Assembly: GCF_000819805.1 (NCBI RefSeq)
Contig: NZ_CDCE01000021.1
Span: forward strand, 62,001 to 126,000
From: Aeromonas diversa CDC 2478-85
GTDB taxonomy: Bacteria; Pseudomonadota; Gammaproteobacteria; Enterobacterales; Aeromonadaceae
Length of the DNA stretch: 64,000 nt
Reading direction: 5' to 3'
Shown: positions 1-64,000 of the stretch, piece by piece
How the letters are laid out: the number at the start of each line of letters is the position of its first letter
Numbering within the stretch: position 1 is the first letter of the stretch
Made by a program: the position numbers and the translations under genes
Notes under the pieces: model-generated
Database searches by the model: none
The model's input: the letters and a program-made list of their open reading frames with translations, nothing else
Told to the model about the DNA's origin: nothing

Positions 1-893
1 TTGGCATCAAGGTTCCCGATAACCTCAAGCCCAAGATCAAGGATGTGGCCCCGGTAGCGGTCCATGCCGATCTGCCCGCGTTTGCCAAACCGGGGCAGAC
101 CATCGACATCACGGTATCGGCCATCGGTGAGGCGAAAAGCCTGCGGGGCGGCACCCTGCTTCAGACCTTCCTGAAAGGATTGGATGGACGCGTCTATGCG
201 GTCGCACAGGGGAGTTTGGTGGTTGGCGGCCTGGGCGCAGAAGGTGCGGATGGCTCCAAGGTGGTGATCAATACGCCGACCGTGGGACGCATCGCCAATG
301 GTGCGACGGTGGAGCGCGAGGTCCCCAACGCCTTCAGTCATGGTGACACCATCACCTTCAACCTGATGCGCGCCGACTTTACTACGGCTCGTCGAGTTTC
401 CGACGCCATCAATGCGTTGGTTGGTCCCAATACGGCGCAGCCCTTGGATGCCACCTCGGTGAAGGTTTATGCCCCTCGGGATCCGGCGCAGCGAGTCTCT
501 TATCTCTCGACGCTGGAAAACCTGGAAGTGGACCCTGCCGATGAGGCGGCGAAGATCATTGTCAACTCTCGCACCGGTACCATCGTCATTGGTAAAGAGG
601 TTCGTCTTAAGCCCGCCGCCATCAGTCATGGTGGTCTGACGGTGACCATTGCCGAAAATCAGCAGGTCTCCCAACCCAACCCATTGGCAGGTGGACAGAC
701 GACGGTGACCAATAACTCCACCATCAATGTGCAGCAGCAAGATGGACGCATGTTCAAGCTCGACACGGGGGCGACCCTGGATGATTTGGTGCGGGCGGTA
801 AACCAGGTTGGTGTGGCCCCGGGTGACTTGATGGCCATTCTGGAAGCGCTGCAACAGGCAGGGGCTATTCAGGGCGAGCTGGTGATTCTGTAA
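1..893 (+). CDS. flgI: Flagellar P-ring protein FlgI (5' end outside window)
   Basis: This is the C-terminal part of the flagellar P-ring protein, which forms the ring around the rod in the peptidoglycan layer. The frame is open from base 3, so the start codon and Sec signal peptide lie upstream of the window. About 296 residues are visible of a family length near 365. Recognisable FlgI stretches include [20 protein letters not shown] and the C-terminal [19 protein letters not shown]. The GTG at 45 is an internal Val, not a start. It is followed after 49 bases by flgJ in the same direction, the usual order in polar flagellar clusters. Identification is firm; only the truncation limits it. Confidence 0.95.
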
Positions 894-942
894 CGAGTGG
901 GTGGCAAGCGGTTGCCACCGGCGGCAAGAAGTGAGGCATACC

Positions 943-1980
943 ATGGCAGGCATCGATAACCAAGGGGTCAATCTGGGTTTGGTGCAGGATGTACAGAACC
1001 TGGACAAGCTGCGTCAGCTGAGCAACAGCAGTCAGGGGCAGGAGCAAGCGCTGCGTGCCGCCGCCGGGCAGTTCGAGGCTATCTTCAGCCAGACCCTGTT
1101 TCAAGGAATGCGTCAGGCGGGGGCCGCACTGACCCAAGACAACCCGATGAACAGCAGCTATACCCAGTTTTATGAGGGGATGCTCGATCAGCAGAGGGTG
1201 GCCGACATGGCCAGCAAGGGAGGGCTCGGTATTGCCGACATGGTGGTGCGTCAGCTATCCCCCAAGACATTTCGTCACAACGATGGCCGGACCTTGCGAA
1301 TGCCGGAGCGTACCGAACAGATCTATAAGCCTTATGCGGTGCATCTTGAAGAGCAAAAAAAGCTGGCGGAAAAACTTGGCAAAGATTTTGCTGAAAAAGA
1401 CGGTAAAGGCGATGTCGCCAAGGAGCATCCCTTGCGATTCACCCCTCCTGTGGGGAAGACCGAGGAAGGCAAGGCGGTTGCTTCAGGCTCACCACGTTTC
1501 GATTCGCCAGCCGAATTTGTCAGCCGTCTGATGCCAATGGCGAAAAAAGCTGCGGCAAAACTGGGTTTAAGTCCAGCGGTGCTGGTAGCCCAGGCAGCGC
1601 TTGAGAGTGGGTGGGGTAAGCGGGTGATCCGCAATGGGGATGGCGAGGTGACGCATAACCTGTTCGGTATTAAGGCCGATCCCCGTTGGGAAGGCCCCAA
1701 GGCGGTGGTCAGTACGCTGGAATATGAGAAGGGGACTCCCTCAAGGCAGAAGGCCGCGTTTCGTTCTTATGAATCGTTTGAGGAGAGCTTCAACGATTAT
1801 GTTGATTTCCTCACATCGGGAAGCCGCTATCGTGGCGCCCTGGCCAAGGCGGATAGCCCGGAGCGCTACTTTGAGGCACTGCAGGCGGCCGGTTATGCCA
1901 CCGACCCCCACTATGCTCACAAGTTAAAACAGGTTCTGCGCAGTGATGCCATAACCCAGTACACGGAAACGGAGTCGTGA
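943..1980 (+). CDS. flgJ: Flagellar rod cap / peptidoglycan hydrolase FlgJ
   Basis: FlgJ caps the growing rod in the periplasm and locally hydrolyses peptidoglycan so that the rod can pass. I place the start at ATG 943 (345 aa, MAGIDNQGVN), because a GTGAGG ribosome site lies about 7 bases upstream. The frame is open back to a GTG at 901, but that extension is not family-like. Residues about 1-100 form the rod-binding domain (AAGQFEAIFSQTLFQGMRQ). Residues about 180-345 form the GH73-type glucosaminidase domain, with the catalytic Glu in VLVAQAALESGWGKRV. It lies between flgI and flgK, with only 3 bases to the latter, so it is probably cotranscribed. Confidence 0.95.
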   Translation: MAGIDNQGVNLGLVQDVQNLDKLRQLSNSSQGQEQALRAAAGQFEAIFSQTLFQGMRQAGAALTQDNPMNSSYTQFYEGMLDQQRVADMASKGGLGIADMVVRQLSPKTFRHNDGRTLRMPERTEQIYKPYAVHLEEQKKLAEKLGKDFAEKDGKGDVAKEHPLRFTPPVGKTEEGKAVASGSPRFDSPAEFVSRLMPMAKKAAAKLGLSPAVLVAQAALESGWGKRVIRNGDGEVTHNLFGIKADPRWEGPKAVVSTLEYEKGTPSRQKAAFRSYESFEESFNDYVDFLTSGSRYRGALAKADSPERYFEALQAAGYATDPHYAHKLKQVLRSDAITQYTETES

Positions 1981-1983
1981 TTC

Positions 1984-3978
1984 ATGCCCTACGATCTACT
2001 CGGTATCGGGACCTCAGGGGTTCTGGCGCACCAGAAGCTGTTACAAACGACCAGTAACAACGTCGTCAATGTCAACAGTCAGGGCTATGTGCGCGAGCGT
2101 ACCTTGTTGTCGACCAATGCACTGGGATATGGCGTCGGTGATTCGATCACAGAACGTGTCATCAATCAGTATGTGCTCGGTGAATATCGTCGGGACACCT
2201 CGGCCCTAGGCTATGCCAATGCCCGATTTGACCAGCTTAACTACACAGATAACCTGTTGAGCGACAAATCGAACAGCGTAGGTGTCACCATCATGTCGTA
2301 CTTCAACAGTATCCATAGTGCTAACGAGTCGCCCTCTGAGCTGGCGGCACGTACACGGGTGCTGACTGAGATGGACACCATGGTCAGTCGCTACAATAAC
2401 CTCTCTACCCGTCTCGACAAGCAGAGCGGGGCCATCAATAACCGTATCGATGATGCGGCAGTCAGACTCAATGGGTTGATCAGCAGTGTCCATGAACTTA
2501 ACCAGGCCATCATCAAGACCCGCGGTACTCAGGAAGAGAACCTGATGCTCAATGACCAGCGGGATGAGGCGATTCGTCAGCTGTCAGAGATGGTGGATAT
2601 TCGTACGGTGGATTTGGGTAACGGCGCCTTGGCGGTGAATCTGGTCAATGGTCAATCTCTGGTGTTAGCCGGCAGCCACGCCAATATCTCGGTCGTGTCA
2701 GGAGATCCTGAAACCCAAATGACGCGATTACAGTGGAGTCTGGGGAGTAATAGCAATTATCTGGATACCCGCATCATGGGTGGCTCGGTCGGAGGGCTGT
2801 TCCAGGCCAGGGCTGATCTGGAGCCGACAAAACGAGAGCTGGGCCAGTTAGCCGTCGCCATGGCGGACGCCATGAACCAACAGAACCACAGAGGATTGGA
2901 TCTGGATAACCAAATTGGCGGCGATCTCTTCAGTTTGCCGCAATCTGATGGAGTTGCCTACAAGACCAATACAGGGAGTGCCGAGGGGAAAGTATCGTTT
3001 GTTCCTGGAAAAGGTGGCGAAGTCACCCCCTATGATTATGAGGTCCGGTTTAGTAGCGCGACCAACTATGAGGTCTTCGCCATCGATGAAGAGGGCAACG
3101 AGACTTCGGCATTCACCGGCAGTGGAGTGCCCGGGGTTGCCGCGATCCCCGGTCATGGCATCGAATTATCTCTGACAGGTGTCCCCGTGGCTGGTGACAA
3201 GATCCTCTTCCAGCCTACCAAGCAAGCGGCAGGAGCATTAGAGAAACTGATCAATCGTGCAGAAGATCTGGCGCTGGCTTCTCCCCTCAAAGCCGATCGA
3301 TCGGCGCAGAATCTAGGCAATGGCAAGATTTCTCTCACCGGGATTTATAACACCGGGACCGGCTCCGGATTCGGTACCAACACCTTGTCTGCCACGGCCC
3401 CTCAGGTCATCAAGATAAATGGTACTGGCGATTATGAGGTATACCAAGCGGATGGTGCCACCTTAATAGGCACTGCACCGGCTGCGACCAAGGGGGAGAA
3501 CATCTTGGCCAATCTTGAGAACCCGCCTGGAACCAAGGTGTATCCAGACCCGACTCAAGCTCCTGGTTATGAGTTCAGCATCATAGGCACGGTGAAGGAC
3601 AAAGACAGTTTCAAGTTGTCCTATAACACAGATGGGTTTGCCGATAACACCAATGGGGTGCGCCTGGCTAACTTGCAGACCCAGGATCTGGTGCGTAAAG
3701 AGACCAGCACCTCCAGTGATGACAAGATGACACTGTCGGAGGCCTACACTGCCATCGTGGTTGACGTCGGTAACAAGACCAGCACGGCCAAGACCTATGT
3801 GCAGGCAGCAACGGGTAAATTAGAGCAGACTTTTGCACTTCACGAGAGTGCCTCAGGAGTCAATCTGGAGGAGGAAGCGGCAAATCTCGTCCGTTTCCAG
3901 CAGGCCTACGCCGCTTCTGCACAGGTGGTGAGCACGGCAAAGACGATCTTCGATACTCTGCTCTCATCGGTGAGGTAA
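1984..3978 (+). CDS. flgK: Flagellar hook-associated protein 1, FlgK
   Basis: FlgK is the first hook-filament junction protein, exported through the flagellar secretion system. The 664 aa product has the conserved N-terminal rod/hook motif (LLGIGTSGVLAHQKLLQTTSNN) and the C-terminal heptad region (NLVRFQQAYAASAQVVSTAK) typical of FlgK. The length is somewhat above that of enterobacterial FlgK (about 550), because of extra surface domains around residues 320-560, as is common in polar flagella. The ribosome site GGAG overlaps the end of flgJ, and the gene ends 3 bases before flgL. Confidence 0.96.
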   Translation: MPYDLLGIGTSGVLAHQKLLQTTSNNVVNVNSQGYVRERTLLSTNALGYGVGDSITERVINQYVLGEYRRDTSALGYANARFDQLNYTDNLLSDKSNSVGVTIMSYFNSIHSANESPSELAARTRVLTEMDTMVSRYNNLSTRLDKQSGAINNRIDDAAVRLNGLISSVHELNQAIIKTRGTQEENLMLNDQRDEAIRQLSEMVDIRTVDLGNGALAVNLVNGQSLVLAGSHANISVVSGDPETQMTRLQWSLGSNSNYLDTRIMGGSVGGLFQARADLEPTKRELGQLAVAMADAMNQQNHRGLDLDNQIGGDLFSLPQSDGVAYKTNTGSAEGKVSFVPGKGGEVTPYDYEVRFSSATNYEVFAIDEEGNETSAFTGSGVPGVAAIPGHGIELSLTGVPVAGDKILFQPTKQAAGALEKLINRAEDLALASPLKADRSAQNLGNGKISLTGIYNTGTGSGFGTNTLSATAPQVIKINGTGDYEVYQADGATLIGTAPAATKGENILANLENPPGTKVYPDPTQAPGYEFSIIGTVKDKDSFKLSYNTDGFADNTNGVRLANLQTQDLVRKETSTSSDDKMTLSEAYTAIVVDVGNKTSTAKTYVQAATGKLEQTFALHESASGVNLEEEAANLVRFQQAYAASAQVVSTAKTIFDTLLSSVR

Positions 3979-3981
3979 GCC

Positions 3982-5187
3982 ATGCGTATCACGACCAATA
4001 TGATTTACAACCGTAACATCAGTGCGCTCACCTCGACTAACGAGCGTCTTAGCGCTGCATATGAGCAACTGATGACGGGGGATCGTTTCAAGACAGCCGG
4101 TGAGGACCCCTCTGCGATGGGGCAGAAGCTGGAGTTGACCAATGAGATTGAGCTATTCAAGCAATACACGGTCAATGGTGGCCTGCTGGAGAATAGCTTG
4201 GCTCATGAAGAGACCATAGTCACTGCACTCAATGATGCCATGATGAGTGCCACCACGCTAATCCAGAAGTCGAACAACGCCTCTATGGGGCAAGGGGAGC
4301 GCGAGGCGATAGCCAATGAATTGACGGGATTACAGAAACAGATGTTCGATCTCATCAATACCAAGAATTCCCAAGGGGAGTATATCTTTGGTGGCAATAA
4401 GAACATGACTCCCCCCTATGCTCGCGATGCCGCGGGCGTCTACCAGTTCCAAGGGGATACGGGACAACGTCTGCTGCAGGTGTCACCCACCGTGATGATT
4501 GAAGCCAGCGACAACGGAATGGACCTTTTTGAGTCGATTGCCACGCGTAGAACCGCATCGGCCACCACAGCCAACATGACTGTGATGGTCAAAGAGCAGT
4601 CCCAATATGACAGTTTTTTCGCCAACTCATATAAACCCTCAGGGACCAATCTGTTTACTGTGACCACAACGACGGGAACGCCGGATAAATATACCATAAC
4701 CGATCCGGGTGGCGCTGTATTGCAGACAGGGGATTATAAGAGCGGAGAAAGCGTTGCATTTCAGGGGTTGGAGTTGACCCTGAGTGTGCCAGCAGGCGGT
4801 GCCGCTCAGACATTCAAGTTAGATGCGCCTAAAAATGACAATATATTAAATGGGCTAGAGCAATATATCACCGATCTTAAGGACCCAAACCTGACGTCGA
4901 GTCAATTCCGTGACTCGGTTGCGGATGTGACATCGCATATTCAAAACGCTAGGCTAAGGATGGATCGTGCACAGGGCGACATCGGTGCAAGAATGAACGG
5001 TCTCAGTCAGGCGATGGCATCCAATTCAGCGCTTGATTCATTTAATCAGGATGTGCGAGCCAAAGTGTCTGAAGTTGATCTTTATCGGGTGATTTCTGAC
5101 CTGTCGAAGGAGGATGCAGCCCTTACTGCGTCACAGCTTTCCTTTAGTAAAATCAGTAAGTTAACTCTGTTTGACTACATCCGTTGA
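3982..5187 (+). CDS. flgL: Flagellar hook-associated protein 3, FlgL
   Basis: FlgL is the second hook-filament junction protein and is related to flagellin. The 401 aa product starts MRITTNMIYNRNISALTSTN and ends in the flagellin-like coil LTASQLSFSKISKLTLFDYI. Conserved sequence lies at the two ends (residues 1-140 and 330-401) around a variable middle. It is the last gene of the flgI-L run and is followed at 5201 by a strong rho-independent terminator that separates it from the flagellin genes. Confidence 0.95.
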   Translation: MRITTNMIYNRNISALTSTNERLSAAYEQLMTGDRFKTAGEDPSAMGQKLELTNEIELFKQYTVNGGLLENSLAHEETIVTALNDAMMSATTLIQKSNNASMGQGEREAIANELTGLQKQMFDLINTKNSQGEYIFGGNKNMTPPYARDAAGVYQFQGDTGQRLLQVSPTVMIEASDNGMDLFESIATRRTASATTANMTVMVKEQSQYDSFFANSYKPSGTNLFTVTTTTGTPDKYTITDPGGAVLQTGDYKSGESVAFQGLELTLSVPAGGAAQTFKLDAPKNDNILNGLEQYITDLKDPNLTSSQFRDSVADVTSHIQNARLRMDRAQGDIGARMNGLSQAMASNSALDSFNQDVRAKVSEVDLYRVISDLSKEDAALTASQLSFSKISKLTLFDYIR

Positions 5188-5200
5188 AGTCTCTCACACT

Positions 5201-5231
5201 AAAAAAACCGCCTGTTTGGCGGTTTTTTTTT
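5201..5231 (+). terminator. Rho-independent terminator after flgL
   Basis: The stem is AAAAAACCGCC / GGCGGTTTTTT with loop TGTTT, ending in a run of nine T. It sits 13 bases past the flgL stop. The A-run on the 5' side means it could also terminate transcription from the other strand. Confidence 0.92.
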
Positions 5232-5300
5232 CTAAAGGATTTCTCAGCGGAACCGATAACCTAAGTAGTGAGGGAAACATCACTGGCACAGAAAAAACGC

Positions 5301-5327
5301 TAAAGTTTCCCAAACAATCACCGATAT
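5301..5327 (+). promoter_or_regulatory. Sigma-28 (FliA) type promoter of flaA
   Basis: TAAAGTTT at 5301-5308, an 11-base spacer, then ACCGATAT at 5320-5327. This matches the flagellar sigma-28 consensus TAAAGTTT-N11-GCCGATAA at 14 of 16 positions. The -10 box ends 54 bases before the flaA start codon. The site fits late, FliA-dependent flagellin expression. Confidence 0.88.
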
Positions 5328-5381
5328 AAAAGGTGTGCAAAATAAAAATAAAAACATGTTTACTAGCTTAGGAGAATAGTC

Positions 5382-6299
5382 ATGAGTATGTTCGTTAATA
5401 CCAACGTGTCGAGTATTAACTCGCAGCGTAACCTCTACAACACCAATAAGGCTCTCGATACCACGTATAATCGCCTGGCATCCGGTCTTCGTATTAACAG
5501 TGCGAAGGATGATGCAGCCGGTTTGCAAATTTCTAACCGTTTGACCTCACAGATCAACGGTCTGGATCAGGGTAACCGAAATGCCAATGATGCGATCTCT
5601 CTGGCGCAAACTGCCGAAGGTGCGATGGAAGAGATCACCAATATGTTACAGCGTATGCGGGTCCTGGCTGAGCAATCCGCCAACGGTACCAATAATACAT
5701 CCGACCGCACGGCGCTGAATGCTGAATACACCCAGCTGTCTGAAGAGATCACCCGTATCTCAACCGATACCACCTTTGGTGGCCAGAAATTGCTCGACAG
5801 CACGTTTGATGGCTCTTTCCAGGTAGGGGCCGATGCGGCGCAGACGATCTCGTTCAAGATCAGTTTCTCATTTGGCATTACTGGCCTGACCACCGAGTCT
5901 ACAAACGACGGCAGCTTCAAAGTCACAAAGGATGCAAATGGGAATCTTGTGAGAACCTTTGACGCGGCAACCAAGTTTAGCTGGACAGACATTAAGGATA
6001 TTACCGGTACCACAGGGACCAAGGCTCAGCTGGCAATGGCGAACCTGAGTCTGCTGATTCAGACCGTGGATAGTAAACGGGCCGAACTGGGTGCAAAACA
6101 AAACCGGCTTGAGTCCACGATCCGCAACCAGTCGAATATCTCGGAAAACGTCAGTGCTGCCCGTGCCCGTGTCCGTGATGCCGACTTTGCGACCGAGACT
6201 GCGGCTCTGACCAAGCAGAACATTTTGCAACAAGCAGCCAGTACTGTGCTGAGCCAGGCGAACCAACGCCCGCAGGCTGCACTGCAGCTGCTGAGGTAA
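5382..6299 (+). CDS. flaA: Polar flagellin FlaA
   Basis: FlaA is the structural flagellin of the polar filament (305 aa). It has the conserved D0/D1 N-terminus ([40 protein letters not shown]) and C-terminus ([20 protein letters not shown]). The short Ser/Thr-rich central domain (residues about 150-210) is surface-exposed and is the part glycosylated in Aeromonas polar flagellins. The start has the ribosome site TTAGGAGAA and a sigma-28 type promoter. It is a tandem paralogue of flaB, with nearly identical ends and a diverged centre. Numbering as flaA follows its first position. Confidence 0.95.
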
Positions 6300-6469
6300 C
6301 AAAAAAAGAAGGCGGTTGTTCAGGCCGCCTTCCGGACAACGTATCAGAGGGTGTTCGGGAAATCATGTCTCTGATCCGTCAAAACATGTAGTAATATAGT
6401 AGGCTCAGCGAGTTAAGCAGTTCAAACCAGTGGTAACTCGTTAAGTATTCTCCTGAGCTAAAGCTCGTT

Positions 6470-6494
6470 GGCCGACCTAGTGTCGGCCTTTTTT
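6470..6494 (+). terminator. Rho-independent terminator downstream of flaA
   Basis: The stem is GGCCGAC / GTCGGCC with loop CTAGT, followed by TTTTTT. It lies about 170 bases after the flaA stop. The flaA message may therefore carry a long 3' tail, or end earlier at the 6308-6332 hairpin by processing. Confidence 0.85.
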
Positions 6495-6825
6495 ATTGCT
6501 AAGTAATGGAAAGCAAAAGCCGTGCCACGTCACCTCGTGAGGAATTCGATACGACAGGTCGGAATCGCAGTAGCCAGGGGGGGTTATGTGAGGCTCTTTT
6601 TGACCTTGGCTGACAGACACCAGGCTCCCTATCTAGCGGCGCAAGAGTAAAGCGACGTTTTTTTGACGGATAGAAATACACACCGTCAGTGTGATGACAA
6701 ACGCAACGCGGAACTGCCCTCTCTACTGTGCTGTCAGTGGGCCCTGTCGGCCGTCGTTCTTTGGTTCTGCCTGGTCTCTTTTGGGTCGTTAGGGCAGTTT
6801 TTGCCGCTGGTGGCTAAAATTTGCC

Positions 6826-6852
6826 TAAAGCTTCTCTTTAGGCTGCCGCTAA
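6826..6852 (+). promoter_or_regulatory. Sigma-28 (FliA) type promoter of flaB
   Basis: TAAAGCTT at 6826-6833, an 11-base spacer, then GCCGCTAA at 6845-6852. This closely matches TAAAGTTT-N11-GCCGATAA. Transcription would begin near 6860 and give an unusually long leader of about 165 bases before the flaB ATG. Confidence 0.85.
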
Positions 6853-7027
6853 CTAGGGTAAGCAAAAGATAGGGTGTTCGGGACTCCTGAAATTTTGCGC
6901 CGTGGTAGGTAAGCCTGTTCAGCGAGCCTACCGGTCGAGAGCAAGTGGACTGTTCAACCCTTGCTCCCGGATTGCAACTGGGCTGACTTAGCGAGGCCTG
7001 CAGTCTGTTTCGATTGGGAGATCAATC

Positions 7028-7939
7028 ATGTCATTCTTTATCAATACAAACGTGTCCTCGCTGAACTCTCAGCGTAACTTGATGAATACCAACAAGGCAC
7101 TGGATACGTCTTATAACCGCCTTGCCTCGGGTCTGCGTATCAACAGTGCCAAAGACGATGCGGCCGGTTTGCAGATATCGAACCGCTTGACCTCGCAGGT
7201 CAACGGCCTCGAGCAGGGTAACCGAAACGCCAACGACGCCATTTCGTTGGCCCAAACTGCCGAAGGTGCGATGGAAGAAGTAACCAGCATGCTGCAGCGC
7301 ATGCGGGTGCTGGCCGAGCAGTCCGCCAACGGCACCAATAACACCTCTGATCGCACGGCGTTGAATGAGGAATATGGGCAGCTGGCCTCAGAGATCGATC
7401 GTATCTCTACTGACACCACTTTCGGCGGACAGAAGCTGCTCGATGGTAATTTCAAAGGGCTGTTCCAGGTGGGGGCCGATGCCGCCCAAACCATCGGCTT
7501 TAACATCACCACAGCTATCACGGCCAAAGGTCTCGCTGGTGCCAATACTAGCTCCTATAAGCTCACGCAAAATAGCGATGGGAGCTTTAAGGCGACCTTA
7601 GATACCAGTACCAAGCTGGACTGGGATAATATCAAGGACATCTCTGGTAGCACTGGTTCGAAGGCACAACTGGCGCTGGCCAACATTGGGCTCATGATCA
7701 ACCAGGTTGACAAGAAGCGTGCCGAGCTCGGTGCCAAGCAGAACCGTCTTGAGTCCACTATCCGCAACCAGTCCAACATCTACGAGAACTTGAGTGCAGC
7801 CCGTGCGCGTGTCCGCGATGCTGACTTTGCGACAGAGACGGCGGCCCTGACCAAGCAGAACATTCTGCAACAGGCAGCGTCGAGCGTGCTGGCCCAGGCT
7901 AACCAGCGACCCCAGTCGGCACTCAGCCTGCTCAGATAA
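7028..7939 (+). CDS. flaB: Polar flagellin FlaB
   Basis: FlaB is the second polar flagellin (303 aa). Its conserved ends are nearly the same as FlaA ([40 protein letters not shown]), and its central domain differs (residues about 155-205, rich in Ser/Thr/Asn). GGGAG lies 6 bases upstream of ATG 7028. It has its own sigma-28 type promoter and long leader. No terminator separates it from flaG, which begins 26 bases later, so flaG-fliD-fliS may be read from flaB at reduced level. Confidence 0.95.
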
Positions 7940-7965
7940 TGTGTTAGGTGTGTGAGGAGGTATGT

Positions 7966-8391
7966 ATGGCGAGTAACGTAAATTTCGAGCCTACGGCCCC
8001 TTTCTCTGGCATATCGGTAGATAAAAGCGGCCCTCGGGCCGCTTCTGCCCATTCTGAGCATCAAAGACAACAGGATGTTGTTGCATCAGAAAGCTCCTTG
8101 GTGGTAGTGAAAACACCCCAAACGGTGACGAGCCAAGCCGAGCTGGAGAAACAGGCACAGGAATTGCAGGAGTTGCTGAAAAGCAAGGGCTGGGCGGTTA
8201 ACTATCAGATCGATGAGGATCTGGGGCGAACTATTATTCGCGTCATGGACTCGGAAACCCAGGAACTGATCCGGCAAATCCCGAGTGAAGAGATGGTGAA
8301 CATCTCCAAGAAGCTTAGGTCGCTCGAAGAGTCACCTGGCGATAAGAGTGCAGCAGCCACCAGAGGCCTGCTGTTTGACGAAAGAGCCTAA
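7966..8391 (+). CDS. flaG: Flagellar protein FlaG
   Basis: FlaG-family protein (141 aa) encoded between flagellin and filament cap genes, thought to influence filament length. I choose ATG 7966 because GAGGAGG sits 5 bases upstream; the frame is open back to a GTG at 7948. The conserved FlaG C-terminal part is at residues about 70-125 (VNYQIDEDLGRTIIRVMD, ELIRQIPSEEMVNISKKL). The N-terminal 60 residues are low-complexity and probably disordered. A strong hairpin at 8025-8044 lies inside its early codons. Confidence 0.92.
   Translation: MASNVNFEPTAPFSGISVDKSGPRAASAHSEHQRQQDVVASESSLVVVKTPQTVTSQAELEKQAQELQELLKSKGWAVNYQIDEDLGRTIIRVMDSETQELIRQIPSEEMVNISKKLRSLEESPGDKSAAATRGLLFDERA
8025..8044 (+). 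other. Strong hairpin inside the flaG coding start
   Basis: AAGCGGCC / GGCCGCTT around CTCG gives an 8-9 bp GC-rich stem with a tetraloop about 90 bases past the flaB stop. No T-run follows. It may protect the 3' end of the abundant flaB message or slow translation of flaG. This is a reading of the sequence only. Confidence 0.6.
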
Positions 8392-8407
8392 TGACCAGGA
8401 GTACATC

Positions 8408-9835
8408 ATGGCAGGAATCACCTCTGCCGGCGCAGGTTCCGGTATTCAGATGGAAGAGATCATTGCCGCTTCCCTCAAAGCCAAGCGAACGAAGTTTGAG
8501 CAGCAGATGGTGCGGAGTGAAACCACTGCCAAGACGACCCTGAGTGGCTTGGGACAGCTCAAGTCTGCGCTTTCAGATTTTAATAAGGCGCTCGAGAAAT
8601 TCACCTCTGGCGATGCCTTCAGCAAGAGAGCAATCAAAGTCACTCAGCCCACCGATAATCCTGTATTACAAGTAACGGGAAAGGAGGGGGCTTCAAATGG
8701 CAACTATGACATTGTTGTTAATCGTCTGTCCCAAGGTTCTAAATTTGAGAGTGCCCCCGGCACCTTTGCCAACATTTCAACTACGGTTGCGACGGCAGAT
8801 GGCAAATTGACCTTTGCGGTGGGCGATAAAAGCTTTGATGTAGATATCGCAGCCGGTGACAGTCTGAACAGTGTTCGCAAAAAGATCAATGAAAGCAGTA
8901 AGAACTTTGGTGTGACTGCAAACATTGTCAATATGAATGGCGAGAGCCGTCTGGTCTTGGACTCCAAGATTGGGGGGGACGGCAAAGACTTGAGCATTAA
9001 GGCCAGTACTTCAGAACTGGAAGTCTTCGCCACACCAGCGCCTGATGCACCTAACAGTAAGATGGTGAGTAAACAGAGTGCGTCCAGTGCAGAAATCCAG
9101 TTCGCAAACTCTGATATCAAATTTACCAGTGATACCAACACCTTTGATAATGCGATTCAGGACCTCTCCATCACAGTCCTGAAGGTGTCTGACAATGTGA
9201 GCAGTGATCCAGCAGTGACAGATAAAAAATCGACGAACGTGGCCATTTCAACGGACGTCGAAGGGGTGAAAAAGAACCTGCAGGATTTTGTCACGGCCTA
9301 TAACACCTTGTTGGACAAGATGGATGCGATGGGCAAGCGTTCATCTATCGTTGCTGGTGTTCGTCAAGATAATGGTGGTGTTCTTGCTGGTGATGCATCC
9401 ATCAGCTCCATTGAGAATTTTTTATTTTCTACCCTGACGGGGACCAGCGCCCCGGATGATAAAAACATGACCCTGTTTACGTTGGGTGTCGACCTTGGGA
9501 AAAAAGGGCGTCTCGAAATAGATACTAAGAAATTCGATGATGCCATGAAAAATAATTTTGAACAGCTCGGCTCTATTTTTACTGGGGAAAATGGCTTGGC
9601 CAGTAAAATGAAAAAAGAGCTGGACAAATATACTCAACGTGGCGGCGTTATCGACAAGCGTAATGACGTATACAACTCAGAGCTGAGGGATATTTCATCC
9701 AGAAGAGCTTCTTTTGAGTCAAATATGGTTAAGTATGAAGAGAGCCTTCGTCAACAATACGGCAAGCTTGATTCTTTGATGGTCAAGATGAACCAGTCGG
9801 CGAGCTCAATGGCAAGTGCTCTCAGTCGGATGTAA
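8408..9835 (+). CDS. fliD: Flagellar filament cap protein FliD (HAP2)
   Basis: FliD forms the pentameric cap under which flagellin subunits assemble. I choose ATG 8408 (475 aa, MAGITSAGAGSGIQMEEIIA), with AGGAG 5 bases upstream. The N-terminal FliD_N domain is at residues about 10-105, the FliD_C domain at about 230-460, and a C-terminal coil ends QSASSMASALSRM. In Aeromonas this gene is also called flaH. It lies 16 bases after flaG and 12 before fliS, in one operon. Confidence 0.95.
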   Translation: MAGITSAGAGSGIQMEEIIAASLKAKRTKFEQQMVRSETTAKTTLSGLGQLKSALSDFNKALEKFTSGDAFSKRAIKVTQPTDNPVLQVTGKEGASNGNYDIVVNRLSQGSKFESAPGTFANISTTVATADGKLTFAVGDKSFDVDIAAGDSLNSVRKKINESSKNFGVTANIVNMNGESRLVLDSKIGGDGKDLSIKASTSELEVFATPAPDAPNSKMVSKQSASSAEIQFANSDIKFTSDTNTFDNAIQDLSITVLKVSDNVSSDPAVTDKKSTNVAISTDVEGVKKNLQDFVTAYNTLLDKMDAMGKRSSIVAGVRQDNGGVLAGDASISSIENFLFSTLTGTSAPDDKNMTLFTLGVDLGKKGRLEIDTKKFDDAMKNNFEQLGSIFTGENGLASKMKKELDKYTQRGGVIDKRNDVYNSELRDISSRRASFESNMVKYEESLRQQYGKLDSLMVKMNQSASSMASALSRM

Positions 9836-9847
9836 TCTGGAGTCTGT

Positions 9848-10267
9848 ATGTACAATAAGAGAAGCATCAACGCATATAAATCCCAGTCTCTTGAGGCCGA
9901 GCTATCAGTGGCAGATCCTCATCGCATTATTCAACTGTTGATGCAAGGATTGCTAGAGCGACTGGCCTTGACCAAGGGGGCTATTGAGCGACGTGACCTT
10001 GAAGAGAAGGCAGATAAGGTCTCCAAGAGTATGGCTATTATCATGGGACTGCAGGACTCGTTAGACTTCAAATATGATGACATATCGAAGCAGCTCTATG
10101 AGTCATACGAGTTTATGAAGCAACGCCTTCTGGATGCTAGCCGTGATATGGATCCGGAGCCGGTTCAGGAGATCATCGACATGATGTTGGTGATAAAATC
10201 GGCATGGGATGCTATCCCGCTTGAGGAGAGAGAGAAAGCCTATGCCATGCGCCAAGAAAACAGATGA
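9848..10267 (+). CDS. fliS: Flagellin export chaperone FliS
   Basis: FliS (139 aa) binds the flagellin C-terminus in the cytoplasm and prevents early polymerisation. The all-helical family signature is visible (INAYKSQSLEAELSVADPHR, IIQLLMQGLLERLALTKGAI). Length is typical. In Aeromonas it is also named flaJ. Its end overlaps the start of the next, FliT-like, gene. Confidence 0.95.
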   Translation: MYNKRSINAYKSQSLEAELSVADPHRIIQLLMQGLLERLALTKGAIERRDLEEKADKVSKSMAIIMGLQDSLDFKYDDISKQLYESYEFMKQRLLDASRDMDPEPVQEIIDMMLVIKSAWDAIPLEEREKAYAMRQENR

Positions 10268-10562
10268 ATCATCGATCTTTGATGCATTCCTCTCTTGCTC
10301 CGAACAACTCTATGTCGCTATCAACGATGGCGATATAGATACAGCTATATCACTGCAAGAAGAGCGCGATCGGCTTATCCCAATCATAATAGCCTCTGAC
10401 AACCTTTCTCACTATCGTGACGCTATATCCCGTATCCTTGAAATGGATAGTGCATCAGTAGGTGTGTTGGGTAAATATAAGTCAGACATTGCTGGTGAGT
10501 TAGCCAAGATAGGTGTGAAGTCTAAGGCTGCACTGTTATACGAAAAAGTGTCAAGAGAATAA
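10242..10562 (+). CDS. fliT: FliT-like flagellar chaperone
   Basis: This small helical protein (106 aa) follows fliS in the place where FliT (FlaI in vibrios) is usually encoded. FliT binds FliD and, in enterics, FlhD4C2. I choose ATG 10242, preceded by GAGGAGAGAGAG and overlapping the fliS end by 26 bases. The body reads IFDAFLSCSEQLYVAINDGD and SLQEERDRLIPIIIASDNLS, consistent with the FliT helix bundle. Sequence similarity within this family is weak, so the name rests mostly on size, helicity and position. Confidence 0.7.
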   Translation: MPCAKKTDESSIFDAFLSCSEQLYVAINDGDIDTAISLQEERDRLIPIIIASDNLSHYRDAISRILEMDSASVGVLGKYKSDIAGELAKIGVKSKAALLYEKVSRE

Positions 10563-10564
10563 AA

Positions 10565-12655
10565 ATGATAGATAAAAGAGACGACGTGGGTGAGTTGATG
10601 GCTCGTTTGGCGCGACAAAAAGAGCAAGAGCATGCCATGGCCGAAGTGTTGCCTGTTCGTTTCGAGAGAAATATGCAGGCATTCAGAGAGATGATTCCTG
10701 AGATTTTTCATTTCTATAAAGATTATAAACCAAATAAAAAAATAGAGTTTTTCTGCACGGATAATGGAATACCCAACATCAGAGTGGGAGAGGCTAGAAA
10801 TCCGTTTTATGGAGAAGACCCTTACCAGGAGTGTGCGGCTCAGGTTGAGGCCTTATTGCATAAGGACAATGTGCGAGAGTTACTTTTCCACCATACCTGG
10901 GATCCGATCAAACATATTCACGTAGAGTGCATGAATTCGCTTCATATGCTCTATGAGAACATGAAGGCTCATTCTCAAGAAGATACAGGTGAGATAAAGA
11001 AAATCCCTCTCTCCATTATGTTGGGAGTCGGGTTGGGTTATCAGATTGGTTATATGTATGAGCGTGCCACCATAAAAAATCTGATCATTGTTGAGCCCGA
11101 CCTTGATGTTTTCTATGCATCGCTCTATTGTTTTGACTGGTTTGCTCTGCTCGATTACTTGTCACGTGAGTCACTAAATATAAATATTCTGTTAGGCTCC
11201 GATCAGCATACGCTTATCGAGGATGTATTACTCCATCTGACACGTAAAGGTGCCTATCTTCTCTCCAATAGAATTATATTCAAACATTACCAATCTCCGG
11301 CTATTCAAGAAATTGAAAAGGCGATTGTGGAAAAAGAACATGTTCTTTACAATGGGTGGGGTTTCTTCGATGACAACCTTTATGCCGTAGGCCATGGTCT
11401 GCAACATATCAAGAAAAAAACTAAATTTCTCAAGTCACAGACATCGCCTTTGTTAAAAGCGTACTTAGAACATATTCCTGTATTTGTCATTGGTAATGGC
11501 CCCTCTTTGGATGACTGCATTGATAAGGTCAAGCAGCTGAGAGACCGTGTTATCATCATTGCCTGCGGGACCGCCATATCAGCCTTGCACAGGGCGGGTA
11601 TAAAGCCAGACATATTTGTTGCCGTAGAGAGAATGAAAATTGTCTTCGATTTCTTAAAGCTAATCGATGACAAAAACTACTTCGATGATGTCTTATGTAT
11701 GTCGGTTGATGTGATACATCCTGATTGCCACCAGTTTTTTAAAAACGTGATATTAGGCTTTAAAGCGAACGAGCCACTGTATACCCTTATCGAGCATCAA
11801 AAGGATCTGGCTGGCCGTTTTGCTCGACTCGATTTTGTTAATCCAATGGTTGGTAATGCTGGTCTCTGCATGGCCATCGCCGCCGGATTCAAAAATATCT
11901 ATCTATTGGGGGTGGACTGTGGTAGTAGGGCCAGTGATCACCATCACTCCAAGCTTAGCGCCTATTATAACGACGATGGGTCTAGCATGCCTGCGGTACA
12001 GTGGATGGATGGCGTGTTCAATAAACGAGTACCTGCCAATTTCGGTGGCGTCGCTTGCTCGAGTGTGGATCTACTCTGCTCCGCAAAGGCACTCGAGGGA
12101 TTATTAAAACTCCACCCAGAAGTACGTTGTAACAATGTGAGTGATGGTGTATTGATTGAAGGCGCCCAACCCTATCCCGTTGATATCCTTACAGCGCCGA
12201 TGCAACATCTGGATAGAGCAGAGATCCAGCGGATGATATCCGAGCAGGCCGAAGTCCTTCCTCTCAGTCATGAGGATGTGATTGTCATTTTAGACAAGGA
12301 TGTCTTTGTCGAAGTCGTTGATAACATGTTGGAAGGTTGGCGAAGTGTCGAAGTCGACAGAGATGCTATCGAGAAACTGATGGCACTTCAGTTTGAATAC
12401 ATTTTCTCTATCTTTTATACCAACAAGAGCCACATATATGACTTCCTTAACGGCAGTCTCAACTATATGTTCTCCCTGATTTCACTGATGATATATAACC
12501 CCGTGGATGACGAGGTTTTTTCTACATCGATGAAATCGGCAATATCGGAAATCATCGCCTTCTTCGATAAGGCAAAAGAGCGTTACTTAAAAGTAGAGAC
12601 ATTTGTCGATGATTATAATACGGGGATAGAAAGTTATTTACGCGCTAGTGAATGA
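10565..12655 (+). CDS. maf1: Motility accessory factor Maf1 (nonulosonic acid transferase to flagellin)
   Basis: Maf proteins are cytoplasmic glycosyltransferases thought to attach pseudaminic acid from CMP-Pse to Ser/Thr of flagellin before export. The 696 aa product has an N-terminal domain (residues about 30-270) and the central DUF115/MAF_flag10 domain (about 300-500) with PVFVIGNGPSLDDCIDKVKQ and KNIYLLGVDCGSRASDHHHS. A helical C-terminal domain follows. It begins 2 bases after fliT, so it is linked to the flagellin export genes. In Aeromonas caviae the homologous maf1 is needed for flagellin glycosylation and motility. Confidence 0.92.
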   Translation: MIDKRDDVGELMARLARQKEQEHAMAEVLPVRFERNMQAFREMIPEIFHFYKDYKPNKKIEFFCTDNGIPNIRVGEARNPFYGEDPYQECAAQVEALLHKDNVRELLFHHTWDPIKHIHVECMNSLHMLYENMKAHSQEDTGEIKKIPLSIMLGVGLGYQIGYMYERATIKNLIIVEPDLDVFYASLYCFDWFALLDYLSRESLNINILLGSDQHTLIEDVLLHLTRKGAYLLSNRIIFKHYQSPAIQEIEKAIVEKEHVLYNGWGFFDDNLYAVGHGLQHIKKKTKFLKSQTSPLLKAYLEHIPVFVIGNGPSLDDCIDKVKQLRDRVIIIACGTAISALHRAGIKPDIFVAVERMKIVFDFLKLIDDKNYFDDVLCMSVDVIHPDCHQFFKNVILGFKANEPLYTLIEHQKDLAGRFARLDFVNPMVGNAGLCMAIAAGFKNIYLLGVDCGSRASDHHHSKLSAYYNDDGSSMPAVQWMDGVFNKRVPANFGGVACSSVDLLCSAKALEGLLKLHPEVRCNNVSDGVLIEGAQPYPVDILTAPMQHLDRAEIQRMISEQAEVLPLSHEDVIVILDKDVFVEVVDNMLEGWRSVEVDRDAIEKLMALQFEYIFSIFYTNKSHIYDFLNGSLNYMFSLISLMIYNPVDDEVFSTSMKSAISEIIAFFDKAKERYLKVETFVDDYNTGIESYLRASE

Positions 12656-12784
12656 CTGAGCTAAATACAGAATGCTGTCTCCTAACCGCGCCCAGGATGA
12701 TGGTGCTTGGCTTGTCGGCCGGCACTGTTCATCACAGTGACGTAACAGTATGATATAGAAAGTCTTTCATACCCAGGTGCTCCT

Positions 12785-14404
12785 ATGGTCACCCTCTCCC
12801 TGGCGTCCACTGCCTTTCTCATGCCCGGCAACGCCGCTTGGGCACCTTTGACCAGTCAGGCCAGCCTGCAGTTCTGCCCGCAGGGGCAGTGGCAACCGCC
12901 CACCGGGAGCGACGGTCATGTGATCGTCTGGTTTTGGGAGCAACTGCTGCCCGACACGCTCTGTTTGCACTGGCACCTCCTGGACGAAGCGGCCCTTATC
13001 CCGGAAATCGACGACTGGCTGGCGCAGTTGCTGGCCCCCTTGAGCGGCTCCGTGCCCTGCTACGTGGGGGCCTGTACCCTGCAGGAGGAGGGCGCCGCCG
13101 GCGCCGTTCATCCCTGGCTGCCCCAGCTCGAGGCTCGCTTTACCCTGGCCCTGGCGCGCTACCGGCTCCGCAATCTCGGCCTTGGGCGCTGGCTCGCGGA
13201 GCAGGGGCGGCGCCACTGCGCCGACGAGCGTAACCGCTTCCTGCTTTCCTGCCCCCTCTCCATGGCCGGGTTGGCCTCGCTGGCAAACTGGATTGCGACG
13301 TGTCGGCAGCGCGCCGAGGCGCCGGCCCGCAAGGTGCTGGTGCTCGATTGCGATAACACCCTGTGGGGGGGCGTGATCGGTGAAGACGGTCTGGCAGGGT
13401 TGGCGCTCGGCCAGGACGGCGCGGGCAAACTCTATCAGGCGTTTCAGGAGGCGGCCGTCTACTGGCAGCGACGCGGCGTGCTGCTGGCCCTATGCTCGAA
13501 AAATGCCCCCGAGGATGTCTGGCTGGTGTTTGAGCAGCACGGCGCCATGAGGCTTCGGCGCGAACAGATCGCCGCAGCGGCCATCGGCTGGGAGGCCAAA
13601 TCCCACGGGTTGCGATCCATCGCTGACGGCCTCAACCTGGGGCTCGATGCGCTGGTGCTGTGGGACGACTCCCCCCTGGAGCGTGCCGAGGTGCGCAGTG
13701 CCCTGCCACAGGTGGAGGTGATCGAGCCCCCAGCGGAGATCTGGGCTTGGCCCGGTGCCCTGCTCGCCTATGGGGGCTTTCCCCGTACTCTGACCCGTGA
13801 CGACACCCTGCGTCAGGCCTCGTACCAGGCCCTGGCCGACGGGGAGCGGCTGCGCACCTCTGCGGACAGCGAGCAGGACTACCTAGCCACCCTGGCGCTG
13901 CGAGCCGCCCTGCAACCGCTGGGGCCGGACAACCTGGCCCGGGCCGGGCAGCTCACCCAAAAGACCAACCAGTTCAACCTTGCCTGTCGGCGCCACAAGG
14001 TGGCCGATATCGAGACCCTGGCGGCGACCGGGTGGGGGTGGCTGGTGTCACTTCAGGATCGCTTTGCCGATCATGGCCTGGTGGGGTTGGTGCTGATTGC
14101 ACGAGTCGGCCCGGAACTTGCTTTTCTCGATACCCTTGCCCTGAGCTGCCGGGTGTTGTCCCGCGGCCTGGAGTACTGGCTGCTCGCCAAGGTGGCCGAG
14201 GCGCTGCGCGCCTCAGGGGTGCGCCAGCTGATCATCGGCGCGAGCCGGGCCGAGCGCAACGCGCCGGCCCTGGCCTGGCTCGAGAGCCTGCCGCTCACCC
14301 CGTGTGACAATCCGGATCCGGCCCGTTTTCCCCACGAGCACTGTTACGTGCTCGCGCTGGATACCCTGAATCTGCCTTTTGTGGAGTTTTACCGCCATGA
14401 CTGA
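12785..14404 (+). CDS. FkbH-like HAD-IIIC family protein
   Basis: FkbH-type proteins take a three-carbon phosphate (1,3-bisphosphoglycerate in FkbH itself) and load glyceryl units onto an acyl carrier protein. The 539 aa product has an N-terminal extension (1-175), a HAD domain with the DxDxT motif in VLVLDCDNTLWGGVIGEDG (about 180-200), and a C-terminal GNAT-like domain starting at TQKTNQFNLACRR. Its last bases overlap the ACP start (ATGACTGA), so the two products are probably partners. The start at 12785 has only a weak site (AGGTG). It opens a five-gene overlapping operon. The acyl group it makes here is not known. Confidence 0.8.
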   Translation: MVTLSLASTAFLMPGNAAWAPLTSQASLQFCPQGQWQPPTGSDGHVIVWFWEQLLPDTLCLHWHLLDEAALIPEIDDWLAQLLAPLSGSVPCYVGACTLQEEGAAGAVHPWLPQLEARFTLALARYRLRNLGLGRWLAEQGRRHCADERNRFLLSCPLSMAGLASLANWIATCRQRAEAPARKVLVLDCDNTLWGGVIGEDGLAGLALGQDGAGKLYQAFQEAAVYWQRRGVLLALCSKNAPEDVWLVFEQHGAMRLRREQIAAAAIGWEAKSHGLRSIADGLNLGLDALVLWDDSPLERAEVRSALPQVEVIEPPAEIWAWPGALLAYGGFPRTLTRDDTLRQASYQALADGERLRTSADSEQDYLATLALRAALQPLGPDNLARAGQLTQKTNQFNLACRRHKVADIETLAATGWGWLVSLQDRFADHGLVGLVLIARVGPELAFLDTLALSCRVLSRGLEYWLLAKVAEALRASGVRQLIIGASRAERNAPALAWLESLPLTPCDNPDPARFPHEHCYVLALDTLNLPFVEFYRHD

Positions 14405-14630
14405 TCTCTTCACCCTGCTGGAACAGCAGTTTCCCACCGCCAGTGTCCCGCGTGGCGACTACCAGCTGGGCCCGGGTGCCTTTCCCGAGTGGGATTCGCT
14501 CGGTCATTTCAACTTCCTGTTGCTGGTCGAGCAGGCCTTCTCGGTGCGTTTCGAGTCTGACGAGCTGGCGAGCATGAAGCGGCTGGAGGACATTCGCGAT
14601 GCGCTGCTGCGCCGCGGTGTCACCCTGTGA
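14397..14630 (+). CDS. Acyl carrier protein (partner of FkbH-like protein)
   Basis: This is a stand-alone acyl carrier protein of 77 aa. The phosphopantetheine Ser is in EWDSLGHFNFLLLVE (residue about 33). I start it at ATG 14397, which overlaps the FkbH stop by 8 bases. Helices II and III of the ACP fold follow (FSVRFESDELASMKRLEDI). Its stop overlaps the next gene (GTGA). It is distinct from the second ACP at 22274, so the island has two separate carrier systems. Confidence 0.85.
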   Translation: MTDLFTLLEQQFPTASVPRGDYQLGPGAFPEWDSLGHFNFLLLVEQAFSVRFESDELASMKRLEDIRDALLRRGVTL

Positions 14631-15382
14631 TTGAGGCGCTGGAGCAGGCGCTCAAGGCGCTGGGCATCGCGCGTGGCTGCGCCCTGATGGTCCACTCGGA
14701 TGCCATGGCGGTCGCCCAGTTTCCCGGTCAGGGTAACACGGCGGGCATGAGTGCCTTCTGGGGCGCCCTGCAGGAGTGGCTGGGACCGCAAGGCACCTTG
14801 CTGGTGCCTGCGTTCAGCTACAGCTTCACCCGCCAGGAGCGCTTCGACTGCGCCAGCACCCCGAGTCAGGTCGGTCTGATGACCGAGCTGTTTCGCACCC
14901 TGCCCGAAGTGGCGCGCACCCGCGATCCCATCTTCAGCGTGGCGGTGTGGGGGGCCGGGCGCGATGCGCTGGCTGCAGCCCCTTGCCACGACTGCTTCGG
15001 GCCCGACAGCCCATTTGCCTGGCTGGCCGGTCACGATGGTTGGATAGCGGGCTTTGCCTGTCACCCGGATCGCATCACCTTCACCCACTACGTCGAACAG
15101 TGTCTTGGGGTTGGTTATCGCTTTATGAAGCGCTTCGAGGGTGAAGTGATCGAGGAGGGTGCGACACGCCCCTGGCACTGCGACTACTTCGTCCGCAGGC
15201 TGGATCTGGCGAGCGAAATCGATCTTACCCGCCTGGTCGCGGCCCTCAGGGCCGAGGGACTGTGGCGCGAGACGCTGCTCGGCCGGGTGCCGGTCTGGGC
15301 GGTGCGCTGCGCCGACTTTGCTGCCGTGGCCGGCCGACTGGTGGCGACTCACCCCCACGCACTGATCCGGGAGGGCGCATGA
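14627..15382 (+). CDS. AAC(3)-family N-acyltransferase
   Basis: The product (251 aa, GTG start within GTGA) belongs by reading to the aminoglycoside 3-N-acetyltransferase-like family, which in glycan clusters transfers acyl groups to amino sugars. Family features are CALMVHSDAMAVAQFPG near the N-terminus, GPQGTLLVPAFSYSF (about 57-71), RTRDPIFSVAVWG (about 99-111) and the THYVEQCLGVGYR block (about 149-161) with the conserved His and Glu. Its place directly after an ACP suggests that it takes its acyl group from that ACP rather than from acetyl-CoA. The sugar acceptor, perhaps pseudaminic acid or another amino sugar, is not shown by sequence. It is unlikely to be a true antibiotic resistance gene. 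Confidence 0.75.
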   Translation: MIEALEQALKALGIARGCALMVHSDAMAVAQFPGQGNTAGMSAFWGALQEWLGPQGTLLVPAFSYSFTRQERFDCASTPSQVGLMTELFRTLPEVARTRDPIFSVAVWGAGRDALAAAPCHDCFGPDSPFAWLAGHDGWIAGFACHPDRITFTHYVEQCLGVGYRFMKRFEGEVIEEGATRPWHCDYFVRRLDLASEIDLTRLVAALRAEGLWRETLLGRVPVWAVRCADFAAVAGRLVATHPHALIREGA

Positions 15383-15780
15383 AGTTGCATCACATCGGGC
15401 TGGTGGTGGCCGAGCTGGATCTCGGGGTGACGTATTGCCGCGAGAGCCTCGGCATTGAGCGTTTCAGCGAGCCGGTGCATGATCCCCTGCAGCGGGTTCA
15501 CATCCGCTTTGCCTATGATGCGGCGGGCACCTGTTACGAGCTGATCGCCCCGGCCGCCGAAGACAGCCCGGTAAGCCAGGCGCTGCGCACCCGTCATAAC
15601 TTGCTCAACCATCTGGCCTACGAGGTGGAAGACATCGCGCGCAGCGCCGAGCAGCTGCGTGGCCAGCGCCATCTGCCCCTGGGGCCGAGTCAGCCGGCCG
15701 TTGCCTTCGGCGGTGCCCCGGTCCAGTTTTTTCTCAGCCCGCTTGGGCACATCGTCGAACTAGTACAGCGCACACCATGA
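15379..15780 (+). CDS. VOC (glyoxalase/epimerase-like) family protein
   Basis: Small metal-binding vicinal oxygen chelate protein (133 aa), start ATG 15379 in an ATGA overlap. It resembles methylmalonyl-CoA epimerase: KLHHIGLVVAELDLGVTYC at the N-terminus, a Glu in CYELIAP, His in NHLAYEVEDI and Glu in GHIVELVQ supply the likely metal ligands. Within this operon it may epimerise or rearrange an acyl-ACP intermediate. The function is inferred from context. Its stop overlaps the next start (ATGA). Confidence 0.75.
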   Translation: MKLHHIGLVVAELDLGVTYCRESLGIERFSEPVHDPLQRVHIRFAYDAAGTCYELIAPAAEDSPVSQALRTRHNLLNHLAYEVEDIARSAEQLRGQRHLPLGPSQPAVAFGGAPVQFFLSPLGHIVELVQRTP

Positions 15781-17099
15781 CCCATACCCCTGATTTCCTG
15801 CCTGCCGACTGGCAGGATCCGGCGCAGATCGGCAAGGCAATGCACGATCTGGCCGCCCGCCTCTTTCCCATCAACCGCAGCCTTACCGGTGACGGGGTGC
15901 GCGAGAGCCTGGCGCTGCTGCGCCACTGCCTGCCAGAGCTGGTGGTCAATGAGGTGCCGACCGGCACAGAGTGTTTCGACTGGCAGGTGCCGGACGAATG
16001 GAACGTGCGCGAGGCCTATATCGTGGGGCCGGACGGGCGCAGGGTGGTCGATTTTCGCGATCACAACTTGCACCTGATGGGGTATTCGGAGCCAGTCGAC
16101 ATGACCCTGTCGCTGGAAGAGTTGCAGCCGCACCTGTACTCGCTACCCGAGCTGCCGGAGGCGATCCCCTATGTGACCTCTTACTACCGGCGCCGCTGGG
16201 GCTTTTGTCTGGCGCACCGGGTGCGTCAGCAGCTCCCCCCCGGGCAATACCGGGTGGTGATCGACGCTACCCTGGCGCCGGGCTCGCTCACCTACGGGGA
16301 CCTGCTCCTGCCCGGAGAGAGCGACCAGGAGATCCTGCTGTCGAGTTACCTCTGCCACCCCTCCATGGCCAACAACGAGCTCTCCGGTCCCCTGGTCGGG
16401 GTCTTCCTGATGGCCTGGCTGGCCAGCTTGCCACGACGGCGCTACAGCTATCGCCTGATGCTGGTGCCCGAGACTCTGGGCGCCATCGTCTACCTCGCCC
16501 GTCATCTTGAGCACCTCAAGGCGCATACCCTGGCGGGCTTTAACCTCTCCTGCCTCGGTGACGAGCGGGGGTATTCCTACCTGCCGTCACGTCGTGGCGA
16601 CACCCTGGCCGATCGGGCGGCGCTGCACGCACTCAAGCACATAGACCCGGGTTTTCACCGTTTCACCTTCCTCGACAGAGGATCCAATGAGCGCCAACTG
16701 TGCGCTCCCGGGGTCGATCTGCCGATCGCCTCTGTGATGCGTACCAAGTACGGCTGCTTCACCGAGTACCACACCTCCCTCGACGATCTCTCCCTGGTGA
16801 CGCCGGCCGGGCTTGCCGGCGGCTTCATGGCGGTGCGCCGGGCCATCGAGTGCATCGAGCAGGATGGCCGCTACCAGGTGACGGTGTTGTGCGAGCCGCA
16901 GATGGGCAAGCGCGGCCTCTATCCGGATCTCTCTACCCGCTGGTCGGGCTGGCAGGTACGGGACATGATGAACTTGCTGGCCTACAGCGACGGCGCGCTG
17001 ACCCTGTTCGAGATTGCCGAGACCATTCACATCCCGTTCTGGCAGGCCCGCCAGCTGGCGGACCTCTTGCTCGACGCCGGGCTGCTGCGCCCGGTTTAG
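15777..17099 (+). CDS. DUF4910 aminopeptidase-like protein
   Basis: The 440 aa product looks like the DUF4910 group: an M28-type aminopeptidase fold with a C-terminal winged helix (about 375-440, FEIAETIHIPFWQARQLADL). Likely metal-site residues are in SSYLCHPSMANNELSGP (about 190-206), VPETLGA (about 231) and FTEYHTSLDDL (about 330). Members occur in polysaccharide and flagellar glycan clusters, and their substrate is unclear to me. Hydrolysis or transfer of an N-acyl or amide group is plausible. It ends the operon, and its stop overlaps the stop of the convergent small gene on the other strand. Confidence 0.7.
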   Translation: MTHTPDFLPADWQDPAQIGKAMHDLAARLFPINRSLTGDGVRESLALLRHCLPELVVNEVPTGTECFDWQVPDEWNVREAYIVGPDGRRVVDFRDHNLHLMGYSEPVDMTLSLEELQPHLYSLPELPEAIPYVTSYYRRRWGFCLAHRVRQQLPPGQYRVVIDATLAPGSLTYGDLLLPGESDQEILLSSYLCHPSMANNELSGPLVGVFLMAWLASLPRRRYSYRLMLVPETLGAIVYLARHLEHLKAHTLAGFNLSCLGDERGYSYLPSRRGDTLADRAALHALKHIDPGFHRFTFLDRGSNERQLCAPGVDLPIASVMRTKYGCFTEYHTSLDDLSLVTPAGLAGGFMAVRRAIECIEQDGRYQVTVLCEPQMGKRGLYPDLSTRWSGWQVRDMMNLLAYSDGALTLFEIAETIHIPFWQARQLADLLLDAGLLRPV

Positions 17100-17332
17100 G
17101 GGGCGAGCAGGGTCACCAGCTCTCCTTCCAGCCAATCGGCCAGCCCTAGCCAGTCGTGACGCTCCTGGCAATCGAGCAGCTGTTTCATGATGGTGGCGGC
17201 ATTGTGATGGCGCGACGCGGGGAGCTCGGCCATCACCCGTTGCAGCAGGGGCGGTAAGGCCACACAACTTTCAACGCTATGCCCCAAGCGAAAACGGTGG
17301 GCAAGTGCGATGCACTCCTCTCGTGTGGTCAT
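17096..17332 (-). CDS. Small unknown protein downstream of Maf-like gene
   Basis: I do not recognise this 78 aa protein. It starts MTTREECIALAHRFRLGHSV and looks helical and soluble, with no signal peptide and no cysteine pattern. The start overlaps the stop of the DUF115 gene (ATGA), which argues for translational coupling and a real gene. Its stop overlaps, on the opposite strand, the stop of the DUF4910 gene. It may be a small partner of the Maf-like protein before it. Confidence 0.55.
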   Translation of the reverse strand: MTTREECIALAHRFRLGHSVESCVALPPLLQRVMAELPASRHHNAATIMKQLLDCQERHDWLGLADWLEGELVTLLAP

Positions 17333-18621
17333 GATGCAAATTCCGGGTGGTAGGGGCAGCCGAGCAGCGCGGCGCCATCTCGGCTGCTATTCCAAAACTG
17401 TATCTGCGGATGCGCGGCCATATAGCGTTCCAGCTCTATCTGGTAAGTCGTAAAGTTCGGATTGGTGAGGATCCGTTGTCCATGCCCATCCAGCACCCAG
17501 CTGAATGTTTGGTCTATGCTCGGGCCCAGTGCACCGTCGTGCCATCCCGCGTGGGTCTTCCCGCCAGGAAAGCCGAAATCACAGCCAAACAGGATGAGTT
17601 CCTGGCTACCCATTTGTACCGCCAGATCGACGGTCGGATGTAACACACTGCCTCCCTGATGCAGAAGGCCCTTGGGATGGCGTGCCATCAGATCGGCAAA
17701 CATAGGGCTTGGTGAGTAGCAGGCCAATCTGGGCCCGGGCCAGCTGAGCAGGGTGGCAGAGGGCACCATGGGGGCATAGACAAGGGGGGTCTTTTCGAGC
17801 CCCTGGCCCGGCAGGCGGTCCGGGGTGAGCGCATCATCGATGCAGACCACCACGTGGGGTTGAATGCCGTGCTGGCGTAGCGACCTGAGCGCCGTATCGA
17901 CGCAGAGAACCAGCCACTCCGGGTGCAGCGGGATCTGGGTCGCCAACCTGGGCAAGTGCTTTTCCAGTGACGGGCCGCTGGCCAGGATCAGGGCGATGGA
18001 GCCCGGTCGGCTGGCAAACAGGCTAGAGACGTCGCCGTCTTGTGCAACCAGAGGCTCATTCTCGATGAGGCGCTGACGAATAGCAGGGGCGTTGGGGTCA
18101 AAGCGCTGACGCACGAAACCGGCGGCTATCTCGCTCATCAAACGCCCACGGACACGAAACGCCTCATCCTCGGCCAGCACCAGCTCACTTGGCAGGGCGA
18201 AGAAGGGCAGTGCAATCTCCTGCTCGTCGCTGGCCAACGTCAGCTCGACCCGGGGGTCTTGCAGCCAATCGTCCTGCTCGAGCAGGGCCAGCACCAGGGT
18301 GAACAGACTGTGGTTGAGGATATGCACGTGCAGCCTGTCGAGCTCGCTACGCGTCAGCAGGGTGCGCTGCAGATCGCCAAGGCCGGTGCCATAGAGATGC
18401 AGGGTGCGAGCCGCTGGCAGGCTGGCGGCCTGAAGCTCAGCCTCGGAAACCCGATCGTGGCGGCTGGTGAGCTGGATGCCGTTAACCAGCAGGGTGCTGC
18501 CGAGCCCCTCGCACAGCTCCACCTGCAGATCCCCGAGTTGCGCCTCGGCCAGGGTGGCCGCCAGCGCCGGCCAACGTGTCTCAATCAATGCCAGATGATG
18601 GCGCAGCAGCTCTTCATTCAT
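17329..18621 (-). CDS. Second Maf-like (DUF115) protein
   Basis: This 430 aa protein contains the DUF115/MAF_flag10 domain found in motility accessory factors: SIALILASGPSLEKHLPRLA (about 208-227) and ELILFGCDFGFPGGKTHAGW (about 331-350). It is much shorter than Maf1 in this window (696 aa) and its N-terminal half is diverged. It overlaps pseI by 8 bases and so belongs to the pseF-pseG-pseI operon. A second Maf could glycosylate a different flagellin or act on a lipid-linked or lipopolysaccharide acceptor. The family placement is good; the role is inferred. Confidence 0.8.
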   Translation of the reverse strand: MNEELLRHHLALIETRWPALAATLAEAQLGDLQVELCEGLGSTLLVNGIQLTSRHDRVSEAELQAASLPAARTLHLYGTGLGDLQRTLLTRSELDRLHVHILNHSLFTLVLALLEQDDWLQDPRVELTLASDEQEIALPFFALPSELVLAEDEAFRVRGRLMSEIAAGFVRQRFDPNAPAIRQRLIENEPLVAQDGDVSSLFASRPGSIALILASGPSLEKHLPRLATQIPLHPEWLVLCVDTALRSLRQHGIQPHVVVCIDDALTPDRLPGQGLEKTPLVYAPMVPSATLLSWPGPRLACYSPSPMFADLMARHPKGLLHQGGSVLHPTVDLAVQMGSQELILFGCDFGFPGGKTHAGWHDGALGPSIDQTFSWVLDGHGQRILTNPNFTTYQIELERYMAAHPQIQFWNSSRDGAALLGCPYHPEFAS

Positions 18622-19660
18622 CTTGTTCTATCCATGCCCAGTCCAGTGGTTGACCTGCCTGTTGGCTGGCGGTGACCCGCTTGCCGATCAGGCGGTCGTA
18701 GTCGGCCGGGGGGAGCCCCATGGCCGGGCGCACCGACTGAATATGGGCGGGAGTGAGGCGCTCGCCGGCGCCGATCGGCTTGATCAGATAGAGAGAGCGG
18801 CGAAACGCCCGGTTATCCCGTTCGCTCTCGGTAAGGGTGAAGCCGGCCTGGCCGAGGGCTGCGTGGGCGGTGTTGACGGCCGCTATCATCGCCTGCATCT
18901 CGGCCGGCTCCATGGAGAAGGCGCAATCCGGCCCCCCGTCGGCCCGAGCCTTGGTGAAGTGCTTCTCGATGAGGGTGGCACCCAGTGCCGTAGCCGCAAT
19001 GGCGGTGGCGCTGCCGAGGGTGTGATCCGAGAGTCCCACCTCGACCCCGAAGCGCTGGCGCAGCAGGGAGAGGGTGCGCAGGTTGTACTCGGCCGCCGGC
19101 GCCGGATAGCCGCTCACGCAGTGCAGCAGGGCGAGCTGGCCGCTGCCGTGGGTCAGGGCGGTGTCGACCGCGGCGGCGATCTCGGCCTCGTCGGCCATGC
19201 CGGTCGACATGATGAGCGGTTTGCCGGTCTGGGCGGCGTAGCGGATGAGGGGGAGGTCGACCAGCTCGAAGGAGGCGATCTTGTAGGCCGGGCAGTCAAG
19301 CGATTCGAGCAGGTCGACCGCACTGTGATCGAACGGGCTGCTAAAGACGGTGATGTCGAGCTCGCGACCGAGGGTGAACAGCTCGGCATGCCACTCCCAG
19401 GGGGTGTGGGCCCACTGATAGAGGTCATAGAGGCTGTGGCCATCCCACAGGCCGCCGTGGATCTGAAACTCGGGGCGATCGCTCTTAAGCGTGATGGTGT
19501 CGGGGCGGTAGGTCTGCAGCTTGACGGCGCTGGCGCCGCTCTCTTTGGCCAGGCGCATGATGGCCTTGGCCTGCTCCAGGTTGCCGTTATGGTTGGCCGA
19601 CAGTTCGGCAATCACGTAGGGCGGGTGGTCGGGGCCGATGGGGCGCCGGTCGATCAGCAT
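18614..19660 (-). CDS. pseI: Pseudaminic acid synthase PseI (NeuB family)
   Basis: PseI condenses 2,4-diacetamido-2,4,6-trideoxy-L-altrose with phosphoenolpyruvate to give pseudaminic acid. The 348 aa product shows the NeuB domain (YVIAELSANHNGNLEQAKAI; ALLHCVSGYPAP; EKHFTKARADGGPDCAFSM) and a C-terminal SAF/antifreeze-like domain (about 285-345, RRSLYLIKPIGAGERLT). Length matches PseI. In Aeromonas it is called neuB. The ribosome site GAGGAACC precedes ATG 19660. It follows pseG by 14 bases and overlaps the Maf-like gene. Confidence 0.92.
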   Translation of the reverse strand: MLIDRRPIGPDHPPYVIAELSANHNGNLEQAKAIMRLAKESGASAVKLQTYRPDTITLKSDRPEFQIHGGLWDGHSLYDLYQWAHTPWEWHAELFTLGRELDITVFSSPFDHSAVDLLESLDCPAYKIASFELVDLPLIRYAAQTGKPLIMSTGMADEAEIAAAVDTALTHGSGQLALLHCVSGYPAPAAEYNLRTLSLLRQRFGVEVGLSDHTLGSATAIAATALGATLIEKHFTKARADGGPDCAFSMEPAEMQAMIAAVNTAHAALGQAGFTLTESERDNRAFRRSLYLIKPIGAGERLTPAHIQSVRPAMGLPPADYDRLIGKRVTASQQAGQPLDWAWIEQDE

Positions 19661-19674
19661 AATGGTTCCTCGTG

Positions 19675-20907
19675 TCAGGCTTGGCCCAGATGCCAGTCGG
19701 CTCGCCAGGGGGCGGGCGCAGGGCAGGGGGGCGGCGTCTCAAGTGCCAGCTCTGGGTCGGGTAAAAAGGCGAGCAAGGCGTGTGCCAGCTCGCGCCACTG
19801 GGCGACGTCGAGGCGCTCGGGGGCATCGCAGTGAAGGCGGTTGCCGGTCAGGGTCAGGGGCACAGGGGGCTGACCGGGATTGCGCCAAGCCCAGTGCGCC
19901 CCCACCGGGTGCAGGCCGTAGTCTGCCGGTTGCAGCATGATGGCGCACAGGCGAGCCAGCCCGAGGCCGTCGACCAGAGCCTGGGCCCGTTGCCGGTAAC
20001 CCTCGGCATCGGCGTGCAGGCGGGTCAACGCCTCGTCGAGCAGACGCGGCTCGCGCAGTGCAGACAATGTAAGCCGCTCGGCGAGGCGATAGTGGGCAAT
20101 CACCTCGTCGTTGAACACCTGGTTGTCGACGATGGGCACCGCCAGGGTCGGCAACCCCAGGCAGGCTCGCTCCCAGGTCATGCCGCCGGCGGCGCCGATG
20201 GCCAGATCGTGCTCGGCCATCAGGACCGCCATCCGGTGCGACTCGCGCAGCAGGGTGATGTCGGGATGGGCCTGGCACCAGGCGGCTATCTCGTCCCAAT
20301 GGGGGTTGGCCCCGCCGGCGACCAGGGTCCAGCTCAGGCGCGTTATCCAGGGGGTGAGGGCCAGACTCTGCAAGGTGGTGAGACAGGCTCCCGCCGGATC
20401 GGCGCCGCCAAAGCAGATGAGGCCTCGCCGCCAGGGAGCTGCCCCCTGCCTGGCCAGGGCACGAAAGGCCGGACGCAGCAGGGCGAAGCGGGTGCCGAGC
20501 AGGAGCCGGCAGCCGGGGTTGAGCCAGGGGGCGTAGTCCGACTCCTGGCGCAGCGGCCCCTGATCGAGCAGCACGTCGGCCTGATGGGGGCGATCGGCGA
20601 GATCGTCGATGACCAGCAGCCGGCCACACAGAGGCGCGGCGCGGCGCTCCCAATCGGCGTCCAACCCATAGTGATCCACCACCAACCAGTCGGGGCGAAG
20701 CGCAGCCAGCGGCGCCAGATCGCCTGCGTTCCCCAGCGAGTGCAGTCGGTGTGGCGTCAGGCGGGGCGTGAGCGCCTCGGGCAGCTCGTGGCACAGGAAG
20801 TGGCACTCTGCCCCGGCCCGGCTCAGGGCGTCGGCCAGGGCGAGGCAGCGCATCAGGTGGCCAAGGCCGATGGCCGGGTTGGCGTCGAGGCGAAAGGCGA
20901 CGCGCAT
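19675..20907 (-). CDS. pseG: UDP-2,4-diacetamido-2,4,6-trideoxy-L-altropyranose hydrolase PseG
   Basis: PseG removes UDP from the fourth intermediate of the pseudaminic acid pathway. I start it at ATG 20907 (410 aa), which shares one base with the pseF stop (TGATG). The N-terminus RLDANPAIGLGHLMRCLALA carries the glycine loop and catalytic His typical of this MurG-like GT-B fold. GAAGGMTWERACLGLPTLAV is the nucleotide-binding part (about 230-250). The C-terminal 80 or so residues extend beyond the usual length (about 275-360) and may be an added domain. In Aeromonas the name is flmD. Confidence 0.9.
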   Translation of the reverse strand: MRVAFRLDANPAIGLGHLMRCLALADALSRAGAECHFLCHELPEALTPRLTPHRLHSLGNAGDLAPLAALRPDWLVVDHYGLDADWERRAAPLCGRLLVIDDLADRPHQADVLLDQGPLRQESDYAPWLNPGCRLLLGTRFALLRPAFRALARQGAAPWRRGLICFGGADPAGACLTTLQSLALTPWITRLSWTLVAGGANPHWDEIAAWCQAHPDITLLRESHRMAVLMAEHDLAIGAAGGMTWERACLGLPTLAVPIVDNQVFNDEVIAHYRLAERLTLSALREPRLLDEALTRLHADAEGYRQRAQALVDGLGLARLCAIMLQPADYGLHPVGAHWAWRNPGQPPVPLTLTGNRLHCDAPERLDVAQWRELAHALLAFLPDPELALETPPPCPAPAPWRADWHLGQA

Positions 20908-21587
20908 CAAGGGGCCCCGTGCAGGGCGCGGTAAAGGAGTTCGGCCAGGTGCCAATCCTCTTCGGTGTCGATGTCGACCACCCGCCAGCGGGGCAGCGGG
21001 TGCCCGGCGCTTTGGGTGTGGCCATGGAGCCAGGCTTCCCGCGTGGCCCAGTAGAACTGGCCTGCATCTTGATAGGCCTTCTCCAGATCCTGGGAGCGCT
21101 TGGCCATCATCTCGGGCCAGAAGGGGGTGACGTGGCCACGCGCGTCCATGCGTACGGCGCGCTGGATGGGAAAGGCAAATTCCGCCACCGAATAAACGAA
21201 GGGGACGTCCCCTTCCGTCAACTTCTGATAGGCCGCACTCAGGTCGGCTGCCTCGATCAGGGGGACGGTGGCGTAGATGCAGCAGTAGTGATCGCTTGTG
21301 ATACCGAGCGCCTGCAGCCGCGCGATGGTGTCGATGACGACGGGGGTGGTGCCGGTGTGATCGTCGGCCAGCGCCGGTGGGCGCAAGAATGGCACCTCGG
21401 CCCCGAGGGCACGGGCGCACGCGGCGATCTCTTCGTCATCGGTTGAGACCACTATGTGGGTGAAGCAGCCGCTCTGACGGGCCGCCTTGATGGCGTAGGC
21501 CAGCATGGGCTTGCCACAGAAGGGCCGGATGTTCTTGCGCGGTATCCGTTTGCTGCCGCCACGGGCGGGAATGATGGCGATGGCCAC
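20907..21587 (-). CDS. pseF: Pseudaminic acid cytidylyltransferase PseF
   Basis: PseF activates pseudaminic acid with CTP to CMP-Pse, the donor used by Maf1. I choose GTG 21587 (226 aa, MAIAIIPARGGSKRIPRKNI), because GGAGAAAG lies 4 bases upstream; longer in-frame starts do not add family sequence. The nucleotide-binding motif is at residues 4-17, and the CMP-NeuAc synthetase-like YCCIYATVPLIEAADL near 95-110. It is first in the leftward pse operon and shares a short promoter region with the divergent pseH. In Aeromonas it is called neuA. Confidence 0.9.
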   Translation of the reverse strand: MAIAIIPARGGSKRIPRKNIRPFCGKPMLAYAIKAARQSGCFTHIVVSTDDEEIAACARALGAEVPFLRPPALADDHTGTTPVVIDTIARLQALGITSDHYCCIYATVPLIEAADLSAAYQKLTEGDVPFVYSVAEFAFPIQRAVRMDARGHVTPFWPEMMAKRSQDLEKAYQDAGQFYWATREAWLHGHTQSAGHPLPRWRVVDIDTEEDWHLAELLYRALHGAP

Positions 21588-21673
21588 GAAACTTTCTCCT
21601 TTACCGGCCGATACAGGGGGATGATAGCGCAAACCAGTGCCGTAACGCTTGGGAATAAATTGCGGTAAATAAA

Positions 21674-21702
21674 TTGAACCCATTGAATTGTATCGGGATA
21701 AT
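21674..21702 (+). promoter_or_regulatory. Sigma-70 type promoter for pseH operon
   Basis: TTGAAC (21674-21679), a 17-base spacer and GATAAT (21697-21702) lie 26 bases upstream of the pseH start. This is a strong match to the housekeeping promoter and would drive pseH-ACP-FabG-ligase-luxE-luxC. Confidence 0.7.
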
Positions 21703-21728
21703 CGGTGAAAACTGCAAGTTAGGTAGAG

Positions 21729-22271
21729 ATGATGACGAACGATTTTCGCTGGGCGCGTTATGGGGTGACCCTGACGCCGCTTCGTCAGGAAGAGATCGAA
21801 ATGGTGCGGGGCTGGCGCAATGATCCCAAGATCGCCTCGCTCATGCTGGATCAACGCCATATCACAGCCGAGATGCAGCAGGCTTGGTTTGAACGATTGC
21901 AGGCTTCACGGCGCGATGCTTACTATCTCTGCTGGTTTAAGGATAAGCCGATAGGGGTTGCCTCCTTGACGTGCATCGACAAGGACGAGGGCAGCTGCGA
22001 ACCCGGCATGTATATCTATGCCGATGAATACCGCAGTAACCTGGTGCCCTTCTGTGTGGCCTTTGCTCTCAACGAGCTCGCCTTCGAGCATTTTGGGCTC
22101 GCTCGCCTGTTGGGCAAGATCTTTGACGACAACACGGCTTCGGTGCGTTTCCATCAGGCTTCTGGGTATGTTCGCTATGCCACAGGAGAGCAGGGAATTG
22201 GCCTCTATCAGCTTGAGCATGACGCCTACCTGACGGCTCGTGCACAGATCACTCGTTTTATAAGGTATTGA
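21729..22271 (+). CDS. pseH: Pse precursor N-acetyltransferase PseH (GNAT family)
   Basis: PseH N-acetylates UDP-4-amino-4,6-dideoxy-L-AltNAc in the pseudaminic acid pathway. The 180 aa product is a GNAT protein: VTLTPLRQEEIEMVRGWRND at the N-terminus, SCEPGMYIYADEYRSNLVPF in the middle and RLLGKIFDDNTASVRFHQASGY near the C-terminus (acetyl-CoA binding). Together with PseB, C, F, G and I it completes the six-step pathway in this window. ATG 21729 or 21732 may be used; TAGGTAGAG precedes both. The acyl donor could be an acyl-ACP instead of acetyl-CoA, given the ACP gene next door. Confidence 0.85.
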   Translation: MMTNDFRWARYGVTLTPLRQEEIEMVRGWRNDPKIASLMLDQRHITAEMQQAWFERLQASRRDAYYLCWFKDKPIGVASLTCIDKDEGSCEPGMYIYADEYRSNLVPFCVAFALNELAFEHFGLARLLGKIFDDNTASVRFHQASGYVRYATGEQGIGLYQLEHDAYLTARAQITRFIRY

Positions 22272-22273
22272 AC

Positions 22274-22501
22274 ATGAAGCTGGAAACTCTCTTTGCACAG
22301 GCGCTCGGCATTGCTGAGGAGCAGGTTCGAGAAGATCTTACCTATCAATCTATTCCCCAATGGGACTCAGTTGCCCATATGGGCCTCATCGCCCAGCTGG
22401 AAGACGCCTACGGCATCCTGCTCGATACCGATGACATCATCGATATGAGCTCGGTAGCCAAGGCGCGCGAGATCCTGGCCAAGTACGACGTGGCGGCCTA
22501 A
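22274..22501 (+). CDS. Acyl carrier protein (second)
   Basis: Stand-alone ACP of 75 aa with the phosphopantetheine Ser in IPQWDSVAHMGLIAQLEDAY. I start it at ATG 22274, right after the pseH stop; the frame is open back to a TTG at 22268. Its stop shares a base with the FabG-like start (TAATG). It would carry the substrate of the reductase, ligase, LuxE and LuxC encoded next. Confidence 0.85.
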   Translation: MKLETLFAQALGIAEEQVREDLTYQSIPQWDSVAHMGLIAQLEDAYGILLDTDDIIDMSSVAKAREILAKYDVAA

Positions 22502-23232
22502 TGGGCGCCTTACTGCTTGGCAAGCGAGTCTTGATTACCGGGGCGACCCGAGGAATTGGATTGGCGACCGCCCGCCGCTTTGCTGCCGAAGGGGCAACGC
22601 TCTACCTCAATGGACGTGATGAAGGGATCCTTGGCGAGATCTGCGAGCAGCTTGGGGCCACGCCTATCTGTTTTGATGTGAGCGATGCCCAGTCGGTCAA
22701 GTCCGGGTTTCAGCAACTTTTCAAGTTGACCCGAGAGCTGGACGTGTTGGTCAACAATGCCGGAATTCTCGATGATGCCTTGCTGGGCATGGTCAGTCAG
22801 GGCCAGATAGATCGCACCTTTTCTGCCAACACCTACAGCGTGCTCTATTGCAGCCAGTATGCTGCGCGGCTGATGCAGCGTGCCGGGCGGGGCAGCATTA
22901 TCAATCTTTCGTCCATCATCGGCCGGGTCGGAAACAGCGGGCAAGCGGTCTACGGCGGTAGCAAGGCGGCGGTGATCGGCATCACGCACTCTCTGGCCAA
23001 GGAGTTGGCAGGCAGCGGTGTGCGGGTCAATGCCATCGCCCCCGGCTTTATCGACACCGACATGGCGCGCTCGCTCCCCCCCGAGAAGTTCGCCGAGCGG
23101 CTCGCCAGCATCCCCATGGGGCGTATCGGCACCCCCGACGAGGTGGCTGGGGTCGCCCTGTTCCTCGCCTCCGACCTGGCCAATTACGTGACCGGCCAGG
23201 TGATCGGGGTGGATGGGGGAATGGTGATCTGA
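22501..23232 (+). CDS. FabG-like 3-oxoacyl-ACP reductase (SDR)
   Basis: Short-chain dehydrogenase of 243 aa, close in form to FabG, which reduces 3-oxoacyl-ACP with NADPH. The Rossmann motif is in VLITGATRGIGLATARRF (about 10-27), NNAG at about 84, and the catalytic Ser and YxxxK in NLSSIIGRVGNSGQAVYGGSKAAVIG cut here to SGQAVYGGSKAA (about 148-159). The C-terminus VTGQVIGVDGGM is typical of FabG. With the adjacent ACP this points to acyl-chain or hydroxyacyl synthesis for glycan modification rather than bulk fatty acid synthesis. Confidence 0.85.
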   Translation: MGALLLGKRVLITGATRGIGLATARRFAAEGATLYLNGRDEGILGEICEQLGATPICFDVSDAQSVKSGFQQLFKLTRELDVLVNNAGILDDALLGMVSQGQIDRTFSANTYSVLYCSQYAARLMQRAGRGSIINLSSIIGRVGNSGQAVYGGSKAAVIGITHSLAKELAGSGVRVNAIAPGFIDTDMARSLPPEKFAERLASIPMGRIGTPDEVAGVALFLASDLANYVTGQVIGVDGGMVI

Positions 23233-24575
23233 TGGCTGCCCTGCTCGCCCATCTCTACCCCGGCAACCCGGCCCCCGCCTGGTGGGACCCGGCGCTCGGC
23301 TGGCTCAGTTACGGCGATCTGGCCGAGCGGGTGGCCGCCCTGGCTGCCAACTACCCGGCCGGGCGTCAGCTGGTCTATCTGCCCTTTGCCACTTCAACCC
23401 GCCATTTGCTGCACTACCTGCTCGCCCTGCGCGACGGCCACGCCATCATGTTGGCCGATCCGGCCCAGGAGACGGCGCCCCTGTGCCAGCGCTTTGGCGT
23501 GAGCGTGCAGGTGACCGAGGAGGGGGAGTGCCGGCGCCTTCGCGCCGCGCCGACCCTCCACCCCGAGCTGGCGGTGCTGCTGCCCACCTCGGGCAGCACG
23601 GGGGGGAGCAAGTGGGTGCGACTGTCACGGGCGAGCCTCGAGGCCAACGCCGAGGCCATCTGTGCCTACCTCGCCATCGACGGGGGCGAGCGGGCCATTA
23701 CCAGCCTGCCGCTCTTCTATTCGTTTGGCATGTCGGTGCTCAACAGCCACCTGCTCGCCGGCGCCTCGCTAGTGCAGTGCGAGGCAAGCCCGCTTGAGCG
23801 CGGCTTCTGGGAGCGGGTCGATGCCCTCCAGGTCACCAGCGTGGCCGGGGTGCCCTTCACCTACCAGATGCTCTCGCGCCTTCGCTTCGACTGGTCGCGC
23901 CACCCCAGCCTCACCACCCTGACCCAGGCGGGGGGCCGGCTCGAGCCGGCCCTGGCCGAGCGCTTCGCCCGCGAGGCGTTAAGCCTTGGGCGGCGCTTCT
24001 TCGTCATGTATGGCCAGACCGAGGCGGGGCCGCGCATCGCCTGGCTTGGCCACGAGGAGGTGCTGGAGGCCCCCGGCGCCATCGGCCGTGCCATTCCGGG
24101 GGGACATCTCTTCTTGCGCCCCGAGCCTGGCCTGGCGGACGGGGAGGGGGAGCTCCTCGTCGAGGGGCCGAGCGTCATGCTGGGTTATGCCACCGAGGCG
24201 ACGGATCTGGCGCGCGGGCGCGAGACCTGGCAGCTTGCCACCGGCGATCTGGCCCGCTGTGACGAGGCGGGGCGTTTCTACCTCACCGGTCGCTTGAGCC
24301 GCTTCTTGAAGCTCTATGGCAAGCGGGTGAGCCTGGCCGAGGTAGAGGCCTGGCTGCACACCCAGGGGGTGCAGGGGGCGGCCACCGGCCGCGACGATCG
24401 GCTGCTGGTGGCTCTGGAGGGGGAGGGCGATGTCGAGGCCCTGCAGTTGGCGCTCGCTCACTGGCTCAAGGTGACGCCGGCCAGCGTGCGGGTGCAGGCG
24501 GTGGCTGCCTTGCCACGGCGCAGCAACCTCAAGATTGACTATCCGGCCCTGCTGGCCCTGTTGGAGCACCCATGA
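23232..24575 (+). CDS. AMP-dependent acyl-CoA/acyl-ACP ligase
   Basis: Adenylate-forming ligase of 447 aa. The A3 loop is AVLLPTSGSTGGSKWVRLS (about 114-132), A5 is FVMYGQTEAGPRI (about 257-269), A7 ATGDLARCDEAGRFYLTGR (about 336-354), and the C-terminal catalytic Lys is in RRSNLKIDYPAL. It is shorter than most family members, with a reduced N-terminal part. It may activate a short acid and load it on the ACP at 22274. It overlaps both neighbours by one to four bases. Confidence 0.82.
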   Translation: MAALLAHLYPGNPAPAWWDPALGWLSYGDLAERVAALAANYPAGRQLVYLPFATSTRHLLHYLLALRDGHAIMLADPAQETAPLCQRFGVSVQVTEEGECRRLRAAPTLHPELAVLLPTSGSTGGSKWVRLSRASLEANAEAICAYLAIDGGERAITSLPLFYSFGMSVLNSHLLAGASLVQCEASPLERGFWERVDALQVTSVAGVPFTYQMLSRLRFDWSRHPSLTTLTQAGGRLEPALAERFAREALSLGRRFFVMYGQTEAGPRIAWLGHEEVLEAPGAIGRAIPGGHLFLRPEPGLADGEGELLVEGPSVMLGYATEATDLARGRETWQLATGDLARCDEAGRFYLTGRLSRFLKLYGKRVSLAEVEAWLHTQGVQGAATGRDDRLLVALEGEGDVEALQLALAHWLKVTPASVRVQAVAALPRRSNLKIDYPALLALLEHP

Positions 24576-25627
24576 ACGAGCTGCTGAGCGCTCCCGTATT
24601 CGGCCTGCCCCAGGCCGACAAAGCGGCCCTGTTGCTCGGGCGCCTCAATGCCCTCACTGCCCGGCACAGGGCGGCCTGCGCCCCTTACGACAACATCCTC
24701 TCGGCCTATGGCTGGGGGGAAGCCGGAGATGACGAGAGTCTGCCCTATCTGGCGGCGCGCCTCTTTAAACTGGCGCGTTGGCAGAGTGTGCCGGACCAAG
24801 AGGTGTTCAAGGTGCTCACCTCCTCGGGCACCACGGGGGCCCCCTCGCAGATCGTGCTGGATCGGGAAACTGCCGCCTTGCAGAGCAAGGTGCTGGTGAA
24901 GATCCTGCAAGAGTTTGTCGGCAAGCAGCGCCTGCCCATGCTGCTGGTGGAGCAGCCGGCTCTCATTCAGAGCCGAGCGGGCTTCTCGGCCCGTGGCGCC
25001 GGTGCCCTGGGGCTGTCGTTTCTCGGGCGCGATCACACCTATGCCCTCGATGAGCAGATGCGACCCAACTGGTCGGCCATCGAGGGGTTTTGTGAAAAAT
25101 ATGCCGGCCAGCCGGTGTTGCTGTTTGGCTTCACCTTCATGGTGTGGCAGTGCCTGCTTGAGCCGCTGCGTGAGCGGGGGCTCACACTGCCCCTTGAGCA
25201 GGGCGTGCTGTTTCACAGCGGAGGCTGGAAGAAGCTGACCCACCTGGCGGTGGACAACGCCGCCTTCAAGGGGCGCTGCCGCGAGCGGCTGGGGCTGTCA
25301 CGGGTGCACAACTTCTACGGCATGGTCGAGCAGGTGGGTTCAGTGTTTGTCGAGTGTGAGGCGGGCCACCTGCACGCCCCTGTGTTTGCCGATCTGCTGG
25401 TGCGCGATCCTCTGACTCACGCGCCGCTGCCGATGGGGCAGGCGGGGCTGCTGCAGGTGCTTTCGGCGATCCCGCAAAGCTATCCGGGTCACTCCCTGCT
25501 GACCGAGGACATGGGGCGACTGCTGGGCCGTGATGACTGTCCATGCGGTCGCAAGGGGCACTATTTCGAGGTTTTGGGGCGCCAGCGTGGCGCCGAGGTA
25601 CGGGGATGCAGCGACACCTTCTCATAG
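24572..25627 (+). CDS. LuxE-like acyl-protein synthetase
   Basis: LuxE adenylates a fatty acid and passes the acyl group to its own Cys and then to LuxC. The 351 aa product shows FKVLTSSGTTGAPSQIVLDR (about 85-104) and the C-terminal DDCPCGRKGHYFEVLGR with the conserved Cys-x-Cys of this family. It starts in an ATGA overlap with the ligase and overlaps luxC by 22 bases. There are no luxAB genes here, so the pair is not for light production but for making an acyl or aldehyde group in the glycan pathway, as also seen in other Aeromonas flagellar islands. Confidence 0.85.
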   Translation: MNELLSAPVFGLPQADKAALLLGRLNALTARHRAACAPYDNILSAYGWGEAGDDESLPYLAARLFKLARWQSVPDQEVFKVLTSSGTTGAPSQIVLDRETAALQSKVLVKILQEFVGKQRLPMLLVEQPALIQSRAGFSARGAGALGLSFLGRDHTYALDEQMRPNWSAIEGFCEKYAGQPVLLFGFTFMVWQCLLEPLRERGLTLPLEQGVLFHSGGWKKLTHLAVDNAAFKGRCRERLGLSRVHNFYGMVEQVGSVFVECEAGHLHAPVFADLLVRDPLTHAPLPMGQAGLLQVLSAIPQSYPGHSLLTEDMGRLLGRDDCPCGRKGHYFEVLGRQRGAEVRGCSDTFS

Positions 25628-26805
25628 ACGGCCAGACCGACGCGGCGGTGGGGGACGACTGGACCCAGGCCCCCGAGGTCACCATGGCACTGCCAGAGAG
25701 CAGTTGGGTGGCGTTTGAGCCTGTGCCACTCCCTTGTGCCGCACCCGTTATTATCTCGTTTCTGGCCGCGCTCTCGGCGCGTCTACAACAGGTCGGGCGC
25801 GATTGGCCCGATCTGGCGGCCTTCGGCTTCTGGCTACGCGAACGCAATCAGGCCTCACAGGTTGCCCGCATGGCTGGCCGCGCACCACTCGGGGTGGTGT
25901 TTCACCTGGTGCCTTCCAACGTGCCGACCGTGGCGTTCTATTCCTGGCTGATGGCGTTGCTCGCGGGCAACGCCAGCGTGGTGCGTCTCTCTTCACGGCA
26001 GGACCCCGAGCAAGAAGCCATGCTCCGGATCCTCGCCGAGCTGTTTGCCGAACCCGGTTGGCAAGCGATCGCCCAGCGTACCCGCTTTATCCGCTACGGT
26101 CATGATGAGACCATCACCGGGTGGCTGAGCGCGCGCTGCGCCCTTCGCATTATCTGGGGGGGCGATGAGACCATACGCGCCGTGCGAGCCATCCCCCTTG
26201 CGCCTCACGCCCAGGAAGTGGTGTTTCCGGATCGCCGTTCGCTGGCGCTTATCGACAGCCACTGGCTGGCCGGGCTGGACGAGCACGGCTGGAAGCGCGC
26301 CGTGCGGGGGCTACGGCTCGATTGCACCCGCTTTAACCAGTTCGCCTGTGCCTCACCTACCACCCTGGTGTGGTTGGGGAGTCCGCCGCCTGCGGTGCGC
26401 CAGCGTCTGCTTGAGGAGACGTTTGCTCCCTTTGCCGACGATCCGCGGCTGACCATGGAGCGGCTGGTGCAGTGTCAGATGAATGTCGCCGGTGGTGGTA
26501 CTGATGCGCTGACCAGGTTGGCAGGCGTCACCGTCTTGACGCAGTCGACGCCCTCTGCGTTGCAACACATCGGAGGAGGTACAGTTGCCGAGTGGGTGGC
26601 CGATAACTGGGAAGCGGTGCAGACGCAGCCCTGGTCGATGCAGACCTGCGTCTACCTAGGCGAATCCTTGTCGACGGCGCGCGAGCGCCTGGGGGCAGCT
26701 CGAGGGCGCATCGACCGGGTGGTGGCGCCGGGGCAGGCCTTGGCATTTGACTGGTTCTGGGATGGCATCGAGCTGCCGATGGTCTGCAGTCGGGCTGTTC
26801 GTTAG
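25606..26805 (+). CDS. LuxC-like acyl reductase
   Basis: LuxC is an acyl-CoA/acyl-protein reductase of the aldehyde dehydrogenase superfamily that yields an aldehyde. I choose ATG 25606 (399 aa, MQRHLLIDGQTDAAVGDDW), inside the luxE end; the frame is open further upstream. Family blocks are LGVVFHLVPSNVPTVAFYSW (about 95-114), the Arg-rich CALRIIWGGDETI (about 179) and NQFACASPTTLVWLG (about 243-257) with a candidate active Cys. It closes the rightward operon begun by pseH. Confidence 0.85.
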   Translation: MQRHLLIDGQTDAAVGDDWTQAPEVTMALPESSWVAFEPVPLPCAAPVIISFLAALSARLQQVGRDWPDLAAFGFWLRERNQASQVARMAGRAPLGVVFHLVPSNVPTVAFYSWLMALLAGNASVVRLSSRQDPEQEAMLRILAELFAEPGWQAIAQRTRFIRYGHDETITGWLSARCALRIIWGGDETIRAVRAIPLAPHAQEVVFPDRRSLALIDSHWLAGLDEHGWKRAVRGLRLDCTRFNQFACASPTTLVWLGSPPPAVRQRLLEETFAPFADDPRLTMERLVQCQMNVAGGGTDALTRLAGVTVLTQSTPSALQHIGGGTVAEWVADNWEAVQTQPWSMQTCVYLGESLSTARERLGAARGRIDRVVAPGQALAFDWFWDGIELPMVCSRAVR

Positions 26806-26864
26806 ATATCCAATATTGGGTGCCCATCACATAACTACAGCCAGATCAAAGAATTACGTTGGTC

Positions 26865-26880
26865 TGGCACGCCTCTTGCC
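26865..26880 (+). promoter_or_regulatory. Sigma-54 type promoter before the glycosyltransferase operon
   Basis: TGGCAC (26865-26870), five bases, then TTGC (26876-26879): an exact match to the sigma-54 core TGGCAC-N5-TTGC with the GG and GC 10 bases apart. Transcription would start near 26891, about 95 bases before the likely GT start. Polar flagellar genes of Aeromonas are partly sigma-54 dependent, so this would tie glycan genes to the flagellar cascade. Confidence 0.65.
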
Positions 26881-26988
26881 TTAAAACAATCATACAAGGG
26901 GAGAAGGGTTGACAGGGACCGTGCGGTAGCCTTGCCAAAAATTACCCTCTCCCTCTCCTTTCTGTCTGTTTTTCCCGCGGATATGCCT

Positions 26989-27942
26989 ATGAAAGTCAGT
27001 GTACTGGTGCCGGTTTATAACCTCGAGCGCTTCATCGAGCCGTGCCTGCTGAGCCTGCTCGAGCAGCAGACCCAGTTCGATTTCGAGGTGATCGCCATCG
27101 ACGATGGCTCGAGCGACGGCTCCTGGAGCATCATGAGGCGCTTGGCGGCAGACTGGCCACAGCTAACAGCATTACAGAACCCGGCCAATATGGGTCTGGC
27201 CAGAACCCAGAAACGGTTACTGGGTGAAGCCAAGGGGCAGTACATCGTCTACGTCGATGGGGATGATTTAGCCTTACCGGGCAAGTTACAGGTGCTTGCC
27301 GATTATCTAGACCAACATCCCGAGTGTGCGCTTTGTTATCACGAAGCTGAAGTCTTCGACAGCGACACGGGTCTGGTGACGGGTCATTACAGCCGTGATT
27401 ATTACAACGCGGCGTATATTCCCCAGCAAGCCAGTGTGGAGCATCTGATCCGCTATGGCTGTTTTCCCAACGCCAGTGCGATCGCGTTCAGACGCCATCC
27501 GCATCTGCAGGAAGCGGTGGATGGGGAGTGCAAGATTATCCTCGATCACCCATGGCATATTCTAAATGCCCTCTATGCCGGAGGGAGCGTGGATGGCATC
27601 CCGGGGGTGTATGGCCGTTACCGGATCCATTCCCAGAGCTTTGGAGGGCAAACCAAGCGCTCGCCCACCCGTCGCGAACAGGTCCTCGCAGATCAACTAA
27701 AAGCTTGTGACAACGCTCGCCCGTTTGGTATTGCCGAGTCAGTCATCGCTGCCGGCAAGGCACACTATCGATTTGCCACTGCGCTCTATTTTCTCAAGCA
27801 AGGTGATATTGGCCGTTTCGAGCGCTTCATCAATGAGTCTGTGGTTGATGGCTGGTTTTTCGATGCGCGTCATCAGCTGGCGTGGGAAAAACGTGCCGAG
27901 GCCGCGGCGGTGGCCCAGCATCTTTTTGGAGAGGCGTCATGA
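26989..27942 (+). CDS. Family 2 glycosyltransferase
   Basis: GT-A fold glycosyltransferase (317 aa from ATG 26989). The N-terminus VSVLVPVYNLERFIEPCLLS and the DxD-like YIVYVDGDDLALPGKLQ (about 83-99) mark the nucleotide-sugar site. Starts at 26983 and a TTG at 26932 are also in frame; no strong ribosome site decides among them. It overlaps glf by four bases (ATGA). The sugar donor is not predictable; UDP-galactofuranose from the next gene is one possibility. Confidence 0.8.
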   Translation: MKVSVLVPVYNLERFIEPCLLSLLEQQTQFDFEVIAIDDGSSDGSWSIMRRLAADWPQLTALQNPANMGLARTQKRLLGEAKGQYIVYVDGDDLALPGKLQVLADYLDQHPECALCYHEAEVFDSDTGLVTGHYSRDYYNAAYIPQQASVEHLIRYGCFPNASAIAFRRHPHLQEAVDGECKIILDHPWHILNALYAGGSVDGIPGVYGRYRIHSQSFGGQTKRSPTRREQVLADQLKACDNARPFGIAESVIAAGKAHYRFATALYFLKQGDIGRFERFINESVVDGWFFDARHQLAWEKRAEAAAVAQHLFGEAS

Positions 27943-29114
27943 ATTACCAAGCTATTGTGGTCGGCGCCGGGCTTTCCGGCGCCGTGATGGCCGAGCGAAT
28001 GGCCAGCCAGTTGGGCTGGAAGGTGCTGGTGCTGGAGCAGCGCGACCACATCGGTGGCAACTGTTTCGATGAGTATGACGAGCATGGCATATTGGTACAT
28101 CGCTACGGGCCTCATCTTTTTCACACCGACAACAAGGTCGTATGGGATTACTTGTCGGCCTTCACCGAGTGGTATCCCTACGAGCACCGTGTGTTGTCGC
28201 GTATCGATGGCCAGTTAGTCCCGATCCCCTTCAATCTGACCAGCATCGAGCTCTGCTTCCCCGCCGACAAAGCCGCCGCCATGATTGAAGCCCTGCGCTG
28301 CCGATTCGGCGATGGGGCCAGGGTGCCTATTCTTGAGCTGCGTAAAGAAACCGACCCCCTGCTCGGTGAACTGGCCGATTTTATCTATCAGAAAGCGTTT
28401 GTGAACTACACCAGCAAGCAGTGGGGTGTGCCGCCCGAGCAGATCTCTCCCGAGGTGACTGCAAGAGTGCCCGTGGTGGTGAGCCGCGACGATCGCTACT
28501 TCACCGACCCCTGGCAGGCAGTGCCCGCTGCAGGCTATACCGTCATGTTTGATCGCATGCTGGCCCACCCACTGATTGACGTGAGGCTGTCGACCCCCAT
28601 GGCACAGCGTGTCAGGTTGGACTGGGAGCAGAAGCGGGTACTGCTGGATGGCGCGCAGTTTGACGGCCCCTTTATCTATACCGGTATGCTCGATCATCTG
28701 CTGCCGGCAGAGGGTAATTACCTGCCATATCGCTCACTGCGTTTTGAGCATCGCCATTTGGTGCAGGAACAATTTCAACCGGTCACTACCGTCAACTATC
28801 CGAATGAAGAAGCCTTCACGCGGATCACCGAGTTCAAGCATTTCAGCAGGCAAGTGCATCCCGGCACTAGTATCGTTTACGAGTATCCCTGTGACTATCA
28901 GCCGGAACAGGGACTCGAGCCTTACTACCCGCTATTTACGGATACGGCCAAACAGCATTATCAGACTTGCCGTGATGAGTTAACTAAGTTTCCCCATGTG
29001 ATCGCCTTGGGTCGTCTTGCCGAGTATCGCTATTTCGATATGGATGATGCGGTTAATAATGCTCTGAAATTTTTTCATCTATTAATGAATAAAGCCGTGT
29101 TTTCTCGTCTTTGA
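27939..29114 (+). CDS. glf: UDP-galactopyranose mutase
   Basis: Glf is an FAD flavoenzyme that converts UDP-galactopyranose to UDP-galactofuranose. I choose ATG 27939 (391 aa), in an ATGA overlap with the preceding gene and after GGAGAGG. The FAD-binding motif is IVVGAGLSGAVMAERMA (about 6-22) with EQRDHIGGNCFDEYD. Conserved blocks HRYGPHLFHTDNKVVW (about 51-66) and VNYTSKQWG (about 155) fit the family. It marks the right end of the GC-rich part of the island; the next gene is AT-rich. Confidence 0.9.
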   Translation: MNYQAIVVGAGLSGAVMAERMASQLGWKVLVLEQRDHIGGNCFDEYDEHGILVHRYGPHLFHTDNKVVWDYLSAFTEWYPYEHRVLSRIDGQLVPIPFNLTSIELCFPADKAAAMIEALRCRFGDGARVPILELRKETDPLLGELADFIYQKAFVNYTSKQWGVPPEQISPEVTARVPVVVSRDDRYFTDPWQAVPAAGYTVMFDRMLAHPLIDVRLSTPMAQRVRLDWEQKRVLLDGAQFDGPFIYTGMLDHLLPAEGNYLPYRSLRFEHRHLVQEQFQPVTTVNYPNEEAFTRITEFKHFSRQVHPGTSIVYEYPCDYQPEQGLEPYYPLFTDTAKQHYQTCRDELTKFPHVIALGRLAEYRYFDMDDAVNNALKFFHLLMNKAVFSRL

Positions 29115-29127
29115 AGAGGTTTGCTGA

Positions 29128-30324
29128 ATGAGTAATAATGTGAAAAAGGAACTTCGCTTTGAGTTTGGCGCGAATTGGCAAAGCTATCTTGACCATAATC
29201 TCTCTCCTGAGCGGATCGATCAGGCTCGCCAGCATCTATTGTCATTCATTGGTCGAGAAGATCTGCGGGGGTTACGGATCCTGGATATCGGTTCAGGAAG
29301 CGGTATTCATAGTATGGCTGCATTTCAGGCGGGGGCGGCTGAAATAGTTAGCTTCGATTACGATGCTGAATCGGTGATGGCGACAGAAAGAATGCACGCC
29401 ATGTGCCAGTCACCCGAAAATTGGCTGGTCATGCAGGGGTCTGTGCTGGATCCTGAGTTTATGAAGTCTCTGGGGCAATTTGATCTAGTGTATGCGTGGG
29501 GGGTATTACATCACACCGGGGCTGTATGGTCAGCGATTGATCTGGCATCAACTTGTGTCAAGACGGGTGGGTTAATGTACATCGCATTGTATGACTCTGA
29601 CTGGTCAGCAGAATCACCAGAGTTCTGGTATGATATTAAGCAACGCTATACCGCATCCTCAGCCATAGTGCGCAGGATGTATGAGGCTTGGTATGTGGCT
29701 CGTTTTTTCCTGCAATACAACCCATTTCGTTTGGCTTACTTGCTAAAATATGTCAGAGAGTATAAGAAGAAGCGTGGCATGGATTTCTACCATGATGTGA
29801 AAGACTGGTTAGGTGGTTGGCCGATGGAATATACCCGCATCTATGAAGTAGTACCTTTTTTGCAAGGAAAAGGAATGCGGTTGCTTCATACTAAAACTGG
29901 GGATTTAATTACCGAGTATTTATTTTCTTCGCGTCAGAAGTGTGATGGGTTATCGATATTTTTAGAGATGGATATCCCGATGAAAATAAATTGGGAGGTC
30001 ATATCCATCCGTGAGCATAATGATTTTTCGATACTGGATTCTACCAAGCCTGTTTTTATCTATGGTGCGGGGAAAGGCGGAAGCTTGGTCAAATATGCGC
30101 TTGATAAAATGCATATAAAAACTGATGCCTTCATTACTACATCTCAATCTGGAATGCATGATGGATTGACAGTGCTGTCACTCGATCAATTCATGGTAAA
30201 AAATATTGTTAATGCTCAGATTATAATAGCGAGTACCTCTTTTGACTCTATCTCCTTTGGCTTGGTAAGTCGCGGAATAATCAAGTTCTTTAATGCTTAC
30301 CCCTATGTGTTAAGTCGGTTGTGA
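29128..30324 (+). CDS. SAM-dependent methyltransferase with C-terminal Rossmann module
   Basis: Class I methyltransferase (398 aa): motif I is LRILDIGSGSGIHSMAAF (about 49-66), motif II/III around SFDYDAESV (about 77), and FDLVYAWGVLHHTG (about 112-125) is the catalytic-side motif. From about residue 300 a second small domain follows, starting PVFIYGAGKGGSLVKYAL and containing IIIASTSFDSI. That module recurs in other proteins of this island. It may methylate a sugar or a glycosyl intermediate. The module, seen here as a C-terminal fusion, is a PglD-N-like fold by reading. Confidence 0.78.
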   Translation: MSNNVKKELRFEFGANWQSYLDHNLSPERIDQARQHLLSFIGREDLRGLRILDIGSGSGIHSMAAFQAGAAEIVSFDYDAESVMATERMHAMCQSPENWLVMQGSVLDPEFMKSLGQFDLVYAWGVLHHTGAVWSAIDLASTCVKTGGLMYIALYDSDWSAESPEFWYDIKQRYTASSAIVRRMYEAWYVARFFLQYNPFRLAYLLKYVREYKKKRGMDFYHDVKDWLGGWPMEYTRIYEVVPFLQGKGMRLLHTKTGDLITEYLFSSRQKCDGLSIFLEMDIPMKINWEVISIREHNDFSILDSTKPVFIYGAGKGGSLVKYALDKMHIKTDAFITTSQSGMHDGLTVLSLDQFMVKNIVNAQIIIASTSFDSISFGLVSRGIIKFFNAYPYVLSRL

Positions 30325-30675
30325 TATTGGTTTTTGTTTGGGTCTCTGTTGCTCACAATGAAACTATATTTTTATCCTATCGCTATCGTTGATAACGTCA
30401 TAAAAAGTACCAAAATAAGTTCACCACGCTGTCACGTGGATTTTTTACTCTCTTTGTGGATGAGTAAGTCATTAATAGGTGATCTTATCAGATGCCTCCA
30501 TGGAGAGATAAAGGGAAATGTTTTTATTTACACAGCGATAATCATGCGGATAGATGTTTATTTGATATGGCTCAATCGATTACAGCTTTGTCTATGATGA
30601 AAATTATCATAGGAGTGTAAGGAGTTAGTTTGTCAGATACGTCAATATCAAATATATTTTGGTGGGGTGACGTTT
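30325..30675. other. AT-rich gap, possible gene remnant
   Basis: No convincing gene is present in these 351 bases. A short + frame at 30492-30620 (42 codons) reads GKCFYLHSDNHADRCLFDMA, which looks protein-like, and may be the tail of a decayed gene. A longer frame (30334-30597) in another register shows no recognisable sequence. I see no strong promoter or terminator. A GGTGGGG ribosome site for the next gene lies at the right end. Confidence 0.4.
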
Positions 30676-32115
30676 ATGAGAATAATAATTTATAACTGGG
30701 TTGATTATTTTAATAATCCAACTCGCGGTGGCGGTGTGACGGTTTATATACGCAACCTTGTCAATCAGTTGCGCGGGCGTCACGAATTGTATTTCATCTC
30801 AAGTGGTGAGTCATATAATCCATTTAAATCGAGCGTCTATTGGGCAGAAAAAGACTCTGATGATGATGTCAGAATATTTGAAATTGTTAATTCAGAAGTG
30901 CTGGCGCCAGGCCATTTAGCATGGAATGATCCTGCTGTTCTTGAATCGCATCGTACCCATGATGTTTGGGTTTCGTTGTTGCGTAAAATACAGCCTGATG
31001 TTGTTCACTTTAATAATGTCGAAGGGTTGCCGATCAGCGCCTTGGATATCAAGTCAGTGTTGCCCCACTGTCGAAGTATATTTTCTCTACATAATTATTA
31101 TCCATTTTGTCCGACGGTAAAATTATGGCGTGGTAGCAACATTAGCTGTCACGACTTTGCTCATGGTCAGGCTTGTGTTGGATGTCAGCCAGAGATTGAT
31201 CGTCGGCGTGAGCTGCTTGTTAAATCGTTGAAGTGGCTCTATCGTCAGTTCAAACGCGAGGTACCTCCTGCGTGCTATCGCTGGATCTTTTCATCTCGTT
31301 GGTTGCCACGAGTCTTGTGCCTTCTTCTGGCATGGCATCATCGTAAAATGGCACAACCCATACTGCATACATCGTCTTCTGAATTCTTTTATACACGACG
31401 AAAACGTATGGTGGCGGCAATAAATCTCCATTGTGATGCCGTTCTTGCTGTATCGGCTCGAGTCAAGGAACTTGCTGGGAAGTTTGGTGTACGTTCTGAT
31501 ATCTTACATGTAACTTACATCGGGACTCAGGTAGCTAATAATATTGTTACCCCTCATAATCCCGATAACAAAAAACCATTGACTTTGATATACTTAGGTT
31601 ATATGTCGCAGGAGAAAGGCTTCTATTTTTTTCTTGATGTACTCGGATCTTTACCTAAACAAATTGCAAGCCAGGTCAATCTTGTTGTGGCCGCCAGAAA
31701 CACGGATTCGCATGCTTTTGATCGATTAATGTTGTTGGCAACCAGATTTAACTCTGTCAAATATCATGATGGTTATTCCCATTCTCAGTTGTCACAGTTA
31801 TTTTCTGCAGCGGATGTCAGTTTGGTTCCCGTGCTGTGGGAGGATAACTTACCTCAGGTCGCTATCGAATCTATTTGTCATGGTGTACCCGTACTCTGTA
31901 GCCTGATGGGGGGAGCACCTGAACTGAGTAAACATAATTCAGGGCTGGTGTTTCCCGCAGGGGATGTTACCACCTGCTGCCAGATAATCTCTAAGTTGGT
32001 TAACGACCGGACTGCACTGATTGATTATTGGCTTGACATGCATTACCCACCGACCATGGAGGTGCATGCTAAGGCGCTGGAAGGCTATTATAGAGGTCTG
32101 TGCGATGCGAGATAG
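30676..32115 (+). CDS. Family 4 glycosyltransferase
   Basis: GT-B glycosyltransferase of 479 aa. The N-terminal acceptor domain begins RIIIYNWVDYFNNPTRGGGV (glycine-rich loop at about 17-21) and the C-terminal donor domain has LTLIYLGYMSQEKGFYFFLD (about 297) and VPVLWEDNLPQVAIESICHG (about 385) with the E-x7-E type motif. I choose ATG 30676, after GGTGGGG. It overlaps the next glycosyltransferase by 11 bases. Donor and acceptor are unknown. Confidence 0.82.
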   Translation: MRIIIYNWVDYFNNPTRGGGVTVYIRNLVNQLRGRHELYFISSGESYNPFKSSVYWAEKDSDDDVRIFEIVNSEVLAPGHLAWNDPAVLESHRTHDVWVSLLRKIQPDVVHFNNVEGLPISALDIKSVLPHCRSIFSLHNYYPFCPTVKLWRGSNISCHDFAHGQACVGCQPEIDRRRELLVKSLKWLYRQFKREVPPACYRWIFSSRWLPRVLCLLLAWHHRKMAQPILHTSSSEFFYTRRKRMVAAINLHCDAVLAVSARVKELAGKFGVRSDILHVTYIGTQVANNIVTPHNPDNKKPLTLIYLGYMSQEKGFYFFLDVLGSLPKQIASQVNLVVAARNTDSHAFDRLMLLATRFNSVKYHDGYSHSQLSQLFSAADVSLVPVLWEDNLPQVAIESICHGVPVLCSLMGGAPELSKHNSGLVFPAGDVTTCCQIISKLVNDRTALIDYWLDMHYPPTMEVHAKALEGYYRGLCDAR

Positions 32116-33589
32116 AGTCGTTATTTTCGGTATGGGAGGCTGGTACCAAAATAACAAACAGTGGCTGCATAAATATTATGATGTTATCGCATTTTCCGAT
32201 AATGATTCACAGCGGCAGGGAAAATGCTTCGAGGGCTTACGTGTCCTCGCGCCAACCGAGCTAGTGGCTATTCCCTGCGATTTTATTCTGATTGCCAGTA
32301 TGTATGTTGCCGAAATTCGTCAGCAACTCGAGGCCTTGTCGATTGCGCCAGAACGGATACTGTCTAAAGATGATTTACCGCAGCGTGAGCAACAATTGGC
32401 ATATCTGTTCAATCCGAAGGGGCCCTGTGAGGCAACACGAGAGGCTCTCTCAACAAGTGAGGGGCGAGCCCCGCGCCGTGCGCTGATTTGTGCCAGTGGT
32501 CTCGGTAATTCTGGTGTCGAGCGGGCGCTATCTGTCATTCTGAAAAACCTGAAACTGCCCGATTATCATATCGATTTGTTATTGCTTGGGGACCGGCAGA
32601 GCCTTTTTTTACGAGCATTGCCGGAGACAGTGCAACGTCATTACCTCTTTGCCAACGAGCAACAGATAGTCGATGGTCTGGATGCCATCAAGTTAGGTGA
32701 GGCGTCAGTACTGGCCGCGGCCATATTACCGGATAACTACGATCTATATGTCGCCTACAACGAGGGCTATCCCACTAAGTTAATCGCCGGTGTTGTGCCT
32801 CGTCGCCTGGCACGGAAAGTGGCGTGGGTTCATTTGGATTTATTCGCATGGCACTCTTCTAGCTATGCCTACACTAGCCAGATGCAGGAGCAGACAGCTT
32901 ATCTGGCATTTGACCAGTTAATTTTTGTCTCTCGTAGTGTCGAGCAGGGGTTCTACAAGCGTTTTACTGCTTTGCCGTTACGGTCCGGTTGTGTCATTCA
33001 TAACCCATTTCCGCCAGCCAAGATGCCAGCAGCCAGCATGCCTAGACCATTTTCCGGCTTTACCTGCATCAGCATAGGGCGTTTCACCGGCCAGAAACGC
33101 TTCGATCTGCTGCTGTTGGCCCTGAACCGGCTCAGTTCGGAGAATCTACCGTTCAACCTGATCCTGTTGGGTGAGGGTGAAAAGTATTCAACGCTGGCGG
33201 CGCAAGTCATGACAATGGGACTGAGTAAGTACGTGTTGATGCCGGGCTTTGTCCACGACAGTGAAGTTTGGCTGCGGAGTGCGGATCTCTACGTATCAGC
33301 GTCGGTGGCCGAGGGCTATCCAATGGTGCTTGGTGAAGCACTGCTACATGATCTCCCTGTATTGGCGTCTGACTGTAGTGGCAATAAAGATATTCTCGCA
33401 GATGGCCGATTTGGTCAGTTATTTGCCAGTGGCTGTCTCGAGGCGCTAATAGCTGCGTTGCGAGCACTGATTGTGGACACGAATGCATTGGCCGCTTTGC
33501 GAAAAAAAGCAGCGTTGGCACAACAGAGTGAACAATTTGATCTAGCGCGTATCATGAAAGAAATTACCGTTAGACTGCTGCATGAATAG
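32105..33589 (+). CDS. Glycosyltransferase (GT4) with N-terminal Rossmann module
   Basis: The 494 aa product has two parts. Residues 1 to about 95 form the recurring small module (RVVIFGMGGWYQNNKQWL, then VIAFSDNDSQRQGKCFEGL and CDFILIASMYVAEIRQQLEA). Residues about 140-494 form a GT4 glycosyltransferase with FTCISIGRFTGQKRFDLLLL (about 318) and SVAEGYPMVLGEALLHDLP (about 400). I start it at ATG 32105, inside the end of the previous gene. The module is at the N-terminus here, unlike in the methyltransferase at 29128. Confidence 0.8.
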   Translation: MRDRVVIFGMGGWYQNNKQWLHKYYDVIAFSDNDSQRQGKCFEGLRVLAPTELVAIPCDFILIASMYVAEIRQQLEALSIAPERILSKDDLPQREQQLAYLFNPKGPCEATREALSTSEGRAPRRALICASGLGNSGVERALSVILKNLKLPDYHIDLLLLGDRQSLFLRALPETVQRHYLFANEQQIVDGLDAIKLGEASVLAAAILPDNYDLYVAYNEGYPTKLIAGVVPRRLARKVAWVHLDLFAWHSSSYAYTSQMQEQTAYLAFDQLIFVSRSVEQGFYKRFTALPLRSGCVIHNPFPPAKMPAASMPRPFSGFTCISIGRFTGQKRFDLLLLALNRLSSENLPFNLILLGEGEKYSTLAAQVMTMGLSKYVLMPGFVHDSEVWLRSADLYVSASVAEGYPMVLGEALLHDLPVLASDCSGNKDILADGRFGQLFASGCLEALIAALRALIVDTNALAALRKKAALAQQSEQFDLARIMKEITVRLLHE

Positions 33590-33598
33590 GAGCAATAA

Positions 33599-35278
33599 AT
33601 GAGTCAGAGTCAGGCGCGGCCTTTGGTAGCCAGCATTCCTATATTGACAGATACAAGGATTGCGTTTGTACCAGAATGGCATCAGCAATTACTTTCCGGG
33701 CAACGTAAGGCTATTGGTTGGGGAATTTCCGGTGATATCCATTACTGCCTGCTACAAGCGCCCTATCCATTGGCCGGATTAATTGATGGTATGCGGGGTC
33801 CTTTAGTCGGTAAAGATTTTGCTGGTTTGCCTGTGTTCGGTCCAGAGGTGCTGGATGAATATGAACCTGATGAGATTGTCATCATTATATTTTCCGACTA
33901 TCGAATGTTTGGTGCGGAAATATGTGAACAAATAGCGACATTTGGCGAGTTTTGCATTCAGACGCCCTATGTCGCCGCACGAGACGATCGGTTGTCGCAG
34001 CCAAATTCCATTTGGCCACAACAATTAGCTACTTTGATGCAGCAATGGCGTAGCCAGTTTCTGGTGCATCAGTCACAACAAAGGATCACGCTGTGGATCC
34101 ATGCGTTGGTCAAAGGTGGAGCCGAGCGGCAGATGGTGTTGCTGGCGCTGGGACTGACCCAGCTGGGTTGGCAGGTACAGCTAATCTGCAGTAATTCGAT
34201 CAATAGCGAGCACAATTTTTGGGTCAGCCAGTTGCAACAGGCGGGGGTAGAGCTTGTATTTCTTACTCCGATCCGAGACATGTGGCCGCAACTGACGCAG
34301 CCAGGGGAGCTGCGGGAGTTGGCCGTAATGTTGGCCCCCTATTTCGAAAGTGGTTTTTTGCACTACATTATCACCAGCCACATAGTGCTAAAGAAATTTC
34401 GTCCAAAAATATTGGTGTGTTACCTCGACGATGGTAATGTCTGTGCTTCGATGGCGGCGTTGCTGTGTGGCATTGAACATATCCTGGTTGCCGGTCGGAA
34501 TGTGGCGCCGGGTTTAATTCCTCCGGGAATTACTGGCTATGATATCCACCGACTGGCGGAGTATTACCATCAATTTATGGCACTACCCGGCTGCGTACTG
34601 TTCAACAACAGTGGGGCAGGGGCAGAGTCTTACGCCCAGTGGTTGGGAGTGGCTACAGATACGATTCCTGTTGTAAGAAATGCAGTCATGCCACCAATGC
34701 AGCAAGAGCCTGTAACAAATATTCGCGAGCGTCTTGGTTTGCCCTCTTCGGCGAGGGTGTTGCTCGGCGCCATGCGTTTTTCCCCTGAAAAAACGCCTGA
34801 AGCTTTTGTGCACGTGGCGAGCGAGGTAATACGTCAATGTCCTGATGTCTACGCCGTCCTGTTGGGAAAAGGGCCGCTAGAGTTGGCGTTAGGTGAACAA
34901 GTCGCCGAGTTAGGAATGGCCGACCGAATCTTGTTGCCGGGGGTCCAGGATGACATTTTCAATTGGTTACAACAGTCCGATCTGTTGCTGTCAACTTCCT
35001 GCTTCGAAGGCATGTCCAATATCATTCTTGAGGCTCAGTCCGTTGGCTGTGCTGTAGTGGCTACCGATATTCCAGGTAACCGCGAAACCCTGTTACCGAT
35101 ATTGGTCGAGGAAGGATGCTTGATCCCGCATGGTCAGTGGCGGCAGATGAGTGAGCGCATCTTGGCGTTGTTGCAGCAACCACCGGTTGGGCTCTCCCTG
35201 CGCCTGCAGGAAGAGATGCGGCGTCATTATTCACCGCAACGACTGGCTGAACAGACACTGGCACTGCGTTCAATGTGA
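33599..35278 (+). CDS. Glycosyltransferase (GT4) with N-terminal Rossmann module
   Basis: The 559 aa product carries the recurring module at residues about 33-130 (KAIGWGISGDIHYCLLQAP, then LAGLIDGMRGPLVGKDFAGL and IVIIIFSDYRMFGAEICEQI) and a GT4 domain behind it. GT motifs are VKGGAERQMVLLALGLTQLG (about 169-188), GAMRFSPEKTPEAFVHVASE (about 386) and TSCFEGMSNIILEAQSVGC (about 465). It begins 9 bases after the preceding gene, with AGGAGCAA as ribosome site. Together with 32105 it forms a pair with the same architecture. Confidence 0.8.
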   Translation: MSQSQARPLVASIPILTDTRIAFVPEWHQQLLSGQRKAIGWGISGDIHYCLLQAPYPLAGLIDGMRGPLVGKDFAGLPVFGPEVLDEYEPDEIVIIIFSDYRMFGAEICEQIATFGEFCIQTPYVAARDDRLSQPNSIWPQQLATLMQQWRSQFLVHQSQQRITLWIHALVKGGAERQMVLLALGLTQLGWQVQLICSNSINSEHNFWVSQLQQAGVELVFLTPIRDMWPQLTQPGELRELAVMLAPYFESGFLHYIITSHIVLKKFRPKILVCYLDDGNVCASMAALLCGIEHILVAGRNVAPGLIPPGITGYDIHRLAEYYHQFMALPGCVLFNNSGAGAESYAQWLGVATDTIPVVRNAVMPPMQQEPVTNIRERLGLPSSARVLLGAMRFSPEKTPEAFVHVASEVIRQCPDVYAVLLGKGPLELALGEQVAELGMADRILLPGVQDDIFNWLQQSDLLLSTSCFEGMSNIILEAQSVGCAVVATDIPGNRETLLPILVEEGCLIPHGQWRQMSERILALLQQPPVGLSLRLQEEMRRHYSPQRLAEQTLALRSM

Positions 35279-35294
35279 GAAACGGAGGCAAGCA

Positions 35295-37103
35295 ATGTGT
35301 GGTATAGCCGGTGTTATGAGTCTCAACGGACGGCATGCACCAAAACAGCTAACAGAGTGGGCAGATGCCATGATCACGGCTTTTGCCTATCGTGGTCCTG
35401 ATGATAGTGGGCTTTGGCTGGCAGATGATGGTCGTTGCGCCCTGGCTCATTGTCGCCTGAGTATTCTTGATGTATCACAGGCAGGGCACCAGCCGATGCT
35501 GGATGGTTTGCAAAAGAGCTGCATCGTATTTAATGGCGAGATTTATAACCATCAGTCGTTGTCCACGCGCTTACAGGATGTTGGCGTATCGTTTGTGGGT
35601 CATTCCGATACAGAAGTATTGGTAAACGGCTTGGCACGAGAAGGGGTCGACTTTCTGACAAGGTTAGAGGGGATGTTTGCTCTGGCCTACTATGATCGTG
35701 AGCGCAGGGAACTACTACTGGCGCGCGATCCATTTGGTGAGAAACCACTCTATTACGCCGAGTTTGATGGTCTGTTAGTGTTTGCTTCCGAGCTGGCGGC
35801 ACTAAGTCGCGTGCCTGGTTTCCCCACCCACATTACGGTTGATACCGTCGCCCATTATCTTGCATTTCAGCATCCCGTCGGGGAGCGAACCCTATATCAG
35901 CACGCCAAAAAGTTGCCGCCGGGGCACCTTATGCGTGCAGTAGCTGGAGAAGTGTCACAGGCAGAGCGCTACTTTCACTTTATCTGTGCCGGTGACCATA
36001 TGCCGTCACGCCCGCTGGAGGAGCAGGTTGACCAGCTTGAGGAGCTCCTGCTGCGTTCACTATCACGGCGCTTGATCGCCGATGTGCCCGTGGGGGCTTT
36101 TCTCTCTGGTGGCGTCGACTCCTCGACGGCGGTGGCTCTGATCTCTCGTCGTCTGCAACAGCCGATACGAACCTTTTCCATTGGGTTTAAACAGGCGCCG
36201 GAAAGCGAGCATAAAGAGGCTCGGGCCTTTGCCGATTTTCTGGGCACCGAGCATACAGAACAGCTGCTGCAACCCGAAGCTTTTGTTGAGCTTGCAGGTT
36301 ATCTGGCAAGGTGCATGGATGAACCTAATGCCGATACTTCTTGTGTACCGACTTATATGGTCTCGCAGCTTGCTCGCCAGCAGGTCACAGTCGCGATCAC
36401 CGGTGACGGGGGAGATGAGTTATTTGGTGGTTATGGTCGCTACCTTCAAACAATAGCCTCAGCCGAGGGTCGAGAGCAACAAATGCAGGCGCGTAGCTGG
36501 CATCTTGGACGCGAGTACTATTCAGGTCGCATCCTGTTGTATGCCGATCGCCAGTTGGAACAGTTGTTCGGGCGTGTTCCGTCCGGCACTGGTGATCACT
36601 TGATGGCATGGCGCCGACGTATCGATATGGACAGCCGTCCGTATCTTAATCGTCTGCGTGAGGCCGATGTCGCAAATTATCTGCCGTTGGTGCTGGCTAA
36701 GGTAGATAGAATGAGCATGTTGCATAGCCTGGAGTGTCGTACGCCTTATTTATCAACCGAGGTAGCTCAGTTTGCCGCGGGATTGGCACAGTCAGAGCTG
36801 ATTATGCGTGGTCAGGGTAAGTATTTGTTGCGGCAATTGGCAAAGCGGTATTTACCTGCGGCATGGATAGACAGGCCTAAAAAAGGTTTCAGCATAGATC
36901 CATTAAATCATAAGGCTAAGCAGAGTGCTATTATTCAACTGCGTCAGCAGGCATCTTCTGGTCAGCTTTGTCTTCATCAGTTTATCGCTCCTAACCGGTT
37001 AATTGGGTTGCTGGATAACGAGTTTGACGGCATGACCTTCTATCATGTTTGGGGTTTGTTGGTGCTCGAGATCTGGTTGCAGTCTCATGAGTTCAGTTCG
37101 TGA
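35295..37103 (+). CDS. Asparagine synthetase-like glutamine amidotransferase
   Basis: AsnB-family enzyme of 602 aa. It has Cys2 as glutaminase nucleophile (MCGIAGVMSLNGRHAP), the class II amidotransferase domain (about 1-200) and the ATP-binding synthetase domain with PVGAFLSGGVDSSTAVALIS (about 267-286). I choose ATG 35295 after CGGAGG. In glycan clusters such enzymes (WbpS type) amidate uronic acids. UDP-GlcA and UDP-GalA can be made by the genes at 51025-53216, so a uronamide product is reasonable. A role in free asparagine synthesis is less likely here. Confidence 0.83.
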   Translation: MCGIAGVMSLNGRHAPKQLTEWADAMITAFAYRGPDDSGLWLADDGRCALAHCRLSILDVSQAGHQPMLDGLQKSCIVFNGEIYNHQSLSTRLQDVGVSFVGHSDTEVLVNGLAREGVDFLTRLEGMFALAYYDRERRELLLARDPFGEKPLYYAEFDGLLVFASELAALSRVPGFPTHITVDTVAHYLAFQHPVGERTLYQHAKKLPPGHLMRAVAGEVSQAERYFHFICAGDHMPSRPLEEQVDQLEELLLRSLSRRLIADVPVGAFLSGGVDSSTAVALISRRLQQPIRTFSIGFKQAPESEHKEARAFADFLGTEHTEQLLQPEAFVELAGYLARCMDEPNADTSCVPTYMVSQLARQQVTVAITGDGGDELFGGYGRYLQTIASAEGREQQMQARSWHLGREYYSGRILLYADRQLEQLFGRVPSGTGDHLMAWRRRIDMDSRPYLNRLREADVANYLPLVLAKVDRMSMLHSLECRTPYLSTEVAQFAAGLAQSELIMRGQGKYLLRQLAKRYLPAAWIDRPKKGFSIDPLNHKAKQSAIIQLRQQASSGQLCLHQFIAPNRLIGLLDNEFDGMTFYHVWGLLVLEIWLQSHEFSS

Positions 37104-37324
37104 GATAATGTATTGGACTAAAAAACTTGAAATAACATCAATTATAATGTCCAAGGCGGAATTCATGAAAATATTCTATGGGCGTACAATAAAAACGCGG
37201 CTTTTATGGATTTTGTAACTGTAATTGAAATTATAGTTTCGTGCGCATTTTGTTAAGTGTGAATCATTCTTGAACTGATAACACTTCCTTCTAACTTCAT
37301 ATTACTTGTTACGGGAGTCCTGAG

Positions 37325-38320
37325 ATGGGTATGACGCCGGCTATGTTTAATAAAATAAAGAGTCACCTTCCTGAAAATTTCAACTCAATTATTGAACTTG
37401 GATGCCAGCAGTTTGGTTTATTAAACTCGGCACAGCTAATTGATGAGGAATTGAAGGGTTTTAAGGATGGTGACTTTACAAAGATCATGTATGAGCATCT
37501 AGGCTTGAAATATGATTCTGTGGATGTCTGCGATGGGACAATATACTGTGATTTTAATAATCACATGCTCGAGCTATCTCATCAATACGATGTGGTAACT
37601 AATCTTGGAACTAGTGAACATGTTTTTAATCAATATAATGTTTTCGCGTCAATGCATAACATTACAAAGAAGAATGGATTAATGATCCATTGCTTGCCTT
37701 TGAAGCATTCCCCACATGGACTTTTCACATATAATGTTGATTTTTTCATTTCACTTTGTTTTTCAAACAACTATGAAGTTGTTGAGTTAGTATTTTGTTG
37801 GAGAGGTACTGATGGTGACTTTACATTTGGCTCATTGTCAGAAATCGTTAAGTGTCAGGCAGCTGAACAATATGCTTTCCTTGTGGCTAAAAAATGCCAG
37901 GAAAATCTATTTGTTTCTCCGCAGCAAATTATATACAATCCTTTGATTTCTATTGATGCGATCACAACGCTTTGTTCCAATGACATCAATTTATTGAGTC
38001 AGGTTTTACAATTCACATTTACCGATGCAGTGTTAAATCATACGTTTAACTTCGATGACGTGACCGGAAACTATCCAGACGTTATGCTGTATGGTGCTGG
38101 TGATATAGGGCAAGCCATTTTAAGATTCGCTAAAAACAGAGAGAAAATCAAAACGGTTGTAGATGAAAACTTAAAGTTTTCTGACGACTACAACATCAAG
38201 AGATTGAGCGATATAGAAGCCATCAATGTCCCTGTTTATATAGCATCTGACTATTATCGAGAAGAAATAAGGCAAACATTGTCAATGAAGTATTCAGAAG
38301 AAATTGTATTTTTAAACTGA
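37325..38320 (+). CDS. Methyltransferase-like protein with C-terminal Rossmann module
   Basis: The 331 aa product has a degenerate class I methyltransferase-like fold: FNSIIELGCQQFGLLNSAQ (about 19-37) in place of motif I and YDVVTNLGTSEHVFNQYN (about 88-105) like a methyltransferase motif IV. From about residue 255 the recurring module appears (DVMLYGAGDIGQAILRFAKN, then VPVYIASDYYREEIRQTL). It is preceded by 221 bases of AT-rich sequence without a clear promoter. Enzymatic activity is not certain because the SAM loop is unusual. Confidence 0.65.
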   Translation: MGMTPAMFNKIKSHLPENFNSIIELGCQQFGLLNSAQLIDEELKGFKDGDFTKIMYEHLGLKYDSVDVCDGTIYCDFNNHMLELSHQYDVVTNLGTSEHVFNQYNVFASMHNITKKNGLMIHCLPLKHSPHGLFTYNVDFFISLCFSNNYEVVELVFCWRGTDGDFTFGSLSEIVKCQAAEQYAFLVAKKCQENLFVSPQQIIYNPLISIDAITTLCSNDINLLSQVLQFTFTDAVLNHTFNFDDVTGNYPDVMLYGAGDIGQAILRFAKNREKIKTVVDENLKFSDDYNIKRLSDIEAINVPVYIASDYYREEIRQTLSMKYSEEIVFLN

Positions 38321-38436
38321 TAAGTAATAGTCGGTGGCTTTAATTAGTTAATAGAAATTTCAACAACATGGCTTGGCTTGATGTTGTTTACTGGGCGTGT
38401 CTAGCATGATGTCAACTATAAATTGTAGGGGGGGGT

Positions 38437-40026
38437 ATGAATTTCGTTATATTTGATCTCAGTAAAAGCCTAGGGGGGGCTGAAACCTTTGATTGTAGAT
38501 TCATTGATTATCTTGTGGGTCTGGGCGACTCCGTTGCTGTAGTTGGTCATCAAGATTCTGTAATTTTTGGCCTGTTGGATGCGAAGAGTATTAAGGTTAG
38601 AACGTATATTATTCCCGAAATGGATGATTTCTTTGTTTCTCCTCGAGAACAATCTTCTCTTGCTACACTTGGCCAGCAAATAATCGATGATTTTCTAGGG
38701 GAGAATATATATGTCTTAGCATCATATTTCGAGGTATTGCATAAGGCAATGCATGTTTTTAATGGTGATAAACGAGTTCATATATCAACGGGAATGTTGC
38801 ATCCGGAAGCATGGAGCCTATGGGAGCCCGGAGCGGGGCTTAATGCATCACGTGCCTTTAAACCAAAGAAAATAGACAGGCTATGGTACTACAAGCGCGA
38901 TTTGCTTTCTAAGTTAGACCACGACAAGGCAATTTGGTATCCGAATGATATATTTAGGAAATACAATGAAAATTATTTTTCCCTATGTCTTCAACATCGT
39001 GCATTAGCGACGGTTCCGGTCGAGCCTGTGGCTTATAGCATCAATTATCAGGTCACAACTCCAGAAAATATATTAAGAGTGCTTTGGCTAGGTCGTTTTG
39101 ATTTTTTTAAGAATGAAAGTATTTTTAAGTTTATTGATAGTCTGCTCGATCTTCTTGATAAAAATAAAAACTTAACGATCTGTTTTGACTTGATCGGGTA
39201 TGGGGCTGAGATATATGAACGCGAGCTTAAGTCATACGCTAAACAGGTGGGGGATAGGTTAAATATTAGATTTTTAGGGAAAATGAGTGAAACGGAAATA
39301 TATGGATGTGTTGGTGTTGAAAAGTATCATTTCGCAGTCGCCATGGGGTCTTCCGCGTATCATCTTGCAATGATGGGCCTGCCTGTTTTAGCCATAGATT
39401 CCAGTGCCAAGGGATTGCGCCGCCTAGTTAAAGGGGTGTGGCTAGATGAAGCAACAGATGAATTCGATGAGGGTTCAAGTCTTTATCTTATGATGATCGG
39501 TGAAGAACCCCCTCAGAGGAGAGATATCTTAGATATATTGTTTGAGGTTTTCGATGATGGTTTTTTGCAGAGAAAATCCATCAGTTGCTCTGAATATGTA
39601 AATAGGTATCACAATATAGATTTATTGCTCCCCAAAATAAGAGGATACATGTTGCAGAGCGAATTTTCTGATAAAGCAACATATAAGTTTGAACGAAACC
39701 TTCCGGATGAGTTCTATCATCGTTTCGGTGATTCAAGCCCTCTTGATATAGCAATCTTTGGGACTGGTAGCGGCGCGGAAAAATTTTATGACAGAATAGA
39801 GGCTGAGAAATTATCATCAGGTAAGGTCATAAGGGTTAAATGTTTCTTTGACAACAATGAAAAAAAACATGGCGAAACATTTTTAGGTAGGGAAATAAAA
39901 CGGTTCTCCTCTGAGGTGACTAGTGATGTCGACGTAATATTTGTCGCCTCTGATTACTGGCCTGAGATAAACTGCCAACTTGTTTCTCAGGGGGTTAAGC
40001 CAGAAAAAATAATAAGGGTATATTAG
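38437..40026 (+). CDS. Glycosyltransferase-like protein with C-terminal Rossmann module
   Basis: The 529 aa product reads as a GT4-type protein: FVIFDLSKSLGGAETFDCRF at the N-terminus and LRVLWLGRFDFFKNESIFKF near residue 213. From about residue 433 the recurring module follows (LDIAIFGTGSGAEKFYDRIE; VKCFFDNNEKKHGETFLGRE; VDVIFVASDYWPEINCQLVS). An eight-G run ends two bases before the ATG, in the ribosome-binding position, and a seven-G run lies in codons 12-14. Its stop shares a base with the WbqC start (TAGTG). Confidence 0.72.
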   Translation: MNFVIFDLSKSLGGAETFDCRFIDYLVGLGDSVAVVGHQDSVIFGLLDAKSIKVRTYIIPEMDDFFVSPREQSSLATLGQQIIDDFLGENIYVLASYFEVLHKAMHVFNGDKRVHISTGMLHPEAWSLWEPGAGLNASRAFKPKKIDRLWYYKRDLLSKLDHDKAIWYPNDIFRKYNENYFSLCLQHRALATVPVEPVAYSINYQVTTPENILRVLWLGRFDFFKNESIFKFIDSLLDLLDKNKNLTICFDLIGYGAEIYERELKSYAKQVGDRLNIRFLGKMSETEIYGCVGVEKYHFAVAMGSSAYHLAMMGLPVLAIDSSAKGLRRLVKGVWLDEATDEFDEGSSLYLMMIGEEPPQRRDILDILFEVFDDGFLQRKSISCSEYVNRYHNIDLLLPKIRGYMLQSEFSDKATYKFERNLPDEFYHRFGDSSPLDIAIFGTGSGAEKFYDRIEAEKLSSGKVIRVKCFFDNNEKKHGETFLGREIKRFSSEVTSDVDVIFVASDYWPEINCQLVSQGVKPEKIIRVY

Positions 40027-40754
40027 TGAGCGGCAAGGGAAAGAAAATAGCCATTATCCAGTCAAACTACATTCCTTGGATTGGATATTTTGATGTGCTT
40101 AGCCGAGTTGACGAATTCATACTTCTTGACTCGGTACAGTACACTAATCGAGATTGGCGAAACCGTAATAGAATTTCAACTCCAAACGGACCTGTGTGGT
40201 TAACGATACCGGTGTGCCACACAGCCCGCAGCCAGACAATTTCCTCAACTAAAGTTGTTGATGGTAAATGGTCCTCGAAGCATCTGTCTACAGTTAAGAT
40301 GCAATATAAGAAAGCCGCGCACTTTGAGCGCTACATTAGTGAGATTGAGTCTTGGTATGGTCAGGCAAGAGAGTTTGATTGTATCTCAGACATCAACTTT
40401 TTTTTCATAAAAAAAATCGCTTGCTTACTCGGGATAGTAACACCAGTAGTTTTTGATGATTTGTACCTAGAGGGAGATGAGTTCACTGATGCAACAGAAA
40501 GACTGGCATGTATAGCCGAAAGAGCGTGTGCAGATGTGTATTTATCCGGACCAGCGGCAAGGTATTATTTAGACAGTAGCTATTTCGAAAAAAAAGGTAT
40601 AGCGGTTGAGTGGGTGACATATCCTGATTATATGAAATATCAGCAAGTGTGGCCGGGATTTATCAATAAAATGAGCATAATTGATGCACTTTTGTGTGCT
40701 GGCAGTGAATTTGTTATTAGTGAAATAGTTAAAGGAAGGGGGCGGTATGAGTAA
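40026..40754 (+). CDS. WbqC family protein
   Basis: WbqC-like proteins (242 aa here) occur in many polysaccharide clusters, and their exact reaction is not established to my knowledge. The family signature is clear: KIAIIQSNYIPWIGYFDVLS (about 7-26), FILLDSVQYTNRDWRNRNRI (about 31-50) and the C-terminal EWVTYPDYMKYQQVWPGFI. GTG 40026 overlaps the preceding stop. It overlaps the radical SAM gene by 8 bases, and the two together with the DegT aminotransferase look like one biosynthetic unit. Confidence 0.85.
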   Translation: MSGKGKKIAIIQSNYIPWIGYFDVLSRVDEFILLDSVQYTNRDWRNRNRISTPNGPVWLTIPVCHTARSQTISSTKVVDGKWSSKHLSTVKMQYKKAAHFERYISEIESWYGQAREFDCISDINFFFIKKIACLLGIVTPVVFDDLYLEGDEFTDATERLACIAERACADVYLSGPAARYYLDSSYFEKKGIAVEWVTYPDYMKYQQVWPGFINKMSIIDALLCAGSEFVISEIVKGRGRYE

Positions 40755-41700
40755 ATATGGTTTCTATGATCGACTCTCATCAGAGTTTCCATCGCAAGTA
40801 ATTGTGGATATTGCTGAGGTATGCAATTTAAGATGTGTCCATTGTGCGCATCCACAATTTAAACAGTCCGAGCATTATGCGGCAAGGCTATTAGAGCCTG
40901 AGATAAATAAAAAGCTCGTAGATGATATAAGAGATAATGGTAATGGGCACTGTCAGTATATACGTTATGCAAGCAGTGGTGAGCCATTACTTCATCCATT
41001 GGCACATGAAATGATTCAATATGCAGTTGAACATAGTGGTACGTTTGTGACTCTCACTACCAATGGCACAATTCTGAATGAAAAAAAAATGAAGCAGCTA
41101 CTGCAAAGTGGGTTGCACATGATTGATATCAGTATTGATGCATTTAGAGATGAAACCTACACGAAAATTCGTGGTGGGCGACTCGAACAAGTTCGAAGAA
41201 ATATCATCAGGATGATAGAGCATATAAGGAATGGTAAATATAGGACTCGTATCGTTGTTAGTTTCATCCGCCAACCTGGCAATGAAGATGAAGTCGATGA
41301 TTTTATCGAATTCTGGAAAGAGAATGGTGTTGATGAGGTGTTGATTAGAAATTTACATTCAGCGGTTGGAATGTTGGCTACAGCGAAAAAAAATTATAAT
41401 ATATCGCGTAGACCTTGCCTCTATCCGTGGGAGCGAGTGAGTTTAGACCCCAAAGGTGAACTGTCCTTTTGTCCAATCGATTGGGCATATGCATCCAGCT
41501 TTATTGATTATAGGAAAACAACACTCAAAGATGCGTGGCAAGGTGAGTTTATGAATAAATTGCGAGAGGCGCACATAAATAATGATTATAAATGCCATGG
41601 TTTCTGTGGAAAATGTCCCGACTGGTTTTTGACAACTTGGCCTGATTCGGGGAGGAGTTATGCCAATCTTGTTGATGATATCAAGGTTATTATGAAATGA
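40747..41700 (+). CDS. Radical SAM / SPASM domain protein
   Basis: Radical SAM enzyme of 317 aa. The cluster motif CxxxCxxC is in EVCNLRCVHCAHPQF (Cys about 28, 32, 35). A SPASM-like C-terminal region contains RPCLYPWERVSLDPKGELSF, CPIDW and CHGFCGKCPDWF, enough Cys for one auxiliary Fe-S cluster. In glycan loci such enzymes can rearrange, dehydrate or epimerise sugars. The substrate is unknown. It overlaps the DegT aminotransferase by four bases (ATGA), which suggests that it may make the keto-sugar or amino-sugar precursor used there. Confidence 0.82.
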   Translation: MSKYGFYDRLSSEFPSQVIVDIAEVCNLRCVHCAHPQFKQSEHYAARLLEPEINKKLVDDIRDNGNGHCQYIRYASSGEPLLHPLAHEMIQYAVEHSGTFVTLTTNGTILNEKKMKQLLQSGLHMIDISIDAFRDETYTKIRGGRLEQVRRNIIRMIEHIRNGKYRTRIVVSFIRQPGNEDEVDDFIEFWKENGVDEVLIRNLHSAVGMLATAKKNYNISRRPCLYPWERVSLDPKGELSFCPIDWAYASSFIDYRKTTLKDAWQGEFMNKLREAHINNDYKCHGFCGKCPDWFLTTWPDSGRSYANLVDDIKVIMK

Positions 41701-42833
41701 CACCTTACCATAAGATGATACCATACAATTGCCCAACATCTTATATCAGTCACAGAGATGATATAGATGGTATTACATTGGGGCTGGGGGTTAACAGAAA
41801 CAAATGTGAAAAGTTGATGAGGGAAATATGTAGTGTTAAAAAAATACTGCTAACACCATCTTGTAGTGCATCGTTAGAGATGGCTGCTTTGGCCATGAAT
41901 ATACAGCCAGGTGATGAAGTCATTTTACCAAGCTTTACATTTGTAACCTCTGCTAGTGCGTTTGCATTGCGTGGTGCGAGATTGGTTTTTGTTGATATCA
42001 GGCTCGATACTTTTAATCTCGACGAGAGATTGATAGAAGATGCGATCACCCCCAGGACGAAGGCGATTGTGGTGGTGCATTATGCGGGAGTGTCGGCCGA
42101 AATGGATGTCATCCTTGATATCTGTAACAGGCACAATCTTTTGCTAATTGAAGATGCAGCACAGGCCTTGATGTCGACCTATAAAGGGCGGCCTCTTGGT
42201 TCAATTGGGCATTTTGGTTGTATTAGTTTTCATCACACAAAGAATATACACGCAGGTGGCGAGGGGGGGGCGTTATTAGTTAATGATAAAAGTTTTTACG
42301 ATGTATGTGAAGTTATTCAAGAAAAAGGAACTGACCGCTCTAAATTCCTTCGTGGAGAGATTGACAAGTATACATGGCAGAGGCTGTCATCCAGTTATGT
42401 TATGTCTGAGGTTCAAGCCATTGTCTTGCTGGCGCAGCTAGAGAATGCTTTTCAGATAACGAATAAGAGAAGAGATAAATGGGAACGATATCATAATGGT
42501 TTATCCGATTTAACTAGACGTGGCGTTATAAAAGCACCCGTGATTCCTGCGCATGTAGAGCATAATGCACATATCTATCATATAACTTTACGTTCTGAAA
42601 GCGAGCAGCAGGCACTGTTTAACTATATGCGAGGCCTTAATATAGAGGTCACCTCACACTTTGTCCCTTTACACTCCAGCCCCGCAGGTTGTTTATATGG
42701 TCGATTTCATGGTGAGGATATAAATACGACTGTAGTATCTAAGAGGTTGTTGCGTTTACCACTATACTCCAGGCTGACCGACACCGAGCAAAGCTATATT
42801 ATTGATGCTGTTAATTCATTCTTTGGTCGATAA
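41697..42833 (+). CDS. DegT/DnrJ/EryC1 sugar aminotransferase
   Basis: PLP-dependent sugar aminotransferase of 378 aa. Typical blocks are ILLTPSCSASLEMAALAMNI (about 50-69), EVILPSFTFVTSASAFALRG (about 73-92), IEDAAQAL (about 151) and the PLP Lys in CISFHHTKNIHAGGEGG (about 180-196). It is different from PseC at 53382. No second sugar 4,6-dehydratase is visible nearby, so its keto-sugar may come from PseB, from the epimerase at 51025 or from the radical SAM step. An eight-G run lies inside it at 42263-42270, in frame. Confidence 0.85.
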   Translation: MTPYHKMIPYNCPTSYISHRDDIDGITLGLGVNRNKCEKLMREICSVKKILLTPSCSASLEMAALAMNIQPGDEVILPSFTFVTSASAFALRGARLVFVDIRLDTFNLDERLIEDAITPRTKAIVVVHYAGVSAEMDVILDICNRHNLLLIEDAAQALMSTYKGRPLGSIGHFGCISFHHTKNIHAGGEGGALLVNDKSFYDVCEVIQEKGTDRSKFLRGEIDKYTWQRLSSSYVMSEVQAIVLLAQLENAFQITNKRRDKWERYHNGLSDLTRRGVIKAPVIPAHVEHNAHIYHITLRSESEQQALFNYMRGLNIEVTSHFVPLHSSPAGCLYGRFHGEDINTTVVSKRLLRLPLYSRLTDTEQSYIIDAVNSFFGR

Positions 42834-43708
42834 CGGTTGGTTTTAACTCCAGATGAGATTTTTAATCTGCCATGGCTAAGCAAATCATCCAAATGTTCAA
42901 GCTATTACATTGGCTTTATCGTTTAGTCGTGGAATGATAGATGACTTAGGTAGCCCGGCTACCAAGAGTAACCATACAAGAGTCATGTATACAACGCCAA
43001 GAAATAAGGTTAGCAACTGTAAACTGCCCTGATATCGTAACGCTCTTTGACCATCTCCAGGGGGAGTCGGCCTTAAGTAGTGGCATGGAAAGAACAAGCA
43101 GGGCCATCAGCCCCTGTTGAGCCCAAGAAGGCTGTATCAATTCCTTGTCCCAGTCACGGGGCCTTATCCGTTACCGGATTAAAGCACGCACATACAATTA
43201 ATGCGAACAGGGATAATATCCATTAAAGGCGGATGGACAGTTCGTCCGTATGGAAGGAGGGGCGCCGTCTTGAGGCAATCACAATCTGGCCTTAGATACC
43301 GTCACTCATGCAGTCGCCGAGCTGGAAATCATCCGGAGGAGGGGGGGGGGAGTTTACAGGGTATGCGTTATATTCATCCTGCTGACAGCGGGACCGTGAT
43401 CTTTGTTGCTGTTTCTGGTGTGTTCATTAGAACCGAAAATACAACTTTTCTTTGTGTCGCCGAAGAGATCGGAAACCGAACTTCACATTCACAGTTCCAA
43501 TAGGCCCCGTTTTGTGCTATTTATATCTGCTAAGATATAACTTATAATCTTAGCTCGTTTTTTATACATGCATCTAAGTGCTTATGCGAGCAAGCTGCAG
43601 TTTATAAGTTCTATAGTTCCACGATGTAGGAAGATGGTAGTTGCATATTATTTTGCATTGCAAAACTGGTAGTTGGATAACGTAAAATTCTGTTAGCGAT
43701 GTCACCAT
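42834..43708. other. 875-base gap with no intact gene
   Basis: I find no supported gene here. The left part (42840-43200) carries short minus-strand frames of 64-66 codons, and the middle a 100-codon + frame (43201-43503) that I cannot assign. Base composition is more GC-rich from about 43000 to 43400 than in the genes on either side, so this may be debris of an inserted or deleted segment. There is a run of ten G at 43341-43350. The last 200 bases are AT-rich and probably hold the promoter of the 43709 operon, but I cannot point to clear -35/-10 boxes. Confidence 0.45.
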
Positions 43709-44494
43709 ATGATTATCAATAAAAAAATATCTCACAATGAACTACTTACCCGTGTGAAAGAGATCGTGCCTGAGCGCTCCGTGACGTTGCTTCTGGCAAA
43801 AGTATTTTCTATGTTAAGACAACGAGGTGGGGCTTTTGTGCAATTATGTGGCGACGAGAAAGCGTGCCGCGCCGCATTATTGAGTGGAATGTTTGACGGC
43901 GTGCTTGCTGAACGTGATCCCTGGATGATTAATTCATCCCCTCTCACATTGTGGATCCATGATGAAGACAATCAAAAAGTATCTATAAATATAGAGCGTC
44001 TTTACCAACAAATATTTTGGGTTTTCCATGAGCAAGAATTGATTGGCACATCCGGTCATGAATGTTTGGTTGGTTATCGTGAAAATTTATTCCATGGAAT
44101 GGACAGTACTGTTCGTCATTTTTGCGATTTTGATTGGCATGTGAATAAGTTTATTCCATGTCTGGCTAGATTGCTAAAACTATTTCACCAAGAGCCTGAT
44201 AGAAAGTTGATATTGTTTGGGACGGGAGCCGGTAGTATGCATCTCGACAAAAGTGCCCTATTTGACGGGGTTCAGTACGGGTGGTCCGACAACAATGTGG
44301 CATTACATAATAGTATGATATCGGGTCTTCCGGTTATTCCGCCGCTCCATCTTGTGCCAGGTGAGCATTTTGTATTAATTATGAGCAGCTGGTATAAAGA
44401 GATATCTGAGCAGTTAATACAAATGGGCTTTGTAGAAGGCGACGACTTTATATCAGGCTTGAGCTTGTACTATTCCCTCACTCTGTTTTTTTAA
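43709..44494 (+). CDS. Unknown protein carrying the Rossmann module
   Basis: I do not recognise the first 165 residues of this 261 aa protein (MIINKKISHNELLTRVKEIV; they look soluble and helical). From about residue 168 it carries the module seen in the glycosyltransferases and methyltransferases upstream: RKLILFGTGAGSMHLDKSAL, then YGWSDNNVALHNSMISGLPV and FVLIMSSWYKEISEQLIQMG. It is the first gene of the block that includes the predicted phosphoramidate pathway and lies 27 bases before the sulfotransferase-like gene. It may bind a nucleotide or nucleotide-sugar. Confidence 0.6.
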   Translation: MIINKKISHNELLTRVKEIVPERSVTLLLAKVFSMLRQRGGAFVQLCGDEKACRAALLSGMFDGVLAERDPWMINSSPLTLWIHDEDNQKVSINIERLYQQIFWVFHEQELIGTSGHECLVGYRENLFHGMDSTVRHFCDFDWHVNKFIPCLARLLKLFHQEPDRKLILFGTGAGSMHLDKSALFDGVQYGWSDNNVALHNSMISGLPVIPPLHLVPGEHFVLIMSSWYKEISEQLIQMGFVEGDDFISGLSLYYSLTLFF

Positions 44495-44521
44495 CGTACA
44501 GTAATTTTGGGGTACTGTGAC

Positions 44522-45559
44522 ATGTATTTCGACACATGCTTGCTATCTTTACAAAGGACAGGAACGCTTGCTGCTCATGCTATACTCTATCGCCATCCAA
44601 GCATCAATCTACCAAGGTCAGATATTAATGACCAATTATTAAGTCATAATCGACTTGCGCTGGGAGAATCCCGTGATGTCAATATATTTTCAATACATTA
44701 CCCAAAAACACTGTGGAATTTAAATAAAGTATTTCCATATTTTACCGGCGAGCGAATGCTTCATGTCGTAAGAAATCCGTTAGACAATCTGCGTAGCTGC
44801 TATAATGCCGCGTCGTATAGTAATGCAATTGGGTTATATGGTTGTCCTGCTGAGGGGCGACGTACATGGTTAGGGAATTTCTTCAATGTGCTGGATTCGT
44901 ATAGTGGATGTAATTCGATTGCTGCCGGCGTGCCACTGTATGATCAATTCAAAGACGTTAAATGTATAGACTTTTCTGAATTGCTGCCGGCTCGGATTGA
45001 CGCTACCGGACTGGAAATGTATAGGTGGCTTGGCTTAAATCCTGGCTTGGCAAAGAAACAATCTTCTGATAGACATCATACTTACAATGATATTCATCTC
45101 CTCATTTTGCGAGAAGCGCTATGGCTCGATTTTGATAACAAACATAGATTGCCAATCTATATAACGCTATATGATCAACTACCTGATCCTTCTCATCCAG
45201 CTGCAATCAATGCGTCTCAAAATTTCATTCGGCTTTGCTCTATCGACGTTTCTAACTCTAGAATATCAGACATATTGCACCTAGATGAAATGTGTATATC
45301 AATTAACACGTATCAACTCATGGCGTTACCCCGTGAGGTGCAAGAATTTTTTGCGAGTAATTATGAGGTTCTGATCATGGAGGGCTTATCTGCATGGGCC
45401 GAGCGACTCTTTGAGAAAGATCAAGAAGCCAGAAAGGAGCAGATTGATGAGTTGCCACAAGTTGCCAAGGACACGATAAAAAAGTTAATTTCACCTCATT
45501 TAGATAAATTCTATAAACGATTTCCTCATATAGAAGCATTATGGGGGCTTGAGCTTTGA
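44522..45559 (+). CDS. Sulfotransferase-like protein, candidate phosphoramidate transferase
   Basis: The 345 aa product reads as a sulfotransferase-fold protein. The N-terminal loop DTCLLSLQRTGTLAAHAIL (about 3-21) corresponds to the 5'-phosphosulfate loop, and MLHVVRNPLDNLRSCYNAA (about 80-98) to the 3'-phosphate-binding motif with its Arg and Ser. I choose ATG 44522. The next gene (TTGA overlap) is APS-kinase-like and, in the context of the genes after it, would make 3'-phospho-CDP-amidate, a donor shaped like PAPS. I infer that this protein may transfer the phosphoramidate from that donor to a sugar. A plain sulfotransferase is the alternative, but no ATP sulfurylase is seen here. Confidence 0.65.
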   Translation: MYFDTCLLSLQRTGTLAAHAILYRHPSINLPRSDINDQLLSHNRLALGESRDVNIFSIHYPKTLWNLNKVFPYFTGERMLHVVRNPLDNLRSCYNAASYSNAIGLYGCPAEGRRTWLGNFFNVLDSYSGCNSIAAGVPLYDQFKDVKCIDFSELLPARIDATGLEMYRWLGLNPGLAKKQSSDRHHTYNDIHLLILREALWLDFDNKHRLPIYITLYDQLPDPSHPAAINASQNFIRLCSIDVSNSRISDILHLDEMCISINTYQLMALPREVQEFFASNYEVLIMEGLSAWAERLFEKDQEARKEQIDELPQVAKDTIKKLISPHLDKFYKRFPHIEALWGLEL

Positions 45560-46116
45560 CAAAAAAGGGAAAGGTCATCTGGCTTACCGGTCTCTCTGGC
45601 GCTGGAAAAACAACCTTGGCAAGACGCGTCGTCAGTTTTCTAAAATCCAGAGAACATGCCGTTATCATGCTTGACGGGGATGAGCTAAGAGCGATATTTG
45701 CTCAAAGTGATAGTAATGGAAGTCATCATAGTGCTCAGAAAAGACTCGAATTGGCACTAAGATACTGTGCGTTGTGCAAGCTTTTGTCTGAGCAGGGTAT
45801 TACCGTTGTTATAGCAACAATCTCTCTTTTCCATAAGGTGCATAAATGGAATCGGTTGCATTTACCTAATTACATAGAAATATATTTGAAGGTCCCTATT
45901 GAAGAACTAAAGCGAAGAGACCCTAAAGGAATTTACTCTAGTTATGAAGCGGGCGATACGCGCTATGTGGCTGGGATTGATGTCGCTGTTGAAGAGCCTC
46001 AATCGCCGAACCTTACTTTGAGCTTTCAATCCGGTGATACAGTGGATAAATACTTCGACACTATAATAGAATACATTCTTGATTCTGAAATAAAATATGA
46101 GGATATAACATTATGA
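45556..46116 (+). CDS. APS-kinase-like protein, predicted cytidine diphosphoramidate kinase
   Basis: CysC-like P-loop kinase of 186 aa (TTG start in a TTGA overlap). It has the Walker A in VIWLTGLSGAGKTTLARRV (about 7-25), the LDGDELR block (about 39-45) and VVIATISLFHKVHKWNR (about 94). The substrate region between DGDELR and ATIS departs from true APS kinases. The Campylobacter jejuni counterpart Cj1415 phosphorylates the 3'-OH of cytidine diphosphoramidate. Four of the five following reading frames fit the other steps of that pathway, so I assign the same role by context. A real APS kinase is possible but no sulfate activation genes are nearby. Confidence 0.72.
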   Translation: MTKKGKVIWLTGLSGAGKTTLARRVVSFLKSREHAVIMLDGDELRAIFAQSDSNGSHHSAQKRLELALRYCALCKLLSEQGITVVIATISLFHKVHKWNRLHLPNYIEIYLKVPIEELKRRDPKGIYSSYEAGDTRYVAGIDVAVEEPQSPNLTLSFQSGDTVDKYFDTIIEYILDSEIKYEDITL

Positions 46117-46907
46117 GTATCAATATAAAGAAGGGCGATTTTACAGGCTTGGCTGATAACTATTCTAAATATCGGCCTGATTATAGCCTTTCTGTTTTGA
46201 AGGCAATTCTTTCTTACACGGGAAAAAGGGTAGAGAACATTGACTTTGCTGATGTAGGTGCCGGTACCGGGATATGGACTCGGATGGTTTGTGGACAAGG
46301 TGTACGCTCTGCATACGCGATTGAACCAAACGATGATATGCGAGCTGCTGGTCAGGCATATCCTTCAAATGCAGATAGCTTGGCTGAGATTAAATGGGCT
46401 GTTGGCAGTGCAGAAAAAACAAATTTGGAAAGTAACAGTTTAGACCTTTTGACTATGGCTTCTTCGTTCCATTGGGCTGATTTTGAAAAGGCAACGAAAG
46501 AATTTAATCGTGTACTGCGGGATGGCGGTCTATTTGTTGCCTTGTGGAATCCTCGTCTTATTGAGAAAAATCCAGTTCTTGTTGATATTGAAAATCAGCT
46601 TTGTAAGCTCAAGCATGATATAGAAAGAGTCTCATCTGGTCGTTCTGGTATTACAGATACACTCGCAGATAGATTATCCGAGAGTCCATATTTCGATGAT
46701 GTTTTATACCTCGAAGGGCGACACTGCATTCGTATGAGCAAGGAAAGGTATATGGGGGCATGGCGGTCAGTCAATGATCTTCAGGCTCAACTTGGGAGTC
46801 AATTGTTTGAAGATTTTCTTAAGTATGTCGAAGATAAAATATCTGAACTAGATGTTATTGAAGCAACATATTTGACTCGTGCTTGGGTTGCAAAGAACAA
46901 GAGATAA
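46113..46907 (+). CDS. SAM-dependent methyltransferase of the phosphoramidate block
   Basis: Class I methyltransferase of 264 aa. Motif I is NIDFADVGAGTGIWTRMV (about 42-59), the acidic end of strand 2 is AIEPNDDM (about 69), and LLTMASSFHWADFEKATKEF (about 113-132) matches the methyltransferase-11 type. It overlaps the kinase gene by four bases. In C. jejuni two methyltransferases (Cj1419, Cj1420) accompany the phosphoramidate genes and are thought to supply the O-methyl group. Only one lies in this block, so it is the best candidate here for that step. Confidence 0.75.
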   Translation: MSINIKKGDFTGLADNYSKYRPDYSLSVLKAILSYTGKRVENIDFADVGAGTGIWTRMVCGQGVRSAYAIEPNDDMRAAGQAYPSNADSLAEIKWAVGSAEKTNLESNSLDLLTMASSFHWADFEKATKEFNRVLRDGGLFVALWNPRLIEKNPVLVDIENQLCKLKHDIERVSSGRSGITDTLADRLSESPYFDDVLYLEGRHCIRMSKERYMGAWRSVNDLQAQLGSQLFEDFLKYVEDKISELDVIEATYLTRAWVAKNKR

Positions 46908-46909
46908 AT

Positions 46910-49222
46910 ATGAGAGCCACTTTCTCCAGTAAAGCTGACACCTTGAAATCGTTAATGCCACTAGTTCGTTCAGCCAAGATAGCTCCAATATCAGTTATTA
47001 TGTCATACGAGTGGATGGCGGATTCTGCATATTGTCTTAATAAGATAAATGATGAATTGCCTAAGGTTAGTCGTTTTATTGTACGTTCCAGCTGTAGTAG
47101 CGAAGATACGTCTGTCTCTTCTAATGCTGGTGCATACCTTTCTCTGCTGAATGTCAGGCCTGAAGAGTTACCAGAAGCGATAACATCAGTTATTGATTCT
47201 TATCATGGCAATGGTAATGAACAGATTTTAATCCAGCCAATGTTAAATCAAGTTATCCGTAGTGGTGTTGCCTTCACACATGACCCTACGACTTGTTCCC
47301 CATATCATCTAATTAATTGGGATGAGGGTGAGGATACTAGTTTTGTAACATCCGGGCAGGGTGGGCGTTGCTGGCAAGGAGCAGCCGTAATGCCTGATTG
47401 CATCACTATTCCTAAAGAAATTTCTTCAGTTCGAAAGTTGCTCCTCGAACTAGAAATGCTTTTTTCACAGCCGCTTGACTGTGAGTTCGCGGTGACGGCA
47501 GATGAAAGCCTGTGGCTTCTACAGGTCAGACCGTTAGTCTTAAGAGAGGCACCTCAGAACAAAGAACGACAGAGCCATCTACTGAAACTTATCGAAGACC
47601 GTTTAGAAAAGGGATTTTGTCATCATCCTTTCTTAATGGGTGAGAGAACAGTTTTTGGTGTAATGCCTGATTGGAATCCTGCTGAAATAATTGGTATTCG
47701 GCCCAAGCCCCTGGCATTGAGTCTTTATCGTGAGCTAGTTACTGATTCAATATGGGCATATCAGCGTCATAATTACGGTTACAGAAATTTACGAAGCTTT
47801 CCATTAATGCCTCATTTATTTGGCTTGCCTTATATAGATGTAAGGTTATCGTTCAACTCATTCATCCCTGCTGATTTAGATGATGAGTTGGCTGGGCGCT
47901 TGGTTGATTTTTATATAAAACGTCTTCAATCACAGCCTGCTCTTCATGATAAGGTGGAGTTTGAGATCGTATTTTCTTGTTACACCCCTGACCTGAATGA
48001 GAGGTTACAAGTATTGAAGGCTGAGGGGTTCTCTGATGAAGATGTAATAAGTATATCCGATTCTTTGAAGAGGTTAACTAATAGAGTTATTGACCCGTCT
48101 ACAGGTATTTGGCGCTCGGATGAGAAGAAATTAAAAACGCTAATGGAACGCCATGAAGAGATCATGAGTTCCAATCTGGATCTCGCGGGGAAGATTTATT
48201 GGCTACTAGAGGATGCAAAGCGATATGGAACACTCCCGTTTGCGGGGCTTGCCAGGGCAGGTTTCATGTCTGTGCAGATATTAAAATCACTCGTTAATGT
48301 TGGTATATTAACAAGCGGTGATTATGATTCGTTCATGTCTAGTTTACAGACTATCACCAGTTCTTTGTCATTGGATCGAGAAAATTTTGATAAAGGATAT
48401 TTTTTAAAAAAATATGGTCATCTTAGACCAGGAACTTATGACATTCTATCTAAGCGTTATGATGAAGACCCTGATTTATATTTTGATTGGAACTCGGAAG
48501 GGAAAGATTGTATTGAGTTAAATCGCCATTTCAGCCTCACCATACATCAGATGCGAGCGCTGCGGTGTCTGTTGACTGAGCATGAATTGAAACCTAATGT
48601 GGTCGAGTTGTTCGATTTTTTACAGGCCGGTATCGAGCTTAGAGAACTGTCTAAATTCCATTTTACGAAAAATTTATCTGATGCATTATCTTTAGCTAAT
48701 GAATTAGCTATGAAATATGGATTTAGCCGCGAAGACATAGCATTTTGTGACATTCGTGCACTTCAGGAGTTGCACGTTGCTGCATGCGACCCATTAGAAA
48801 TACTAGCTGATGCTATCACTAGAGGGAAAAAAAGATATAAAGATACCTGCAGTTTATCTCTGCCTCCATTAATCAGTGAAGTAGAACAAATATATAGTTT
48901 CGAGTGGCCTGATATACTTCCAAATTTCATAACACAAAAAAATATCATATCTGAGGTCGCACCAACCCTTGATAAAGAAAGACTAAACGGGAGAGTTGTG
49001 TGCATCCCAAACGCGGATCCTGGTTTCGATTGGATTTTTTCATATAACATATCGGGGTTGATCACCGCGTGGGGGGGGGTTAACTCTCATATGGCAATAC
49101 GAGCAGGTGAGTTAGGTATACCTGCCATTATCGGTGCTGGGGAGAGACGTTTTACAATGTGGTCTATGGCTAAATGTCTCGAGATTGATTGTGCAGGGAA
49201 ACGGGTTGAAGTTATTTGCTGA
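46910..49222 (+). CDS. PEP synthase-like enzyme, predicted L-glutamine kinase (Cj1418-like)
   Basis: The 770 aa product has the layout of PEP synthase-like phosphotransferases. An N-terminal ATP-grasp domain shows RFIVRSSCSSEDTSVSSNAG (about 53-72), SGVAFTHDPTT (about 120) and LDCEFAVTADESLWLLQVRP (about 190-209). The C-terminal swivelling domain has the phospho-His in GGVNSHMAIRAGELGIPAII (about 722-741). C. jejuni Cj1418, of similar length, uses this fold to phosphorylate the amide nitrogen of L-glutamine, the first step to phosphoramidate. The next two genes match the following two steps, which is why I prefer this over PEP synthase or rifampicin phosphotransferase. A nine-G run (49071-49079) sits in the AWGG codons. 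Confidence 0.8.
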   Translation: MRATFSSKADTLKSLMPLVRSAKIAPISVIMSYEWMADSAYCLNKINDELPKVSRFIVRSSCSSEDTSVSSNAGAYLSLLNVRPEELPEAITSVIDSYHGNGNEQILIQPMLNQVIRSGVAFTHDPTTCSPYHLINWDEGEDTSFVTSGQGGRCWQGAAVMPDCITIPKEISSVRKLLLELEMLFSQPLDCEFAVTADESLWLLQVRPLVLREAPQNKERQSHLLKLIEDRLEKGFCHHPFLMGERTVFGVMPDWNPAEIIGIRPKPLALSLYRELVTDSIWAYQRHNYGYRNLRSFPLMPHLFGLPYIDVRLSFNSFIPADLDDELAGRLVDFYIKRLQSQPALHDKVEFEIVFSCYTPDLNERLQVLKAEGFSDEDVISISDSLKRLTNRVIDPSTGIWRSDEKKLKTLMERHEEIMSSNLDLAGKIYWLLEDAKRYGTLPFAGLARAGFMSVQILKSLVNVGILTSGDYDSFMSSLQTITSSLSLDRENFDKGYFLKKYGHLRPGTYDILSKRYDEDPDLYFDWNSEGKDCIELNRHFSLTIHQMRALRCLLTEHELKPNVVELFDFLQAGIELRELSKFHFTKNLSDALSLANELAMKYGFSREDIAFCDIRALQELHVAACDPLEILADAITRGKKRYKDTCSLSLPPLISEVEQIYSFEWPDILPNFITQKNIISEVAPTLDKERLNGRVVCIPNADPGFDWIFSYNISGLITAWGGVNSHMAIRAGELGIPAIIGAGERRFTMWSMAKCLEIDCAGKRVEVIC

Positions 49223-49232
49223 GGAGCTTCAA

Positions 49233-49835
49233 TTGAAGTTTGCACTTGTTACATGTAGATTGGATGACATCTTAACTAGAGATGAATGTCGAAATTCACT
49301 TGATCAGCGACTCTCTGACTGGATTTTAAGGCTTGGTTTCACCCCGCTTTTGCTGACTACGGGAATATCGAATTATCAGTTAGAACTGATTGTTGAGTCA
49401 ATAAAGCCTCATTTATTAGTCTTAAGTGGAGGCAATACTCCTGGTGAGAAGCCAGAGAGAGATACTCTCGAGCTAAATATAATAAAGCTGGCTAAAGAAA
49501 GATCCGTCCCATTATTAGGTATATGCCGTGGGATGCAAATGTTAGGGGTCGCGGAGGGGGTATCTCTAAAAGCAGTGGCCGCCCACTCAGGTTGCAAGCA
49601 TATCATACAAGGTGAAATCTCTAGGTGTGTGAATAGCTACCATCAATATGCTCTAGATTGTATTCCACCTGGTTACGTTGGTTTGGCAAATACCGACGAT
49701 GGTTGTGTCGAGGCTATTTCCCACAAAGTCCATCCAATAATGGGAATTATGTGGCATCCCGAGCGTGAAGTTAACTTTCTTAAAGAAGATATTGATTTTG
49801 TCTTGAATCGATTATTTGGAGTGAGTGATGACTAA
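49233..49835 (+). CDS. Class I glutamine amidotransferase-like, predicted gamma-glutamyl-CDP-amidate hydrolase
   Basis: GATase-1 fold hydrolase of 200 aa. I choose TTG 49233 because GAGGAG lies 6 bases upstream and the protein then begins LKFALVTCRLDDILTRDECR. The nucleophile Cys is in VPLLGICRGMQMLGVAEG (about 88-105), and His and Glu of the triad are in IMGIMWHPEREVNF (about 170-183). Length matches C. jejuni Cj1417, which hydrolyses CDP-L-glutamine to cytidine diphosphoramidate and glutamate. It sits between the predicted glutamine kinase and the cytidylyltransferase, as expected for that pathway. Confidence 0.8.
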   Translation: MKFALVTCRLDDILTRDECRNSLDQRLSDWILRLGFTPLLLTTGISNYQLELIVESIKPHLLVLSGGNTPGEKPERDTLELNIIKLAKERSVPLLGICRGMQMLGVAEGVSLKAVAAHSGCKHIIQGEISRCVNSYHQYALDCIPPGYVGLANTDDGCVEAISHKVHPIMGIMWHPEREVNFLKEDIDFVLNRLFGVSDD

Positions 49836-50595
49836 AGGGTTGATTCTAGCTGCAGGACGAGGAAGTCGGATGGGAGATTTAACTTCTGATAGGCCAAAAT
49901 GTCTCAATATGCTGAGAGGAAAGCTATTGCTTGATTATCAAATATCGGCTTTTCGTAGTGCAGGGATTAGTGAGATCGGCATTGTTAGTGGTTACAAGCA
50001 TGAGATGTTGAATTCGTTTGATCTTGTCGAGTTCCATAATGATCGGTGGTATGAAACCAACATGGTGTCATCTCTCGAATGTGCTGCATCATGGCTTGAT
50101 TCAGATGATGTTATTGTTAGCTACTCGGATATTTTTTATCACTCTGATGCAATAACATCTTTGCTTGACAGCGATGGTATTATTTCAATTACTTATGATG
50201 ACAGGTGGCTGTCACAATGGTCAGGCCGCTTTGTAGACCCATTGTCTGATGCTGAAACATTTATTATCGACAAAAAAGGTAAGTTACTTGAAATTGGTAA
50301 TAAACCGCATAACCTAGCCGATATTGATGGTCAATATATGGGGTTGTTGAAGTTCACTCCCCAGGCATGGAGAAATGTCCAAGTTATACGCAGTATGATG
50401 GCGGTGGAGGAACGGTCTCAAATGCACATGACCGCCACATTGGATCGGTTATGTAAAATAATTGACATCCATTGCATTCCATATGAAGGTATATGGGGAG
50501 AAATTGACTCGCCTAGTGATATAGATTATTTTGAGAGAACACTGCCTTCCGATGCGTTCACCAACTGGTGTTTTCCCAATAATAGGCATGGTTGA
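49828..50595 (+). CDS. Nucleotidyltransferase, predicted CTP:phosphoglutamine cytidylyltransferase
   Basis: Nucleotidyltransferase of 255 aa (ATG 49828, GGAG 6 bases upstream, overlapping the hydrolase by 8 bases). The N-terminal GLILAAGRGSRMGDLTSDRP (about 4-23) and KCLNML with the conserved Lys form the NTP site; YSDIFYHSD (about 99) carries metal-binding acid residues. C. jejuni Cj1416 uses CTP and L-glutamine phosphate to make CDP-L-glutamine. The kinase and hydrolase genes upstream make this the likely activity. A generic sugar-1-phosphate or choline-phosphate transferase would be the alternative. Confidence 0.78.
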   Translation: MTKGLILAAGRGSRMGDLTSDRPKCLNMLRGKLLLDYQISAFRSAGISEIGIVSGYKHEMLNSFDLVEFHNDRWYETNMVSSLECAASWLDSDDVIVSYSDIFYHSDAITSLLDSDGIISITYDDRWLSQWSGRFVDPLSDAETFIIDKKGKLLEIGNKPHNLADIDGQYMGLLKFTPQAWRNVQVIRSMMAVEERSQMHMTATLDRLCKIIDIHCIPYEGIWGEIDSPSDIDYFERTLPSDAFTNWCFPNNRHG

Positions 50596-51024
50596 TATTT
50601 GGTGCAAATATCTGTATCTCATGAAGATTGCCTCCATCGTTAATTGGTTTTCCTTTATTCAATGTTTAAGTGGTTTCGTTATAACGAAACCACTTAATGG
50701 AATACATCATTTATTGTCATATAATTTCATCTATGCTGTTATGTATCTTTGAATTTTGTGTATGTTAAAATGACAGAGTAATGAATATATTGGTTTACGA
50801 ATGAGTGAGTTGAGGCTAGAAATTTTTTGACATTAAAGTATTTTGTCATGACACTGAATGTTGTTAAAAGTAAATTAGGTTACTACCTCTCCTTTATTAT
50901 GTTTTTTTCTATAAAACTGCTAAGCTTATATAAATAAGCACGGCATGAATGCTGTTTGTTTTTTGAGCTATCAGCTGACTCGTTATATGTCTAGTGATGG
51001 CAGCATACATTTTAAGGTGTATTG
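50596..51024. other. AT-rich gap between phosphoramidate block and epimerase
   Basis: No gene is supported in these 429 bases. It holds a perfect 32-base palindrome (50666-50697) 71 bases past the last phosphoramidate gene. The rest is AT-rich and probably carries the promoter of the epimerase gene, whose boxes I cannot assign with confidence. Confidence 0.6.
50666..50697. repeat. Perfect 32-base palindrome
   Basis: TTAAGTGGTTTCGTTA and its exact complement meet without a spacer. As RNA it folds into a 14 bp or longer stem with a small loop. No T-run follows on either strand beyond the terminal TTAA, so it is a weak candidate for a classic terminator and could also be a binding site or an insertion scar. 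Confidence 0.85.
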
Positions 51025-52038
51025 ATGAAGTATATTATTACCGGGGTGGCGGGATTCATCGGTTCTAAAGTATGTGAATGTCTGTGCGAAGCTGGGCATC
51101 AGATAGTTGGCATTGACAATTTAAATGATTATTATGATGTTAACTTGAAATCGGCTCGGCTTGACAAGCTAAAAATTTATAATAACTTTACCTTTATTAA
51201 GGTTGATGTTTCATCTCATATGGAGATAGTAAGAATATTCTCTGAGTTTAGGCCGGAGCGTGTAATTCATCTTGCTGCACAAGCAGGTGTAAGGCACTCA
51301 ATTGATAACCCATTTTTATATATAGATAGCAATGTATCCGGTTTTTTATCTATTATAGAGGCATGTCGACTCATAGGCGTCAAACATTTGATATATGCGT
51401 CATCCAGCTCAGTGTATGGATTGAACGAAATCATGCCGTTTAAGGTTAGCCAACATACAGACCATCCAGTATCGCTGTATGCCGTGACAAAAAAAACTAA
51501 CGAGCTAATGGCACATGCTTACTCTGATTTATATGGATTGCCAACTACCGGATTACGTTTTTTTACCGTGTACGGGCCTTGGGGAAGACCCGATATGGCA
51601 TTATTCAAATTTACAAAAAATATTTTGTCTGGTTTGCCTATAGATGTATATGGTAATGGGCTGTTGAGCCGGGACTTTACTTATATCGACGACATTGTTG
51701 AGGGTGTCATTCGGATTGCTGATGTTGTGCCAATCCGTGATGCAGCATGGTCTAGTTCTACAGGCTCACCAGCAAATAGCCGTGCTCCCTATCAAGTTTT
51801 CAATATAGGCTCTGGTCGGCCAATACAAATATTGGAGTTTATAAAGGCGTTAGAAAAATCGTTAGGTGTTAATGCATTAAAAATAATGAAGCCGGTGCAG
51901 TCTGGCGATGTCTATGCTACATGGTCTGACACAGAAGACTTGTACCATGCGATAAACTACCGGCCACAAGTTACAATTGAGCAGGGCGTTCAACTCTTTG
52001 TGAATTGGTACCGGAGTTTTTATCATTTTCCCAATTAA
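51025..52038 (+). CDS. UDP-glucuronate 4-epimerase-like protein
   Basis: Extended SDR epimerase of 337 aa. The NAD-binding motif is [17 protein letters not shown] (about 4-20), followed by [18 protein letters not shown], which is typical of the UDP-glucuronate 4-epimerase group (CapI/LspL type). The catalytic Ser is in [12 protein letters not shown] and the YxxxK in [12 protein letters not shown] (about 152-163). The neighbour encodes the dehydrogenase that makes UDP-GlcA, so the pair would give UDP-GalA. Start at ATG 51025 after AAGGTG. Confidence 0.85.
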
Positions 52039-52049
52039 AAAGGATGGTT

Positions 52050-53216
52050 ATGAAAATTACTGTTGTCGGTATAGGTTATGTTGGGCTATCGAATGCGGTT
52101 TTACTATCGAAGAATAATCAAGTAATTGCTTTAGACTTGGATAGTGGAAAAGTAGATAAAATTAATCGCCGTGAGTCTCCAATCATTGACCCAGAGATAG
52201 ACATTTATTTCAAAGAAAAGGTATTGAACATTTACGCCACTGCAGACAAGTATAATGCCTATGAAAATGCCGATTACGTTATTATTGCAACGCCCACGGA
52301 TTATGATCCGGAAACTAACTTTTTTAACACCACATCTGTAGAGAGTGTCGTTCAAGATATTATTGATATTTCCCCGACATCAGCCATAGTTATTAAATCA
52401 ACAGTTCCTGTCGGTTTTACTGAAAAACTAATAGCAAAGTACTGTAATGACAAAATATTTTTTTCTCCCGAGTTTTTACGTGAGGGAAGGGCATTGTATG
52501 ATAATCTATATCCTTCGCGAATAATAATTGGGTCTGATATCTATGAGGCTCGTTACTTTGCGAAGCTCTTGGTCGAAGCCGCGGAAAAAAAAGATGTTCC
52601 TGTACTTTTTACTGGAAACTCTGAGGCAGAGGCAATAAAATTATTTTCAAATACATATCTAGCCATGAGAATTGCCTTTTTTAATGAGCTAGATACATAT
52701 GCTGACAAGAATGGGCTTGTTACAAAAAATATAATAGATGGCGTTTGTTTAGATCCAAGAATAGGTGATCATTATAACAACCCATCTTTCGGCTATGGTG
52801 GCTATTGCTTACCAAAGGATACAAAACAGCTCTTAGCAAACTTCAATAAAGTTCCCAGTAACCTAATAAGGGCCATTGTTGATTCTAATACAACCAGAAA
52901 GGATTTTATTGCTGACTCGGTGATTGTTACTAACCCAAAGCGAGTGGGTATTTATCGGCTTGTTATGAAATCTGGCTCAGATAACTTCAGGGCATCAGCT
53001 GTGCAAGGTGTTATGAAAAGAATCAAAGCAAAAGGTATTGAGGTCGTTGTTTATGAGCCCGCATTGACAAATCAGGAATTTTATCGCTCGAAAGTTATCA
53101 CTGATATTGAATCATTTAAAGGTATGTGCGACATCATTCTCGCTAATCGCATGCATCCTGAACTCTTTGATGTAAAAGAGAAGGTGTATACGCGAGATCT
53201 TTTCGGTTGTGACTAG
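52050..53216 (+). CDS. ugd: UDP-glucose 6-dehydrogenase
   Basis: Ugd oxidises UDP-glucose to UDP-glucuronate with two NAD+. The 388 aa product has the NAD motif [20 protein letters not shown] (about 2-21), the [12 protein letters not shown] block (about 117), [20 protein letters not shown] (about 137-156) and the catalytic Cys in [16 protein letters not shown] (about 248-263). Length is exactly that of the E. coli type (388). ATG 52050 is preferred; ATG 52044 is also in frame. It starts 11 bases after the epimerase and ends before a large inverted repeat. Confidence 0.92.
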
Positions 53217-53267
53217 CTCAAGTGGGATTAAGCAGAGCAATTTATTTATGATCGACACCGGTTTTAA

Positions 53268-53324
53268 AGATCTAATTATCATCTGACACCGGTTTGACGC
53301 CGGTGTCAGGTGATAACTAGATCT
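53268..53324. terminator. 57-base inverted repeat, likely bidirectional terminator
   Basis: Arms AGATCTA...CTGACACCGG and CCGGTGTCAG...TAGATCT pair around TTTGACG, with a few mismatches in the middle. The inner GACACCGG/CCGGTGTC stem is GC-rich. It lies between the convergent ugd and pseC genes. A partial copy, GACACCGGTTT, lies just upstream at 53254-53264. No long T-run follows, so termination would be imperfect. Confidence 0.6.
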
Positions 53325-53381
53325 GTACATCACCAATTTATACCGATTATCCCGAATAACAATTGTAACGGTTTGTCGAAA

Positions 53382-55836
<2,455 letters not shown>

Positions 55837-55970
55837 TCTCGTTAGGCGAGGCTCCTGCATAAACACAGGCCACTGATCTCACGACGTCCAGAGACGCCCA
55901 AGATCAGGACAGTTTTCATCGGATTAAGGTGTTAACCCAAGTGGCTTCCGGGTACCCGGATACGTTATGC
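55837..55970 (+). ncRNA. M-box (ykoK-type) Mg2+ riboswitch
   Basis: The leader of mgtE matches the M-box pattern in order: CTCGTTAGGCGAGGCTCCTG, ACACAGGCCACTG, GACGTCCAGAGACGCC, CAGGACAG, CATCGGATTAAGG, and AAGTGGCTTCCGGGT. These are the conserved core segments of the ykoK/M-box class, which senses Mg2+ and controls Mg2+ transporters. The gene directly downstream is mgtE, a known target. Between the aptamer and the ATG (55971-56115) lies about 145 bases that likely form the expression platform. Confidence 0.88.
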
Positions 55971-56115
55971 AGTGCTAAAGCTGGAACGTGGGGATGCGGG
56001 TCTCGCGTGAGCGACCCTTTTCCTGCCGATCTCTTGCTCGTCCATCAAGGGCTGTTTTCTCTCATCTGCGCGTCGCGCACCTCCAGGCTGGCCTGGATCA
56101 CACGAGAACTCTGTG

Positions 56116-57459
56116 ATGAAGAAAACACACCTGTTACTCAACACCCATCAACTGCTCGATCGTGCCTCCCTGCAAGGGTGGCTGGCCCATAACACCAATC
56201 CGGTGCGCCGCGCCGATCAGTTGATGGCCCTGCGCCCCGAAGAGCTCAACTGCGTCTTCGACACCCTGCCGTTAGAAGATAGTGAGTCCCTGCTTATCTC
56301 CCTGCCGGGGGCGACGGCAGGGCGCCTGCTATTGCGCCTTCACATGAGCGTCATGACGCCTCTGCTCAACTGGCTGAGCCTGGCTCAACTACTCGAGCTG
56401 TTGCGCCCGCTTGGGCGTGCGCAGCAGGATCAGTTGATCGCCGCCATCCGGGAAGAGCAGCAGGGGGCGCTGCGCCTCCTGCTCAAGTGGCCTCCCGAGA
56501 CGGTCGGCGCCCACATGCGGCTCGACTATCTGGCCCTGCACCGGGACTGCAGCGTCGAGCGTGCCAAGCGGCAGGTGCACGATCTGTGGGACCAGGCGGT
56601 GAGCACCCGTGACATCTTCGTGGTGAACACAGAGGGGTTGCTGTGTGGCGCCATCTCGTTGCGAACCCTGATGGTGGCCGAGCCCGGCGCTCCGATAGGC
56701 GATCTGATGACCCCCGACATCGCCCGGATTGAGGCGATGGCGGATCAAGAGGTGGCGGCGCGGCTGCTCATCGAGCGGGATCTCTCCATCCTGCCGGTCG
56801 AGCATGAGGGGCGATTGGTCGGAGTGCTGCACGTGGATGATGCGGCCGACATTCTTGAGTCCGAATCAACCGAGGATGCGGAGATGCAGGGAGGCTCTCT
56901 GCCGCTCGACAAACCCTACCTTGAGACCTCTGCGTGGGAGTTGTGGCGCAAGCGTACCCCTTGGTTGCTGGCTCTGTTTGTGGCCGAGGCCTATACCGGC
57001 ACCGTGCTGCGGGCGTTTGAAGAGCAGCTCGAGGCGGCCATCGCCCTGGCCTTCTTCATCCCGCTGCTCATTGGTACCGGCGGTAACAGCGGCACCCAGA
57101 TCACCACCACGATCGTGCGTGCGATGGCGGTGGGGGAGGTGGGTCTGCGTAACCTCGGCACCGTGCTGAAAAAAGAGCTATCCACGGCCTCCTTTATCTC
57201 GGTGGCGATCGCCCTGGCCGCCTGGGTACGGGCCTGGACGTTGGGAGTTGGTCCCCAGATTGGTCTGGTGGTGACCCTCACCATCCTCGCCATCGTGCTC
57301 TGGAGCGCGACTGTCTCTTCGGTGATCCCTATGGTGCTGCGCCGCCTTCGGATCGATCCTGCCGTGGTGTCGGCGCCCTTCATCGCGACCCTGGTGGATG
57401 GGACCGGTCTCATCATCTATTTCGAAATCGCCAAGCTGATCCTGCCCGAGTTGCAGTGA
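56116..57459 (+). CDS. mgtE: Magnesium transporter MgtE
   Basis: MgtE is a Mg2+ channel-like transporter of the inner membrane (447 aa from ATG 56116). The order is an N-terminal superhelical domain (about 25-130), a CBS pair (about 135-260, containing ISLRTLMVAEPGAPIGDLMT and RLVGVLHVDDAADILESES), and a C-terminal membrane domain (about 275-447) with several hydrophobic helices and LIGTGGNSGTQITTTIVRAM, the conserved pore-region motif. It is preceded by an M-box riboswitch, so expression should rise when Mg2+ is low. Confidence 0.92.
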   Translation: MKKTHLLLNTHQLLDRASLQGWLAHNTNPVRRADQLMALRPEELNCVFDTLPLEDSESLLISLPGATAGRLLLRLHMSVMTPLLNWLSLAQLLELLRPLGRAQQDQLIAAIREEQQGALRLLLKWPPETVGAHMRLDYLALHRDCSVERAKRQVHDLWDQAVSTRDIFVVNTEGLLCGAISLRTLMVAEPGAPIGDLMTPDIARIEAMADQEVAARLLIERDLSILPVEHEGRLVGVLHVDDAADILESESTEDAEMQGGSLPLDKPYLETSAWELWRKRTPWLLALFVAEAYTGTVLRAFEEQLEAAIALAFFIPLLIGTGGNSGTQITTTIVRAMAVGEVGLRNLGTVLKKELSTASFISVAIALAAWVRAWTLGVGPQIGLVVTLTILAIVLWSATVSSVIPMVLRRLRIDPAVVSAPFIATLVDGTGLIIYFEIAKLILPELQ

Positions 57460-57473
57460 GGCTCAGAAAGTGC

Positions 57474-57494
57474 GGGGCGGCCATGGGCCGCCCC
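57474..57494. terminator. Hairpin between convergent mgtE and ppx
   Basis: GGGGCGGCC and GGCCGCCCC form a 9 bp GC stem with loop ATG, 15 bases past the mgtE stop. No T-run follows on either strand, so it may act as a weak or rho-assisted bidirectional terminator. Confidence 0.55.
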
Positions 57495-57519
57495 GCCGCT
57501 ATTTCCGCAGGGTGAGCGG

Positions 57520-59010
57520 TTACACCGCCTCCAGGATCAGGGGCCAACCGGCCTCCCGGCCGTAGCGCTGCTCTTTCTCCAGGTTTTGCATCAAGAGGCG
57601 ATTGGCCTCACACCAGGTCGCCGGCAGACGCAAGGTGAGGGCCTCTTCACTCACCTGTACCTCGAGAGGGGGGAGCAGATCATCCTGGCGGCGATGGTGC
57701 AGGGCAACCGCAAGGCGCAGCAGACGGATACAGCGCAGCACCGTCATGGTGTCGTGGCTCGGCAGGGGGGGCATCTCCTCCAGGCGTAGGGCTTTACGCT
57801 GAAAGCGCACCCAGGCCGCCAGCAGGGTCTGATCTTCTTGACTGAAACCGGGCAGATCCGTGTGTTGCAGTATGTAAGCCGAATGGCGATGAATGCCGCT
57901 GTAGTTGATGGCCATGCCTATCTCATGCAGCCGCGCCGCCCAGCCGAGCAGCGCCCGATAGGGGGAGTGTTGCAGCTGCCACTCACCCTGTACCGCATCG
58001 AACAGGGTGAGGGCGGTCTGCTCGACCCGGCTCGCCTGGCGCACATCGAGGCGATAGTGACGGCTGAGCGCCTCAGCGGTGCGCTCACGAATATCGTGGT
58101 GCTGCAATCGCTCCTCAAATTCGTAGAGCAGCCCCTCGCGCAGGGCGCCGTCCGAGTAGTCCATCCGCTCTATCTTGAGGGTGTGGAACAGCGCCAGCAA
58201 GATGGCGACCGCGGCGGCCAGCACCTCGCGCCGCTCCTCGGGGAGTCCCGCCAGCTTGAGGTTGCTGCACTTCTTGCTCTCTATCATCTTCTGGCGCAGC
58301 AGTTCGAGGGCGCCCAGGGTGATCCCCCCCTCACTCAGCCCCTCTTGTACCAGCACATCGTGCACGGTGCGAATGGAGCCCGAGCTGCCGAGGCAGCGTT
58401 GCCAGCCCAGGGTGTGGTACTGCTCGCGGATCGGGTCGAGCTGATGCTGGGCCTCGAGCATGGCGGCGGTAAACTGGCGTTCACCGAGCTTGCCGTCGGA
58501 GAAGAAGTGCTGGGTAAAGCTGACGCATCCCATCTTGCGGCTGGTCAGGGCGTGCGGTGTGAAGCCCTCGCCGATGATGAGCTCTGTGCTCCCCCCGCCG
58601 ATGTCCACCACCAGTACCTGCCCCTCCACATGCTGGGTATGGGCGACCCCTTGATAGATGAGGCGCGCCTCCTCCTGACCACTGATCACATCGATAGGGT
58701 GGTGCAGCAGGCGGCTGGCCTGCTGCACAAACTCGTGGGCATTGCTGGCGCGGCGCAGGGTGTAGGTGCCAGCGATACGCACGTGCTCCGGGTGGAGGTT
58801 GGTGAGCCGCTCGGCAAACAGGGCGAGGCAGTCGAGGCCCCGCTGCATCGCCTCGGGACTGATCCGCTTGTGCTCATCCATCCCCTCGGCCAGGCGCACG
58901 CGCTCCTTGATGCGATCCACGATGCGAAAGCGCCCCTCACTGAGGTGGGCGATGATCATGTGAAAACTGTTGGAGCCAAGATCCACGGCGGCATAGAGGC
59001 TATTGTCCAC
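57520..59010 (-). CDS. ppx: Exopolyphosphatase Ppx
   Basis: Ppx removes terminal phosphate from polyphosphate (496 aa). The Ppx/GppA ATPase fold is clear: [20 protein letters not shown] (about 6-25), [18 protein letters not shown] (about 132-149) and the C-terminal HD-like helical region (about 320-490, [20 protein letters not shown]). It overlaps ppk by 11 bases, the usual ppk-ppx operon. Confidence 0.93.
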
Positions 59011-61072
59011 CTTGTTTCTCCTCGCATTGTTTCAGGTATTCATAGATGGCCACCTGGCTGCGCAGCTTGCGCCGGTTCCCCCGCTTCACATACTCGTTCT
59101 TCTGCTCGGCGTCGATGACGCGGGCCTTGGTGGTGTCGTTCCACTGCAGATCCAGGATATCGAGGATGCGCTGCTTGAGGCGATCGTCGTAGACCGGGGT
59201 CCCCACCTCGATACGGCCATCGATGTTGCGGCTCATCCAGTCGGCGCTGGAGATATAGAGCTGAGAGGCGCCCTTGTTATGGAAGACCATGACGCGGGGG
59301 TGCTCGAGGAAGCGATCGATGATGCTGATCACCTTGATATTCTCGCTCAGGCCTGGTACCCCTGGCTTGAGGGCGCACATGCCCCGGATGATCATCTGGA
59401 TGGGTACCCCGGCCTGGCCCGCGGCATAGAGGCGGTTGATGAGATCCCTGTCCACCAGGTTATTGATCTTGAGGAAGATGCCGGAGGGCAGGCCCGCCTT
59501 GGCGTTGGCCAGCTCGTTGTCGATGAGACGAAACAGCTGACGCCGGCTGTTGATGGGGGAGACCAGCAGGTGGTTGAACTTGTAGCGCCGATAGGGGTAT
59601 TCGATGTACTCGAAGACGCTCTCTACCTCGGCGGTGATCTCGGGATGGGCCGTCATCAGGGAGAAATCGGTGTAAATCTTGGCGGTCTTCTCGTTGAAGT
59701 TACCGGTGCCGATATGGGCGTAGCGCACCGGCGCCCCGTTCTCTATCCGGGTGATGAGGCAGAGTTTGGAGTGGATCTTGAGGCTGGGCACCCCAAACAC
59801 CACCCTGACCCCCGCATCGGTCAAGATGTTGGCCCAGTCGATGTTGGCCGCCTCATCGAAGCGGGCGCGCAGCTCGACCACCACGGTCACCTTCTTGCCG
59901 TTGTTGGCCGCGTCGATGAGAGAGTGAATGATGCGCGACTTCTTGGCCACCCGATAGATGTTGATGCGAATGGCGGTGACCGCAGGGTCGAAGGCCGCCT
60001 GGCGCACCAGCTCGGTGAAGTGGTGGAACTTGTGATAGGGATAGTAGAGCAGGATATCCTTCTCGCGGATGGCATCGAAGGCGTTGACGAAGCCATCGAA
60101 GTCGCGGCAATCCAGCGCCGGCAGCTTGGGGTTCTCCAGATAATCCCGACCGACATTAGGGAAGCCGATGAAATCCTTGAAGTTGTGATAGCGCCCGCCG
60201 GGGATGATGGCGTCGTAGGAGCTGATCTGTAGCTTGAGCTTGAGGAAGCTTATCATGGCCGCCGGCATCTCCCGCTCATAGACGAAGCGCACCGGCATGG
60301 CAGTGATCCGCTGCTTGAGGCCGTCACTCATCTTGTCCACCAGGCTCAAATCGAGCTGATCCGAGAGGTCATACTCGGCGTCGCGGGTCAGCTTGACCGC
60401 GTAGGCGGCGATCTCGTCGTAGTCGAAGAAGCCCTTGAAGATGGCATCGAGGTTGAGGCGGATGATGTTGTCGAGCAAGATGATCTGCTTCTTGCGGCGC
60501 GAGCCTTCGGGCGGGAGTTGGAAGAAGCGCGGCAGATCGTCGGTGGGCACTTCGACCAGGGCATACTGGATCACCTGCCCCTGCTTCTTCATCTCGACGG
60601 CCAGATAGGTGCGCTCGTCTTTGAGAAACTTGGCCGGGTTGACCTCCTTGTTGAGGAGGATGGGGGTAATGTGGCGCAGCACCTTCTCACGGAAGAAGCT
60701 GCGCATCCACTCCACAGTGGCTTCCGATAGCTGGTTCTCATTGACCAGAAAGATGCTGTGGCGGGCGAGCTGCAGCAGCAACTCGCGGTAGGTGGCATCG
60801 AACGCCTCGCCCAGGGTCAGCACCTTCTGCTGGATGGCGCGCAGCAGCAGTTTGGCCGCCTCATCCCCCCCGTGCTCCTCGTTGATGAGGATGCGGCGTT
60901 TTACATCCGATACCCGTACCTTGAAGAACTCATCCTGATTGGAGGAGAAGATCCCCAAGAAGCGAACCCGCTCGATGAGGGGGACCGTCTTGTCCATCGC
61001 CTCCTGAAGCACCCGCTCGTTGAACGCAAGCCAGCTGAGTTCTTTATCTACAAACGACTGATCCGTGCTCAT
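59000..61072 (-). CDS. ppk: Polyphosphate kinase Ppk1
   Basis: Ppk1 makes polyphosphate from ATP at the membrane (690 aa). It starts [20 protein letters not shown], with the N domain, head domain and two phospholipase-D-like catalytic domains in order. The autophosphorylated His is in [20 protein letters not shown] (about 433-452). Length is typical. It is the first gene of the ppk-ppx operon, with an AGAGGCAGAGA ribosome region. Confidence 0.95.
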
Positions 61073-61137
61073 TCTCTGCCTCTGAAGTACCGTTCGGGCT
61101 GCTTTTTGTATGACAATCGTGTTGCATTTTTATGAAA

Positions 61138-61650
61138 TCACGCTTCCTCATCCTGATCGATGTCGATCATGAGGTCATCGGAAAGGGACTCGAGCGCTTC
61201 GATCAGTGTCTCCTGATCCAGGGTCTCGGGCAGGGCCACCAGGGTGTGGGCAAAGAAGAGGGGGGCACCCGAGTGAGGGGCGGGCTCACAGCCTGTGGTG
61301 AGATCGATCACGTTGACCGATAGGCGGTGCAGAGTCGCGGCCAGCTCTTCGACGATACCGGGGCGATCATTACCGGTGACCGTCATCATCAACTGCTGCT
61401 GGGGCTGGGCATGCTCTTCACCCTCGACCAGGGTGATCTGCAGACTCGGCAGGGCCGCCAGGGCGGTACGCAGCGGTGTCACGCCCTCCTGAGGCAGGAT
61501 GATCTGCAAGATGCCCGCAAACTGTCCGGCCAGCTCACTCATGGAGCTGGCCTGCCAGCTTCCACCGACCTCTTTGACGGCCTTGGCGAGAGATTCGACG
61601 ATCCCCGGGCGGTCCGGGCCTATTACGGTGATAACCAGTTGCTTGTTCAT
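61138..61650 (-). CDS. GcvR-like protein with two ACT domains
   Basis: ACT-domain regulatory protein of 170 aa, in the style of GcvR (the glycine cleavage system repressor). I choose ATG 61650 (MNKQLVITVIGPDRPGIVES), with GGAGGAG upstream; the frame runs on but the extension is not family-like. ACT domain one is residues 1-80 and two about 90-165 (MMTVTGNDRPGIVEELAATL). It lies 65 bases upstream of ppk in the same direction and could be cotranscribed with it. The exact target is not shown by sequence. Confidence 0.8.
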   Translation of the reverse strand: MNKQLVITVIGPDRPGIVESLAKAVKEVGGSWQASSMSELAGQFAGILQIILPQEGVTPLRTALAALPSLQITLVEGEEHAQPQQQLMMTVTGNDRPGIVEELAATLHRLSVNVIDLTTGCEPAPHSGAPLFFAHTLVALPETLDQETLIEALESLSDDLMIDIDQDEEA

Positions 61651-61762
61651 ACGCTCCTCCTTGTCGTGAATAGTCTCATTGTGCCTGTGGGGGCGCGCCA
61701 TATGAAGCACTGCCACCATAAAAAGTGGCGGTCATGGCGTGGTGGACGCCGTGCGTCAGTCA

Positions 61763-61791
61763 CTGACAGGCTCACGGGTGCATGCTAGAGT
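61763..61791 (+). promoter_or_regulatory. Putative sigma-70 promoter before the DUF2726 gene
   Basis: CTGACA (61763-61768), a 17-base spacer and TAGAGT (61786-61791), 45 bases upstream of ATG 61837. Spacing is ideal and the boxes are moderate matches. A T-run follows at 61801-61806. Confidence 0.45.
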
Positions 61792-61836
61792 ATCGCCCGT
61801 TTTTTTAGCCCAATCGCCGTGAAGGCAGGAGGAGTC

Positions 61837-62643
61837 ATGGGCTTGGTCTGGTTAGCGATGCTGATGTTACTGGTCGCGGGACTGCTATGGTGGATGCGCC
61901 GTGGCGGCGCACCGTCGGATTATCAGCGTCAGGATGGGGTGCTCGAGGCTGACGAGCTGGCGCTGCTCGATGCCCTCGAAGAGGCGGTCGGGCAGGATGC
62001 GCGCGTGCTGTGCAAGGTCAATCTGGCCAACGTACTGGCCCCGAGCGAGCGCCTCAATGCGCGCAAGTGGCAGCGGGCCAGCGATGAGCTCACCTGTTGG
62101 GATCTCGACTATGTGCTGATCGACCGGGAGGAGGGGACTCCCCTGTGCGGCATCGTCATCGAAGAAGAAGAGGGACACGCAGCGGACTTTCGGCGCCTCG
62201 CCTGCAAGGCGGCCGGTCTTGCGTTGCTGGCGATCCCGCTGGCCGACGAGTACGACGTGGCGCGGCTGCGTAGCCAGATCTATTACTACCTGGAGCCAGA
62301 GTTGGGCTTGGGTGAAGAAGAGGAGCCAGAAGCGGCGACGATGGCCCCCCTGGGTACCCATCATGAGCGGGAGTTTGCTGACGAGCCGCAATTTGGCCCA
62401 CTGCTGCTCGACGGCATCGATACCGGTGGGCGCCGCGAGCCGACCCTCAACCCCGAGTTGATTGGCGATACCCGCGAAGAGCGTGCACCGACCATCACCC
62501 GTATCGAGCAGACCTGCCCGCGCTGTGATGCCCCGCTGGTGGAGCGGCTGGCGCGCAAGGGACCCAAGGCGGGTCATTACTTCATGACCTGTACCCGCTT
62601 CCCCGAGTGCCGCTATGCGGCGCTGACCGGCCGACAGGGGTGA
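61837..62643 (+). CDS. Membrane-anchored DUF2726 protein with topoisomerase-type zinc finger
   Basis: The 268 aa product starts at ATG 61837 after AGGAGG. An N-terminal membrane helix (LVWLAMLMLLVAGLLWWM, about 3-20) is followed by a DUF2726 domain (about 35-160, VLCKVNLANVLAPSERLNAR), which is related to nuclease-like folds. A C-terminal zinc ribbon of the topoisomerase I type has four Cys (CPRCDAP ... CTRFPEC, about 227-256). Function is unknown; the zinc ribbon suggests nucleic-acid binding. Confidence 0.8.
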   Translation: MGLVWLAMLMLLVAGLLWWMRRGGAPSDYQRQDGVLEADELALLDALEEAVGQDARVLCKVNLANVLAPSERLNARKWQRASDELTCWDLDYVLIDREEGTPLCGIVIEEEEGHAADFRRLACKAAGLALLAIPLADEYDVARLRSQIYYYLEPELGLGEEEEPEAATMAPLGTHHEREFADEPQFGPLLLDGIDTGGRREPTLNPELIGDTREERAPTITRIEQTCPRCDAPLVERLARKGPKAGHYFMTCTRFPECRYAALTGRQG

Positions 62644-62650
62644 AATAACA

Positions 62651-62682
62651 GAGGGAGGCATAGCGCCTCCCTCTTGGTTTTT
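62651..62682. terminator. Terminator between convergent DUF2726 gene and glpK
   Basis: GAGGGAGGC / GCCTCCCTC with loop ATAGC, followed by TTGGTTTTT. It serves the rightward gene, and the arrangement suggests that it also helps to end the leftward glpK message. Confidence 0.85.
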
Positions 62683-62695
62683 CACCCTATTTTAC

Positions 62696-64000
<1,305 letters not shown>

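What the first reader, a model, noticed from the sequence alone, without database searches (positions are those of the whole stretch)
45556..50595. Complete predicted phosphoramidate (MeOPN-type) pathway inside a flagellar glycan island
Five consecutive, overlapping or closely spaced genes match the C. jejuni capsular O-methyl phosphoramidate enzymes by fold, size and motif: APS-kinase-like (Cj1415), a SAM methyltransferase (Cj1419/1420 role), PEP-synthase-like glutamine kinase with phospho-His (Cj1418), class I amidotransferase-like hydrolase with Cys-His-Glu (Cj1417) and nucleotidyltransferase (Cj1416). Each alone could be something else, but the set is hard to explain by another pathway. 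In Campylobacter the modification is on capsule; here the genes lie between Maf1 and PseB/C, so the likely target is a flagellin glycan or other surface glycan of Aeromonas. I do not know of a report of this modification in Aeromonas.
Basis: partly seen in the sequence, partly recalled or inferred. Interest (0 to 1): 0.95.

Follow-up and report, generated by a model that had tools for sequence, protein, structure and literature searches.

The report
Phosphoramidate cassette in flagellar glycan island
The flagellar sugar-modification island of what is likely an Aeromonas carries a gene set predicted to make a rare phosphorus-nitrogen tag known from Campylobacter capsules, and likely to fix it onto the flagellum's sugars with a sulfotransferase-shaped enzyme; relatives of its key gene turn up in many other microbes.

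The parts
44522..45559 (+). sulfotransferase-fold protein, 345 aa; predicted (methyl)phosphoramidate transferase
45556..46116 (+). APS-kinase-like protein; predicted CDP-(methyl)amidate 3'-kinase (Cj1415 role)
   Evidence: PF01583 1.4e-29; NF004041 194 bits over cut-off 127, TIGR00455 apsK 108.8 below its cut-off 138.7; lacks the SP[YF] motif that both other APS kinases of the genome and 4 of 4 displayed PDB APS kinases have
46113..46907 (+). SAM-dependent methyltransferase; predicted O-methylation of the phosphoramidate
   Evidence: Methyltransf_11 3e-15; same position in L017 and L018 at 67 and 65% identity
46910..49222 (+). predicted ATP:L-glutamine kinase (Cj1418 role)
   Evidence: PPDK_N + PEP-utilizers; NF004508 957 bits; GG-x-NSHMAIR with the His invariant in 14 of 14 aligned sequences, window included; its role as phospho-His is recalled
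49233..49835 (+). predicted gamma-glutamyl-CDP-amidate hydrolase (Cj1417 role)
   Evidence: best NCBIfam model NF045546 88.3 bits, below the 250 cut-off; GICRGMQ and WHPER motifs visible in the translation and similar ones in relatives
49825..50595 (+). predicted CTP:phosphoglutamine cytidylyltransferase (Cj1416 role)
   Evidence: NTP_transf_3 1.9e-17; PDB matches include CTP:phosphocholine cytidylyltransferase 1jyk 8e-9
43709..44494 (+). 261-aa protein of unknown family directly before the sulfotransferase-fold gene; short relatives sit beside the corresponding genes in L017 and L018
   Evidence: no family; relatives at 32 and 34% over 90 and 97 residues
53382..54521 (-). PseC
   Evidence: TIGR03588 539 bits, over cut-off
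54518..55528 (-). PseB
   Evidence: TIGR03589 552 bits, over cut-off
18614..21860 (-). PseI (18614-19660), PseG-containing ORF (19675-21420), PseF (20907-21860)
   Evidence: all over NCBIfam cut-offs
22501..27942 (+). group II island markers: FabG-like, AMP-binding, LuxE, LuxC, then a GT2 glycosyltransferase at the fgi-1 position (26932-27942)
   Evidence: layout as in PMC7874193
5382..12655 (+). two flagellins (5382-6299, 7028-7939), FliD (8348-9835), Maf (10565-12655)
   Evidence: Pfam

Best explanation
The six genes at 44522-50595 likely form a biosynthesis-and-transfer cassette that is predicted to build 3'-phospho-CDP-(methyl)phosphoramidate from glutamine, ATP and CTP and would move the (methyl)phosphoramidate group onto a sugar of the polar flagellin glycan. 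[quoted passage not shown] (2) the 49825 enzyme couples the product to CTP; (3) the 49233 hydrolase removes glutamate, leaving CDP-amidate; (4) the 45556 APS-kinase-like enzyme adds a 3'-phosphate to the ribose; (5) the 46113 methyltransferase O-methylates the phosphoramidate, at a step that cannot be fixed from sequence; (6) the 44522 sulfotransferase-fold protein reads the 3'-phosphonucleotide as sulfotransferases read PAPS and transfers the group to a glycan hydroxyl. Shown here: gene content, order, families, predicted fold of 44522, motifs, recurrence and island context. Inferred from the Campylobacter pathway (titles and passages seen; the chemistry largely recalled): steps 1-4. Proposed here: step 6. 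Inferred from location: flagellin as target. My confidence: steps 1-4 about 0.85; step 6 about 0.6; flagellin glycan as target about 0.7; all together about 0.5.
For: Families and scores. Conserved five-gene order in L017 and L018. His motif invariant in 14 of 14 aligned sequences. Sulfotransferase fold. A same-strand sulfotransferase-like gene within two genes of the core, or the probable fusion, in 18 of 40 cassettes with the APS-kinase-like gene (17 without counting the fusion) and 9 of 73 without it (Fisher 1.8e-4); after collapsing kinases at 60% identity 13 of 30 and 3 of 45 clusters (2.9e-4). In the two same-strand slots upstream of the APS-kinase-like gene 8 of 39 genes are sulfotransferase-like, against 18 of 393 other genes of those loci (p 0.001). 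Of 56 profile hits 20 were given to Pfam: 15 match a Sulfotransfer family at E<=0.01 and 9 pass its cut-off; among the 11 of these that were not profile seeds, 9 and 5. The APS-kinase-like proteins lack SP[YF] in 38 of 40, which both other APS kinases of this genome keep. Island context. Of the four other genomes of the genus with the kinase, three have the cassette next to pseC/pseB and the fourth has it on a contig with PseI, PseF, LuxE and LuxC. Flagellin genes directly precede the kinase in L101, L103 and L131.
Against: No chemistry was seen. The hydrolase scores far below its model's cut-off (88 of 250). The window's 44522 protein has no Pfam hit, nor do four other scanned profile hits (L017, first L018 copy, L090, L099). 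Foldseek's best E is 3.4e-4 with TM about 0.3. In 10 of the 12 aligned sequences the motif's Ser is Ala, though not in the window's. The sulfotransferase profile was seeded from nine proteins of the loci counted, six of them chosen because Pfam had already named them, so the association is not blind; within short-kinase cassettes it is weak (p 0.05-0.15 at 60-95% clustering, 1 at 50%), and over all loci at 50% clustering p is 0.067. Some of the 18 are short or weak (L094 102 aa; L137 E 3e-4), and 11 of the 18 have Pfam support at E<=0.01. In 22 of 40 none was found; 8 of 40 have a CDP-glycerol-transferase-like gene near. The Azospirillum fusion rests on motifs and one sub-threshold Pfam hit (E 0.012); profile comparison gave 17 columns and 3% probability. 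Published AH-3 flagellin ions (204.1, 284.1) fit plain phosphate on HexNAc; whether AH-3 has this cassette is unknown.
Confidence: 0.5

Rival explanations
1. The cassette makes phosphoramidate, but 44522 is an ordinary PAPS-dependent sulfotransferase that adds sulfate to the same glycan; another island gene transfers the phosphoramidate.
For: The fold is that of PAPS enzymes. The genome has two further, canonical-looking APS kinases, so PAPS could be available. In Campylobacter HS:19, APS kinase plus sulfotransferase, with CysD and CysN, is read as sulfation (PMC8743553 passages). Proteins without any family match lie in the island.
Against: No CysD/CysN appeared among the island genes scanned (not every ORF was scanned). 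The adjacent APS-kinase-like protein lacks the SP[YF] motif. Sulfotransferase-like genes track cassettes that have this kinase. No other Sulfotransfer_3 match was found in the genome, though the window protein is not found by that model either.
Confidence: 0.22
2. The tag is made as proposed but decorates LPS/O-antigen or another surface glycan rather than flagellin.
For: Phosphoramidate without the methyl group is reported in LPS of Xanthomonas campestris and Shewanella (PMC3907429 passage). PMC7874193 notes that some islands (IIB, IIIB) may feed other structures.
Against: This island lies next to flagellins, FliD and Maf, the IIA layout. It carries PseBCFGI, LuxC/E and the glycosyltransferase at the fgi-1 position. 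Deleting fgi-1 to fgi-12 in AH-3 lowered polar flagellin mass.
Confidence: 0.18
3. The genes make a soluble phosphoramidate natural product.
For: Some relatives, such as the Agrobacterium vitis plasmid cassette, show no glycan genes in the annotated stretch and no APS-kinase-like gene.
Against: Here the cassette lies between glycosyltransferases and pseC/pseB, and recurs in such islands in the genus.
Confidence: 0.04
4. The 46910 protein is a PEP synthase or antibiotic phosphotransferase, the others being unrelated modification genes.
For: Shares PPDK_N and PEP-utilizers domains with these.
Against: 49.4 bits of 850 (PEP synthase) and 23.9 of 999 (rifamycin phosphotransferase) against 957 of 501 for NF004508; company of hydrolase and nucleotidyltransferase in most loci.
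Confidence: 0.02

Closest known systems
Campylobacter jejuni O-methyl phosphoramidate (MeOPN) pathway, Cj1415-Cj1418 with Cj1419-Cj1422
   Same: Four biosynthesis genes in one cluster with transferases (PMC3907429, PMC9561416 passages); the match of enzyme types gene by gene is recalled
   Different: Capsule there, flagellar island here; different gene order (recalled) and an adjacent methyltransferase; the candidate transferase has a sulfotransferase fold, and whether Cj1421/Cj1422 share it could not be tested because no sequence was obtained
PAPS-dependent glycan sulfotransferases (e.g. heparan 3-O-sulfotransferases)
   Different: Predicted donor is a cytidine 3'-phospho-phosphoramidate, not PAPS; no sequence-level Pfam match
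Group II flagella glycosylation islands of Aeromonas (PMC7874193)
   Same: Same layout: pse genes split, LuxC/E, glycosyltransferase after luxC, Maf, flagellins
   Different: A term search of that paper's main text found no mention of phosphoramidate or sulfotransferase; it mentions 'phospho- transferases' only in general
Cassettes with CDP-glycerol:glycerophosphotransferase-like genes (PF04464), e.g. L040, L020, Vibrio alfacsensis plasmid
   Same: Same glutamine-kinase, hydrolase and nucleotidyltransferase core
   Different: A PF04464-like gene lies near the core; most long-kinase cassettes lack the APS-kinase-like gene (54 of 61)

Membership tests
Cj1415-1418-type phosphoramidate donor pathway | Kinase with ATP-grasp-type and phospho-His-type domains, distinct from PEP synthase | tested here: met
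Cj1415-1418-type phosphoramidate donor pathway | Hydrolase meeting the gamma-glutamyl-CDP-amidate hydrolase equivalog model | tested here: inconclusive
   best model but 88.3 of 250 bits; of eight hydrolases from other cassettes six score 89-127 bits, all below the cut-off, and two are not listed at E<=1e-20
Cj1415-1418-type phosphoramidate donor pathway | Cytidylyltransferase of the NTP-transferase fold beside the kinase | tested here: met
   by family only; 105 of 113 loci
Cj1415-1418-type phosphoramidate donor pathway | APS-kinase-like CDP-amidate kinase | tested here: met
   by family and motif only; substrate not tested
Cj1415-1418-type phosphoramidate donor pathway | Direct sequence relation to Cj1415-Cj1422 | not tested
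   no Campylobacter sequence obtained
Cj1415-1418-type phosphoramidate donor pathway | Enzyme activities on glutamine, CTP, CDP-amidate | not testable with these tools
   needs purified enzymes
PEP synthase / rifamycin phosphotransferase | NCBIfam equivalog cut-offs | tested here: not met
   49.4 of 850 and 23.9 of 999 bits
Canonical APS kinase (CysC) | TIGR00455 cut-off and SP[YF] motif | tested here: not met
   108.8 of 138.7 bits; ISLF instead of ISPY. It does pass NF004041, a subfamily model named adenylyl-sulfate kinase
Sulfotransferase superfamily | Sulfotransferase fold | tested here: met
   predicted model only
Sulfotransferase superfamily | Pfam Sulfotransfer gathering score for the window protein | tested here: not met
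   0 families; 44%-identical P0123 19.2 of 27 bits
Group II flagella glycosylation island | pseBC and pseFGI split by a segment with LuxE, LuxC and a glycosyltransferase after luxC, plus Maf | tested here: met
   orf1 (acyl carrier protein), pseH and identity to AH-3 fgi-1 itself not tested

The most novel reading that the evidence does not exclude
Phosphoramidate is a second activated-group currency beside sulfate: across bacteria and some archaea an APS-kinase-derived enzyme makes a cytidine mimic of PAPS, and enzymes of the sulfotransferase fold transfer (methyl)phosphoramidate from it to surface glycans, among them flagellin glycans. That would explain why the Campylobacter pathway adds a 3'-phosphate at all.
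Probability: 0.45. Interest if true: 0.9.

Novelty: new variant of a known kind. Interest (0 to 1): 0.74.

Why it matters
If true, phosphoramidate decoration is not a Campylobacter speciality but a widespread surface chemistry. It would reach flagella (motility, phage and immune recognition), and the 3'-phosphate of the donor would have a reason: it is the handle a sulfotransferase-fold enzyme reads. It also offers a concrete recheck of published Aeromonas flagellin spectra: HexNAc with methyl phosphoramidate (297.085) differs from HexNAc with methyl phosphate (298.069) by 0.984 Da. P-N bonds are acid-labile (recalled), so such groups could be recorded as phosphate.

Tried and rejected
Rejected: PEP synthase or rifamycin phosphotransferase. 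DGDN as a marker of true APS kinases: PDB enzymes vary there, so only SP[YF] is used. An association between the APS-kinase-like gene and PF04464-like genes: none (8 of 40, 15 of 73, p 1). Profile comparison A4 against A6 is not used because two proteins are in both alignments. A regex for sulfotransferase motifs was too narrow and was replaced by profiles. A protein search with the single 44522 sequence found only itself and P0123. The 114 loci are not a random sample: 80 are the best matches of a scan led by a Vibrio kinase, 8 (L017-L024) come from the first fetches, 25 (L128-L152) from later ones, one is the window. At least two repeat a contig or record in another guise (L034/L144 have the same length and layout; L068 is the record of plasmid hit H7).

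Literature: two of the original enzyme papers asked for, on glutamine kinase and on CDP-amidate kinase, are not held, so the enzyme chemistry is largely recalled. Searches for a prior report, seen as listings with titles and starts of abstracts: phosphoramidate+flagellin+glycan+Aeromonas, 1 paper, a review on infection models; glutamine kinase, phosphoramid, gene cluster, at least 2 of 3, 25 of 181 listed; phosphoramidate, sulfotransferase, PAPS, capsular polysaccharide, at least 3 of 4, 20 of 28 listed; phosphoramidate+lipopolysaccharide+Shewanella, 2 papers; Aeromonas, flagellin, phosphorylated, HexNAc, methyl, at least 4 of 5, 8 of 64 listed. Nothing in these listings announces such a cassette in Aeromonas; most papers of subscription journals are not in the library. 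Papers seen in passages: PMC6429109, PMC12409886, PMC3907429, PMC9561416, PMC8743553, PMC10919079; PMC7874193: abstract, passages, section 15, and the first parts of sections 16 and 21.
Full report
WHAT IS THERE. The five ORFs exist as described, with two start corrections: kinase ATG 46910 and hydrolase TTG 49233 behind GAGGAG. Their families are an APS-kinase-like protein, a class I methyltransferase, a PPDK_N/PEP-utilizers protein, an amidotransferase-like hydrolase and an NTP_transf_3 nucleotidyltransferase. In NCBIfam the kinase scores 957 bits to NF004508 (cut-off 501; the model is named 'hypothetical protein'), far above PEP synthase (49.4) and rifamycin phosphotransferase (23.9). The APS-kinase-like protein passes NF004041 (194, cut-off 127) but not apsK TIGR00455 (108.8, cut-off 138.7). 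The hydrolase's best model is gamma-glutamyl-CDP-amidate hydrolase at 88.3 bits, below the cut-off of 250.

CONTEXT. The window holds two flagellins, FliD and Maf, and PseB, PseC, PseF, PseG and PseI, all over their NCBIfam cut-offs. It also holds FabG-like, AMP-binding, LuxE, LuxC and glycosyltransferase genes in the layout of the group II flagella glycosylation island of Aeromonas (PMC7874193); orf1 and pseH of that layout were not looked for. GC is 40-42% over 36-52 kb, against 61-65% over 12-28 kb and 56-64 kb, as for an acquired segment.

DISTRIBUTION. In the genus, 5 of 37 genomes have the kinase, the window's included. Two (L017, L018) share the same five-gene order at 39-67% identity. 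In L017, L018 and L019 the cassette adjoins pseC/pseB (77-79% and 87-89% identity); in L020 the contig carries PseI, PseF, LuxE and LuxC. L019 and L020 carry a different cassette: kinase 34-38% identical and no methyltransferase hit. L020 has a PF04464 gene (1e-12); the corresponding L019 gene is found by profile only, not by Pfam. So two different phosphoramidate-type cassettes appear to have entered the same island. Beyond the genus the family is broad. A protein search scored 7,996 candidates, those sharing most words with the query, and 7,795 passed E 0.001. Yet it is sparse: 14 of 398 genomes in a phylum draw and 9 of 369 in a class draw at E<=1e-60, and 2 of 185 over the NF004508 cut-off in another class draw, own genome counted each time. 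A review calls the enzyme C. jejuni-specific (PMC9561416 passage); these data disagree, on homology.

DOES THE SULFOTRANSFERASE FOLD BELONG WITH THE CASSETTE? I took 114 loci (window, L017-L104, L128-L152); 113 gave a kinase. The APS-kinase-like gene is within 10 kb in 40. A same-strand sulfotransferase-like gene within two genes of the core, or the probable fusion, occurs in 18 of those 40 (17 without counting the fusion) and in 9 of the 73 others (Fisher 1.8e-4). Of the 18, eleven have Pfam support at E<=0.01 (L018, L063, L081, L092, L096, L104, L128, L141, L145, L146, L148); the window has fold support; L017 and L099 have none from Pfam; L024 is sub-threshold; L058, L094 (102 aa) and L137 (profile E 3e-4) were not scanned. 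Collapsing kinases at 60% identity gives 13 of 30 and 3 of 45 clusters (2.9e-4). Within short kinases alone at that level it is 10 of 24 and 2 of 14 (p 0.15; 0.05 at 70%, 0.13 at 95%, 1 at 50%), and over all loci at 50% clustering 3 of 12 and 0 of 16 (p 0.067). So part of the signal is shared ancestry. In the two upstream slots of the APS-kinase-like gene, 8 of 39 genes are sulfotransferase-like, against 18 of 393 others (p 0.001). The profile was seeded from nine proteins of these loci, six picked because Pfam had named them, so this is not blind. Of 56 profile hits I gave 20 to Pfam, mostly from cassettes with the APS-kinase-like gene: 15 match a Sulfotransfer family at E<=0.01 and 9 pass the cut-off; among the 11 that were not seeds, 9 and 5. 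Matches come from loci labelled Pirellula, Nitrospina, Alphaproteobacteria and Paenibacillus among others. The window protein, L017, the first L018 copy, L090 and L099 do not match. In two Azospirillum plasmids the APS-kinase domain ends an 838-846-aa protein followed by methyltransferase, kinase, hydrolase and nucleotidyltransferase. Its N-terminus carries VRNPFDWY[VI]SS, but Pfam gives only a sub-threshold Sulfotransfer_2 hit (0.012) and profile comparison 17 columns at 3%. I call this fusion probable, not shown.

IS THE APS-KINASE-LIKE PROTEIN AN APS KINASE? The genome has two further APS-kinase matches. Both have TAFISP[YF]; four of four displayed PDB APS kinases have SPY at this place. 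Of 40 cassette proteins, 38 lack SP[YF] (all but L104 and L146), and 29 carry WNR a few residues on. L146's copy lies about 8 kb from its kinase and may be a true APS kinase. A change in this loop would fit a base other than adenine; that is inference.

FLAGELLAR LINK ELSEWHERE. Flagellin genes lie directly before the kinase in L101, L103 and L131; L061 has flagellins and FliD about 6-9 kb away and L135 a Maf-like gene; L137 has PseB and PseC. With the window and L017-L020 that is 11 of the 113 loci. L044 also has PseI- and PseF-like genes (56 and 49%).

MECHANISM. As in Best explanation. The chemistry of steps 1-4 is taken from the Campylobacter pathway (titles and passages; details recalled). 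The new element is step 6: the 3'-phosphate makes the donor look like PAPS, so a sulfotransferase-fold enzyme can use it. Cassettes without the APS-kinase-like gene mostly have a longer kinase (54 of 61 long-kinase loci lack it), and some have a PF04464-like gene that might use CDP-amidate directly; that is a guess, and PF04464-like genes are equally common with and without the APS-kinase-like gene.

WHAT IS NOT SETTLED. No Campylobacter sequence was obtained, so orthology to Cj1415-Cj1422 was not tested directly, and whether Cj1421/Cj1422 have the sulfotransferase fold is open. Published AH-3 ions fit phosphate (284.05) rather than phosphoramidate (283.07) on HexNAc. Either AH-3 lacks the cassette, the P-N bond was lost, or the reading is wrong.

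Noticed in passing
L019, L020 (same genus) against window 44522-50595: A second, different phosphoramidate-type cassette (kinase 34-38% identical, no methyltransferase hit, PF04464-like gene in L020 by Pfam and in L019 by profile, formyltransferase-like gene in L019) lies in the flagellar island of two other genomes of the genus.
   Followed up: partly
L101, L103, L131: Flagellin genes lie directly upstream of the glutamine-kinase homologue in other Gammaproteobacteria.
   Followed up: partly
61 long-kinase loci (mostly in L023-L104): Many kinases carry a roughly 220-aa N-terminal extension of unknown function; 54 of 61 such loci lack the APS-kinase-like gene.
   Followed up: no
window 43709-44494; L017 8664-9101; L018 7833-8306: A protein of unknown family sits beside the sulfotransferase-fold gene in three islands; its C-terminal part resembles a Rossmann-like segment also seen in 37325-38320 and 38437-40026 (by eye).
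   Followed up: partly
window 40026-42833: WbqC-like protein, radical SAM/SPASM protein and WecE-like aminotransferase in a row, perhaps making an unusual amino sugar of the same glycan.
   Followed up: no
window 51022-53216: GalE-like epimerase/dehydratase and nucleotide-sugar (UDP-glucose-type) dehydrogenase between the cassette and pseC.
   Followed up: no
L022 (Agrobacterium vitis plasmid): Kinase, hydrolase and nucleotidyltransferase followed by a LysE translocator and a CDP-alcohol phosphatidyltransferase, with no APS-kinase-like gene in the stretch: possibly a phosphoramidate lipid or small molecule.
   Followed up: no
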